Shown here piece by piece: positions 1 through 33,651 of a DNA stretch of 33,651 nt (within the stretch, counting starts at the first letter, position 1; every line of letters begins with the position of its first letter). Origin of the DNA: a virus. The notes under the pieces are model-generated. The model saw only the letters and a program-made list of their open reading frames with translations, made no database searches and had not been told where the DNA came from. The translations under genes and the position numbers were made by a program. The stretch covers positions 1-33,651 of the IMG/VR virus record IMGVR_UViG_3300007351_000041. One strand, written 5' to 3'.

Positions 1-13
1 GCTCTTCCGATCT
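1..13. other. Illumina adapter remnant at the left contig end
   Basis: The first 13 bases, GCTCTTCCGATCT, are the 3' end of the standard Illumina adapter and the reverse complement of the motif that begins the right-end adapter. They are not phage DNA. The T of the adapter joins the first two phage bases to make a false in-frame TAA at 13-15, which makes the first gene look closed on its 5' side. Confidence 0.96.
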
Positions 14-15
14 AA

Positions 16-582
16 GGTAGTTTTGGAACCGCTAAACCCAAAACCAATAGTGCTTTACTTCGTGTTGCTTCCAATAGGTTAGCTGAGAATGGTAGTATAA
101 TGATTATCATTTCTCAGACTAGAGATAACATTGGATTTGGAAGTCAGTTTAATCCCAAGGTATATTCGGGTGGACATGCATTAAAGTTCTATGCAGCTTT
201 GCAGATTTGGCTCTCAAGTGTTGGGGACATAAAGAAAACCGTTAAGGGCAAACCCAGACAGCTTGGAATAAATTCAAGATTACATGTTAAGAAAAATCAT
301 ATTACTGGTGCTAAGGGTGCTGTAGATGTTCCAATTCATCATAATCCTGGGGTATTAGATGATATTGGTAGTGCTGTAAGTTATTTAATAGAGGAAGGAC
401 ATTGGTCGGAAGATAAGGGTAAGGTTAAAGCTCCAGAGTTTGATTTTGAAGGATCAGTTGAAAAGCTTTGTCAGAAGATTGATGGTGAGAATCTTGAAAG
501 AGATTTACAGGCTTTAGTTGTTGAAGTTTGGGATGATATTCAAACTGCTTGTAGATTACAAAGGAAGGTTAAATACGAATGA
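16..582 (+). CDS. RecA/UvsX-like recombinase, C-terminal part (5' truncated by contig end)
   Basis: The reading frame is open from the adapter junction and gives about 188 residues. Its first part, 'LAENGSIMIIISQTRDNIG' followed by 'SGGHALKFYAALQIWLS', matches the RecA core pattern of a beta strand, 'NQ.R..IG', then 'TTGG.ALKFYASVRLDIRR' (loop L2 region). The later 'GINSRLHVKKNHITG' fits the next core strands. RecA family proteins polymerise on single-stranded DNA and catalyse strand exchange; in phages they serve recombination-dependent replication and repair. The Walker A half is missing because the contig starts inside the gene. A methionine at position 100 is internal and should not be used as the start. 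The stop overlaps the next start by 4 bases (ATGA). The family call is firm; UvsX versus RecA cannot be decided from this fragment. Confidence 0.82.
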   Translation, partial: GSFGTAKPKTNSALLRVASNRLAENGSIMIIISQTRDNIGFGSQFNPKVYSGGHALKFYAALQIWLSSVGDIKKTVKGKPRQLGINSRLHVKKNHITGAKGAVDVPIHHNPGVLDDIGSAVSYLIEEGHWSEDKGKVKAPEFDFEGSVEKLCQKIDGENLERDLQALVVEVWDDIQTACRLQRKVKYE

Positions 583-767
583 TCAATGTCAATTGTGTTG
601 ATTGCCAAAAACTACTGGCTGTAAAAACGTATAATGATAAGGAAATGAGGTTTGAAATAGCTTTCTTACCAGGTATATTAGTTGAAGGGCGTGAGAATGA
701 ACCTCGTATACGATGTGATTGTGGACATTATTTGTTTTTAATCGATGGGAGAATTATAGATGAATGA
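579..767 (+). CDS. Small zinc-ribbon-like protein
   Basis: A 62-residue protein with one cysteine pair near the N-terminus (CVDC, residues 6-9) and a second as CDC near residue 46, followed by H. Spacing like this is typical of small zinc ribbons, so it may bind one zinc. It overlaps the recombinase stop by 4 bases and the next gene by 8, so translation is probably coupled within one operon. I recognise no specific family; the function is unknown. Confidence 0.6.
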   Translation: MINVNCVDCQKLLAVKTYNDKEMRFEIAFLPGILVEGRENEPRIRCDCGHYLFLIDGRIIDE

Positions 768-1128
768 AATAATTGATAAGTCTGAAAATATCAGAGCATT
801 GATGGAAACATTGAAGCAATTGGAAGCTGATTGTTTTCCTTCAGCTCCATCATATGAGAAAGTTATTAAAATTCAGGAAGAGTGGATTAACCGTTTTGTT
901 GGACCTGGATTTTATGTATCTAGTCCTGGTGCAAAAATTGAAAAGATTGGTGAAGTGAAGGAAATGAATTATGGCAGTTCTGAGGAGCCAGATTGTAATC
1001 TTCCTCAAGGACGTTGTTCTTGTGATGGTAAAACTTCTATGTGTATAATTTGCGCTATGGAAATGAGGGATAGAGCAAAAGGAATTACTACATCAGCTAA
1101 GAGAAATCCATTTTACAAATACGAGTAA
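760..1128 (+). CDS. Hypothetical protein with Cys-rich C-terminus
   Basis: A 122-residue protein. The first half is predicted helical (residues 1-45, rich in E, K and L). The second half holds a cysteine cluster (C-x6-C-x-C...C-x2-C, about residues 80-99) that could hold a metal. It starts inside the previous gene with an 8-base overlap and ends 4 bases before the next start. I do not recognise the family. It belongs to the operon of small proteins after the recombinase. Confidence 0.55.
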   Translation: MNEIIDKSENIRALMETLKQLEADCFPSAPSYEKVIKIQEEWINRFVGPGFYVSSPGAKIEKIGEVKEMNYGSSEEPDCNLPQGRCSCDGKTSMCIICAMEMRDRAKGITTSAKRNPFYKYE

Positions 1129-1132
1129 ATCT

Positions 1133-1576
1133 ATGAGCATGTCCACACAAGGTTCTTCTTCTTTTCCTTTTCCATTTATTGTTGCTTCCCAGCAAGGAGG
1201 TAATAATTTATTGGAAAATGATGCTCCAGCACGAGTTAAGACTGCTTTAGATTTTTTACAGCAGTTGATAATCAAAACAATGCCAAGGGCAGCTGCTTCT
1301 GATAATCAAATAGAGTGGGCTCCTGAAACTAAGTTAAATGCAAATGAAGTAGCTGCTCAAGGAGCAGCTTGTAATTTATTAGTTAAGTATTTTTCAGGAG
1401 ATTTGAAGGCTGATAGTTGGGAAGAAGTTAGAAGAAAAGCTGCAAAAGAAGGTATGCTTCCAACTAGAACTTGCGGAACTTTGATGCGTTGTTTTGGGTG
1501 CGCTCCAGATTATACTGGTGAATGTCATATTTGTGATGGTAAGAGAACTGTTTTAGTATACCCTTCAGGTAATTAA
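1133..1576 (+). CDS. Hypothetical protein with C-terminal double CXXC motif
   Basis: A 147-residue protein. The N-terminal 30 residues are low complexity (S, F, P, G). A helical middle is followed by a C-terminal cysteine module, CFGC then CHIC about 11 residues later, resembling a DnaJ-type zinc finger. A second ATG lies two codons downstream of the chosen start. The stop TAA shares its last base with the next ATG (TAATG). Function unknown; a nucleic-acid or protein-binding zinc module is a reasonable guess. Confidence 0.55.
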   Translation: MSMSTQGSSSFPFPFIVASQQGGNNLLENDAPARVKTALDFLQQLIIKTMPRAAASDNQIEWAPETKLNANEVAAQGAACNLLVKYFSGDLKADSWEEVRRKAAKEGMLPTRTCGTLMRCFGCAPDYTGECHICDGKRTVLVYPSGN

Positions 1577-1866
1577 TGTTAACAGCAATTGAAAAGAAAA
1601 TAGTAGCTCAAAGATCTAGTTTATGGAAGGGTCCGCCCGCTTGGGGTTTAAAAGACGGTTATAGATTAGGCTTGTACGACGCTGTAAACAATCTAGGATT
1701 TGCTTGACCAGGAATAACCCTAGCTAAGTTTAGGGGTCAACTAAACGAATCTGGGATAATCCTCGCCGTGCGCGAGATAAGTGATTATTTCACTAGTAAG
1801 ACTGGTGAGAGTTATTTGAAAAATAGATTGAGTGGTATAGATACTTCAAAAGTGTTTGAGGAGTGA
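1576..1866 (+). pseudogene. Small ORF interrupted by one in-frame TGA
   Basis: Starting at the ATG that overlaps the previous stop, the frame gives 43 residues, ends at TGA 1705-1707, and then stays open in the same frame for 52 more codons to TGA 1864-1866. Both halves look like one globular protein ('YRLGLYDAVNNLGFA' then 'PGITLAKFRGQL'), and both use more C-ending codons than the neighbours. A Trp codon (TGG) changed to TGA by mutation or sequencing error is the simplest reading. Programmed readthrough is possible because a hairpin spans the TGA (TTGACC 1704-1709 pairs with GGTCAA 1735-1740, and CCTA 1719-1722 with TAGG 1731-1734). TGA is a normal stop in neighbouring genes, so general recoding is excluded. 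Function unknown. Confidence 0.5.
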
Positions 1867-1869
1867 AAA

Positions 1870-2334
1870 ATGCCGTTGTCTGATGCCATTTTAGGTATAG
1901 CTGATGATATGGAAGAAGTCGCCAAGGAAGGAGATAATCTTATGTTAAAAACATTTGCTAAGCAACTTCGTCGTGCTGTACAAGCTTCTGTTGAACCAGA
2001 AAAGCCAAAGTATGTTAAGCCTAACTGGGAAGAAGAAGCCAGATTAGAATTCAAAAACTCAAAGAAAATATTTGCTCAAAAAGCTTCTTTGGAAGAAAGT
2101 TTTCTCGGTGAACAAGTGGAAATAGTTGATGGTCCTTTAGGAAGTGATGATGGAGTTCCTAATTTATGGCCAATTCCGCCTGGTGGAACTCCTGGATCAA
2201 AAGCAGTTTTAGACAATCAGTTTGTATATAAGTTGGGTGAAGATAGAAAACTCCATTTTTTACCAGATGAAACTAAAGTTTTGAGAGAGTCTGTAGCAAA
2301 CTCCCAACCCAAAATAATATTAGGGGAGGCGTAA
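1870..2334 (+). CDS. Hypothetical protein, acidic, 154 aa
   Basis: A 154-residue protein with a helical N-terminal half (residues 1-45, 'ADDMEEVAKEG' and 'FAKQLRRAVQAS'), then a charged segment and a Pro/Gly-rich stretch near residues 98-110. No transmembrane segment or cysteine motif. It begins 3 bases after the interrupted ORF. I do not recognise the family. Coding is supported by length, codon use like the neighbours, and tight packing. Confidence 0.6.
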   Translation: MPLSDAILGIADDMEEVAKEGDNLMLKTFAKQLRRAVQASVEPEKPKYVKPNWEEEARLEFKNSKKIFAQKASLEESFLGEQVEIVDGPLGSDDGVPNLWPIPPGGTPGSKAVLDNQFVYKLGEDRKLHFLPDETKVLRESVANSQPKIILGEA

Positions 2335-2336
2335 AC

Positions 2337-2558
2337 TTGGCAGTTAAAATATCTTGTGATAAGTGTGGAAAAGATATAAGTACAGTTCATTCTGGATTTG
2401 ATGAATATAAATTTCATCTTAGTTATTCATGCGTGCCAAATACTCAAACTATGAGATATGCTGTTTATATTACACCTCCCCTTCCTGGTGATATGGTTTT
2501 CTGTTCTTTACAATGTTTGTTAGATTGGTTAAAGGAGCATTTACATGTTGAAAAATAA
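2337..2558 (+). CDS. Small Cys-containing protein, TTG start
   Basis: A 73-residue protein read from TTG at 2337. The start is supported by a strong ribosome-binding site, GGGGAGG at 2323-2329, 7 bases upstream, and by the lack of an earlier ATG in frame. It has an N-terminal CDKCG knuckle and a C-terminal 'CSLQC' pair, enough for one zinc site, and ends in an amphipathic helix. Its 3' end overlaps the next gene by 14 bases. Function unknown. Confidence 0.55.
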   Translation: MAVKISCDKCGKDISTVHSGFDEYKFHLSYSCVPNTQTMRYAVYITPPLPGDMVFCSLQCLLDWLKEHLHVEK

Positions 2559-2796
2559 AGTAAGACGTTACTGGCGTAAGGATTTACATACTGATTTAAA
2601 AGAAAAAACAGCTGTTACAAAGGATTTCGATGATGCTATTGCTGATATTTCATCAGTTTTAAGTTTATCAAAAGCAGAAGTTTCATCTAAATTGATAGCT
2701 AAAGGTTCGTTAGAAAGCAAATACCAAGTTTGGAATCTAATAACTGGACCGGTTAATCCATTTGCTCTTAGTGCAAAAAAAACTCCATTGGAATAA
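2545..2796 (+). CDS. Hypothetical protein, last gene of the first transcription unit
   Basis: An 83-residue basic protein ('NKVRRYWRKDLHTDLKEK' at the N-terminus), mostly helical by composition, with no cysteine. It overlaps the previous gene by 14 bases, with a GGAG ribosome-binding site inside that gene. A strong terminator starts 5 bases after its stop, so it closes the operon that begins upstream of the contig. Function not recognised. Confidence 0.55.
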   Translation: MLKNKVRRYWRKDLHTDLKEKTAVTKDFDDAIADISSVLSLSKAEVSSKLIAKGSLESKYQVWNLITGPVNPFALSAKKTPLE

Positions 2797-2800
2797 ATTA

Positions 2801-2836
2801 AAACACCTTCAAGAAATTTTCTTGAAGGTGTTTTTT
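2801..2836 (+). terminator. Rho-independent terminator
   Basis: A 13-bp perfect stem, AAACACCTTCAAG at 2801-2813 and its complement at 2821-2833, with a 7-base loop, runs straight into a T tract. It lies just after the 2545-2796 gene and separates the recombinase operon from the protease unit. The T-rich sides would also allow weaker termination on the opposite strand. Confidence 0.9.
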
Positions 2837-2887
2837 CATATCAATTTATCATTTTTATAAAAATGATATCTAATTCTCGCTTTTTGT

Positions 2888-2917
2888 TTGTCTTTTTAAT
2901 CGTAATCAATTTATAAT
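2888..2917 (+). promoter_or_regulatory. Candidate sigma70-type promoter for the protease unit
   Basis: A perfect -10 box TATAAT lies at 2912-2917, with a 4/6 -35 match (TTGTCT, 2888-2893) 18 bases upstream. It sits between a terminator and the first gene of the next unit, where a promoter is expected. The 100-base leader after it contains AGAGACA near 2929 and TGTCTCT at 3020-3026 over the start codon, which could pair. The -35 is weak and AT-rich DNA gives chance matches. Confidence 0.42.
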
Positions 2918-3018
2918 AGATGTTTGTAAGAGACAATGAAGTCTTGGCGTGAGAGTTACGTTCACATTACCTAAATCTCAAAAATAAACTAGGTAGGAGA
3001 GAGAGAAAGAAAATATGA

Positions 3019-3516
3019 ATGTCTCTTTTTTGGGCGAATTTATATTCTCTGGTTATTATCGCACAAACTCAAGTTGATCCTATATCTGGAGGGGCTGGTT
3101 GGGTAGGCGCTGGTTTATTGGGGTTGGTACTTGGTTGGTTGTTACTAAAACATCTTCCAGATAAGGATAAATACATCAAGGAAATAATTAAAGAACATGG
3201 AGAAACTGTTAATAAAGTTACAGAAAAACATGAGATAACAGTTAAGGGAGTTGCTGAAAAACATGAACAATCTCTAAAGTTAGTTGCTGAAAAACATGAG
3301 TTAGCTATAAAACAAGCAGCTGAAAAACATTCAGCTGCGGTAGAGGCTGCTGCTCAAAGAACTGAACTAGCAGTAAATAAAGTTGCTGAAAAACATGCTG
3401 AAATAGTTACAGCAATGGCTACTACATTTACAGCATCGTTAGAAAATGTAGTTAATCATTGTAAAGATGAAATGGATAGAATTGCTAGTTATTGGCAACA
3501 AAGTAAAAATAATTAA
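3019..3516 (+). CDS. Membrane-anchored hendecad coiled-coil protein
   Basis: A 165-residue protein. Residues 1-16 are hydrophobic and a clear transmembrane segment lies at about 27-45 ('GLLGLVLGWLLL'). From about residue 60 onward it consists of 11-residue repeats with the core 'VAEKHE': VTEKHEITVKG, VAEKHEQSLKL, VAEKHELAIKQ, AAEKHSAAVEA, then degenerate copies to about residue 150. Eleven-residue periodicity marks a hendecad (nearly straight) coiled coil, so it is probably an oligomeric rod anchored in the inner membrane. Small phage membrane proteins in such positions are often holins or spanins, but nothing here proves that. An ATG 4 bases upstream (3015) opens a different frame that stops after 20 codons. 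It leads the unit that includes the S8 protease. Confidence 0.68.
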   Translation: MSLFWANLYSLVIIAQTQVDPISGGAGWVGAGLLGLVLGWLLLKHLPDKDKYIKEIIKEHGETVNKVTEKHEITVKGVAEKHEQSLKLVAEKHELAIKQAAEKHSAAVEAAAQRTELAVNKVAEKHAEIVTAMATTFTASLENVVNHCKDEMDRIASYWQQSKNN

Positions 3517-3528
3517 GGTATTTTAAAT

Positions 3529-4578
3529 ATGAGCGATTTTGTACTTCCACCTTTTACTGTTGAACAACAAATGATGTCTCTTACAGAGACTATGGATTGG
3601 TCTTTGTCATTATATGGAATTCCAAATGCTTGGAAGAGAAGTAGAGGTAAGGGTCAATTAGTTGCTGTTCTTGATACAGGAGTTGATAAAAGACATTATG
3701 AACATGGGGATCTTAAAAATTCAGTAGTAGCAGCTAAGGATTTTACAAATTCTAGAGTTGGTTTTTTTGATTTGAATGGACATGGGACACATACTGCTGG
3801 AACTATTGGTGCAAGAGAAGATAATAATGGTGTTGTAGGGGTGATGCCAGAATCTAGTTTGGCAATTGGTAAAGTTCTTGGTGATAGTGGTGGTGGTAGT
3901 GGTCAACAGGTTGGAGATGGTATTGATTGGTCAGTCAGTATTGGTGCTAGTGTAATAAGTTTGTCATTAGGTTCTAATTATGCTGACCCAATAATGTATC
4001 AAGCTATTAAGAGAGCAGTAGAAGCAGGATGTCATGTTATATGCGCTGCAGGTAATGAAGGTAAAATTACAGGTGAAAATACTGTGGGATATCCTGCTAG
4101 ATGGGCAGAGTGTGCAGCTGTTGGAGCAGTAGATGAAAATGGTAGAGTTGCTTCTTTTTCTTCTAGAGGTCCAGAAGTTGATATTTGTGCTCCTGGCGTC
4201 AATATATTGAGTACATATTTGAACGGTGGATATGCTAAGTTATCTGGAACAAGTATGGCAACTCCGTTTGTTTCTGGAGTTGTGGGTTTACTTTTAAGTA
4301 CTGGCGTTAAATTGTCTCCTAAAGCCTTGATTGAAATGCTTAGAAGTACTGCAAGAGCTTGGAAGCCAGGCGATGATTGTGATGGTTCGGGGGTAGGTTT
4401 GATTAATCCTGAAACGTTATTGACACCACCTCCACCTCCACCACCTCCACCTCCACCACCTCCGCCTTCTGTACCAGAACCTCCACCAAATTTGGAGATG
4501 GTTAAAATTGGTCCTTTTTCAGTTTCAGTAGAAAAAATAAGAGATAAAACTGGATTATTTATTTGTGTGGGGGGATAA
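3529..4578 (+). CDS. Subtilisin-like serine protease (S8 family) with polyproline linker
   Basis: A 349-residue protein with the complete S8 catalytic set: Asp49 in 'AVLDTGVD', His85 in 'GHGTHTAG', oxyanion Asn176 in 'CAAGNEG', and Ser242 in 'GTSMATPFVSG'. The catalytic domain fills about residues 22-297. It is followed by 14 consecutive prolines (300-313), a further 'VPEPPP', and a short tail of about 30 residues (from residue 321). There is no obvious signal peptide and only a short N-terminal stretch in place of a classical prodomain. It is therefore probably made in the cytoplasm, or acts in virions or after lysis. Subtilases are uncommon in phages, whose prohead proteases are usually of other families. 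Roles could include cleavage of phage structural proteins or of host proteins. Its stop overlaps the next start (TAATG). Confidence 0.93.
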   Translation: MSDFVLPPFTVEQQMMSLTETMDWSLSLYGIPNAWKRSRGKGQLVAVLDTGVDKRHYEHGDLKNSVVAAKDFTNSRVGFFDLNGHGTHTAGTIGAREDNNGVVGVMPESSLAIGKVLGDSGGGSGQQVGDGIDWSVSIGASVISLSLGSNYADPIMYQAIKRAVEAGCHVICAAGNEGKITGENTVGYPARWAECAAVGAVDENGRVASFSSRGPEVDICAPGVNILSTYLNGGYAKLSGTSMATPFVSGVVGLLLSTGVKLSPKALIEMLRSTARAWKPGDDCDGSGVGLINPETLLTPPPPPPPPPPPPPPSVPEPPPNLEMVKIGPFSVSVEKIRDKTGLFICVGG

Positions 4579-4697
4579 TGAGTAAGATAATAGCATTAGA
4601 GATGGCTGATGATTTTGAATCTGTTAAACCATATTTAGTAGAATTAATTGCAAGAATTCGTTTTGTGTGTCGTGTTGTTCCTATTGTTTGTAGATGA
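4578..4697 (+). CDS. 39-residue hypothetical peptide
   Basis: A short ORF whose ATG overlaps the protease stop (TAATG) and which ends 10 bases before the next gene. It encodes 39 residues, first half acidic ('ALEMADDFESVKPYLVELIA'), second half basic with two Cys ('RIRFVCRVVPIVCR'). It fills an otherwise empty gap in the coding sequence with the coupling geometry seen elsewhere in this phage. No family recognised. Confidence 0.45.
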   Translation: MSKIIALEMADDFESVKPYLVELIARIRFVCRVVPIVCR

Positions 4698-4707
4698 GGA
4701 AATTTAA

Positions 4708-5091
4708 ATGCCTTATGCACCGCCAACGTTAAGTCAAGCTCAAACAGCATTAAGTGATGCCCTTGAGCCACTTACAACTGGAAAGATTAATACCCCAAAG
4801 CAAATTTGGGCATTAGAAACATTGCAGTTGTTTGCTATTGCAAACATATTTAGTATACCAGAATCTGGAATTGTAGCTGCACAAGCTACCCCAGAATCTA
4901 AAGTTGAGTTAACAGATGAGCAAATGCTTGTGTTGTTAAATCAGTGGAATACCAGTGGTAATATGTATACTACAATTGCCCATCCTCAAAATGCTAATTT
5001 ACTAGCTGGTATTAATTGGGCACAGCTTATTAAGATGATATTGCCTCTATTGTTGAATGAAATATTGAAGTATTTAGATACTTCTAAGTAA
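4708..5091 (+). CDS. Hypothetical protein with C-terminal hydrophobic helix
   Basis: A 127-residue protein, helical by composition, Gln- and Ala-rich in its first half, with a hydrophobic C-terminal stretch ('IKMILPLLLNEILKYL', about residues 109-124) that could be an amphipathic or membrane-associated helix. There is no signal peptide. It is the last gene before a 276-base gene-free stretch that holds the structured RNA at 5102-5218. I do not recognise the family. Confidence 0.6.
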   Translation: MPYAPPTLSQAQTALSDALEPLTTGKINTPKQIWALETLQLFAIANIFSIPESGIVAAQATPESKVELTDEQMLVLLNQWNTSGNMYTTIAHPQNANLLAGINWAQLIKMILPLLLNEILKYLDTSK

Positions 5092-5101
5092 CGCAAAACA
5101 C

Positions 5102-5218
5102 AATGGGTGGGCATGAGATGGTGATAAAACAATCAATTCGATGTGGATCACTTACTGCAATCTCCAATGCATTTCCCCAATTGGAGTCATCTCTGATGCC
5201 GGCAGTTGCTCACCCATT
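5102..5218 (+). ncRNA. Candidate structured RNA (three-way junction with possible pseudoknot)
   Basis: The stretch folds by hand into nested perfect helices. P1: 5102-5109 with 5211-5218 (8 bp). P2: GGCAT 5110-5114 with 5196-5200. P3: GAGATG 5115-5120 with 5188-5193. P5: GTGAT 5121-5125 with 5147-5151. P4: CTCCAAT 5162-5168 with 5180-5186 (7 bp). All 24 bases 5102-5125 are paired without a break, P3 opens into a junction carrying P4 and P5, and the junction linker ACTGC (5154-5158) can pair with GCAGT in the 3' bulge (5202-5206). That is 31 nested base pairs in 117 bases of an AT-rich genome. It lies in the leader of the cytochrome-like gene block, about 10 bases before a GGAGGAG ribosome-binding motif, so a cis-acting regulator is likely; a free ncRNA is also possible. 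I do not recognise a known class. Confidence 0.62.
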
Positions 5219-5324
5219 ATTAATACATTGGAGGAGTTACAATTACCCGTCATCAAAGGAAAAGGAAGACTAAGCGGATAAGGGAATATCAAAAGATTGT
5301 TAAGAAAGAAAAATTTGGTTTAGT

Positions 5325-5353
5325 CAATGTTGATTTAATAAATCAAAACATTG
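5325..5353 (+). promoter_or_regulatory. Hairpin just upstream of the cytochrome-like gene's ribosome-binding site
   Basis: CAATGTT (5325-5331) pairs with AACATTG (5347-5353), and GATTT (5332-5336) with AAATC (5340-5344), giving a 12-bp stem with a 3-base loop and a 2-base bulge. It ends a few bases before the GAGGAGG (5359-5365) ahead of ATG 5368. There is no T tract after it, so it is not a standard terminator. It could modulate translation of the exported cytochrome-like protein. Confidence 0.4.
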
Positions 5354-5367
5354 TAAAAGAGGAGGAA

Positions 5368-7266
5368 ATGAAGAAATATTGGAGAGTTTTGTTGTTGGCA
5401 CTGTTTACTCCTTTTTTATTGGCGTTTTCAGGAGAAAACGAGGTATCTTCTTTTTCTGGGGACAATAATAAACAGCCAAAAGTAGAAAATCAATTTGTTA
5501 AAGTTGACCAACCAATAAGTGGTCCCCCTGCTCCCAGAGTTGATGTCCCAGTTAATAATGCTGTGAGACTTTCTATTCCGTTCGATGCAGTTTCAGTTGT
5601 TCAGCAAGATGCGATTGAAGTAGAACAAAAAGATCCTTTTTCTCTCCCATTTATTCGGTGGATATGGGTTCAATCTGGAGACATAAATGACTTTCAAGCA
5701 TTATCAGACACATTGCAAAAAATCAGCAGAAGCGAAGTGCCAATACAGCCAGTCATACGGGGAATTGTCGCCAGGATTGATTTGCGGTGGTTTGCCGCAA
5801 GCAAAGAGGATCTCCAAGATTGGATCAATCTTTGGGAAAACTTTCAGTTTGATCCGTGGTTCTCAACAAACATCACACAGAATACCTTAGCATTACTATC
5901 TGAAGATTATAAGCAGAATAAGATAGTTCAGGTTTGGAAAAATAGAAGAGTTTGGGATAAAGACAAACAAATATGGGTTAATACAGGTGAGAAAGTAATT
6001 GCTGATGTTAAAATTGCTAGTTTAAAGGATGTTCTTGTAGTTCGGTCTAATGCTGATCATTTGAAAAAAAGTGGAATTGAAATGCTACAATTTGGAACCA
6101 AAACTTTGGCTCCAGTTGTAGATAGTAGGTATTTTACTGGTAGAGTATTATCTACTATTAAAGGAAAAATAAATGGAAAAGATAGTGTATTTAGTACCAT
6201 TTGGGGTGGTTTGTATTATGAGTTTTCAGGTATTAGAAAGGCGACCACTAAAGGGATCAAAAATGATTTTGATCAATTGTTGTTTGATTTAGGAGTTGGA
6301 AGTAAAGAAGAAGATTATGAACAATTGTTCGAAAGAACACGCGGTGGATTAGAAGCTGCCGGAATGTTTCATTCTAATGTCACTGGAAAACCTAGAAGAA
6401 TTATTTGGTTTCCAATAGAAAAGATGAGATTGACTCAGGGCATACCTGCAATATTTATAACTGAAGATATTAAAGATGAAGATGTAGATACTGATGCTCA
6501 TCCAATTTTAAATTTGGTGAAGTTTAAACCAGATGCATATGAAGTTATTTTTGTAAAACTAAATGGTCAACAGGGGTATGCCATATTTAATGGGAAGAAA
6601 GAGTTATTAGATGAAGCCACTCAGGATGTGGTATCAGATCACAAGATTCCTGTTCCTAATACTACTAGATTACAGTCTGCAATAAGTTGTATTAGATGTC
6701 ATGGTAGTGATGATGGTTGGAAGCCATTTTCTAATGATGTTAAAACTTTATTGTCTAGGAAGAACAATAACAATTTGTTAGATGTGTTTGGAGATACTAG
6801 TAAAAGTGAGTTGAATAAACCAATTTTTGACACATTGTTGAATATTGCTGGAAAATATGAAGGGGATCCTACTGTATTGATGATGGATTTGAGAAGAGCT
6901 TATGCTAAAGGAGTTTTAAGAGCTACTGGCCCTTGGAAAAATGATAATGGACAACTGAATACTGTTAAACTTTCTTCTGAAAGAATAGCAGCTGTATACG
7001 CAGAAGACAGGTATAATTTAATTGATGCTGAACTTGCGTTAAGATATTTAGGATATCCACAAGCTCCAAAAGGAAAAGAAGTAGAAGTTCTGAATAAAGT
7101 ATTACCACCAGTTAAATTGAATATTGGTGGAATAGTTCCTGAAGACGCGAGAATAGGAGCTTTAAAAAGAGGTATAAAGATTACACCAAGAGATTGGGCA
7201 TTTGTTTATTCTTTTGCACTAACAAGGGCAATGGAAACAGCCTCTCAAATGAAGGATAAGAAATGA
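5368..7266 (+). CDS. Exported cytochrome c-like protein with one CXXCH heme motif
   Basis: A 632-residue protein. Residues 1-20 form a signal peptide (MKKYW then a hydrophobic run), so it should be exported. A single heme-c site CIRCH lies at residues 441-445 (bases 6688-6702). It is preceded by 'AYEVIFVKLNGQQGYAIF' and 'DVVSDHKIPVPN', the pattern 'GEVIF.LPNGLQGY...IVSD...SCM.CH' that I remember from long secreted planctomycete proteins. The upstream 'IVARIDLRWF' and 'NADHLKK' segments also fit that family. If heme is attached, this needs the host's periplasmic cytochrome maturation system, and an electron-transfer or redox role follows. GAGGAGG lies only 2 bases before ATG; the frame is open upstream to 5224 without an ATG, so a longer form from a rare start is possible. 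It overlaps the next gene by 4 bases. Confidence 0.8.
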   Translation: MKKYWRVLLLALFTPFLLAFSGENEVSSFSGDNNKQPKVENQFVKVDQPISGPPAPRVDVPVNNAVRLSIPFDAVSVVQQDAIEVEQKDPFSLPFIRWIWVQSGDINDFQALSDTLQKISRSEVPIQPVIRGIVARIDLRWFAASKEDLQDWINLWENFQFDPWFSTNITQNTLALLSEDYKQNKIVQVWKNRRVWDKDKQIWVNTGEKVIADVKIASLKDVLVVRSNADHLKKSGIEMLQFGTKTLAPVVDSRYFTGRVLSTIKGKINGKDSVFSTIWGGLYYEFSGIRKATTKGIKNDFDQLLFDLGVGSKEEDYEQLFERTRGGLEAAGMFHSNVTGKPRRIIWFPIEKMRLTQGIPAIFITEDIKDEDVDTDAHPILNLVKFKPDAYEVIFVKLNGQQGYAIFNGKKELLDEATQDVVSDHKIPVPNTTRLQSAISCIRCHGSDDGWKPFSNDVKTLLSRKNNNNLLDVFGDTSKSELNKPIFDTLLNIAGKYEGDPTVLMMDLRRAYAKGVLRATGPWKNDNGQLNTVKLSSERIAAVYAEDRYNLIDAELALRYLGYPQAPKGKEVEVLNKVLPPVKLNIGGIVPEDARIGALKRGIKITPRDWAFVYSFALTRAMETASQMKDKK

Positions 7267-7640
7267 TTAATGATTGTGTTGAATGTAATGAAGTTGGTTA
7301 TTCTATTGGAAATGTATTTGTTCATTTGTCAAGTACTATGATGTTTGGGAATTATGGGTTGGGTAATATAAGTATATCGTCTAGCGATGATGAAAAGCTA
7401 AAAGTGGAGGACATTAAAAAACTTTCCCCGAAGTCAGGAGATCTTTTGGTTTTTAAGTTTAAAGATCGTGTTGAAGGTTTGTATGAAAAGCTTAGAAATC
7501 ATTTAGATGACTGGGGATTTAAAGATATACATTTTGTTATTATGATAGAGGGTAATGATGTTTCTTGTCTAGATGAGGGGGAGATGGAGAAATTTGGATG
7601 GATTCGCAAACGTGAAAATCGTGGTTTTGAATTTTTATGA
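7263..7640 (+). CDS. Hypothetical cytoplasmic protein between the two cytochrome-like genes
   Basis: A 125-residue protein whose ATG overlaps the preceding stop (ATGA). It has a CVEC pair at residues 5-8, an alternating strand/helix pattern ('SGDLLVFKF', 'HFVIMIEG'), and no signal peptide. Its coupling to the upstream gene and its place between two exported CXXCH proteins suggest a linked role, but I recognise no family. Confidence 0.6.
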   Translation: MINDCVECNEVGYSIGNVFVHLSSTMMFGNYGLGNISISSSDDEKLKVEDIKKLSPKSGDLLVFKFKDRVEGLYEKLRNHLDDWGFKDIHFVIMIEGNDVSCLDEGEMEKFGWIRKRENRGFEFL

Positions 7641-7659
7641 TCCTTATCTAGAGGTATAT

Positions 7660-8691
7660 ATGCGTTGGTTCCTTTTAGTTTTTGTAGTGTTAATTGCTAT
7701 TTTGGTTAGTATTCCTTCAGCTCAATCAGCTGAAGTAGTTAATAGTGATGGATATGTGCATGCTGATGGCTTTTATGTCAAAAATGGTGTGACTCATACT
7801 CGTGATATTGTTTGGTATAAGAAATGGGTTTGGGTTAATGCTTGTTATAAGGGTGGTTGCTATGTAAATGGTTATTGGACATACACTTGGGAATACTATT
7901 ATGAATATACTCCAGTAAAGCTGCCAGCTGCTTCTGATCCTGAATGGCGCATTAAGTTGTTAGCTATTGCTGCGGCTCGTGACAAGGCCGAAGGCAAGTT
8001 GCGTTATTATGCCCAAGAACAGAATCATTTCTTGGAAGCTGTTAATGCTTTGGGTCTTCATGGTAATTTTAGATATGAGGCTTATGGTCGTAACCCAGTA
8101 GCTCCTACTGGATATGGTAATTTACAATTATCTCATGCTGGTATAAATGGAAATACTATTTATGGATATAGCTATTCACAGGTTGCTGATGCTTACGGAC
8201 ATACTGATTTAAACGCTTTATATCAACAGTCTGGGTTCCTTACTAAGAACGCGCAGCAGCTTGCAGGACAAGCTAATAGCGAGTTTAACGCTTTAATCCA
8301 GCAGGCTGGTGGAAACGCTGCTAGGATTGCTGAGATACTTGCTAAAGGTAAGGTTGGAAGGGATGTTATCGAAAGTATCAAGGGAAGTCCAGAAACTAGA
8401 GTTGAAACAAAAGTTAATGGAACTGTAACTGTTCCAAATACTGTTAATGCGTCTAGTGATGTTGTTCAGAGTTTCTTGAAATTAAGTGGACCAGCAACAT
8501 GTGTTGCTTGTCATAGTGGAAATAAGTTGGAAGGTGGATTTGATGTTTCTAGGATTCCAACTATGGAACCACAAGAAATAATTGAAAAAGTTCTACCAAG
8601 ATTAGTGGATAAGAATGAAAAGAATAGAATGCCAAAAGGACTTCCTGCTTTAACTGGTGAACAAGTTAGACAATTTATTGGTGGAAATTAA
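7660..8691 (+). CDS. Second exported cytochrome c-like protein, C-terminal heme domain
   Basis: 343 residues from ATG 7660, chosen over an upstream in-frame start at 7573 because GAGG lies 5 bases before it and because it opens with a textbook signal peptide (MRWFLLVFVVLI...AQSA, cleavage near residue 26). The mature N-terminal part is rich in Tyr and Trp. The middle (about 88-250) is helical and Ala/Gln-rich. The C-terminus is a small class I cytochrome c domain: CVACH at residues 281-285, 'GGFDV', and Met324 in 'NRMPKG' as likely distal heme ligand. The pattern 'C.ACHSG....GGFDVS' recalls planctomycete cytochrome domains. It is encoded 19 bases after the previous gene and probably forms a functional unit with the 632-residue CXXCH protein. 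Confidence 0.82.
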   Translation: MRWFLLVFVVLIAILVSIPSAQSAEVVNSDGYVHADGFYVKNGVTHTRDIVWYKKWVWVNACYKGGCYVNGYWTYTWEYYYEYTPVKLPAASDPEWRIKLLAIAAARDKAEGKLRYYAQEQNHFLEAVNALGLHGNFRYEAYGRNPVAPTGYGNLQLSHAGINGNTIYGYSYSQVADAYGHTDLNALYQQSGFLTKNAQQLAGQANSEFNALIQQAGGNAARIAEILAKGKVGRDVIESIKGSPETRVETKVNGTVTVPNTVNASSDVVQSFLKLSGPATCVACHSGNKLEGGFDVSRIPTMEPQEIIEKVLPRLVDKNEKNRMPKGLPALTGEQVRQFIGGN

Positions 8692-8946
8692 ATGTGTGTG
8701 TATTCTATGGTAATGGATCACTACTATGAAAAGTTTCAAGAAAAGAAGTCCATTCCATGGCCCCCTTACGTTTATCCACCGCAGCCAATGATCACTCAGG
8801 AAGAGATTGAGGAATTTAGGAAGTTATTAGAACGCGCAAAGGAATATGATAAGAAGAATAATGAGCCTGATTGTGAACTGGAAGAGAAGCGTAAAAAGGT
8901 GAAGGATCTGGCTAAAGAGTTGGGTGTTGAGATAGCGTTTTTGTAA
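8692..8946 (+). CDS. Small charged helical protein
   Basis: An 84-residue protein starting directly after the previous stop. A Pro/Tyr-rich segment ('PWPPYVYPPQP', residues 23-33) is followed by a strongly charged helix with Lys/Glu repeats that may form a coiled coil ('EEIEEFRKLLERAKEYDKK'). A second ATG at 8707 is a possible alternative start. I recall similar small proteins from phage genomes but can give no function. Confidence 0.6.
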   Translation: MCVYSMVMDHYYEKFQEKKSIPWPPYVYPPQPMITQEEIEEFRKLLERAKEYDKKNNEPDCELEEKRKKVKDLAKELGVEIAFL

Positions 8947-8964
8947 TTCTCAGAAAGGTCAAGT

Positions 8965-9264
8965 ATGAGAAAGTTTGTGTATGGTTTGATCGCAGCTGCA
9001 GCTCTGTTTATTGCAGCACCAAAGGCTCAGGCAAGTAATGTGTTTTTCGTAACTGATTCATTTACTCCTGTGACTGTGGTTTCTACTAATTTTGGAACAA
9101 CTACTTTTTTCACTCCTAATAACAGAGTGTTTGTCAGAGGGTTTAATCCTTTTGTCAGAGTTAACAATGTTGTAGTTGTGCAAAATCGTGGATTTTTCAG
9201 AGACCGTGTGGTTGTTCGTGGGTTTCGTGGTCGTGTAGTTGTAAATAACGTTTTTGTTCGGTAA
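8965..9264 (+). CDS. Small secreted Val/Arg/Phe-rich protein
   Basis: A 99-residue protein with a clear signal peptide (MRKFVYGLIAAAALFIAA...AQA, cleavage near residue 23). The mature part is almost entirely made of alternating V, R, F, N and G residues ('VFVRGFNPFVRVNNVVVV', 'RGFRGRVVVNNVFVR'), with no cysteine. The composition predicts a basic beta-rich extracellular or envelope-bound protein. It is the last gene of the exported block and is followed by a terminator-like hairpin. Function unknown. Confidence 0.62.
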   Translation: MRKFVYGLIAAAALFIAAPKAQASNVFFVTDSFTPVTVVSTNFGTTTFFTPNNRVFVRGFNPFVRVNNVVVVQNRGFFRDRVVVRGFRGRVVVNNVFVR

Positions 9265-9273
9265 TCACTTTAA

Positions 9274-9304
9274 TCTCCGTTGGAATTAAACATCCCAACG
9301 GAGA
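9274..9304 (+). terminator. Strong hairpin after the exported-protein block
   Basis: A 10-bp perfect stem, TCTCCGTTGG at 9274-9283 with its complement at 9295-9304, has an 11-base loop and starts 10 bases after the previous stop. It lacks a long T run (TCCTCCTTTT follows), so it may be a weak or Rho-assisted terminator or an mRNA-stabilising end. It directly abuts the hairpin at 9306-9319. Confidence 0.55.
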
Positions 9305-9305
9305 T

Positions 9306-9319
9306 CCTCCTTTTGGAGG
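9306..9319 (+). promoter_or_regulatory. Hairpin that sequesters a ribosome-binding site
   Basis: CCTCC (9306-9310), TTTT loop, GGAGG (9315-9319). The 3' arm is the ribosome-binding site for ATG 9325 (5-base spacing), so the closed hairpin would hide it. Together with the preceding 10-bp hairpin this makes the leader a candidate translational switch. Confidence 0.5.
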
Positions 9320-9324
9320 TTAGT

Positions 9325-9693
9325 ATGGGTGATGTATTTGTAGTTTGTGTTATTATTGTTGGATTGTTGTTGTGCTGTTGGAACATTGTACTTACAATAC
9401 AAAACCGTCGTCGCAAAGCAGATATTGAATATTTCTGCAAATACCTTTCTGAATTTTCAATCAAGTTTAATAAATTAGTCGTAACTGTTTCGAACCATTC
9501 TACTACAATATGGTTTCTGGCAGAGAACGATCATCTTAGTATAGCTGCACTTAGTCAAATTAAACAGACTATAAAGCAGTTAGAGATTGAGGTGCAAGAA
9601 TTTTTAAATAGTATGGATGACGGTTCTGGATATGGGGAATCTTGGAAAAATGGATATAGACCAGATGGATCTAAAATTGATGATGATGAATAA
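9325..9693 (+). CDS. Single-span membrane protein with coiled-coil tail
   Basis: 122 residues from ATG 9325. This start is preferred over the in-frame TTG at 9280 because GGAGG lies 5 bases upstream and because 9280 falls inside a hairpin. Residues 3-24 are a transmembrane segment ('VVCVIIVGLLLCCW'), followed by a basic RRRK stop-transfer signal. A helical cytoplasmic tail to about residue 105 ends in an acidic C-terminus. Topology is probably N-out/C-in. Function unknown. Confidence 0.58.
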   Translation: MGDVFVVCVIIVGLLLCCWNIVLTIQNRRRKADIEYFCKYLSEFSIKFNKLVVTVSNHSTTIWFLAENDHLSIAALSQIKQTIKQLEIEVQEFLNSMDDGSGYGESWKNGYRPDGSKIDDDE

Positions 9694-9707
9694 ATTTGGT
9701 GAAAATT

Positions 9708-9968
9708 ATGAGATGGGCTTTGGCTGCCTTAATGTCAATGATGATATTGGGTTATGGATGGTCCATATATGCTGAGATTAATTTAGGACAAGAATGGACA
9801 ACATCTCATATGGTGAGATATTTTTTTATTCATCGTTCACCAGTAGGACTTTGGCTTGCTGGTTGGATTTGTTGTAGATTGGTTTGTACATGTTTTCCAG
9901 ATATTAAATGGTGGCGCACCGATTTATTAGTTTTAGGAGGTATATTTATAGGACATTTGTTTTGGTAG
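9708..9968 (+). CDS. Small multi-span membrane protein
   Basis: 86 residues from ATG 9708 (in-frame GTG at 9699 is an alternative). Two to three hydrophobic segments are visible: about 4-21, 42-57 and 70-85. A holin would have this size and topology, but no lysin gene is recognisable nearby, so the function stays open. It follows the previous membrane protein by 14 bases. Confidence 0.5.
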   Translation: MRWALAALMSMMILGYGWSIYAEINLGQEWTTSHMVRYFFIHRSPVGLWLAGWICCRLVCTCFPDIKWWRTDLLVLGGIFIGHLFW

Positions 9969-10024
9969 GAAGGGGAGGAGAAAATTTAAAAAGGTTCCTC
10001 TAAATACCATGTGAGATTGTCCCT

Positions 10025-10216
10025 ATGTACCAAGTTTGGATTAGAGACTCATATCGTGCTAAGTGGCGTAAATTAAACACCAGAGAATTTCAAGAAGAGT
10101 GGGAAGCTAATTGGTATATAGATAGAAGATTGGATTTAGGTAAAGAAGGAGAAGCAGTCCCTGTATTAATTAGTGAAACTCCTTGGACATCAAATAAAAG
10201 TAGAAATCTTGGGTAA
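10025..10216 (+). CDS. 63-residue hypothetical protein
   Basis: A small Trp- and Arg-rich protein ('MYQVWIRDSYRAKWRKLNTR'). The first two thirds look like a strand followed by a helix, as in small phage proteins of unknown role. It lies 56 bases after the previous gene; that gap holds a purine-rich GGGGAGGAG (9974-9982) but no clear ribosome-binding site at this start. No family recognised. Confidence 0.45.
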   Translation: MYQVWIRDSYRAKWRKLNTREFQEEWEANWYIDRRLDLGKEGEAVPVLISETPWTSNKSRNLG

Positions 10217-10220
10217 TAAA

Positions 10221-10466
10221 ATGCATGATAATGATAACCCCTGTTGCTCTAGTGAGCAACAAGCATGGATTGATTTAGTTCAAGGATTAAGAAGTCATTT
10301 GGCTAAACATATAAATAAGAAACCTCAAATATCTCTTACAGGAATTGGTGGATTAATTGAGTTGACATCTTATTTAATACAACTACATGCAAATGCGTCA
10401 GCATTTGATGAGACTTGTCAAGCTGTTAAAGCAAGACAATTAAAAAGACAAAGATTATGTGAATAA
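10221..10466 (+). CDS. 81-residue hypothetical helical protein
   Basis: Read from ATG 10221, 4 bases after the previous stop, rather than from an in-frame start at 10173 that would overlap the previous gene by 44 bases. It has a CC pair near residue 9, then helical segments ('QAWIDLVQGLRSHLAKHI', 'LIELTSYLIQLHAN') and a basic C-terminus. Function unknown. Confidence 0.5.
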   Translation: MHDNDNPCCSSEQQAWIDLVQGLRSHLAKHINKKPQISLTGIGGLIELTSYLIQLHANASAFDETCQAVKARQLKRQRLCE

Positions 10467-10677
10467 ACATAGTGAAGAACGTAGGATAGCTTCTAAAATT
10501 GTTGAGGCAGCTATGAAGTCTCTTCAATCTATGGAGTCATTTAATAAATTATTTGAAAAATCAGATTCCAAGCTATATTATCACTATATAGATGTTTTAA
10601 CTGATGTTGTGGAGAAGATAATAATATTAGAGTGGCCTTATTTTGAAGATGATGATCTTTTTTACTCAGGTGGATAA
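10459..10677 (+). CDS. 72-residue hypothetical protein, GTG start
   Basis: Starts at GTG 10459 inside the previous gene (8-base overlap). It has a helical N-terminal half and an acidic aromatic C-terminus ('EWPYFEDDDLFYSGG'). It ends 2 bases before the next ATG. Tight packing and lack of any alternative reading support coding. No family recognised. Confidence 0.48.
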   Translation: MNKHSEERRIASKIVEAAMKSLQSMESFNKLFEKSDSKLYYHYIDVLTDVVEKIIILEWPYFEDDDLFYSGG

Positions 10678-10679
10678 AT

Positions 10680-10874
10680 ATGTCAGTTGAACATGGTTGG
10701 CGCGATCAATCAATGCCAAAAGTTGAAAGAAGAAGTTTATCAGAAGAAAATTCTGGGAATGAGCAATTACATTTTACGATTTCAAATCTTAGAGCAATAA
10801 TATTGAAACATGAAGCAACAATAGAAAGATTGCAAAGGCAATTAGCAGAAGAGAAGATTAAGAATATGTCTTAA
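10680..10874 (+). CDS. 64-residue coiled-coil protein
   Basis: Residues 30-62 form one amphipathic helix with heptad spacing ('ISNLRAIILKHEATIERLQ'), so it probably dimerises. It follows a 2-base gap and its stop overlaps the next start (TAATG), coupling it to the phosphoesterase gene. Function unknown. Confidence 0.5.
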   Translation: MSVEHGWRDQSMPKVERRSLSEENSGNEQLHFTISNLRAIILKHEATIERLQRQLAEEKIKNMS

Positions 10875-11944
10875 TGGGGGAGGAAATATGTGCAAGGCAG
10901 CTTGTTGTTTATTTGATTTTAAAAATAGGTGGTTGTGTGAAAAAGAAGAGTTTACCTGCTGAATTGGTTTGTGAGTTACTTGAACAATTTCCAGATGCTC
11001 CTGCTTTAACATTGGCTAAAAAAGCATATAGGGAGAATCCTGGTTATTGGTCTACACAAGAAGCTTGCAGAAAAATGTTCCAGTATTATTTGGGAGTATG
11101 TGGCAGAGAGAATTTATCTAATTTGAAAGACAAGAAGTTTGTAAGAGAACCAAGAAAATCTGGATGGTCAGATGTTATTCCAGAAGCTTTAGTCCAGCTT
11201 AATGATTGGAATACATTACAAATATCTGGCCCTAACAAAACATTGATTTTAGCTGATGCTCATATACCATTTCATGATGAAGAAGCATTGAGTCTTGCTT
11301 TAGATTATGGAGCTAAAGAAGATCCTTCCATAATTATTCTTAATGGTGATATGGTTGACCATTATGCTTTATCCCGTTGGGAAAAGAATCCTGCGTTTAG
11401 AAGATTTCCCGAAGAAGTTAAATCAACTATTTATTTCTTATCTGGCCTTCGCAAAAGGTTTCCAAAAGCTAGAATCATATATAAGCATGGTAATCACGAA
11501 GAGCGTTTTGATGCTTATATGAGAATGAAGGCAATTGATTTGCTTGGCATTCCTCAGTTTGATTGGAAAAACGTTTATGATTTAGACAAGTATAATATCG
11601 AATTAGTAAGTCAAAAACGCCCAATCAGACTTGGTAAATTGAATATTATTCATGGTCATGAGTATGTATTCAACATTTCTAATCCAGTAAATCCTGCTCG
11701 TGGAATGTTTTTAAAAGCCAAAGCCCATGTGTTGGGTGGGCATTTTCATCAAACTTCTCAACATAGTGAGAAGAGTTTAGAGCAACATGTTATTTCTGCT
11801 TGGTCTACTGGATGTTTATGTGATTTGCATCCAGAGTATAGACCTTTAAATCCTTGGAACCATGGTTTTGCTTTTGTTATCACGGATGATGAAGGCGGGT
11901 TTCATGTGGAAAATCTTAGAATAGTTATGGGTAAAGTTTGGTAA
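10874..11944 (+). CDS. Calcineurin-like metallophosphoesterase
   Basis: A 356-residue protein with all metal-binding blocks of the calcineurin-like fold: Asp128/His130 in 'LADAHIPFH', Asp159 in 'NGDMVD', Asn207/His208 in 'GNHEER', His260/His262 in 'IHGHEY', and His290/His292 in 'GGHFHQ'. The domain occupies about residues 120-350. The first 110 residues are a separate helical region with scattered cysteines, perhaps DNA or partner binding. Such enzymes hydrolyse phosphomonoesters or phosphodiesters with two metal ions. In phages they occur beside recombination or nucleotide genes as Mre11-like or nucleotide phosphatases; the substrate cannot be read from sequence. Its start overlaps the previous stop, and the homing endonuclease gene begins at the very next base after its own stop. 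Confidence 0.9.
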   Translation: MGEEICARQLVVYLILKIGGCVKKKSLPAELVCELLEQFPDAPALTLAKKAYRENPGYWSTQEACRKMFQYYLGVCGRENLSNLKDKKFVREPRKSGWSDVIPEALVQLNDWNTLQISGPNKTLILADAHIPFHDEEALSLALDYGAKEDPSIIILNGDMVDHYALSRWEKNPAFRRFPEEVKSTIYFLSGLRKRFPKARIIYKHGNHEERFDAYMRMKAIDLLGIPQFDWKNVYDLDKYNIELVSQKRPIRLGKLNIIHGHEYVFNISNPVNPARGMFLKAKAHVLGGHFHQTSQHSEKSLEQHVISAWSTGCLCDLHPEYRPLNPWNHGFAFVITDDEGGFHVENLRIVMGKVW

Positions 11945-12730
11945 ATGCCAATAATAATTAAAGTATGTGAGTTTTGCTCTGTATTATTTAATTGTCACAA
12001 TCCTAAACGTAGATTTTGCGGTCTCAAATGCAGCTCTAAATATTCAGGAAGTTTGAAAAAAGGTAAAAAGCTATCCCAAAAACATAGAGAACGTCTTAGT
12101 GTTTCTGCTAAACGTAGGAATAAATGGGTTGGAAAGGATAATCCTAATTACCAAAATAAAACGTTGAGTAGGGAGGATGTGTATAATAGATGGAAAAAGT
12201 CTATGAAAATAAGGGGCCAGCCTTGGGGAGAAAAAGAACGCAAGGAACATTCTGAAAGAATGTTAGGACCAACAAATGGAATGAGAGGAAAATCTCATAC
12301 AGATAAATACAAAAGAAATATGTCTGAATTAAAAATTCAACAATATAAGGATGGAATTGTTAAATTCAGATCTAGTCATTCTTCAAAAGCAGAATTAGAA
12401 GTAGGAGAACTATTAAATAGTTGGGGACTAGCTCCTGTTCCCCAGTTTCAAATTAGAGGATTTACATACTTTTACGACTTTTACATTCCATCTTTAAATC
12501 TAATATTGGAATTTAATGGTGATTATTGGCATGCAAACCCAAATAAATACAAGTCTGGAACTTTAATCAAATTTATGAATCAAGATTCTGTATTAGTGGA
12601 TGAAGTTTGGGAAAGAGATTCAATTAAAACAAAAACAGCTTTGGATAATGGATTTAAAATAGTTGTGTTGTGGGAGAATGAATTCATGTTAAATGGTGAG
12701 AAGGCGTTGAGGGGATTGTTAAAAATATGA
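11945..12730 (+). CDS. Free-standing homing endonuclease, Vsr-like nuclease domain (copy 1)
   Basis: A 261-residue protein. The N-terminal zinc finger uses C8, C11, C25 and C29. NUMOD3-like DNA-binding repeats follow ('LKKGKKLSQKHRERLSVSA', then 'GMRGKSHTDKYKRNMSE' near 112-128). The C-terminal nuclease (about 145-261) has 'FYDFYIPSLNLILEFNGDYW', which places Asp178 and Glu189 as in Vsr/PD-(D/E)XK enzymes, with 'RDSIKTKTALDNGFKIVVLW' as the following helix and strand. It is wedged between the phosphoesterase (0-base gap) and the HAD gene (4-base overlap). Homing endonucleases cut an allele lacking them and spread by repair. It differs from the other three endonucleases in this window in the nuclease domain. 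Confidence 0.82.
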   Translation: MPIIIKVCEFCSVLFNCHNPKRRFCGLKCSSKYSGSLKKGKKLSQKHRERLSVSAKRRNKWVGKDNPNYQNKTLSREDVYNRWKKSMKIRGQPWGEKERKEHSERMLGPTNGMRGKSHTDKYKRNMSELKIQQYKDGIVKFRSSHSSKAELEVGELLNSWGLAPVPQFQIRGFTYFYDFYIPSLNLILEFNGDYWHANPNKYKSGTLIKFMNQDSVLVDEVWERDSIKTKTALDNGFKIVVLWENEFMLNGEKALRGLLKI

Positions 12731-13281
12731 ACACAATAAGAATATGTCTTTTAGATGTGGATGGTGTGCTTGCTAATTTTGAAGCTTCTGCAATGAAAGC
12801 AATGGGTATAACTAAGGAAGAGTTATATACTAAGGTGCCTCCTGGAAAATGGAGTATGAATGAACCGTTTATGAGTGATGATGATTTTTGGAAGTGTATA
12901 GATGCGGTTCCTGATTTTTGGGAGACGTTACCTAAATATGATGATGCAGATGATATCGTTAAAGTTTGTCAAAAGTATTTTGGTGATCAAATAATTGTGG
13001 TTACAACTCCTCCTAAGAATCCATTATCGTATGCTGGAAAAGCTCATTGGATGAAGCATAATTTTCCAAAGTTATACAGACAAACTTTCATTGGTCCTAA
13101 GAAACATATGTTAGGGCATCCAGGTGCCGTATTGGTGGATGATTACGAATTGAATTGTAGTAAATTTCAAGAAACTGGTGGGCAAATTGTGCTAGTTCCA
13201 AATAGAGGGAATAAACATTATGAATTGATTTCAGATAGAGTTAAGTATGTGGATGAAAGATTGAAAGAACTTTGTAGTTGA
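12727..13281 (+). CDS. HAD-family 5'(3')-deoxyribonucleotidase-like protein
   Basis: A 184-residue protein with HAD motif I 'LLDVDGVLANF' (nucleophile Asp10, acid Asp12), a motif II-like 'IIVVTTPPK' and a late acidic 'AVLVDDYELNC'. Size and the 'DVDGVLA(N/D)F' form match the 5'(3')-deoxyribonucleotidase group, which dephosphorylates deoxynucleoside monophosphates. It is followed by dCMP deaminase and dNMP kinase genes, so it belongs to a nucleotide-pool module, perhaps removing unwanted dNMPs. It overlaps the endonuclease stop by 4 bases. Confidence 0.78.
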   Translation: MNTIRICLLDVDGVLANFEASAMKAMGITKEELYTKVPPGKWSMNEPFMSDDDFWKCIDAVPDFWETLPKYDDADDIVKVCQKYFGDQIIVVTTPPKNPLSYAGKAHWMKHNFPKLYRQTFIGPKKHMLGHPGAVLVDDYELNCSKFQETGGQIVLVPNRGNKHYELISDRVKYVDERLKELCS

Positions 13282-13290
13282 GGGGGAGAA

Positions 13291-13968
13291 ATGGTTGAGT
13301 TGTCCGAAAAGTTTATCCATAAGTATATGAGGAAAGCTAAAGCTGTAGCAGATGATAACAAAATCTGTTATAGTAGACAGCTTGGTGCTGTAATTATTAA
13401 AGTGTATGATGATGGAACTTCCAGGGGTGTTAGTAGTGGTTATAATGGACCTCCTAAGAAAACCCCTCATTGTGACACAGAAGAGTATTTGAGAGAAGTG
13501 TTTTGGCCGCAATTAACTTATGAAGAAAAATGTACAGCTGCTAAGAAAGTAAATTTAGTTGTTACAGTTCCAGAAAATGATGAAGGTGGTAATGAGTATT
13601 TGGATATATTAGCCAGTTGCAGTTTTGCAAAGAGCGCTGCAGGTTGTGGAAGCTGCCCTAGAAGATTGATAGACGCTAAAACTGGACAAAGGGTTGAGTT
13701 ATGTTCTTGCCAACACGCTGAGCGAAATGCTATATACAATGCAACTGAAGACACTTATGGATGTTGGATGTTTTGTTGGTGTGGTGTTCCTTGTTCAGAT
13801 TGTACTGGAGCCATTATTAATGCTGGTATTAAAAGAGTGTATTGTTTAGATGATAATACTGGTGCTCATAAAGGTGATTATAGTTATTCTTCTAGATGGT
13901 TATTTGAAAAAGCTGGTGTTAAGTTAGTTTGTATGAATAAAGAATTATTTCTGGAGGAGCAGAAATGA
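13291..13968 (+). CDS. Deoxycytidylate (dCMP) deaminase
   Basis: A 225-residue zinc deaminase. 'CQHAERNAI' (His142, Glu144) and 'PCSDC' (Cys168, Cys171) give the zinc site and proton shuttle. The early 'SRQLGAVIIK' and 'SGYNGPPK' segments match the dCMP deaminase core. An insertion of about 50 residues with extra cysteines (about 85-140, including 'CGSCPRR') precedes the catalytic motif and may bind a second zinc. The enzyme converts dCMP to dUMP and supplies the thymidylate pathway. GAGGGGG lies a few bases before the ATG. It overlaps the kinase gene by 4 bases. Confidence 0.9.
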   Translation: MVELSEKFIHKYMRKAKAVADDNKICYSRQLGAVIIKVYDDGTSRGVSSGYNGPPKKTPHCDTEEYLREVFWPQLTYEEKCTAAKKVNLVVTVPENDEGGNEYLDILASCSFAKSAAGCGSCPRRLIDAKTGQRVELCSCQHAERNAIYNATEDTYGCWMFCWCGVPCSDCTGAIINAGIKRVYCLDDNTGAHKGDYSYSSRWLFEKAGVKLVCMNKELFLEEQK

Positions 13969-14606
13969 AACTGATTGCAATTAGTGGCAGAAAACAAAGC
14001 GGTAAAGATACTTTAGGTAATTTTCTAATAGCTGATTATGGAGCTAAGAAGTATGGATGGGCTGATTCTTTGAAAAGAATGATTGGGGATTTGTTTGTCG
14101 TACCAGATGAATGGTTGTGGGGAACTGAAGAAGATAAGAATAATCTGACTTGTGTGAAATGGAAAGATCTTCCCCATTGGTATGTATTAGTTACAGAAGC
14201 TATTCATAGAGGTGAAACAGAAAAAGAAGTAGAATTAAGGGGTGATCAATATTTGACTGTCAGAGAGTTACTTCAACAGTTTGGAACTGGTATTGTTAGA
14301 ACAATGTATTGTGATGCTTGGGTAAATGCGGGAAAAGCAAGATTAAGAAGGGAAAAGCCTAAGTTTGCCGTTATAATTGATATGAGATTTCCAAATGAAT
14401 TATTTGCAGTGAAGGAATTAGGAGGCAAATGTATAAGACTAACAAGGAAACAGGATGAACCTGCTAATCATGAAAGTGAATGGTCTTTGGACCCAGATAA
14501 GTTTGATTGGCGAAATTTTGATGCTGTAATTGACAATAGTAAAATGAATTTGAAAGAGCAAGAAGAAGCTCTTGTTAATGTTATGAAAGGTTGGGGTTGG
14601 ATTTAA
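13965..14606 (+). CDS. Deoxynucleoside monophosphate kinase
   Basis: A 213-residue P-loop kinase with Walker A 'GRKQSGKDT' (residues 8-16), a helical lid, and the late 'FAVIIDMRFPNELFAVKELG' segment seen in T4 gp1-type dNMP kinases. It phosphorylates dNMPs to dNDPs for phage DNA synthesis. It is coupled to the deaminase gene by a 4-base overlap with GGAGG upstream, and its TAA shares a base with the next ATG. Third gene of the nucleotide module. Confidence 0.87.
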   Translation: MKLIAISGRKQSGKDTLGNFLIADYGAKKYGWADSLKRMIGDLFVVPDEWLWGTEEDKNNLTCVKWKDLPHWYVLVTEAIHRGETEKEVELRGDQYLTVRELLQQFGTGIVRTMYCDAWVNAGKARLRREKPKFAVIIDMRFPNELFAVKELGGKCIRLTRKQDEPANHESEWSLDPDKFDWRNFDAVIDNSKMNLKEQEEALVNVMKGWGWI

Positions 14607-14827
14607 TGAGTTTTAGTTTTATTACAGATAACACCAAGTTGAAATACAACAAGTTATGGTCGCCTGATTTTCCCTATTGTAATAATTGTGGGATCATAAC
14701 TGCATGTTCTAGAGGAATTTGTACTGGATGCCAAGACTCAGTTCCATGGGATCTTGAACGCACTACAAGATTGACCGATATAATTACTAAAGATTGGGAC
14801 ATAGAAGAAAGTACAACGGAGTACTAA
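14606..14827 (+). CDS. Small zinc-ribbon protein
   Basis: 73 residues from ATG 14606 (TAATG overlap); an in-frame TTG at 14591 is less likely. CNNC and CTGC pairs (about residues 25-42) form a zinc ribbon, followed by an acidic tail. It is probably a small nucleic-acid or protein-binding accessory protein of the nucleotide operon. Function unknown. Confidence 0.55.
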   Translation: MSFSFITDNTKLKYNKLWSPDFPYCNNCGIITACSRGICTGCQDSVPWDLERTTRLTDIITKDWDIEESTTEY

Positions 14828-14828
14828 T

Positions 14829-15206
14829 ATGGAATCTTGTGGGTTAACTGTCTTATTGTTATCTTTATTTTTGGATTCTTATGCGTTTAGTGCTCGTCAC
14901 CAAGCTCATAATGAACTTGAAAAAATGGGTGTTATTGCTATTCCACAAATGACGTTAGTTATCAAGGAAACAAAGTCATTGGAAGCTTATGTAAGACTTA
15001 AAAGACTTATAAATAGACAAAATACTGCTTTAGTAAGCAGTATGGTTAATGGACTACCACCATATATTGATAGTATACCGGAAGAAGGTTTAGGAGAACT
15101 TTGTTCATGCTTGAATAGGCACGATGTAGTAAATCATTACTTACAACTTGCTAGATCAGAAAGTTTAATGGAACGTCTTATTGATGAGCAAAAAACTATG
15201 TGGTAA
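14829..15206 (+). CDS. Short HEAT-like protein
   Basis: A 125-residue all-helical protein. 'LDSYAFSARHQAHNELEKMG' followed by 'AIPQMTLVIKETKSLEAYVR' and 'LKRLINR' strongly recalls the segment 'LDS..FA.R..A..ELEK.G..A.PAL...L....SLE.RRR...L..R' that I know from many planctomycete HEAT/WD40 proteins. This is a family memory rather than a search. HEAT-like helices usually bind proteins. If right, the gene was taken from a planctomycete host or shares ancestry with its genes. It ends in a 23-base overlap with the next gene. Confidence 0.6.
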   Translation: MESCGLTVLLLSLFLDSYAFSARHQAHNELEKMGVIAIPQMTLVIKETKSLEAYVRLKRLINRQNTALVSSMVNGLPPYIDSIPEEGLGELCSCLNRHDVVNHYLQLARSESLMERLIDEQKTMW

Positions 15207-15363
15207 GGAAGATAGATGGCCTGAATATAGATTAGCTGGGAGACTTTGGTTAGAAAGTTGTCTATCTGATGGAGTAGATCCAACCAAATTGATAAAAACA
15301 GTCAGAAAACTACAAGATAGGTGTGTTTATTATCTAAATAATAGAAATAATTGGCCTAATTAA
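15184..15363 (+). CDS. 59-residue hypothetical protein
   Basis: Starts at ATG 15184 within the previous gene (23-base overlap). Basic and helical, with 'RLWLESCLSDGVDPTKLIKT' and a C-terminal Asn-rich tail. It ends before a 74-base gap that contains GGAGG (15411-15415). Coding is plausible from continuity only; no family recognised. Confidence 0.42.
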   Translation: MSKKLCGKEDRWPEYRLAGRLWLESCLSDGVDPTKLIKTVRKLQDRCVYYLNNRNNWPN

Positions 15364-15437
15364 TAAAAATATGCTTTTCTCCTGGTTCAATTCATATTAT
15401 CCTTGTGTTAGGAGGATTAAAGAATGGTGAAAATATT

Positions 15438-15623
15438 ATGCCTTTTGATCCTAAAGCTTTGAAGCTTCTATATAGTACCATAATGGAAACAATCAAAAAG
15501 ATGGAAATCAAAGAGCGTTTTGGTTTAATTGAAAGAATTCTTGGTACATATTGTAGTTGTGGAGAAAAATTAAATAAGTCACAATGTCCCAAATGTGATT
15601 TTTACAGAGAAAATGAAGAATGA
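15438..15623 (+). CDS. Small zinc-ribbon-tailed protein
   Basis: 61 residues from ATG 15438 (MPFDPKALKLLY...). The in-frame GTG at 15405 lies upstream of the GGAGG at 15411-15415, so it is unlikely. That ribosome-binding site is better placed for ATG 15424, which opens a 12-codon ORF in another frame and may act as a translational leader. The N-terminus is helical and the C-terminus has CSC...CPKC, a single-zinc knuckle. It overlaps the putative small terminase gene by 4 bases. Confidence 0.5.
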   Translation: MPFDPKALKLLYSTIMETIKKMEIKERFGLIERILGTYCSCGEKLNKSQCPKCDFYRENEE

Positions 15624-15967
15624 ACGAAGAAAATCCTAATCCTGAGAAGAAAAAGAGTCATTTGTTTGGCCCAGGAAATAAAGCAGCCGCAGGCCATAAG
15701 AGACCGCATCATAAGGCAGTAAGAGCTCTTCAGAATTGTATTTATGAAGAAGTTACACCTGAAGAATTATCTAAAATAGTAAGGAAACTTATTTGGAAAG
15801 CTAAAAGAGGCGATGTCAAGGCTGCCCAAATATTATTAGACCGTTCTCTTGGTAAACCTGTTCAATCTATGGAAATGATATTGAACGAGGGTGATGGAGA
15901 CATGAGAGAATTCACTCAAGATGAATTGATGAGAATGATAATGGGCGATGGTAATAACAATAATTAA
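15620..15967 (+). CDS. Probable small terminase subunit or DUF5681-like protein
   Basis: 115 residues. 'HLFGPGNKAAAGHKRPHHKA' near the N-terminus resembles the 'F..GN.....GRP.G..' opening of DUF5681-type phage proteins. 'KAKRGDVKAAQILLDRSLGK' is the matching helical core ('A..GD..A...LLDR..GKP'). It lies directly upstream of the large terminase, where the DNA-recognition subunit normally sits. There is no classical HTH that I can place with certainty. A strong terminator follows its stop. Confidence 0.58.
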   Translation: MNEENPNPEKKKSHLFGPGNKAAAGHKRPHHKAVRALQNCIYEEVTPEELSKIVRKLIWKAKRGDVKAAQILLDRSLGKPVQSMEMILNEGDGDMREFTQDELMRMIMGDGNNNN

Positions 15968-15972
15968 TGTTT

Positions 15973-16006
15973 GGGTGAGAGAATTCTCTCACCCATTATA
16001 TTTTTT
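15973..16006 (+). terminator. Rho-independent terminator with perfect palindrome
   Basis: An 11-bp arm GGGTGAGAGAA (15973-15983) is followed at once by its exact complement (15984-15994), then ATTATATTTTTT. It lies 5 bases after the small-terminase stop and before the large-terminase leader, so expression of the two subunits is separable or partly attenuated. Confidence 0.85.
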
Positions 16007-16023
16007 AAAGGAGGAGGTTTATA

Positions 16024-16113
16024 ATGTATTTGTTGAATAATTTGATTTTTGAAAGGCGACTGGAGGAGTTGAATATTCCAGTTTATAGAAAATGGCAGAA
16101 GATAACAGTTTAA
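16024..16113 (+). CDS. 29-residue leader peptide overlapping the terminase start
   Basis: ATG 16024 is preceded by a very strong ribosome-binding site (AAAGGAGGAGG, 16007-16017). The ORF encodes 29 residues beginning MYLLNNLIFERRLEELNIPV and ends at TAA 16111-16113, overlapping the large-terminase start (16092) by 22 bases in another frame. The terminase ATG itself has no ribosome-binding site, and TAG at 16086 blocks any earlier in-frame start. This is the geometry of a leader ORF used for translational coupling. Peptide function unknown. Confidence 0.5.
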   Translation: MYLLNNLIFERRLEELNIPVYRKWQKITV

Positions 16114-18113
16114 ATCCAAAAGAAAACGATTTACGTCAGGCAGCAGCGCAAGAACTTCTTAGAAGACAAAAAGCACGTACAAATCTTATTGATTTTACCC
16201 GCTATACGTTTCCCACTTATATAGCGGAACCAGCTCACGAATTAATTGCCAGTAAACTAGATGATGTCATCAACGGTCGTATAAAACGTTTGATGATTTC
16301 GATCCCCCCACAACACGGAAAATCAGAGCTCGCATCAGTTAGAATGCCGGCGTTTTGGCTTGGTAAAAGACCAGATGATCCTATAATTTTATGTTCTTAT
16401 GGTGCTAGTTTAGCTGAATCTAAATCTAGACAAGCTAGACAAGTTGTAGAATCAAGAGAATATAATCTTTTATTTCAAGGCGCTAGTACCAGAAAAGACA
16501 GTAGAAGTATATCTGAGTGGCAAATTAATCAAGGAAGAGGTTATTTAGTAGCAGCTGGTGTTTCTGGTCCAATTACTGGAAAAGGTTGTATGTTGGGTAT
16601 TATTGATGACCCTTTGAAAGATTGGCAAGAAGCACAATCTCAAACTATTCGAGATGCATGCTGGGATTGGTATAGAACTACATTTCTTACTCGTGTGTGG
16701 GAAGCTGGAGCCATTATTGTGATTCAAACAAGATGGCATGAAGATGATTTAGCTGGTAGATTGATAAAAGAACAGCCTGGTAAGTGGGAAGTTTTGCGGC
16801 TTCCAGCCATTGCCGAAACTCAAAATGAGCGAGATGAAAATGATGAATTTTTAGGTCTTTCAAGAGGTAATGTAGATCCATTAGGTAGATCTCCTGGTGA
16901 TCCTCTTTGTCCAAGACGGTATAGTTTAGAAGCGTTAGAATCACTTCGTAATGCTGTAGGTCCTAGTGGTTTTGCTGCATTATATCAAGGTGTCCCCAGA
17001 GCTACTGAAGGTAATCAATTTCATAGAAATTGGTTTCAATTAACAGAATCTGTACCTTATGAAGCTAAAAGAGTAAGAGCTTGGGATAAAGCTGGTACTA
17101 AAGGTGAAGGTGACTATACTGTTGGTGCACTAGTTGCTATGCATGAAGGAAAGTTTTATGTAGAGGATATCGTTCGAGGAAGGTGGCTTGCTGGTGAGCG
17201 CGATAAAATAATGCGCACCACTGCGGAACAAGATGCTACTAGGTATAAAAACAAAGTAGTAATATGGGTTGAGCAAGAACCAGGTTCTGGCGGTAAAGAT
17301 AGTGCTCAAAGTTCTATTCAACTCCTTGCTGGTTTTCCTGTATATGTTGATAAAGTATCTGGTCCTAAAGAAGTTAGAGCTAATCCATTTGCCGCGCAGG
17401 GGTTTGCTATGAATGTATATATGAAAAGAGGACCATGGAATACTGATTTGTTGAATGAATTTTTAGCGTTTCCAAATGGTAAACATGATGACATAGTAGA
17501 TGCTGTTTGTATGGCGTTTAATAAGTTAGCCATTGGAGTTGGTTTGACCCCAACAGTTAGGGTATATGGATTAAAGACAGGCGGTTTGAACCTTGGCGCT
17601 AAGATTCCAAAAAAACAAATTAGAATAGCTGTTTGTAGTAAAGAAGAATTGGAATTTTTACATTTAGATCAAGAGTGTGTTCTTATATCAATAGTTGATC
17701 CTAACACAACTCATACAGTTCCCCCACATAGATGTGAAAGAATGTTAGGCAGAATAGAACTATCATTTGCTGATATAGATCCAAATTCCAATGAGTGTAC
17801 AGATTGGAGTAAAGAAATAGAACCTTGGGGACAAACTGCTGAAGAATTAATGATGAGTCGTGAACAAGCTAGGAAAATGTGGGGTTTTATTTTGAAGAAA
17901 AGAGATGTACCTCCCATAACTTATATTATTCAAGATAATGGAAATGGGGATAGAAGAGCATTAAGTATGGCATTAGGAATCTCAGATGGATTGGGATTTG
18001 TAAAAGGTAAAGCTGTATATTTGGTGAATAATCCAGATTTCATTTGTGAGGAAGAACCATCAAATAAGCATATATATCAATTGTGTAAATCTACTAGATA
18101 CATGGTAATTTGA
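16092..18113 (+). CDS. Large terminase subunit fused to a degenerate tyrosine-phosphatase-like domain
   Basis: 673 residues. The ATPase has Walker A 'IPPQHGKSE' (71-79), 'IILCSYGASLAESKSRQ' as the adenine/coupling region, and Walker B 'MLGIIDDP' (Asp172, Asp173). The nuclease has Asp332 ('AWDKAG'), Glu394/396 and the end motif 'HDDIVDA' (465-471). This motor packages DNA into proheads and cuts concatemers. Residues about 509-670 are an extra domain. 'IRIAVCSKEELEFL', 'VLISIVDPN', 'IELSFADIDP', 'SREQARKMWGFILKKRD' and 'TYIIQDNGNGDRRALSMALG' follow in order the layout of small tyrosine/dual-specificity phosphatases. In that layout the active site 'HC..G.SRS' becomes Q-D-N-G-N-G-D-R-R: the Cys is Asp615 while Arg621 remains. 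The domain should therefore be catalytically dead and perhaps binding. The start is discussed under the leader ORF. Confidence 0.92.
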   Translation: MAEDNSLNPKENDLRQAAAQELLRRQKARTNLIDFTRYTFPTYIAEPAHELIASKLDDVINGRIKRLMISIPPQHGKSELASVRMPAFWLGKRPDDPIILCSYGASLAESKSRQARQVVESREYNLLFQGASTRKDSRSISEWQINQGRGYLVAAGVSGPITGKGCMLGIIDDPLKDWQEAQSQTIRDACWDWYRTTFLTRVWEAGAIIVIQTRWHEDDLAGRLIKEQPGKWEVLRLPAIAETQNERDENDEFLGLSRGNVDPLGRSPGDPLCPRRYSLEALESLRNAVGPSGFAALYQGVPRATEGNQFHRNWFQLTESVPYEAKRVRAWDKAGTKGEGDYTVGALVAMHEGKFYVEDIVRGRWLAGERDKIMRTTAEQDATRYKNKVVIWVEQEPGSGGKDSAQSSIQLLAGFPVYVDKVSGPKEVRANPFAAQGFAMNVYMKRGPWNTDLLNEFLAFPNGKHDDIVDAVCMAFNKLAIGVGLTPTVRVYGLKTGGLNLGAKIPKKQIRIAVCSKEELEFLHLDQECVLISIVDPNTTHTVPPHRCERMLGRIELSFADIDPNSNECTDWSKEIEPWGQTAEELMMSREQARKMWGFILKKRDVPPITYIIQDNGNGDRRALSMALGISDGLGFVKGKAVYLVNNPDFICEEEPSNKHIYQLCKSTRYMVI

Positions 18114-18121
18114 GGTGGAAT

Positions 18122-18814
18122 ATGTCTGAGTCTATGTTAGCGTCTGATTTGTTTGCTAAATCTCAAGGCAGTGTTAATAATGGGATTCAAAATTGTCATT
18201 GGTGTTCTGCAGCATGTGATATGACTTGGAGACATGACGATCCTCCTCCAATTCCATTTTTGAAAAATAAAAATCTAGCCAGATGTCCTGCTAATTCATT
18301 TATGTGTGTTGGGTGTTGGTTATGGCGAAGATCTAGAGTGACTGTATTCTTTCTAGATAATTCATATAAAGATAGTCAAACAGCAGCAAATCATTCTTGG
18401 TGGATAACTGACAGTGATGCCAAGGTAATAACACCCGATTGTCAAAAGTTATTGCAAGCAACTTTGTTAAAACCACCAAATAGATTTGTTCTTAGTTTGA
18501 AAACAGATCCTGTCATTCCTAATCATTTACATCTTGCTATTGCTAATGATGTTTCTATTATTGAAGCAAACACACCATTGATGTTTTCTTTCAATAATAT
18601 TGTTAGTGAATATACAGTGTATGATTTAGAAACAGCATTAAAAGATAAAGATGCGGTACGAACTCCTGGCGTTAGATTATTATTGAGTTACTTTACTCCA
18701 TGGGAGTATCCTGCTATGGATAAGAAACGTACTGCTGGAAAACCGCCCGAGATTCAGTTGTCTGCCACCACCAAGAAAATAATCACAACGTCTGGTAATA
18801 CTGCTCAAACATAA
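18122..18814 (+). CDS. Zinc-finger protein resembling Csf1 (type IV CRISPR-associated), role unknown
   Basis: 230 residues from ATG 18122, with GAGGTGG just upstream. The N-terminal zinc-binding part has CHWC (25-28), C32, C55 and CVGC (62-65), then 'HSWWITD'. The middle part 'LLKPPNRFVLSLKTD' followed by 'NHLHLAIANDVSI' recalls the Csf1 layout of zinc finger then 'LL.PP..PFV.S....... H'. This is a remembered resemblance and not a confirmed homology. No other Cas gene or repeat array is present. Residues 208-225 (PPEIQLSATTKKIITTSG) reappear in changed form at the C-terminus of the next gene. It lies directly after the terminase, so a packaging or DNA-binding role is an equally good guess. 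Confidence 0.6.
   Translation: MSESMLASDLFAKSQGSVNNGIQNCHWCSAACDMTWRHDDPPPIPFLKNKNLARCPANSFMCVGCWLWRRSRVTVFFLDNSYKDSQTAANHSWWITDSDAKVITPDCQKLLQATLLKPPNRFVLSLKTDPVIPNHLHLAIANDVSIIEANTPLMFSFNNIVSEYTVYDLETALKDKDAVRTPGVRLLLSYFTPWEYPAMDKKRTAGKPPEIQLSATTKKIITTSGNTAQT
18743..18796 (+). repeat. Tail duplication, copy A (in the zinc-finger gene)
   Basis: Eighteen codons encoding PPEIQLSATTKKIITTSG at the end of the 230-residue protein. Twelve of 18 residues match copy B at 19682-19735; the DNA has diverged more. The two copies flank the body of the homing endonuclease gene. Confidence 0.72.
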
Positions 18815-18817
18815 ATT

Positions 18818-19756
18818 ATGAATAAAAGTAAAAATTTCTTCAGAAATTGTCCCAATCCAGATAATAATTTTAACTGTAAGAATCGGATAGGACATATTTC
18901 GGAGAAAGGGATGATCTATGCTGATCAAAATAAGAGAAAATGTTCTAGTTGTAAAATGTTTAAAAATGACAAGGTTATTCAAAGTAAAAATGTTTTAAAT
19001 AAATTGTATTTGAGAAAATGTCCAAACGTAAATGGCAATCCAAACTGTTTGTTATTATTGAGTTACATATCTGAAAATAATATGTGGGTGGCTGAAGAGA
19101 TGGGAATTTTGTGTACAAGTTGTACACAAAAAAGAAATGGTAATACTAAAGGAGAAAACAATCCATTTTATGGCAAAACACATAATGAGGAAACAAGGAA
19201 TAGAATGTCTGTATTAAAGAAAAAATGTATTGTGGATGGAAGATTTGGTTTTGGGACAAATGGAGGTATATGTGGAGTACATATTTCTAGTGAGCTTCCT
19301 TTTTACAGCAGTTGTGAATTGAATTTCATATTAAACTATGAAGATCGCAAAAATTTAGTAAGAGCTGATGTTGGGATAGAACGCATGCCTATACCTTATG
19401 GTGACACAACATATCTTCCGGACTTTAAATCTAAAGACAAAGTTCCCAATGTAATTTACGAAATAAAAGAGACAGGTGTTAAAGTAAAGAAAAAGTGGAA
19501 GACGATTAAGGAAAAGCTTGTTTGTGCTGTAAACTGGTGTAAGGATCAATCAATGATTATAAAATTGGTTGAAATGCCAACTCTTAGCAAAACAAGAGTC
19601 GTTTTTCCGTTATGTAGATCTGGAGTAATATCCCTTAGAGGTAAATGGAAGAAACAATATGATGAATGGTTAAAGAATCAACCCCCCGAAGTGATGTTAT
19701 CTCAGACAACTAAAAAAGTAATTCAAATGTCTGGTGTCCCCAATGAAAAAGCTTGA
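18818..19756 (+). CDS. Free-standing homing endonuclease (copy 2), fused to a target-gene tail
   Basis: 312 residues. Two related N-terminal zinc modules: C11/C20/C42/C45 ('CPNPDNNFNC') and C68/C77/C99/C102. A NUMOD3 repeat follows ('ENNPFYGKTHNEETRNRMS', 113-131), then a PD-(D/E)XK-type nuclease with Asp202 ('LPDFKS') and Glu215/Lys217 ('YEIKE'). Residues 289-306 (PPEVMLSQTTKKVIQMSG) are not part of the enzyme but a copy of the tail of the preceding gene. The stop overlaps the next gene by 14 bases. The reading is that the enzyme gene inserted just before the last codons of the upstream gene, supplying a substitute tail and keeping the old one in frame. The opening shares a 17-base identity with copy 3 (18848-18864 and 27349-27365). 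Confidence 0.8.
   Translation: MNKSKNFFRNCPNPDNNFNCKNRIGHISEKGMIYADQNKRKCSSCKMFKNDKVIQSKNVLNKLYLRKCPNVNGNPNCLLLLSYISENNMWVAEEMGILCTSCTQKRNGNTKGENNPFYGKTHNEETRNRMSVLKKKCIVDGRFGFGTNGGICGVHISSELPFYSSCELNFILNYEDRKNLVRADVGIERMPIPYGDTTYLPDFKSKDKVPNVIYEIKETGVKVKKKWKTIKEKLVCAVNWCKDQSMIIKLVEMPTLSKTRVVFPLCRSGVISLRGKWKKQYDEWLKNQPPEVMLSQTTKKVIQMSGVPNEKA
19682..19735 (+). repeat. Tail duplication, copy B (in the homing endonuclease gene)
   Basis: Eighteen codons encoding PPEVMLSQTTKKVIQMSG, homologous to copy A at 18743-18796. This copy runs on into the overlap with the gene at 19743, which suggests that it is the original 3' end of the interrupted gene. Confidence 0.72.
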
Positions 19757-20000
19757 AATTAGATGGGTTAATTGTGCTGAGTGCGACCAAGAAGTATTGG
19801 GTGAATCAATGCAGGATTGGTACGATTCTTTAGATTTGATAGAAAAAGCAAATCATAGAATAGTTGTAGGTAGAATACACGGAAGACCTTACTGTAACAT
19901 ATGTTGCGGAGATGAGGAAATAGATGTTGGGTCAATAATAAGGAAGAATAGGAATTGGGAAGAAATGGAAGATTCTTCTGATCCAGAAGAAGAGATTTAA
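19743..20000 (+). CDS. 85-residue protein with two cysteine pairs
   Basis: Read from ATG 19743, overlapping the endonuclease stop by 14 bases; an in-frame GTG at 19734 is an alternative. CAEC (about residues 10-13) and CNIC (about 51-54) are spaced 40 residues apart with 'HGRPYCNICC', a zinc-finger-like layout. The C-terminus is very acidic. A terminator-like hairpin lies 67 bases downstream. Function unknown. Confidence 0.52.
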   Translation: MKKLEIRWVNCAECDQEVLGESMQDWYDSLDLIEKANHRIVVGRIHGRPYCNICCGDEEIDVGSIIRKNRNWEEMEDSSDPEEEI

Positions 20001-20066
20001 CGTTGGGTTAAAGTATATTATCGTGTATAATTGGTGCAAGGGAAAATATATATTCAAATTTGTATT

Positions 20067-20095
20067 CTTTGCTGTTACCGTCTTAGCAAAGTTTT
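20067..20095 (+). terminator. Probable terminator before the portal gene
   Basis: CTTTGCT (20067-20073) and AGCAAAG (20085-20091) form a 7-bp perfect stem with an 11-base loop, followed by TTTT. It sits in the 140-base gap between the packaging genes and the portal gene. No clear promoter is visible between it and the portal start. Confidence 0.6.
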
Positions 20096-20140
20096 ATATG
20101 CCTAATTGATTATTGGAGGAGGAGGATTAAGGTGAGTTAG

Positions 20141-21886
20141 TTGGGTAGACTTGCAAATCTAATGAAGTCAGGAATAACAACTCAAAGGTATCTTGGGGTT
20201 GGTCAAAACCCACGTACGCTTCGTTCAGAAGTTGAGTTAGGCAGATCCCGTTGGCGTGAAGCATTTCATAACAAAGAAGAACCAAATAGAGAAACTCCTA
20301 AAGTAATACCTGGTGGATCTTGGGGTAGATCTTCATTATCCACGGATGCCAGTGTTCGTAGATTAGTGGAGGCAATGAGATCGCAAGCTCCCGGAGGTTG
20401 GAGCGACAACCGCTGGGAGCAATCACAACACTTCGTTGGTATTACATATGCTGCCATTCATAGAATTGGCGAGCAGATGGCACAATCTGAATTTCAAGTG
20501 TATGTTAAAGATGATAATCATCAAGATGGTAAAAGACCCGTTAAAAGAGGAGAGCCTGGTTGGGATTTAATTAAGTTGTTGGAAAAACCCAATCATGATG
20601 ATACGTTTGGTGAGATGTTATATAAGATAAATTTACAAATGGATTTAACTGGAATGTCATTAACTTGGATGGTTCCTAACGTTATGGGAATGCCAATGGA
20701 ATTGTATTCAATTCCAACTTCTATAGCTATTCCTCAACCAGCTATCAATCCAGATTATCCTGATGGATATTATAGAATCCAACCAGTATATCCATATGGA
20801 CCATTCTCTTCTTATCCTACACCTGCATCAGCTGTTGGTGCTCCAATTCCAGCACAGTGGATGCTAAGAATTAAATATCCGCATCCAATATTACCATATG
20901 ATGGATATTCTCCTCAAACAGCTATGAGGCTTCATCTTGATGAGATCGAGCAGATGGATAGAAGCCGTTGGTATAATATGAAGAGAGGTATTAGTCCTTC
21001 TGCAGTTCTTCAATTTTCAAAAGATAATGCCCAACCATTACCAGAAGAAGAAATAGCTCGTATTAGAGCAGAAATGGAAAATACATTCCAAGGTCCAGAA
21101 AATGCAGGACAATTTTATGTCGCAACGCCAGGTGCTGAGTTACAACCCTGGGGAAATAAACCCATTGATATGGATTACCAGAGTGGATGGGATCAATTGG
21201 TTTCATTCGTACTGGGCGCAGGTTTTGGCATTACTAAACCAGCTGCTGGTATGATCGAAGATTCTAGTTATTCCACTTTGTTTGCAACATTAAAACAATT
21301 ACATCTTATTACTATTGGTCCTAAATGTAATAGAATTGCTTCTAAATTTACTCGTCATCTTGCTCCGTTTTATGGTGATGATTTAATTGTTGAAATAAAA
21401 GCTCAACGAATTGATGACCATGAAGTACTTTCAGGCAAGCTTTCTCAACTGGCTGGCAATAGGGCAATGACAATTAATGAGCTTCGTAAGGCATTAGATT
21501 GGCCAATGACTGATGAAGAGTGGGGTAAAGAAAGAGTTGGTGAGCCACCTGCGCCTCCAGGTATGGAAGGAATGCCACCAGGTGGTGGAGGAATGGGTGG
21601 ATTAGAAGCTATGATGGGTGGTGGAATGCCAGGTATGGAAGGTGGTAATCCAGAAGAAATGGCTGCTCAAGGCGGAGAAGTTGATGCTCTAGGTGGAATG
21701 CCATTACCTCCTGATCTTGATGAAGAACCAACTGAAGTTACTGAATCAAGACCATTAGCTGGTAAGCTCGGACTTGGTGCATTAGGGCCGCGTAAGAGAT
21801 TCGATACTGAAGTGGTTGATATTAAAAAGAAACTTAGGGCTCGTTACAAGAAATTAGCCAAAATTAGTTCTAACGGAGTACATTAA
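20141..21886 (+). CDS. Portal protein
   Basis: 581 residues from TTG 20141. Two ribosome-binding motifs precede it: GGAGGAGGAGG (20115-20125) and GGTGAG (20131-20136); the second gives normal spacing to the TTG. The body matches HK97-type portals. A clip/stem region 'ITYAAIHRIGEQMAQSEFQV' is followed by 'LIKLLEKPN', a 'GISPSAVLQFSKDN' segment, and 'GITKPAAGMIEDSSYSTLFA' near the crown. The portal ring is the prohead vertex through which the terminase pumps DNA. The C-terminal 110 residues are Gly/Met/Pro-rich with 'PPGMEGMPPGGGGMGG', then a basic end. No head protease or capsid gene follows in the usual place. Confidence 0.88.
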   Translation: MGRLANLMKSGITTQRYLGVGQNPRTLRSEVELGRSRWREAFHNKEEPNRETPKVIPGGSWGRSSLSTDASVRRLVEAMRSQAPGGWSDNRWEQSQHFVGITYAAIHRIGEQMAQSEFQVYVKDDNHQDGKRPVKRGEPGWDLIKLLEKPNHDDTFGEMLYKINLQMDLTGMSLTWMVPNVMGMPMELYSIPTSIAIPQPAINPDYPDGYYRIQPVYPYGPFSSYPTPASAVGAPIPAQWMLRIKYPHPILPYDGYSPQTAMRLHLDEIEQMDRSRWYNMKRGISPSAVLQFSKDNAQPLPEEEIARIRAEMENTFQGPENAGQFYVATPGAELQPWGNKPIDMDYQSGWDQLVSFVLGAGFGITKPAAGMIEDSSYSTLFATLKQLHLITIGPKCNRIASKFTRHLAPFYGDDLIVEIKAQRIDDHEVLSGKLSQLAGNRAMTINELRKALDWPMTDEEWGKERVGEPPAPPGMEGMPPGGGGMGGLEAMMGGGMPGMEGGNPEEMAAQGGEVDALGGMPLPPDLDEEPTEVTESRPLAGKLGLGALGPRKRFDTEVVDIKKKLRARYKKLAKISSNGVH

Positions 21887-22092
21887 TGAATCCATATTAC
21901 CAAAAATGGTTAAATTATGTAGCAGAAACAAATAGGACAGCAGAACAAAAAAGATTGAAACATTATTATGGAACCAATGAAAATAAAAAGATGAAAAGCG
22001 AAATTGCTAAATTGAAAAAGGAGTTTATGAGTAAATACAAACAATTAGAAAGAACTACAGGTAGATTGTCTACTGAAATAGATAAGAGATAA
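21886..22092 (+). CDS. 68-residue basic helical protein
   Basis: Starts at the ATG overlapping the portal stop (TAATG). It is almost wholly helical, Lys-rich, with possible coiled-coil spacing ('MKSEIAKLKKEFMSKYKQLE'). The position and composition would suit a small scaffold or head-assembly helper, but that is conjecture. Confidence 0.52.
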   Translation: MNPYYQKWLNYVAETNRTAEQKRLKHYYGTNENKKMKSEIAKLKKEFMSKYKQLERTTGRLSTEIDKR

Positions 22093-22095
22093 ATT

Positions 22096-22440
22096 ATGCC
22101 TTCAGCAATTTTAATTAGTCAAAGCGGCGGTGTTGGGTTAATAAGTGGTAATATATTTTCAGGTACACCATGGCCGTTAGGTGGTGTGCAATTACAATAT
22201 AACGCTAGTGGTCCTGGACCAATTTATGTTGGATTACCCAGCCCAATATCTGCTACTGGTGCCGTAACAATTAAAAGCGGTGGTGGTTTAAGTAGTGGCG
22301 GACTGGCAGATGGAGTAGAAATATATCCTGGACAACCATATTTTGTTTCAAAAGCTAGATTAGTGAGTGGAATTGAAACCATACGTGTTGGTGTTCCTGC
22401 TGCTTCTTCTGGTGCTAGAGTTGATTGGGAATATTTCTAA
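22096..22440 (+). CDS. Glycine-rich beta protein, probable virion component
   Basis: 114 residues, Gly/Ser-rich with short strands ('GAVTIKSGGGLSSGGLADGV', 'YFVSKARLVSGIETIRVGVP'), no cysteine. This composition is common in small head-decoration or head-tail proteins, and it lies just after the portal. Its stop overlaps the next ATG. Family not recognised. Confidence 0.58.
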   Translation: MPSAILISQSGGVGLISGNIFSGTPWPLGGVQLQYNASGPGPIYVGLPSPISATGAVTIKSGGGLSSGGLADGVEIYPGQPYFVSKARLVSGIETIRVGVPAASSGARVDWEYF

Positions 22441-22604
22441 TGCTCAGAATATTAAGTTATTTTCAATCTATGGCAGTTGGTTTAGGTAATGCTTTGATGG
22501 GAAATACATATTATACAGGTGAAAAAATTCCTGCCACAGCAATGCTTGCTGAAGACGATCAAGTCATGCTTACTGAAGATGGTCAAACAATGCTTACTGA
22601 GTAA
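22440..22604 (+). CDS. 54-residue protein with short acidic repeat
   Basis: ATG overlaps the previous stop (TAATG). The C-terminal 21 residues are three imperfect copies of 'xMLxED(D/G)Q': 'AMLAEDDQ', 'VMLTEDGQ', 'TMLTE'. Short repeats like this occur in phage structural proteins that I have seen, but I cannot name the role. It is followed by a 26-base gap ending in GAGGAGAG before the next gene. Confidence 0.5.
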   Translation: MLRILSYFQSMAVGLGNALMGNTYYTGEKIPATAMLAEDDQVMLTEDGQTMLTE

Positions 22605-22630
22605 TTTAATTTTTTTAGAGGAGAGTTGAA

Positions 22631-23002
22631 ATGATTGTAAATTTGTCAATGGTAGAACGTATTCTTTTGGCCAATATATTGGCTGGTAAGTCTTATAATG
22701 GGTTAAATTTGAAAGCAATACGAAAATTTAGGGAAGATATGGAATTTACAGATGAGGAAGAAGTTGATTGGGGAATTAAGATAGAAAATGGAAGTTTTAG
22801 ATGGGGTGCTTGTTATACTTGTGCTTCAAATAATTTGGATGTTGAAAAATGTCAACATAGAATTAAGGAATTTTCTATTGGTTCTTCGGTGGAGAAAGTT
22901 ATCAAGGATCATTTTGAGTCATTAGATAAAAGTAATGGTTTGAAATTACAAGATTTTGATTTAGTTGAAAAGTTTTGTCCTCATCTATTTCCTGATGAAT
23001 GA
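22631..23002 (+). CDS. Conserved phage protein of unknown function (123 aa)
   Basis: 'MVERILLANILAG' followed by 'LNLKAIRKFREDMEFTDEEE' and later 'HRIKEFSIGSSVEKVIKDHF' and 'LVEKF' follow a pattern I remember in small tailed-phage proteins: '..ERL.L..ILP...N...LK..R.LRE.L.FTEEE', then '..I.IG.....I.....'. It often lies among structural genes. AGAGGAGAG lies 7 bases before the ATG. This copy also has CYTC and further cysteines around residues 61-75. Function unknown in the family. Confidence 0.6.
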   Translation: MIVNLSMVERILLANILAGKSYNGLNLKAIRKFREDMEFTDEEEVDWGIKIENGSFRWGACYTCASNNLDVEKCQHRIKEFSIGSSVEKVIKDHFESLDKSNGLKLQDFDLVEKFCPHLFPDE

Positions 23003-23010
23003 GATAAAAT

Positions 23011-24276
23011 ATGGCCATTAAATGGTCTGCTCTTGATTCGGTACCTGCTGCAATAGCAGCAGCTGATGTTGGTTGTATAATCCAAGATGGGGTATCGTAT
23101 AAATTTACGATGACCAACTTGGCAGCATTTGTTGCTGCTAACGGTATTACATTAGCAGGTGTTGCCGGCGTGCTCACGGCCACGGCTCCGACGCAGACCA
23201 CCGATACCCAGGCGGGCGTGGGCTGGGCGATCACCGCGTCAGATGCTGTGGCTGGGTCGAGCAACGCAGGAGCAGCGTCTGGCGGTTCTGTGACTATCGT
23301 TGCTGGGGATGCCAAACGGCTTACTTCTGGCAACAGTCAGGGTGGGTCGATAAATCTCAAGTGCGGCCTTGGGGTGGGTTCTCCGGCTGTTCCTGGGTAC
23401 CACAACTTTCAGGTTGATGGGGCATTTTCTTACACCACACTTAGGATTTCTGACGACGCGTCGGCTTATTTTGACCAAGTCCTTTCCGTAGACGGCGGCA
23501 GTAACCAGCAGACTTTGAGCCTTCAGTCGTATCCAGGTTCCGGAGCCGCTTTATGGCTGTTTTGGTCTACCACAACGGCTAATCAGGTAGGAGGGGATTT
23601 ATGGATAATGGCCGGAGACGGTGTAGGAGGCAATAGCGCTGGCGGCCCGGTGATACTTCTTCCTGGCGAAGGTGCCGGTTCCGGTGCCGACGGCAAGGTC
23701 ATCGTCCGCCAGCCGGGAGGCTCGGCGGGGACGGATGAGGGCCAGCTAACACATGATGGTACTTATCTTAATATAGTAAACCCTGATGCTTCAAAAGTAA
23801 TTAGAAGTTCTGATGGCACAACTAATTGTTGGCTTCAGAACACTGCTGGTCGAGCCAGGGTTTCCACCCAGTTCGATTCGACCAGTGAAACATTGGCCGA
23901 CATTACCGGATTGTCGGTCACCGTTATTGCCGGACGAACCTACACGTTCATCGCTAGGGTGTGGACTAGTTTTGGAGCCGGGGCCGTCAAATATTCGGTT
24001 GGCGGCACTTGTACAGCGACGGCTATCCGCTGGTCAAGCAATCTAGCGTGGCCAACCGGAGACGCTCAAGCCTACTACAACACGGCCATGAGAACGGCCC
24101 TGGGCACTGAGGATGTCTATGCCGGGGCTATTTCAAACACCGGTTGGTTAGATATTACTGGTACTATTACGGTGAATGCTGGTGGAACTCTGACTATCCA
24201 ACTAGCTAGAAACACCGCTTCTGGAACTACTTCAGCTTTGATTGGTTCGTATCTGATCGTGGAGGACATGCCTTAA
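23011..24276 (+). CDS. Glycine-rich tail fibre or spike-like protein, mosaic origin
   Basis: 421 residues. The N-terminal 50 residues use AT-rich codons like the neighbours; from about 23160 to 24130 the codons are strongly GC-rich (GGC, GCC, CCG, GTC), with an AT-rich patch at about 23760-23830. The middle has beta-helix-like repeats ('GGSVTIVAGDAKRLTSGNSQ', 'GGDLWIMAGDGVGGNSAGG'). The last 130 residues ('TLADITGLSVTVIAGRTYTF', 'NTGWLDITGTITVNAGGTL') resemble a jelly-roll/C1q-like knob common at the tips of phage fibres and appendages. It is likely a receptor-binding or virion-surface protein whose distal part was acquired by recombination. Confidence 0.72.
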   Translation: MAIKWSALDSVPAAIAAADVGCIIQDGVSYKFTMTNLAAFVAANGITLAGVAGVLTATAPTQTTDTQAGVGWAITASDAVAGSSNAGAASGGSVTIVAGDAKRLTSGNSQGGSINLKCGLGVGSPAVPGYHNFQVDGAFSYTTLRISDDASAYFDQVLSVDGGSNQQTLSLQSYPGSGAALWLFWSTTTANQVGGDLWIMAGDGVGGNSAGGPVILLPGEGAGSGADGKVIVRQPGGSAGTDEGQLTHDGTYLNIVNPDASKVIRSSDGTTNCWLQNTAGRARVSTQFDSTSETLADITGLSVTVIAGRTYTFIARVWTSFGAGAVKYSVGGTCTATAIRWSSNLAWPTGDAQAYYNTAMRTALGTEDVYAGAISNTGWLDITGTITVNAGGTLTIQLARNTASGTTSALIGSYLIVEDMP

Positions 24277-24385
24277 TATCGTTCATGTTGATCGAGGATA
24301 TACTATAAATGAGATATTCGTGTGAGTGATTTTTTGGTAATGTTTGTTTAGTAAAAATAAATGTATGAAGAGTTGGTAGTAATGA

Positions 24386-27316
24386 ATGTTAGGTCCAACA
24401 AGTTGGGAGAATACTATTCTTAGTTCACTTTCACTAACTTCTGGTCAAGTCCAGTCTGGTAATATTGGTAATAATGCTGTTACCAGTGGTAACGTTGCAT
24501 CTGGACAACTTGCTTGGGTACACCTTGGCTCTGGAGCTGTTCAATCAGGGAATATAGCTTCTGGTCAGATTCTTACGTTCCATCTTTCTAGCGGTGCTGT
24601 TCTTAGTGGTCAAATTGGTAATAATGTAGTTGTTAGTGGTAATATAGCATCTGGTCAGATATTTACCTTACACATAGCAAGTGGTGGATTATTGTCTGGA
24701 GCGTTTGGTTCTGGACAAATAGGACTTAATCATATAGCTTCTGGTGCGGTAGGAGCAGGAAGGGTTGGTAGTGGTGCAATCCAAAGCGGCCAAATAGCAA
24801 GTGGTCAAGTATTCACTCTTCATATTGCTTCTGGTGGAATAGGCTCAGGAGGAATTGGTTCTGGACAAATTGGATCAACACACCTTGCCAGTGGTTTAAT
24901 TGGTCTTGCTAGTGGTTCTGTTACCTCAGGGTTAGTAGGCAATAACACCATAAATAGTGGTAATTTATCTTCAGGCTCAGTTAGTTGGGCGCATCATAGT
25001 TCTGGAAGTGTTCGTTCTGGAAATTTATCAGATGGTTCTGTTACTTCTGGTAATATAGCATCTGGTCAATTATTCACTTTACATATAGCAAGTGGTGGAA
25101 TACTTTCTGGAGGTATTGGTTCTGGTCAGATAGGAAGACATCATTTGTCTTCAGGTTCAGTTAATTCTGGACATATTGCTAATGCTGCTGTTACAAGTGG
25201 TTCTATTGCTAGTGGTGTATTAACTGTATTTCATATTGCTAGTGGTGGTTTTGGCAGTGGTGTATTGAACAGTGGTGTTGTTGTATTAAACAATTTAGCA
25301 AGTGGTGTAGCTCTACCAGTTTCTGGTAGTGTTCAACAATTCCAATTAGGTTCCGGCGCAGTAAATTCTGGGCAAATAGCTTCAGGTGCTGTACAAGGTA
25401 GAAATGCTGGCGGAACTTACCATATTGCTTCTGGATCAATTAGTACGTTAGATATTGGTTCTGGAAGCATAGTATCTGGATTAATAGCAAGTGGCCAAAT
25501 TGGTCCAAATCATTTAGCTTCTGGTTTAATAATATCTGGTGCTTTCTTATCTGGTGGAATAACTTCTGGGAATATTAACAGCGGTCAAGTTGGATTCCCC
25601 CATCTTGCAAATAACTCAGTGTTGTCTGGAACAATCGGATCAGGTGTAATTAGTTCAATTCACCTTGCTAGTGGTTGTGTACAGTCTGGGGATATTGGAA
25701 GTGGTTCAGTGGGAGGAGCCAACCAAAGTGGAGCCAGAGGTATAGTATCAGGTTCTATTGGAACATTTGATTTAGGCTCCGGTGTTGTAACTTCTGGACA
25801 ATTGGGAGATAATGCGGTTGGTTCTGGTAATATTGGATCAGGTCAAATTGGAGCAATGCATGTTGCTAGTGGTGGTTTGTTTAGTTCTGGTTTAATTGGA
25901 ACGTATAGCATTGCTAGTGGAACGGTAGTTACTAGAGCAGGATATGTTACTCCATATAATAGTGGTTTGCTTGCAACAATAATTACCGAAGAGCCAATTT
26001 CTGGCGTAAGAGCAGTAACAATATCTCAGTCTGGCGCAGTTCGTATTGCCATGGCTTCTGTAAGTGGAAGAATGCCAGCAATTGGAATTGTTGCAGATAA
26101 TGTTGCTTCTGGTATTCAGGTTAATGTTTATTCTATAGGAGCATTCCAACTTAGTTCTGGAATGAACGATTTTAGTGGCTATTTGGGACAACCATTAGTT
26201 GTTGGTCGTTCTGGTCAAATAGTTACTTATTCTGGGGCTTGGAACTCTGGTGGATTAATGTCTGGGGACATTACTCAATTAATGGGTTCTGTTGGTGGCA
26301 ATAGTGGATTTATAGAAGTAGACACTCAACGCCCAACTGTAATTACTTCTGGTCAAATAGGCAGTGGATATCTTGGAAATGCATCTGTTTTAAGTGGTAA
26401 TCTTGGTTCTGGTCAAGTGTTTACCTTCCATATTGCTTCTGGTGGTTTACTATCAGGTTCAATTGGCTCAGGTCAAATATTTACTCTAAGTGTTGCTTCT
26501 GGCGGTTTGCTTTCTGGTGCTTATGGTTCTGGACAATTAGGTACTGCTCATATTGCTAGTGGTGGTTTAGGTAGCGGGGCAATAGGTTCTGGCCAGATAT
26601 TCACTCTTCATATAGCATCTGGCGGTATTGGTTCTGGTGGAATAGGCTCAGGTCAAATATCAACTCTACATGTAGCAAGTGGCGGATTTGGCAGTGGAGC
26701 CATTGGCTCAGGTCAAATATTCACCTTACATGTTGCTAGTGGAGGTATTTTATCTGGAGGTTTGGGTTCTGGACAAATAGGCAGAATGCATCTTAGTTCA
26801 GGATCAATCAGTTCTGGACACATTGCTAATGCTGCTGTTACATCTGGAAGTATAGCTTCTGGTGTTGCTGTAGCTTATGCTAGAATTGGATTTGATGATA
26901 CTTGGGTAGCTGGAGAAATGATTAGTGGGTTGTGCCCAGTATGTATCAATATTTCTGGTGGGAATTCGTTATTGATTGCTAATGCGGCATCTGGGTTGAG
27001 ATTACCTGCAATTGGAATTTCAATAACTAATGCTGCAAGTGGAGCTTCTGTTAGTATTGTAACAAACGGTTTGATTACCAATCTTGCAAGTGGTTTACTT
27101 TCTAGTGGTTTTAATGGAAGAAATTGTTATGTTGGTAGCGGGCTTGTAATTGATTTGTCGGGTTTTGCAGGAAATGGTTTTGGACCTTCACCAGCTGTTG
27201 CTGGTGCTTCTGGTAATATGGTTCAAAGATTAGGAGTGAAAGTATCTGGTGGAATTTTTGTTAATATAGGCGAAGTAACTTCAGGATTAATAAGTGGTTT
27301 GTTGGGGCAATTTTAA
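24386..27316 (+). CDS. Giant SG-repeat fibre protein
   Basis: 976 residues built on a decapeptide repeat that begins with SG. One pair of decamers is 'SGQIFTLHIA' then 'SGGLLSGAFG', a 20-residue super-repeat ('IASGQ(I/V)FTLHIASGG'). Repeats fill about residues 15-515 and 640-840. They alternate with two related non-repeat domains: about 520-635 ('MPAIGIVADNVASGIQVNVY') and the C-terminal 145 residues ('LPAIGISITNAASGASVSIV', 'GNMVQRLGVKVSGGIFVNIG'). The strict periodicity, high Gly/Ser and lack of Cys in the repeats suggest a trimeric beta-structured fibre. ATG 24386 has no strong ribosome-binding site; the 109-base upstream gap shows nothing convincing. Confidence 0.75.
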   Translation: MLGPTSWENTILSSLSLTSGQVQSGNIGNNAVTSGNVASGQLAWVHLGSGAVQSGNIASGQILTFHLSSGAVLSGQIGNNVVVSGNIASGQIFTLHIASGGLLSGAFGSGQIGLNHIASGAVGAGRVGSGAIQSGQIASGQVFTLHIASGGIGSGGIGSGQIGSTHLASGLIGLASGSVTSGLVGNNTINSGNLSSGSVSWAHHSSGSVRSGNLSDGSVTSGNIASGQLFTLHIASGGILSGGIGSGQIGRHHLSSGSVNSGHIANAAVTSGSIASGVLTVFHIASGGFGSGVLNSGVVVLNNLASGVALPVSGSVQQFQLGSGAVNSGQIASGAVQGRNAGGTYHIASGSISTLDIGSGSIVSGLIASGQIGPNHLASGLIISGAFLSGGITSGNINSGQVGFPHLANNSVLSGTIGSGVISSIHLASGCVQSGDIGSGSVGGANQSGARGIVSGSIGTFDLGSGVVTSGQLGDNAVGSGNIGSGQIGAMHVASGGLFSSGLIGTYSIASGTVVTRAGYVTPYNSGLLATIITEEPISGVRAVTISQSGAVRIAMASVSGRMPAIGIVADNVASGIQVNVYSIGAFQLSSGMNDFSGYLGQPLVVGRSGQIVTYSGAWNSGGLMSGDITQLMGSVGGNSGFIEVDTQRPTVITSGQIGSGYLGNASVLSGNLGSGQVFTFHIASGGLLSGSIGSGQIFTLSVASGGLLSGAYGSGQLGTAHIASGGLGSGAIGSGQIFTLHIASGGIGSGGIGSGQISTLHVASGGFGSGAIGSGQIFTLHVASGGILSGGLGSGQIGRMHLSSGSISSGHIANAAVTSGSIASGVAVAYARIGFDDTWVAGEMISGLCPVCINISGGNSLLIANAASGLRLPAIGISITNAASGASVSIVTNGLITNLASGLLSSGFNGRNCYVGSGLVIDLSGFAGNGFGPSPAVAGASGNMVQRLGVKVSGGIFVNIGEVTSGLISGLLGQF

Positions 27317-27318
27317 TT

Positions 27319-28251
27319 ATGGCTAAGAATTATTTGTTTTGTAGAAAATGTCCCAATCCAGATAACAATGAAAATTGTAAACTTTTAATTGGTTATAAAT
27401 ACGAAAATAAAATGTGGGATGCTGAGGAAAGACAAACTTTTTGTAAGAGTTGTACATTTCTGGGAAACAGGAACCCATTCTTTGGCAAGAATCACACCGA
27501 AGAAACTAAAGAAGCAATGTCTAAAATTCGTATTGATCTTTGGGAATCTGGTGTGTTTGATACACCTGAAGTTAGATTTAATATGAGTCAGTCTCATATT
27601 GGAAATAAATCTACTTCTGGTCAAGAATTATCCATAAGGCGAAGATTTGCTATTAGGAAAAGAATGATGGGTGAAAATAATCACTTTTATGGTAAAAACC
27701 ACACTCATGAATCAAGGAAAAAGATTTCTAAATCTAGAGAAGGAAAATATTTTGGTGAGAATAATCCTTTTTATGGTAGAAAACACTTAGAAGAGACTAA
27801 AGAATTATGTAGAGAAGGAGCATTAAAAAGCAAAGGATCTGGTCATGGAATAAGTGGTAAATATAATGGGCTACATTTTAGATCTACATGTGAGTTGTTG
27901 TTTTTAAAACAAAACTACACCAACACCATGGTTTCGGCAGAGGCAAAAGGATTCAGGTGTGAGTATATAGATTCTACTGGAAAATTAAGATATCATTATC
28001 CCGATTTTGTAGATGGAAATGTAGTTTATGAGATCAAACCATTTGGATGGGAAAGAGATTCAAGGTGTGTTGATGTACCATTGAAAAGAAAAGCAGCTGA
28101 AAAAATAATTACTGATAAAGGATTTAAATATGTTTTTATTGAAATGAAATGTATTTCCAAGTCTGAGGTGTTTGCTTTATTCGCGCAAGGTAAAATTGAT
28201 CTGGACACCAAGTGGAAAAAACAGTATTATGAAAAACTTGGAGTTTATTAA
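27319..28251 (+). CDS. Free-standing homing endonuclease (copy 3)
   Basis: 310 residues. The zinc module C11/C20/C42/C45 is nearly the same as in copy 2. Three NUMOD3-like repeats follow: 'RNPFFGKNHTEETKEAMSK', 'ENNHFYGKNHTHESRKKIS', 'ENNPFYGRKHLEETKELC'. The nuclease has 'YHYPDFVDGNVVYEIKPFG' with Asp229, Glu238 and Lys240. It sits 2 bases after the fibre stop, and its own stop overlaps the next start, so it is inserted precisely between two genes. The 'KWKKQY' end is also found in copy 2. Confidence 0.82.
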   Translation: MAKNYLFCRKCPNPDNNENCKLLIGYKYENKMWDAEERQTFCKSCTFLGNRNPFFGKNHTEETKEAMSKIRIDLWESGVFDTPEVRFNMSQSHIGNKSTSGQELSIRRRFAIRKRMMGENNHFYGKNHTHESRKKISKSREGKYFGENNPFYGRKHLEETKELCREGALKSKGSGHGISGKYNGLHFRSTCELLFLKQNYTNTMVSAEAKGFRCEYIDSTGKLRYHYPDFVDGNVVYEIKPFGWERDSRCVDVPLKRKAAEKIITDKGFKYVFIEMKCISKSEVFALFAQGKIDLDTKWKKQYYEKLGVY

Positions 28252-28511
28252 TGTCTACTATTACTTCAATTAGTGGGCAAAGAGTAATATTTAGTGATTC
28301 CAGTTCATTAGAAGTCCCATGGGAATTGACTCCTATGCACAATGGATCAGATATTACTTTGAAGTTGGATATTTCTAGAAGAGAGTTTAGATTTGATTTA
28401 GATGTCACTAAAAGACATTTTATCAATAGTATAAATGTTTTGATGGTAGATTCTTGGAGACTTAGTGGAAAAGAAGGCAAGCCAAGATTAGTGCCATTGG
28501 AGAGTACCTAA
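28251..28511 (+). CDS. 86-residue hypothetical beta-rich protein
   Basis: Starts at the ATG overlapping the endonuclease stop and its TAA shares its last base with the next ATG. It has alternating strands ('GQRVIFSDSSSLEVPWELT', 'ITLKLDISRREFRFDLDVTK') and no Cys or TM. It probably belongs to the virion or accessory block. No family recognised. Confidence 0.5.
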   Translation: MSTITSISGQRVIFSDSSSLEVPWELTPMHNGSDITLKLDISRREFRFDLDVTKRHFINSINVLMVDSWRLSGKEGKPRLVPLEST

Positions 28512-29239
28512 TGAGAACTAGAAAAGAAATAATCAGACGGTTGAAATCTTTAGAAAACGAGCAAAATAAAGTTCAACCACCAAAACAAGATTCTCACCAA
28601 GACATTAAAACTGAGCCCAAAACTAATGATTCGTTAAAACCAGTTTTCTATCATTCAGATGTTGAATCTACAAGTTCTGGGAATCAAAATTTTGAATCAC
28701 CACCTGTACAAAATACTCAGAAAACCGAACTAAAACAACCCGTTTCATCCCAACAATCTGAACCAGAAGATTCATATTGGACCAGAAAACGCGGCTATGG
28801 ATATTCAAAACCTGCTTCTGTGGAAGATAGATATCCAGGTCATTTTGCTTCACCTAGTGAAATAATTGTAAATTACCCCGAGGTATTTAGACCTTTACTT
28901 CAAAATTCAAAACAAGGTCGTGATTTAGTAGATACCATACTTAATGGTGATGAGGATGCTGCTTTTGCATTAAAAGATGTGTTGTTGGATTTAGGAAGTC
29001 CTGAAGCTGCTGCACTACTGGATGAAAATCATTGGACTGAAGATGAAAGAATGAATGGTCTTCTTAATTGGTATATGGATCATGTTGAGTTTGATCCAGG
29101 ATATATGGATTTTATAGCCCCATCAGAAACTATTGAATATGCTAATCAAAAAGTTAATGATTATTTGAGTAAGTATGGCTTGAGTGCAGAGAAGTTTCAG
29201 GAACAAGTTGAGCAATATATGTTGGATAATGAGCTATGA
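28511..29239 (+). CDS. Proline/glutamine-rich protein with TIGR02996-like segment
   Basis: 242 residues. The N-terminus 'MRTRKEIIRRLKSLEN' is a short basic helix shared with the proteins at 29451 and 32477. A P/Q/S-rich disordered linker follows (about 18-100). The segment about 138-172, 'DLVDTILNGDEDAAFALKDV' then 'LLDLGSPEAAALL', resembles the planctomycete repeat-companion domain TIGR02996 ('AI...P.DD..RLVYADWLEE.GDP.RAE'), and a related segment occurs in the last gene. The C-terminus is acidic and helical. It may be a virion-associated or scaffold-like protein; function unknown. Confidence 0.55.
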   Translation: MRTRKEIIRRLKSLENEQNKVQPPKQDSHQDIKTEPKTNDSLKPVFYHSDVESTSSGNQNFESPPVQNTQKTELKQPVSSQQSEPEDSYWTRKRGYGYSKPASVEDRYPGHFASPSEIIVNYPEVFRPLLQNSKQGRDLVDTILNGDEDAAFALKDVLLDLGSPEAAALLDENHWTEDERMNGLLNWYMDHVEFDPGYMDFIAPSETIEYANQKVNDYLSKYGLSAEKFQEQVEQYMLDNEL

Positions 29240-29454
29240 CTCTTCCAGAATTCAAAAAATCAATAGATGGTAAGAAGTTGAAACAAGCAACTTCCTTGGA
29301 GCAAACAAATTTTAGAAATGGTGCCAAGGTTGAAGGATTACAGTATTTCTTTAGTGCCATTACTAAAGATGATCAAGTTGTTTTTGCTGAAGGAGGTTCT
29401 TGGGATGATGTGTTTTCAAAGGTCCCAGATTGGTTGAAACGAGAAAAGAAATGA
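29236..29454 (+). CDS. 72-residue hypothetical protein
   Basis: Overlaps the previous gene by 4 bases and the next by 4. Basic N-terminus ('LPEFKKSIDGKKLKQATSLE'), then a small strand-rich part with two aromatic clusters. No motif recognised. Operon position supports coding. Confidence 0.5.
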   Translation: MTLPEFKKSIDGKKLKQATSLEQTNFRNGAKVEGLQYFFSAITKDDQVVFAEGGSWDDVFSKVPDWLKREKK

Positions 29455-30149
29455 TTTCATTCAGTAGTCCATTTTCTGGTGGTGGCAGAGGCAAAAAAGC
29501 TCTAAAGCTTCGATTGAAGTCTTTGTCTAAATATAGATCTAAAAATAATCCAGAGAACACTGATGCAGTTCAACCAAATCCAGAAGAAGCAATGCAGGTA
29601 ACGGCTAATCCACAAGATATGCAAAATGTAGAACAATCTACTAATATGGCTCCTCCAGGTGGACAACCTCAAATGCAAGAAGGAATGCCTCCTGGACAAC
29701 AAGGTGCTCCTCCCGCAGGACCAGGAGAAGCTCCTATGGACCCTGCTCAAAACCAACAACCACAACAGCAGCCAAAACCTAAGAAAGAACCCCAATATAC
29801 TCCAATGGAGGTAAATAGGGAAGAGGTTTCAGGAGCCCAATCTGGTTGGACAATGTTACATGATATCAAAGATGTATTTGATAATGATATGAATTTAGCA
29901 GTAGCTACTTATGCATTAGATCAATTTGAACAAGATCCCAAAGAAGCAGGGAAGCACATTGGGATAATGTTAGCATTATCGCCTTATTGGGGTAAAAAGT
30001 ATTCTGGAGAAGGTGTAGATCAAGTCAGAGTGTTAGATTTGATTAGAAAACAAGGTGGAGACAAAGCTAAGAAGTTTATAGATGAAATACGAAAAGCCTA
30101 TGTTGCTTATGAACCAAGTAAATTTACTTTGGCTACTATAAAAGATTGA
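29451..30149 (+). CDS. Basic-motif plus Pro/Gln-rich protein
   Basis: 232 residues from ATG 29451 (overlapping the previous stop); the in-frame TTG at 29430 is less likely. The N-terminus 'GRGKKALKLRLKSLSKYRSK' is the same kind of basic helix seen at 28511 and 32477. A P/Q/M-rich low-complexity linker (about 40-115) leads to a C-terminal helical domain of about 115 residues ('GWTMLHDIKDVFDNDMNLAV', 'HIGIMLALSPYWGKKYSGEG'). Function unknown; the shared N-terminus suggests a common partner or targeting signal. Confidence 0.55.
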   Translation: MISFSSPFSGGGRGKKALKLRLKSLSKYRSKNNPENTDAVQPNPEEAMQVTANPQDMQNVEQSTNMAPPGGQPQMQEGMPPGQQGAPPAGPGEAPMDPAQNQQPQQQPKPKKEPQYTPMEVNREEVSGAQSGWTMLHDIKDVFDNDMNLAVATYALDQFEQDPKEAGKHIGIMLALSPYWGKKYSGEGVDQVRVLDLIRKQGGDKAKKFIDEIRKAYVAYEPSKFTLATIKD

Positions 30150-30164
30150 TAAAAGGTGAATTAA

Positions 30165-31001
30165 ATGGCTGGTGAAATAAAACATTGTGAAAAATGTAAT
30201 TGTGAACATGATGGTTCTTATGGCTCAGGTAGATTTTGCTCTAAACATTGCGCCTATGGTAGAAATGTGAATGGAAATAAGAATCCCATGTATGGTCAGA
30301 CAGTATATGAGATTTGGGTAAATAAGTATGGTAAAGAAGTTGCGAACATAAAATGGAGAAACTGTGTGATTTCTCAAAAGGGTAAGGGAACTGGCCCCAG
30401 GCCTAATCAGTCTGTTAAGGTTTCTGGTTGTTTAAATCCTATGTGGGGTCGTACACATTCTGATGGGGCAAAAGCTGCAATATCCCATAAAAATACAGGC
30501 AGAAAACATTCAATTAAGTCTAACATTCAAAAATCTATATCTGGAAAAAGAGCTTATGCTGAAGGTAGATTTAAGTTTTCCGGAGAGAAAAGATCAATAA
30601 GAGGATATTGGAAAGGATTGTATTATGGAAGTACATCTGAATTGATGAGAATGATGAATCATCCAAATTTATCTTTATTGAAAAGAGGCCCATCGATATC
30701 ATATGAGTGGTTTGATGGTTCTCACCACACATATTTATCAGATTTCTTGAATGTGTTGTCAAACACAATTGAAGAAATAAAATATCCAGGCAAACAACTA
30801 TCTGAGTTAGAGCAACTTAAAGTTGAAGCAGGTAAAAAATATGCAAAAGAGAATGGTTTAAATTATAATGTGTTGTACGAACATTCAATACCCAAGGAAG
30901 AAATGTTTATTTTAAGGAAACATTATATGGTTACTTTAGATTCTAAACATGAAACAGAATATCAAATATGGTTGGAAAGGAGAAACAAACGTGGCTGGTG
31001 A
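30165..31001 (+). CDS. Free-standing homing endonuclease (copy 4), inserted at a gene start
   Basis: 278 residues. Zinc module C8/C11/C25/C29; NUMOD3-like repeats ('GNKNPMYGQTVYEI', 'CLNPMWGRTHSDGAKAAIS'); nuclease 'YLSDFLNVLSNTIEEIKYPG' with Asp193, Glu204 and Lys206, the same layout as copies 2 and 3. Its first five codons (MAGEI) copy the first codons of the downstream gene (VAGEI), and its last codons and stop are read from the second copy of that 13-base repeat. So the endonuclease gene lies between two copies of the target's start region and uses the original start. Confidence 0.82.
   Translation: MAGEIKHCEKCNCEHDGSYGSGRFCSKHCAYGRNVNGNKNPMYGQTVYEIWVNKYGKEVANIKWRNCVISQKGKGTGPRPNQSVKVSGCLNPMWGRTHSDGAKAAISHKNTGRKHSIKSNIQKSISGKRAYAEGRFKFSGEKRSIRGYWKGLYYGSTSELMRMMNHPNLSLLKRGPSISYEWFDGSHHTYLSDFLNVLSNTIEEIKYPGKQLSELEQLKVEAGKKYAKENGLNYNVLYEHSIPKEEMFILRKHYMVTLDSKHETEYQIWLERRNKRGW
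30166..30178 (+). repeat. Insertion-site direct repeat, left copy
   Basis: TGGCTGGTGAAAT is identical to 30992-31004. It is the original 5' end of the interrupted gene and now supplies the start codons of the endonuclease. Confidence 0.75.
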
Positions 31002-31653
31002 AATTGCCGCAGATGCTAGTTCAAGTCTTGTATTATATTCCCAGATTAGAAATAGAACTTCGGGGTTCATATTCAATATAAGTAGTGGACAGTTTGAAAC
31101 ATATTCTAGCGCAAGTGGTAATCAAGCTGCTTATGCCCTTTCTATGAGTGAGCAAGGTAGTTGTGGTCACTATGTGGGAAATGCCCCAAGCACATTACCT
31201 GCTGGTGTGTTTGATATCACATGTCGGCAAAGGGTAAATGCTTGGTATGCTGAAACAGATTCCTTGGTGGCCAACGGGGAACTTCAATGGAATACTTCAG
31301 TTGCAGTGCCATTATCTAATTTACCTGCGAGTGGAGTAATTTCAGAAGTTAGAATGACTCGTGGTGTAATGGTACAGAATTTTGGAATATTTCTTAAATC
31401 AAGTGCCGACCATCTCACCAATTTTACCAGTGGAAATGTTAGCGGTCAGATTGCTAGAGATGGAGGTCTTTTTGGTGCTTTGCAATCAGGTGGTTTTACA
31501 GAGACAGGTCTTGGATCTTACGTTGTTACGCTTACATCGGGCGATTTACTTGCAAACACTGTAAGACTTTATTTTTCTGCAAATGGCATTAGTGGTGGTA
31601 CAAGCGATCCTCTTACTTTATCATTCGTATTACAAAGAAGTTCAGGACAGTAA
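30991..31653 (+). CDS. Probable virion surface or neck protein (220 aa), GTG start
   Basis: Read from GTG 30991, 8 bases after AAGGAG (30977-30982); an in-frame ATG at 30949 is deep inside the endonuclease gene and gives an unrelated N-terminus. The protein is beta-rich, Ser/Gly-rich ('SLVLYSQIRNRTSGFIFNIS', 'GLGSYVVTLTSGDLLANTVR'), with no Cys pattern beyond two single residues. This style is common in phage head-tail or baseplate proteins. The endonuclease upstream has replaced its original start (ATG 30165) with a GTG copy. Confidence 0.6.
   Translation: MAGEIAADASSSLVLYSQIRNRTSGFIFNISSGQFETYSSASGNQAAYALSMSEQGSCGHYVGNAPSTLPAGVFDITCRQRVNAWYAETDSLVANGELQWNTSVAVPLSNLPASGVISEVRMTRGVMVQNFGIFLKSSADHLTNFTSGNVSGQIARDGGLFGALQSGGFTETGLGSYVVTLTSGDLLANTVRLYFSANGISGGTSDPLTLSFVLQRSSGQ
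30992..31004 (+). repeat. Insertion-site direct repeat, right copy
   Basis: TGGCTGGTGAAAT, identical to 30166-30178. It contains the endonuclease stop TGA (30999-31001) and, in another frame, codons 1-5 of the downstream gene. Confidence 0.75.
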
Positions 31654-31655
31654 TA

Positions 31656-31829
31656 ATGATTTCTATTTGTTGTGGTTATTGTGGAAATAAGTCTTCATGG
31701 TTGAAGCCAACAGTAAATAGTGATGATGGAACTTACGTGTGGGCTTGTGATAAATGTTTTAAAGAACAAGAACCCAAAACTAAAACCATTCGTGAGATAC
31801 TAACACAAACTAAAGATGAAGAGGAATAA
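31656..31829 (+). CDS. 57-residue zinc-ribbon protein
   Basis: Too short for a 60-residue cut-off but well supported by packing: it starts 2 bases after the previous stop and ends right before the next ATG. CCGYCG (residues 5-10) and CDKC (31-34) form a zinc ribbon, followed by a charged helical tail. Function unknown. Confidence 0.55.
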   Translation: MISICCGYCGNKSSWLKPTVNSDDGTYVWACDKCFKEQEPKTKTIREILTQTKDEEE

Positions 31830-32003
31830 ATGATTTTTGACTATTCTCAAATATTGGTTATTCCAGGTGTGATAACGTTTCCTGTGTTTGTATATGGTGA
31901 GCCTTTCCCTGAAGCTCCAGGTGCTGAACAAATTGATATTGGTGGTGCTACTATTGGCGATACACCAGTGAATGTTATAAATATTGGAGGATCACTTACT
32001 TAA
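31830..32003 (+). CDS. 57-residue hydrophobic/acidic hypothetical protein
   Basis: Begins at the base after the previous stop and ends 1 base before the next ATG. Beta-rich ('ILVIPGVITFPVFVYGEPFP', then 'IDIGGATIGDTPVNVINIGG'), Gly/Ile-rich, no basic residue at all. Perhaps a small structural subunit. Family not recognised. Confidence 0.5.
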   Translation: MIFDYSQILVIPGVITFPVFVYGEPFPEAPGAEQIDIGGATIGDTPVNVINIGGSLT

Positions 32004-32004
32004 T

Positions 32005-32181
32005 ATGCGTGCTGAAAAGTGTTTGGAAAAGATTTTGCAAGATGCTAAAAAGTTGAATACAAATAGATTGTCTAAATTGTCTAAGAACAGACAAGATCAA
32101 GAAGTTAGTAAAATAATGGCAAGATGGTTGAAATGGATAAAGAGTGTAAATAGGTTAGGATCATTGGGAGGGGAGGGATAA
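32005..32181 (+). CDS. 58-residue basic helical protein
   Basis: Read from ATG 32005; an in-frame start at 31984 would overlap the previous gene by 20 bases. Lys/Arg-rich, helical ('CLEKILQDAKKLNTNRLSKL'), so it may bind nucleic acid. No family recognised. Confidence 0.48.
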   Translation: MRAEKCLEKILQDAKKLNTNRLSKLSKNRQDQEVSKIMARWLKWIKSVNRLGSLGGEG

Positions 32182-32196
32182 CTTTGGAGATTTTGT

Positions 32197-32475
32197 ATGA
32201 AAAATCTGATGAGCCTCCTAGTATGGCAGTTCGTATTGCTCGTACTTTTGGGATTTCTATACGAAATAATTGTGGCTCTGTATATCCTTTCCCTTGCTTC
32301 ACACCAATTGTTCCTGGCAGTAGTATTTTCTACCTTAACTCCCTTCTTCAGTCTCGCTGCCCAACATTGGTTCGTAGAAGCCCCAACTCTATCTCGTAGA
32401 ATTATTCTTACGATGGCCACCGCAGTTGGTTATGGTATTGGTACTTGGGTTTCTTTGTGGATGTTTGGAGCATAA
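32197..32475 (+). CDS. Multi-span membrane protein
   Basis: 92 residues from ATG 32197, with GGAG 8 bases upstream. Two to three hydrophobic segments: about 5-30 ('LLVWQFVLLVLLGFLY'), 33-53 and 68-90. The size would fit a holin, but there is no lysin neighbour in this window. A second, overlapping frame (32184-32399) is a shadow. Codons here are a little richer in C than the neighbours'. Confidence 0.52.
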   Translation: MKNLMSLLVWQFVLLVLLGFLYEIIVALYILSLASHQLFLAVVFSTLTPFFSLAAQHWFVEAPTLSRRIILTMATAVGYGIGTWVSLWMFGA

Positions 32476-32476
32476 T

Positions 32477-33611
32477 ATGCCCACTCAAAACATAATTGGT
32501 GTTGGTAGATCTAGGAAGTCTTTGTTGAATAGAATTAAGGCATTAGAAGATACACCCAAAGAACCTGAAAAGATCGAGCCAGACGTTGAGCCAACACCAC
32601 ATTCAACTCAACAAACATATTCATCTCCACAACCTTATCCTAAAAGAGAACACTATCAACCCCAACAGGCTGTCAGTAAGCCTGTAGTTAAAAAACCAGT
32701 ATTTGAAGCACCAACTGCTCAACCCAAACCTCAACCACCAACTACTAAACCTCCTGTTGAAACTCCGAAAGAACCTGAAACTAGATTCGTTTCTAAGTAT
32801 AAAGAACCTGGCTTAAATATTGAAACTAGGTTGGATACTGATGGTGATTTATATCATGTATTTATTGATGAGGAAGGAAATGAATCTGGAAGTAGATTTT
32901 CTACTCCTGCTCAAGCACAACATGAATTAGATAGAAGAAATCACTATGAAGGGTTATTGTTTGAATCATTATCTCAAAGTCCAAATATGAGAGATTTTGC
33001 GGAAAAAGTTGGTTGGGAGAATGCAGCATTTGCTATCAATAGAGCTGTTGATAGAGGTTTTTTGAAAGCAGCGGACTCTGTTATAAATTATTTGTCTGGT
33101 CAACCAACAGAGAGTAATCTAAATTACAAGTTTACGCCTAAAGGATTGCTAAAATCCAAAATATTGGAAGATATTGTTAAACAGAACAGAGAAGCATTTG
33201 AGTTGTATGAAGCTTTAAAGGAGGGGGAGGATGTTTGGTTTGCTCTATATGATTCATTATTAGAAATGGGACAATCAGAGGCTGCCAAGATATTGAGAGA
33301 TTCATACAGAAAACCAATTTATAAAGCCAGAGAAAACTCATCTGGTACATATGATATTGTAGATGATGATGGAAATGTAATTGAAAGGGATTTAGATAAA
33401 CGCAGAGCTGGATTTCATGTTGCTGGTCTGATGCATAGAAATTTAGATTTTTTAAACTCTGATAGTTTACCTTTTGATTTGTTTTATAACCGTGGTGAAA
33501 GACTTCCAAATTCAGGTTTGTATGTAGGAACTGCTCCTAATGACATAGAATGGGTAGCTCATAATGATAAAGATTATGAGCAAATGGTTGAAGTTTTTGA
33601 TAGAAAATATA
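32477..33611 (+). CDS. Pro-rich protein with basic N-terminal motif (3' truncated)
   Basis: The phage part gives 378 residues from ATG 32477; the gene runs into the adapter, so the end is missing. The N-terminus 'GVGRSRKSLLNRIKALED' matches the basic motif of the proteins at 28511 and 29451. A long P/Q/K-rich linker (about 25-110) follows. 'EALKEGEDVWFALYDSLLEM' then 'GQSEAAKILRD' (about 245-275) is related to the TIGR02996-like segment at 28511. Another segment, about 105-155, is strand-rich. Residues beyond 378 (ending ASCRERV) are translated adapter and should be discarded. Confidence 0.65.
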
Positions 33612-33651
33612 AGATCGGAAGAGCGTCGTGTAGGGAAAGAGTGTAGATCTC
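33612..33651. other. Illumina adapter at the right contig end
   Basis: The last 40 bases begin with AGATCGGAAGAGCGTCGTGT and continue through the known read-through adapter. This is a library artefact in the assembly. It fuses false residues to the last ORF and shows that the contig ends are not natural genome ends. Confidence 0.97.

What the first reader, a model, noticed from the sequence alone, without database searches (positions are those of the whole stretch)
5368..8691. Phage-encoded pair of exported CXXCH (cytochrome c-like) proteins
Two signal-peptide proteins, 632 and 343 residues, each carry one heme-c motif (C441-H445; C281-H285 with Met324 as plausible axial ligand). They are separated only by one small coupled gene. 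Phage-encoded c-type cytochromes are rare. Both recall planctomycete secreted families. They could reroute respiration, act at the envelope after infection, or be virion or lysogenic-conversion proteins.
Basis: partly seen in the sequence, partly recalled or inferred. Interest (0 to 1): 0.82.

Follow-up and report, generated by a model that had tools for sequence, protein, structure and literature searches.

The report
Phage-encoded pair of exported heme proteins
This phage, and at least fifteen other phage contigs from 19 to 595 kb, carry side by side two secreted proteins with heme-c attachment sites, which bacteria of the Planctomycetota and others carry fused as a single protein; the pair is a conserved, undescribed viral module that probably works in the host's cell envelope, but its task is unknown.

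Summary
Two signal-peptide genes (5368-7266, 632 aa, CIRCH; 7660-8691, 343 aa, CVACH) flank one small gene in a phage contig.

The 343-aa C-terminus is a true class-I-like cytochrome c. Across 15 divergent phage homologues the only invariant residues besides Met1 and one Gly are Cys-Cys-His and Met324-Pro325, and their profile reaches solved cytochromes c.

The 632-aa protein is not a cytochrome c fold. It belongs to an uncharacterised heme-motif family (no Pfam, NCBIfam or PHROG model) of Planctomycetota, Poribacteria and Alphaproteobacteria. It has a confident predicted structure (pTM 0.82) with no PDB counterpart. Tyr283, Arg343, Asp367, Glu392, Asn399 and the CXXCH are invariant in 49 relatives, but no second His or Met is.

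In cells, most members carry the same cytochrome domain fused N-terminally; phages encode the two parts as adjacent genes. The pair recurs in 15 further phage contigs, often beside a protease and a Val/Gly-rich exported protein. The phage proteins form one clade.

The bin that holds the contig shows no detectable cytochrome-c maturation gene, so it is probably not the host.

Most likely this is a split two-heme redox unit acting in the host envelope during infection, possibly linked to lysis. Function is inferred only.

The parts
5368..7266 (+). Exported 632-aa heme-c-motif protein of the planctomycete/Poribacteria/alphaproteobacterial 'SCxxCH' family (phage clade)
6688..6702 (+). Codons of C441-I-R-C444-H445, invariant in 49 relatives
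7660..8691 (+). Exported 343-aa protein with a C-terminal monoheme cytochrome c domain (about residues 262-343)
8500..8514 (+). Codons of C281-V-A-C284-H285 (heme c attachment)
8629..8634 (+). Codons of Met324-Pro325, invariant in 15 phage homologues: predicted axial Met ligand
7263..7640 (+). 125-aa gene between the pair, translationally coupled (4-base overlap); found only in this phage's cassette; weak match to phrog_10352 (unknown function)
8965..9264 (+). 99-aa exported protein rich in VVV/RGF repeats; counterpart follows the pair in other phages (similar composition; E=2.5e-4 to L169)
3529..4578 (+). Subtilase (S8) without signal peptide; other phages have a papain-like, C39-like or matrixin protease at this place
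4708..5091 (+). 127-aa protein with hydrophobic C-terminus, positional (not proven homologous) counterpart of the 134-226 aa protein upstream of the pair in other phages
3019..3516 (+). 165-aa protein with one N-terminal membrane segment and coiled coil (holin-like layout; no family match to holins)
8692..8946 (+). 84-aa gene directly after the pair; phrog_10166, unknown function

Best explanation
The two genes encode the two halves of an exported two-heme redox unit. In planctomycetes and some other bacteria a cytochrome c domain (His/Met heme, electron carrier) and a second heme-c domain of another fold are fused in one secreted protein. In these phages the same two parts are made as separate, adjacent, Sec-exported proteins. 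The 343-aa protein would shuttle electrons. The 632-aa protein would bind a heme c whose distal side has no conserved His or Met, with invariant Tyr, Arg, Asp, Glu and Asn, as expected of a catalytic or ligand-sensing heme. Both would be loaded with heme by the host's cytochrome-c maturation machinery and act in the host's periplasm or envelope during infection, together with the protease and the Val/Gly-rich exported proteins that often travel with them. Shown by sequence: homology, residue conservation, split versus fusion, recurrence, one phage clade. Inferred: heme loading, electron transfer between the two, catalysis, site and time of action. The substrate is unknown.
For: 632 aa: hmmsearch of a profile of 36 cellular members gives E=3e-10 (Z=1e5) and hhalign 97-99%; BLASTP to a Neorhizobium 'c-type cytochrome' E=5e-6; R97, P249, Y283, R343, D367, E392, N399, C441, C444, H445, G450 invariant in 49 sequences; AlphaFold pLDDT 81, pTM 0.82, about 90 around the motif. 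343 aa: C281, C284, H285, M324, P325 invariant in 15 phage proteins that are mostly 14-21% identical to the window's; profile hits PDB cytochromes c, best E=7e-4, and planctomycete cytochrome domains in 169 of 392 genomes. Split/fusion: the phage cytochrome profile matches the N-terminal domain of the cellular fused proteins (best E=1.5e-9; hhalign 98%, E=1e-14; reversed sequences give nothing); nearly all cellular frames hold two CXXCH and several hold four. Recurrence: the pair is adjacent in LR756511 (595 kb), L125, L158-L167, L169, L170 and L175; the nearest, L169 and L170, match the 632 aa at E=2.5e-93 and 8.6e-87 and the 343 aa at 4.6e-37 and 6.5e-22. Tree: 17 phage proteins on one side of a branch, SH-aLRT 99.
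Against: Heme binding of the 632-aa protein rests on an invariant CXXCH only: no heme was modelled, and no structural match exists in PDB or BFVD. The window 343-aa protein itself is below Pfam's PSCyt1 cut-off (15.1 versus 22 bits), and its own model is poor (pLDDT 51). Physical pairing of the two proteins is inferred from adjacency and fusion. The organism in whose bin the contig lies has no detectable PF01578 gene, so the host that the model needs (one that matures cytochromes c) is not shown. The tree has long branches and a selected set of cellular sequences.
Confidence: 0.62

Rival explanations
1. Envelope-exit (lysis) module: a cytoplasmic protease of interchangeable class acts as the wall-degrading enzyme, a small membrane/coiled-coil protein as holin, and the exported heme pair changes the redox state of envelope proteins or the membrane potential so that a protein-rich, cross-linked wall can be opened.
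For: Proteases of unrelated classes stand just upstream of the pair: S8 subtilase here, papain-like in L161 (Pfam C1, just below cut-off) and, by similarity of sequence and position, in L124/L125/L158/L159/L175, C39-like in L169 (weak), M10 with peptidoglycan-binding domain in L167. The subtilase has no signal peptide, like many endolysins, and a membrane plus coiled-coil protein precedes it. In L170 the pair sits between tail genes and integrase, a place where lysis genes and morons are common. No canonical endolysin was found among the window genes scanned.
Against: No holin or endolysin family match; L160, L162 and L164 show no protease directly upstream; the window contig is incomplete, so a normal endolysin may be missing; no reason in sequence why lysis should need heme. 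That planctomycete walls are disulfide-rich protein is recalled, and a paper search for it found nothing.
Confidence: 0.2
2. Auxiliary metabolic module: the pair taps or feeds the host's periplasmic electron transport (respiratory support, or detoxification of peroxide or nitrogen oxides) to keep the infected cell energised.
For: His/Met cytochrome c carrier plus a heme protein with enzyme-like invariant residues; planctomycete genomes carry several copies of the cellular family (2-10 matching places each); phage-encoded SoxD with a cytochrome c motif is a published precedent (PMC8190135).
Against: No neighbouring metabolic gene in the cassette; the cellular family has no known substrate; association with proteases and repeat proteins is unusual for such modules.
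Confidence: 0.22
3. Superinfection-exclusion or lysogenic-conversion (moron) proteins that coat or alter the host surface.
For: Exported products, VVV/Gly-rich exported partner, L170 has an integrase about 2 kb downstream.
Against: Present in huge phages and in contigs with no integrase in the parts read; no copy of the window-type protein found at E<=1e-40 in 392 planctomycete genomes, so no lysogen was seen.
Confidence: 0.1
4. Virion components.
For: In L165 the pair lies between a baseplate J gene and a tail fibre gene.
Against: Nearly every member begins with a signal peptide, which does not fit assembly in the cytoplasm; in the window it lies 7 kb before the terminase, among small and nucleotide-metabolism genes.
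Confidence: 0.06

Closest known systems
Uncharacterised secreted two-heme fusion proteins of Planctomycetota, Poribacteria and Alphaproteobacteria (e.g. Zavarzinella formosa L116; Neorhizobium petrolearium WP_227705619 'c-type cytochrome')
   Same: Both halves homologous: N-terminal cytochrome c and the SCxxCH domain
   Different: Fused in one chain in cells, two genes in reversed order in phages; phage SCxxCH proteins form their own branch; the window protein is about 18-20% identical to the planctomycete ones aligned
PSCyt1 (PF07635) and class I cytochromes c (CcoP, bc1 cytochrome c subunit, c6)
   Same: CXXCH, Met-Pro ligand motif, short single domain
   Different: Long low-complexity or coiled N-terminal part; window copy below the Pfam cut-off
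Phage-encoded SoxD (PMC8190135)
   Same: Phage gene with cytochrome c motif
   Different: SoxD is part of a known sulfur pathway and was reported from two datasets; here a dedicated pair of unknown pathway in 16 distinct contigs, the window included
Diheme cytochrome c peroxidase / MauG
   Same: One carrier heme (Met ligand) and one heme without conserved Met/His distal ligand would be a similar division of labour
   Different: No Pfam or PDB sequence match, no fold match; resemblance is of logic only

Membership tests
Class I cytochrome c / PSCyt1 (343-aa protein) | CXXCH heme attachment motif | tested here: met
   invariant in 15 phage homologues
Class I cytochrome c / PSCyt1 (343-aa protein) | Downstream axial Met in an MP motif, followed by a C-terminal helix | tested here: met
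   M324-P325 invariant; helix 333-340 in the model (low confidence)
Class I cytochrome c / PSCyt1 (343-aa protein) | Score above Pfam's gathering cut-off | tested here: not met
   15.1 of 22 bits for the window, 21.1 for L169; the phage profile reaches PDB cytochromes at E=7e-4, so kinship holds though the Pfam label does not
Class I cytochrome c / PSCyt1 (343-aa protein) | Covalent heme, typical spectrum | not testable with these tools
   needs expression
SCxxCH two-heme fusion family (632-aa protein) | Significant profile match over the middle domain | tested here: met
   E=3e-10 at Z=1e5; hhalign 97-99%
SCxxCH two-heme fusion family (632-aa protein) | Invariant residues Y283, R343, D367, E392, N399, CXXCH, G450 | tested here: met
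   all present; invariant in 49 of 49
SCxxCH two-heme fusion family (632-aa protein) | N-terminal cytochrome c domain in the same chain | tested here: not met
   absent in all phage members; supplied by the neighbouring gene
Diheme cytochrome c peroxidase / MauG | Recognisable CCP/MauG sequence or fold | tested here: not met
Phage lysis cassette | Holin and endolysin or spanin genes | tested here: inconclusive
   protease and membrane protein in place, no family match
Auxiliary metabolic gene of a known pathway | Homology to an enzyme of known substrate | tested here: not met
   no Pfam, NCBIfam, PHROG or PDB match for the 632 aa

The most novel reading that the evidence does not exclude
Phages of bacteria with unusual, protein-rich walls such as planctomycetes carry a redox-assisted exit or entry system: a split two-heme exported enzyme, with an interchangeable protease, that chemically opens or modifies a cross-linked protein envelope. 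This would be a kind of phage-host envelope attack not described before.
Probability: 0.18. Interest if true: 0.93.

Novelty: new variant of a known kind. Interest (0 to 1): 0.77.

Why it matters
Phage-encoded c-type cytochromes are rare. Here the sequence evidence is for a dedicated, conserved two-gene heme module in small and huge phages (contigs up to 595 kb), on a branch of its own. It gives a large family without any Pfam, NCBIfam or PHROG model, of predicted new fold, and a natural experiment (fused in cells, split in phages) that points to its two working parts. It may also serve as a marker for phages of planctomycetes, whose viruses are hardly known (inference). If linked to the adjacent proteases, it would open a new question on how phages leave or enter cells with unusual walls.

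Tried and rejected
Simple searches with the window proteins against IMG/VR, INPHARED, GTDB genomes and 188 relatives of the bin found nothing. The family was reached with a bait consensus that I wrote from memory of planctomycete sequences; it served only to find real members, and all later profiles that carry conclusions use real sequences (on). The Neorhizobium gene it found had also come up, at E=8, in the earlier unbiased plasmid search. A profile of the cellular N-terminal cytochrome domains did not find the window 343-aa protein; the reverse search with 15 phage sequences did connect them. Foldseek on the poor 343-aa model was meaningless. Prophage copies in planctomycetes: nine contigs with short cytochrome frames checked, none has the pair; none of 392 genomes has a window-type protein at E<=1e-40 (there was no positive control, so absence is not proven). 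Chimera with bacterial DNA: rejected, since the same cassette occurs in other phages and composition is even. L168, a viral contig with a fused gene, groups with Poribacteria and was not counted as phage. Homology of the 127-aa protein to the small upstream proteins of other phages is too weak to claim.

Full report
The window is one contig (C14) of a 1.4-Mb metagenome bin and is phage: large terminase at 16092-18113, portal at 20141-21886, tail fibre at 24386-27316, dCMP deaminase, nucleotidase and nucleotide kinase genes. At 5368-7266 and 7660-8691 lie two genes for exported proteins with one CXXCH each, with a 125-aa gene between them. Among 1,326 ORFs of 80 other phage loci none combines a signal-peptide-like start and a CXXCH.

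The 632-aa protein had no relatives by ordinary search. I suspected kinship with a planctomycete family and used a bait consensus from memory to find real members, then a two-row alignment to collect 37 loci in Alphaproteobacteria, Planctomycetota and Poribacteria. A profile of the domains from these real sequences finds the window protein at E=3e-10 and no other window ORF; hhalign gives 97-99%. In an alignment of 49 members eleven positions are invariant, among them Cys441, Cys444, His445, Tyr283, Arg343, Asp367, Glu392 and Asn399; no second His or Met is conserved. AlphaFold gives a confident model (pLDDT 80.8, pTM 0.82) that matches nothing in PDB or BFVD.

A planctomycete member led to a 595-kb uncultured phage, LR756511, which carries two members; after one of them lies an exported protein with a C-terminal CXXCH and MPP, then a VVVRNG-repeat exported protein, the same order as in the window. 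Phage-based alignments then found the family in 15 IMG/VR loci and the cytochrome in 5. Reading them gene by gene, the heme-motif protein is directly followed by a signal-peptide cytochrome in LR756511, L125 (with its duplicate L126), L158-L167, L169, L170 and L175: 15 distinct contigs besides the window. L169 and L170 are nearest to the window (E=2.5e-93 and 8.6e-87 for the 632 aa; 4.6e-37 and 6.5e-22 for the 343 aa), and stand in clear phage surroundings: portal in L169; tape measure and integrase in L170. In the tree all 17 phage proteins fall on one side of a branch against 35 other rows, SH-aLRT 99, with a long-branch warning.

The 343-aa protein: in 15 phage homologues, 14-37% identical to it, the invariant residues are Cys281, Cys284, His285, Met324, Pro325, Gly242 and Met1. 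The profile finds PDB cytochromes c (bc1 subunit, CcoP, c6; best E=7e-4) and planctomycete cytochrome domains. This is a class-I-like, His/Met cytochrome c domain on a long N-terminal stem of low predicted confidence.

Fusion and split: most cellular members have a cytochrome c domain N-terminal to the SCxxCH domain in the same chain. The phage cytochrome profile matches just that domain (E=1.5e-9 for L098, 1.6e-9 for L116; hhalign 98%, E=1e-14; reversed sequences give nothing). So the phages encode as two neighbouring genes what cells make as one protein. This is the main ground for saying that the two work together.

Surroundings: a protease often precedes the pair but its class changes: subtilase here, papain-like in L161 and by similarity L124, L125, L158, L159 and L175, C39-like in L169, matrixin with peptidoglycan-binding domain in L167, an intein-containing gene in L166 whose flanks read as papain-like. 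In L165 a baseplate gene lies just upstream. In the window a membrane plus coiled-coil protein precedes the subtilase. This fits an envelope task and leaves open a lysis role, but no holin or endolysin family was matched.

Host: PF01578 (heme handling in cytochrome c maturation) is found in none of 31 genomes, the bin and its relatives, while 9 of 14 control genomes ring. The relatives are mostly 0.6-1.4 Mb genomes, so the bin is a reduced-genome lineage (Patescibacteria-like, my inference). A phage that depends on heme c is unlikely to have such a host; the contig is probably misbinned. A planctomycete host is plausible from the family's distribution but not shown.

Literature: no paper in the open library that I searched describes this cassette; the huge-phage paper (PMC7162821) does not mention cytochromes in its main text. 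Phage-encoded SoxD is the nearest precedent found (PMC8190135). Subscription literature was not searched.

Shown: reality, export signals, homology, invariant residues, recurrence, split/fusion, one phage branch. Inferred: heme loading, electron transfer between the two, enzymatic role, envelope action. Unknown: substrate, time of expression, host.

Noticed in passing
window 1-13 and 33612-33651: Illumina adapter remnants at both contig ends: the RecA gene (100-582) is cut at the start and the last residues of ORF 32426-33646 are adapter, not phage.
   Followed up: partly
window 11945-12730, 27319-28251, 30165-31001: Three HNH/homing-endonuclease-like genes in a 34-kb contig.
   Followed up: no
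L166:7971-9953: The gene in the protease place of this phage is interrupted by an intein (Hint and LAGLIDADG domains); flanks read as papain-like.
   Followed up: no
L120:7063-8969 (LR756511): A second, very divergent SCxxCH paralogue (CIACH) in the same megaphage, next to an exported C39-like protein and without a cytochrome partner.
   Followed up: partly
L098:2890-5622: Planctomycete frame with a Ser/Thr-kinase-like part N-terminal to the cytochrome c and SCxxCH domains: suggests a sensor use of the same heme unit in cells.
   Followed up: no
L082:1-6872 (Neorhizobium plasmid): A multi-heme family member follows genes for a caspase-like protein, OmpA and a ferredoxin-reductase-like protein.
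   Followed up: no
window 3529-4578; L169:3168-4103; L167:9111-9935: Proteases of three classes each end in a Pro-containing linker and a short beta-like tail; may be a shared docking tail.
   Followed up: no

Follow-up and report, generated by a model that had tools for sequence, protein, structure and literature searches.

A putative homing endonuclease gene in a phage genome probably carries the displaced C-terminal tail of the gene in front of it

The window, by which we mean the whole stretch of DNA that was analysed (33,651 nucleotides), is a phage contig that is binned in a 1.4-Mb assembly. Domain searches placed a terminase gene at positions 16092-18113 and a portal gene at 20141-21886, and between these two lie a gene of 230 amino acids, an endonuclease ORF of 312 amino acids and a small gene beginning at position 19743, all on the plus strand. 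The 230-residue gene (18122..18814), which we read as the invaded target, runs from an ATG at 18122 to a stop codon at 18812-18814; no homologue was found for it, and it is an ORFan of no known family. It is followed by the free-standing endonuclease ORF (18818..19756, stop codon at 19754-19756) and by the next gene (19743..20000), for which the ATG at 19743 was taken as the start and a GTG at 19734 is a possible alternative. Two further observations concern other parts of the contig. The terminase large subunit ORF carries a C-terminal extension of about 190 amino acids past the terminase domain, the matches stopping near residue 485. The end of the contig, from 33611 to 33651, reads agatcggaagagcgtcgtgtagggaaagagtgtagatctc, which we take to be Illumina adapter sequence; the last approximately 40 bases are an artefact, and so is the terminal part of the ORF at 32426-33646.

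The target gene and the endonuclease ORF finish in similar tails. Copy A (PPEIQLSATTKKIITTSG; 18743..18796, plus strand) is rich in GC at third codon positions (GC3) and lies near the end of the target gene, while copy B (PPEVMLSQTTKKVIQMSG; 19682..19735, plus strand) continues the reading frame of the endonuclease at its end, as part of a fused tail that covers residues 289-312. As the first-pass annotation had reported, 12 of the 18 residues are identical, and its positions were right as well; the repeat is ungapped over 18 codons and 36 of the 54 bases agree. That annotation had also let both proteins end at the final SG of the repeat. The tails are located as it described, but five more residues (NTAQT) follow in the target protein and six (VPNEKA) in the endonuclease, and the terminal stretch that holds the repeat is 23 codons long in the target gene and 24 in the endonuclease. 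The 20 codons upstream of the two copies show no similarity to each other. When the C-termini in the window were compared pairwise (1,275 pairs), A and B gave the highest score (65), the runner-up (49) being the pair formed by the two related endonucleases. A six-frame scan of the window gave no further place above an 8/18 match to either tail, and a degenerate DNA pattern of the tail matched the 1.4-Mb assembly at copies A and B alone. The start of the next gene overlaps the reading frame of copy B, as it would that of an uninterrupted target gene. The earlier claim that the copy on the endonuclease still overlaps the downstream gene was borne out, with an overlap of 14 nt for the ATG at 19743, or of 23 nt if the GTG at 19734 is the start.

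The endonuclease is made up of a Cys-rich N-terminus, a NUMOD3 motif at residues 111-131 (PF07460, 35.7 bits versus a cut-off of 20.4), a TnsA-like PD-(D/E)XK core and the fused tail. The core residues are E167, D202 and E215-I-K217, and E167, D202, E215 and K217 are invariant in five relatives. A Foldseek search with the model of the protein returned TnsA chains as the top matches (probability 1.00, best E 4e-3, low TM-scores); the Pfam TnsA-like match was below its cut-off. On the grounds of NUMOD3 and the nuclease fold, we infer that the ORF is of the free-standing homing endonuclease type, with homing and cutting as putative activities. The model is confident for residues about 151-289, and its pLDDT falls from approximately 90 to 43-49 where the tail starts; the fused tail is predicted to be unstructured.

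The closest paralogue in the window (27319..28251, plus strand, 41% identical) was used as a control for the native end of the enzyme. It ends in ...KWKKQYYEKLGVY without a tail, as do a relative in contig C29 (L002), which ends in ...RYEKQYLKWLKTCINQ, and another in contig C1 (L005), which ends in ...KWENQFQSWKNR. These three finish in ...W/YxxQYxxWL... at the tail's starting point, and the endonuclease under study reads ...KWKKQYDEWLKNQ, then PPEVMLSQTTKKVIQMSGVPNEKA. A more distant relative at 30165 is likewise without the tail. All four relatives come from the same assembly and finish at the point where the tail would start, and the tail is therefore an addition to the endonuclease. The PPE..TTKK tail, which homologues should share if it formed part of their own domain, is missing from all four, and the view that it lies outside the enzyme's own domain is supported both by these ends and by the drop in pLDDT. 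With an alignment of the endonuclease, no relatives were found in IMG/VR and genome contigs, and two weak matches outside the assembly were obtained in a sample of the phylum. L002 (G000:C29) and L005 (G000:C1), which belong to the same endonuclease family, each sit right at the stop codon of the gene in front of them; local spread of this family seems to be taking place. A fourth endonuclease-like gene of the window (11945-12730), with a weak match to the MTES_1575 REase, fits tightly between genes for a metallophosphatase and a 5'-nucleotidase, and no displaced terminus was detected there.

The age of the two copies was judged from their composition, their divergence and their position. The body of the target gene had a GC3 of 43/207, copy A one of 11/18 and copy B one of 6/18. 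In the gene body, 18-codon windows had a maximum GC3 of 7 and none of 190 reached 11, and over all genes of the contig 1.9% of such windows reached the value of copy A. Since the GC3 outlier is A and not B, copy A looks imported, being foreign to the target gene in its composition, and copy B looks native. In an undisturbed arrangement the tail would be expected to overlap the next gene, and this overlap is present at copy B, not at A. The divergence between A and B is skewed to synonymous sites, and when 18 random differences were simulated, at least 12 identical residues were kept with a probability of only 0.001-0.002. This indicates that both tails diverged mostly under selection at the protein level, in different genomes, and, therefore, import fits better than duplication in place. 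As the two copies differ by 33%, no donor can be assigned to either of them.

We searched phages, plasmids, IMG/VR, genome collections and over 370 genomes from the same phylum for relatives of the target and of the next gene (88 amino acids), and no usable ones were found; three matches (E 0.005-0.01) were too weak to be used. No match to the tail was obtained in a degenerate-DNA scan of IMG/VR or with tail peptides against phages, and searches with the terminase and the portal returned distant phages only, which were of no use for finding an empty site. Since no empty-site relative of the window phage was found in the collections searched, the direction of import is deduced from the composition of 18 codons. 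A single-sequence model of the target protein (pLDDT 33) was too poor for use.

An independent case, for which empty sites are available, was obtained by comparing the 5' flank with the 3' flank of 37 endonuclease loci, with 800 mismatched pairs as the control. The window locus scored 65 and L013, a locus from IMG/VR, scored 52, versus a maximum of 44 in the 800 mismatched trials. At L013, an HNH/NUMOD3 endonuclease gene (820-1506) follows a GH19-type lysin gene, which ends in ...SELTKKYYNWIK and a stop codon, its tail reading ELTKKYYNWIK. A remnant encoding LTKKYYGWLK and a stop codon is located at 1499-1531, where it overlaps the start codon (ATG, 1519) of the next gene. This remnant is read out of the endonuclease frame and gives the enzyme only its last codons and its stop. 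A perfect repeat of 14 nt is present at the junctions. Five close relatives of the lysin gene (L066-L070, from 80 relatives fetched) are without the endonuclease and have a single ELTKKYYGWLK with its stop codon each, overlapping the same next gene as in L013. The remnant matches these five empty sites in 33/33, 33/33, 33/33, 32/33 and 31/33 nt, whereas the present lysin tail matches them in 23-25/33 nt. Among the empty relatives, the tail is the most conserved stretch of the lysin gene (0/183 windows), in part on account of its overlap with the next gene. As in the window, a recoded tail is followed by an endonuclease and by a native remnant that overlaps the next gene; unlike in the window, the nuclease domain is HNH and the remnant is out of frame instead of being fused in frame. 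As judged from sequence comparison, the empty sites of L013 demonstrate that the exchange of tails is a real process in phages. This is the outcome that the first-pass annotation had predicted for endonuclease-free relatives, here in a different phage and with a different nuclease family.

Across the survey, 34 of the 37 endonuclease loci had no such repeat, nor did 8 T4-like or other phage loci. Since most loci lack it, tail swapping is not a general property of these genes; it is an occasional route. In the window, no repeat passed the flank scan at the endonucleases of 27319 and 11945. Several candidates were discarded. L148 also scored 52, but its repeat is in frame with neither of the neighbouring genes, and a DNA repeat at L038 is located inside its own GIY-YIG ORF; L048/L050 (score 39, p 0.0125) was left as a chance match. 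As L148 was rejected in spite of its score, a value near 50 is no proof by itself, and the case of L013 is therefore built on its empty sites.

A possible mirror image at the 5' end of a gene was observed elsewhere in the window. The second related endonuclease (30165..31001, plus strand, 278 amino acids) begins with ATGGCTGGTGAAAT, which we interpret as a 5' head displaced from the gene behind it (30991..31653, plus strand), the target in this case, whose replacement head would be GTGGCTGGTGAAATT. The 13-mer TGGCTGGTGAAAT occurs in the window at 30166 and 30992 alone, in both cases in phase with the start codon, and this repeat held the second rank in the DNA-level scan. The endonuclease gene may have inserted just past the start of the gene and supplied a new head, the old head having become the start of the enzyme. 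This reading is held more loosely, since the repeat is short and relatives were not found.

For the window locus, we propose that a gene for a NUMOD3 and TnsA-like PD-(D/E)XK endonuclease was inserted in the last 23 codons of the 230-residue gene, between Lys207 (AAA) and Pro208 (CCG/CCC). What came in would have been the recoded tail A, a stop codon and the body of the endonuclease, lacking a stop of its own. The target protein would have stayed complete, now ending in the imported tail A, while tail B would have been pushed 939 bp downstream to become an in-frame C-terminal extension of the endonuclease, supplying its stop codon and keeping the overlap with the next gene. Following the mechanism of intronless homing given in a review on T4-like phages (PMC2988022), the enzyme would recognise the conserved terminus of its target and cut there in phages without the endonuclease, repair by recombination from an endonuclease-bearing phage would copy in the recoded tail together with the enzyme, and the recoding or the interruption would shield the donor from renewed cutting. 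Cutting, its target site, the direction and homing are putative at the window locus. We consider it probable that a tail was imported by the inserted endonuclease and that the old tail was displaced onto the enzyme. The first-pass annotation had proposed that the enzyme gene brought a replacement tail and was fused in frame to the old one. This interpretation is partly supported and likely for the window locus, as GC3 marks A as imported and B as native and the process is also seen at L013; homing activity and the cleavage site stay presumptive.

The same layout would result if the end of the target gene had been doubled in place at the insertion, by a staggered break, microhomology repair or tandem duplication, and had diverged later, with no foreign tail involved; the perfect repeats of 14 nt at L013 and of 13 nt at 30165 could be short duplications of this kind. 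Copy B would then be free of selection as the tail of a nuclease, yet the differences favour synonymous change. Moreover, the compositional outlier is copy A, not B, and at L013 it is the downstream copy that is unchanged from the empty sites and the upstream one that is recoded, and we regard duplication in place as improbable. We think it very unlikely that A is the native tail and that the endonuclease came with B in its own cassette and was inserted after the target gene. The target gene would then have stayed unaltered, as is usual with the free-standing intergenic endonucleases of T4 (PMC2988022), but the related endonucleases are without the tail, A is the outlier in GC3, the overlap with the next gene was kept by B and not by A, and L013 runs the opposite way.

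Slightly less probable again is a function of the tail within the endonuclease itself, for example as a peptide for a partner common to the neighbouring protein, from which the likeness would follow. Copy B is indeed still intact and in frame; however, the tail is missing from the four relatives, is predicted to be unstructured and is present in no other protein of the window. Finally, a self-splicing intron could hold the endonuclease, with splicing joining the gene to tail B and tail A being the read-through version, and excision of positions 18743-19681 (939 bp, divisible by 3) would leave an open frame that ends in tail B. Nevertheless, outside the endonuclease frame this segment contains just the 72 nt of tail A plus 3 nt, which is too little for a group I or group II core, and there was no Rfam match at the gathering score or at E values up to 1. 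For want of space and of a match to an RNA family, an intron is excluded for practical purposes.

Import of a tail with displacement of the old one is a process that has been described in fungal mitochondria. Mobile endonuclease ORFs (mORFs) in atp6 of Allomyces macrogynus and in atp6, atp9, cox2 and nad3 of Glomus sp. replaced the C-terminus of the gene and left the native one downstream, where it is closest to uninterrupted relatives (PMC3630166). As with the mORFs, the window endonuclease lies close to the 3' terminus of another gene and is flanked by two divergent C-termini of its target, the upstream one probably foreign and the downstream one probably the displaced native end. The reading frame of the upstream copy A is open and in phase with the target gene, the end of the product being predicted. 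Some mORFs are in phase with the gene, as the window endonuclease is with copy B. In contrast, the mORFs code for LAGLIDADG or GIY-YIG enzymes, belong to mitochondria, have mostly longer tails and have hybrid transcripts that were shown to be expressed, whereas the window locus has a TnsA-like PD-(D/E)XK enzyme in a phage, a tail of 18-24 codons on the C-terminus of the enzyme and an overlap with the next gene. The window locus is a phage version of the process already known from fungal mitochondria. With the seg and mob genes of T4-like phages it shares an intron-less endonuclease gene packed between phage genes. In the available parts of the T4 review, the free-standing seg and mob genes are described as intergenic, the in-gene insertions of mobE in nrdA of Aeh1 and of mobA in gene 60 of T4 split the gene into two polypeptides, and spread is thought to proceed via double-strand-break repair with co-conversion of the flanks (PMC2988022). 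A replaced or displaced tail is mentioned neither there nor in the available parts of later phage papers. Tail replacement is likely to be absent from the phage literature as far as these sources extend.

In a wider sense, it is conceivable, although we are slightly more inclined to doubt it than to accept it, that phage endonucleases of several nuclease families recurrently enter coding ends, including those of overlapping genes without a neutral gap, carrying a recoded 3' tail (the window locus and L013) or 5' head (30165) and taking their own stop or start from the terminus that was displaced. Endonuclease genes of phages are usually pictured as lying between genes or as breaking a gene into two subunits. 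The swapping of ends would be a third route, which would explain cost-free entry into tightly packed or overlapping genes and why conserved gene ends are good targets. L013 with its five empty-site relatives is a good experimental system in which the process can be tested directly. The two tails would leave a readable record of which copy is old, and there is a warning in this, since the C-terminus of a phage protein that adjoins an endonuclease may be foreign. Exchange of this kind would also explain how small protein-coding pieces move between phages.

Follow-up and report, generated by a model that had tools for sequence, protein, structure and literature searches.

A 13-base repeat at two successive gene starts of a phage as a possible mark of homing endonuclease insertion

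A 13-base sequence, TGGCTGGTGAAAT, was found at the starts of two successive phage genes, where it may mark the two edges of an inserted homing endonuclease. The window (the whole analysed stretch of 33,651 nucleotides) was contig C14 of a 52-contig, 1.4-Mb metagenome assembly. The repeat copies were exact and lay on the plus strand, at 30166-30178 and 30992-31004. The left copy formed the first codons of an endonuclease gene, ATG (30165) GCT GGT GAA ATA, or MAGEI, opening a plus-strand ORF of 278 amino acids (30165-31001). The right copy formed the start of the downstream gene, the putative target, with GTG (30991) GCT GGT GAA ATT, or VAGEI, opening a plus-strand frame of 220 amino acids (30991-31653). 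It also contained the endonuclease stop codon (TGA, 30999-31001), in a frame different from that of the target. The original prediction had described AGEI as encoded in both genes and the stop as lying in the right copy, and the sequence agreed with it. The insert measured 826 bases, nearly all occupied by the endonuclease ORF. Our preferred explanation, to which we give about an even chance, is that the repeat marks both edges of a homing endonuclease that one-sided homing placed at the beginning of the 30991 gene.

The window was phage DNA, with a terminase large subunit gene at 16092, a portal gene at 20141 and densely packed genes on a single strand. No tRNA was found in it. Besides the 30165 gene it held three endonuclease genes of the same sort (at 11945, 18818 and 27319), and others were present on contigs C1 and C29 of the assembly. 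The third family member (27319-28251, plus strand) was recognised by Pfam. The fourth (11945-12730, plus strand) combined a zinc finger and a weak NUMOD3 match with a DUF559/MTES_1575-like nuclease, according to profile searches. The edge test detected no edge duplication at either of these two genes. The protein encoded at 24386-27316 (976 residues) consisted mostly of SG-(Q/N)-I-xSG repeats of about 30 residues. Its VQQFQLGSGAVNSG stretch was identical in a protein encoded on C1 (85.7 kb), so C1 and the window may both derive from a single large phage. A subtilisin-like protease was encoded at 3529-4578 (Peptidase_S8, 2e-53). The phage-borne proteins encoded at 5368-7266 and 7573-8691 carried CxxCH cytochrome-c motifs (CIRCHGSDD and CVACHSGNKLEGGFD) and had no Pfam matches at 0.01; the second is of a type known from Planctomycetes. 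The structural-region genes 28511, 29451 and 32426 had in common an N-terminal R-x-(R/K)-K...R(L/I)K(S/A)L motif (RTRKEIIRRLKSL, RGKKALKLRLKSL and RSRKSLLNRIKAL), which might serve as a shared signal for virion targeting or processing. The contig end (33612-33651) was Illumina adapter sequence (agatcggaagagcgtcgtgtagggaaagagtgtagatctc), and the last 40 or so bases are therefore an artefact, as is the end of the 32426 frame.

Both starts were preceded by ribosome-binding-like motifs on the plus strand, AAAGGTG (30152-30158) 6 bases before the endonuclease ATG and AAAGGAG (30976-30982) 8 bases before the GTG, the latter within the endonuclease reading frame. It had been proposed that the target now starts from GTG with a new ribosome-binding site. 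AAAGGAG does precede this codon, but the GTG, a rare start in the window, is only the probable start of the target. There is also an in-frame ATG at 30949, which lacks a clear ribosome-binding site. The test for a duplicated ribosome-binding region gave no significant result, since 10% of window pairs scored as well over the 18 upstream bases.

Outside the repetitive 24386 gene, the AT-rich window contained 41 exact repeats of at least 13 bases, where a first-order Markov model predicted about 19 (about 1.8 of them within 1.5 kb). A 13-base repeat is therefore unremarkable by itself, and this one may be the best of many. The numbers lend some weight to coincidence, in which two adjacent genes simply have the same first codons. 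We nevertheless regard coincidence as improbable, as the upper gene is a homing-type endonuclease and the register of the repeat at both start codons was unmatched among control genes. The latter was established by comparing each gene start in the window and in the fetched loci with every start codon near the end of the same gene. None of 2,587 control genes shared 13 bases forward from the start, as the 30165 endonuclease did; with both directions summed, in-register matches of at least 13 bases occurred in 4 of the 2,587. The unusual feature is thus the register at two start codons, the repeat itself being common.

The 30165 protein had zinc-finger cysteines at its N-terminus and matched an endonuclease family of PHROG (15427, 5e-11). 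Its Pfam scores were under the cut-offs both for the TnsA-like N domain (20.8 against 26.5 bits) and for NUMOD3 (17.7 against 20.4); the NUMOD3 cut-off was exceeded by two paralogues, 18818 and 27319. Residues E159, D193, E204 and K206 were invariant in 24 sequences, as expected of a PD-(D/E)XK site. Residues 145-275 of the AF2 model had a pLDDT of about 95. The best solved fold match was Tn7 TnsA, with a Foldseek probability of 0.98 but an E-value of 0.013, and with a VIA Z of 7.6 (next unrelated chain, 5.5); the I-Bth0305I domain appeared in the structural comparison at Z 4.1. Profiles, model and conserved residues together give moderate support to a zinc-finger/NUMOD3 protein with a TnsA-like PD-(D/E)XK domain, a predicted nuclease. 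No Rfam match at E <= 1 was found between 17900 and 31800 that would point to intron RNA around the ORF, and the protein is probably a free-standing homing endonuclease.

Relatives of the target and of the upstream gene were searched for in viral contigs, phages, genome contigs, 99 related genomes and 379 genomes of the phylum. Neither the target gene nor the upstream neighbour (29451-30149, plus strand, 232 amino acids) had relatives beyond the window itself. An uninterrupted gene of the MAGEIAADASS type behind a 29451 homologue, which the original prediction had led us to look for, was not found in these collections. The degenerate pattern of such a start (ATG GCN GGN GAR ATH GCN GCN GAY GCN) had no match in the viral contigs. 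Its eight matches in genome contigs were all in unrelated, G+C-rich genomes and were rejected. Used as an anchor, the portal recovered distant portals only, and the terminase recovered 80 loci (at most 41% identity), none of which shared the target or the upstream gene. Because these two genes lack detectable relatives, there is no empty site with which to compare 30165. If the start was displaced, the empty allele would read ATGGCTGGTGAAATTGCCGCAGATGC directly after AAAGGTGAATTAA. If the left copy is native, endonuclease-free relatives would keep the ATGGCTGGTGAAAT copy upstream at the 30991 homologue.

The distance from the initial methionine to the first cysteine (Met plus six residues) was the same in the 30165 endonuclease as in its relatives (MAGEIKHC compared with MAKNYLFC and MTSFKRKC). 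It thus had no N-terminal extension, in contrast to the fused endonuclease of a T4-like phage described below (43 codons) and to the 18818 endonuclease, extended at its C-terminus by about 25 residues. This makes a simple short duplication, or joining by microhomology close to the ATG, a serious rival, although we hold it to be rather unlikely. Illegitimate recombination at the 13-base match, or at a shorter one such as ATGGC, would have left the repeat as a scar, with neither copy a foreign start. The copies are identical and end abruptly, as such a scar would, and the 27319 paralogue opens with ATGGCT, as does the target. The divergent copies at a second gene edge in the window and the different allele in the T4-like phage, both presented below, are left unexplained by it. 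The unextended N-terminus would also suit an origin of the MAGEI start in the endonuclease, the target having acquired it secondarily, for example through recombination of one start region with the other, and lost its own start. We consider this very unlikely, as none of the endonuclease relatives in the 24-sequence set begins with MAGEI and the direction was the opposite in the T4-like phage.

A duplication at a gene end near 18743 and 19682, also noted in the original prediction, was upheld at the protein level. The tail of the post-terminase gene (18122-18814, plus strand; KPPEIQLSATTKKIITTSG at 18740-18796) matched that of the second family endonuclease (18818-19756, plus strand; QPPEVMLSQTTKKVIQMSG at 19679-19735) in 12 of 19 amino acids and 38 of 57 nucleotides. 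None of 20,000 shuffles was as good, and it ranked first among about 1,330 adjacent tail pairs, endonuclease and control, from the window and the fetched loci. The two copies had diverged. Paralogues of the 18818 endonuclease end about 25 residues sooner, which indicates that its C-terminal extension is foreign to the endonuclease. The copy borne by the endonuclease still overlaps the following gene's start. Judged from this junction, it would be the native tail, now displaced, and the tail of the 18122 gene would probably be the incoming one. In addition, an exact 15-base repeat, TTATTATTGAGTTAC, occurred at 18677 (near the tail of the 18122 gene) and at 19052 (in the endonuclease behind it), encoding LLLSY in the same frame; it may be either chance or a trace of the target.

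We fetched 80 IMG/VR loci whose endonucleases belonged to the NUMOD3 set and tested all their edges. Edge duplication was present in about 3 of the 85 endonuclease family genes tested in these loci, a frequency that does not bear out the common strategy that had been proposed. The clearest start duplication, independent of that at 30165, was in the T4-like phage L152 (IMGVR_UViG_3300016667_000555), at an occupied portal start (2590-4300). Its endonuclease, which carried NUMOD3 and matched GIY-YIG weakly, opened with 43-44 codons of the T4-type portal gene and was followed by the full portal gene with a different start. In L182 (1-3960) and L183 the portal start was empty, with the portal gene directly behind a tail-tube-like gene. 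Their portal start was 92% identical in nucleotides and 95% in amino acids to the fused copy in L152, against 77% and 87% for the restored copy; the remaining portal protein was 95% identical between L152 and L182/L183. In L152 the native start has therefore stayed with the endonuclease, and the portal gene now has a foreign one. In L159 (1578-3952) an endonuclease 51% identical to that of L152 (104 of 203 residues) sat cleanly between the tail-tube-like and portal genes and had an ATG start of its own (MNEAFVYCW). The L152 fusion point corresponded to the third codon of the L159 endonuclease (EAFVYCW), and the L159 arrangement is that expected of a donor. Presence at this one site was sporadic, with the endonuclease in L152 and L159 and without it in L182 and L183. 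Five relatives of the L152 enzyme, GIY-YIG proteins of named phages, occupied ordinary intergenic places, according to their annotation. Elsewhere in the survey, L109/L111 had 10 bases (ATGTCTGC and the two preceding) that occurred both where the endonuclease begins and at an ATG close to its end. In-register candidates in L130, L120, L112 and L156 were discounted as short AT-rich matches of the ATGAAA type.

The series of empty, donor-like and occupied sites (L182/L183, L159, L152) suggests one-sided homing. In such an event, the donor phage would carry the endonuclease just upstream of an intact target homologue, and the recipient would be cut near the start of its own target gene. The downstream side would be repaired by homology, importing the donor gene start (at 30991, the GTG with AAAGGAG) together with the endonuclease. 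The upstream side would be joined over very short homology, so that the recipient ATG and first codons would stay, in frame with the endonuclease, and both proteins could still be made. The tail case at 18740/19679 would be the mirror image, with homology upstream and end joining downstream. The general scheme would thus be homology repair on the gene-body side and end joining on the other. The outcome, a native start fused to the endonuclease and a foreign start restored, is seen in the sequences of L152, and the repair route is what the series would imply. Thus the proposal that the endonuclease takes the native start while the target restarts held for L152 against L182/L183. At 30165, where no uninterrupted relative was found and the endonuclease shows no N-terminal extension, the left copy may be the native one; cleavage near the junction and one-sided repair are likewise presumed there.

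One-sided homing at 30165 is favoured by the 13-base in-register match at adjacent starts, by the rarity of GTG starts in the window and by an intact endonuclease with PD-(D/E)XK residues. The tail duplication and the T4-like series also count in its favour. Against it, the evidence there consists of 13 bases, no empty-site relative was found, and the parallel endonuclease in L152 and L159 is GIY-YIG-like whereas that at 30165 is PD-(D/E)XK. Import of a donor end is consistent with the tail and portal copies having diverged, and the arrival of the donor's own gene end with the endonuclease explains these cases better than the earlier idea of a repair restoring the damaged edge. The 13-mers, being identical, give import no such support; a direct duplication or microhomology accounts for their identity at least as well as a divergent donor does.

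A broader reading, which we offer as possible though doubtful, is that phage homing endonucleases enter essential genes time and again at their coding ends, start or tail. They would do so because the adjacent donor end travels along as a recoded, probably cut-resistant replacement, and the displaced native start would supply translation of the endonuclease. The process would be the counterpart, in nature, of engineered home-and-rescue drives. Phage homing endonucleases would then need neither intron nor intein to settle inside essential genes; the replacement gene end would travel with the endonuclease, and the stolen start would drive its translation. One would expect gene ends beside endonucleases to carry short foreign segments, and some endonucleases to be chimeras open to misreading by automatic annotation. 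With the L152/L182/L159 series, this idea can be tested directly.

Restriction-like folds are used for homing by I-Ssp6803I, a PD-(D/E)XK homing endonuclease, and by I-Bth0305I, which is EDxHD/Vsr-like. Unlike both of these intron-encoded enzymes, the 30165 endonuclease had no detected intron, and its best fold match was Tn7 TnsA. We found no report of gene-start replacement by an endonuclease in the open-access literature searched. The free-standing homing endonucleases of T4-like phages (seg, mob) are likewise intron-less genes inserted among phage genes; they lie between essential genes, and intronless homing drags flanking DNA along (PMC2988022). The cases in the available part of that article are intergenic or gene-splitting (mobE in Aeh1 nrdA), and this part describes no second copy of a gene edge, nor does it contain the stem "duplicat". 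In fungal mitochondria, mobile endonuclease ORFs replace gene ends (Allomyces atp6; Glomus atp6, atp9, cox2 and nad3), bringing a foreign gene end while the native end stays on the far side and the copies diverge (PMC3630166). The second copy was likewise divergent in the 18818 tails and in L152, the latter with uninterrupted relatives, whereas the two 13-base copies at 30165 were identical. The 18818 tail case matches the fungal one directly. The fungal cases are carboxy-terminal only ("n-terminal" is absent from PMC3630166), in contrast to the gene start affected in phages at 30165 and, clearly, in L152. Edge duplication as at 18818, at 30165 and in L152 would be a rare variant (about 3 of 85) of fungal mitochondrial gene-end replacement, apparently new relative to the fungal cases in that a gene start can be replaced, and in a phage.
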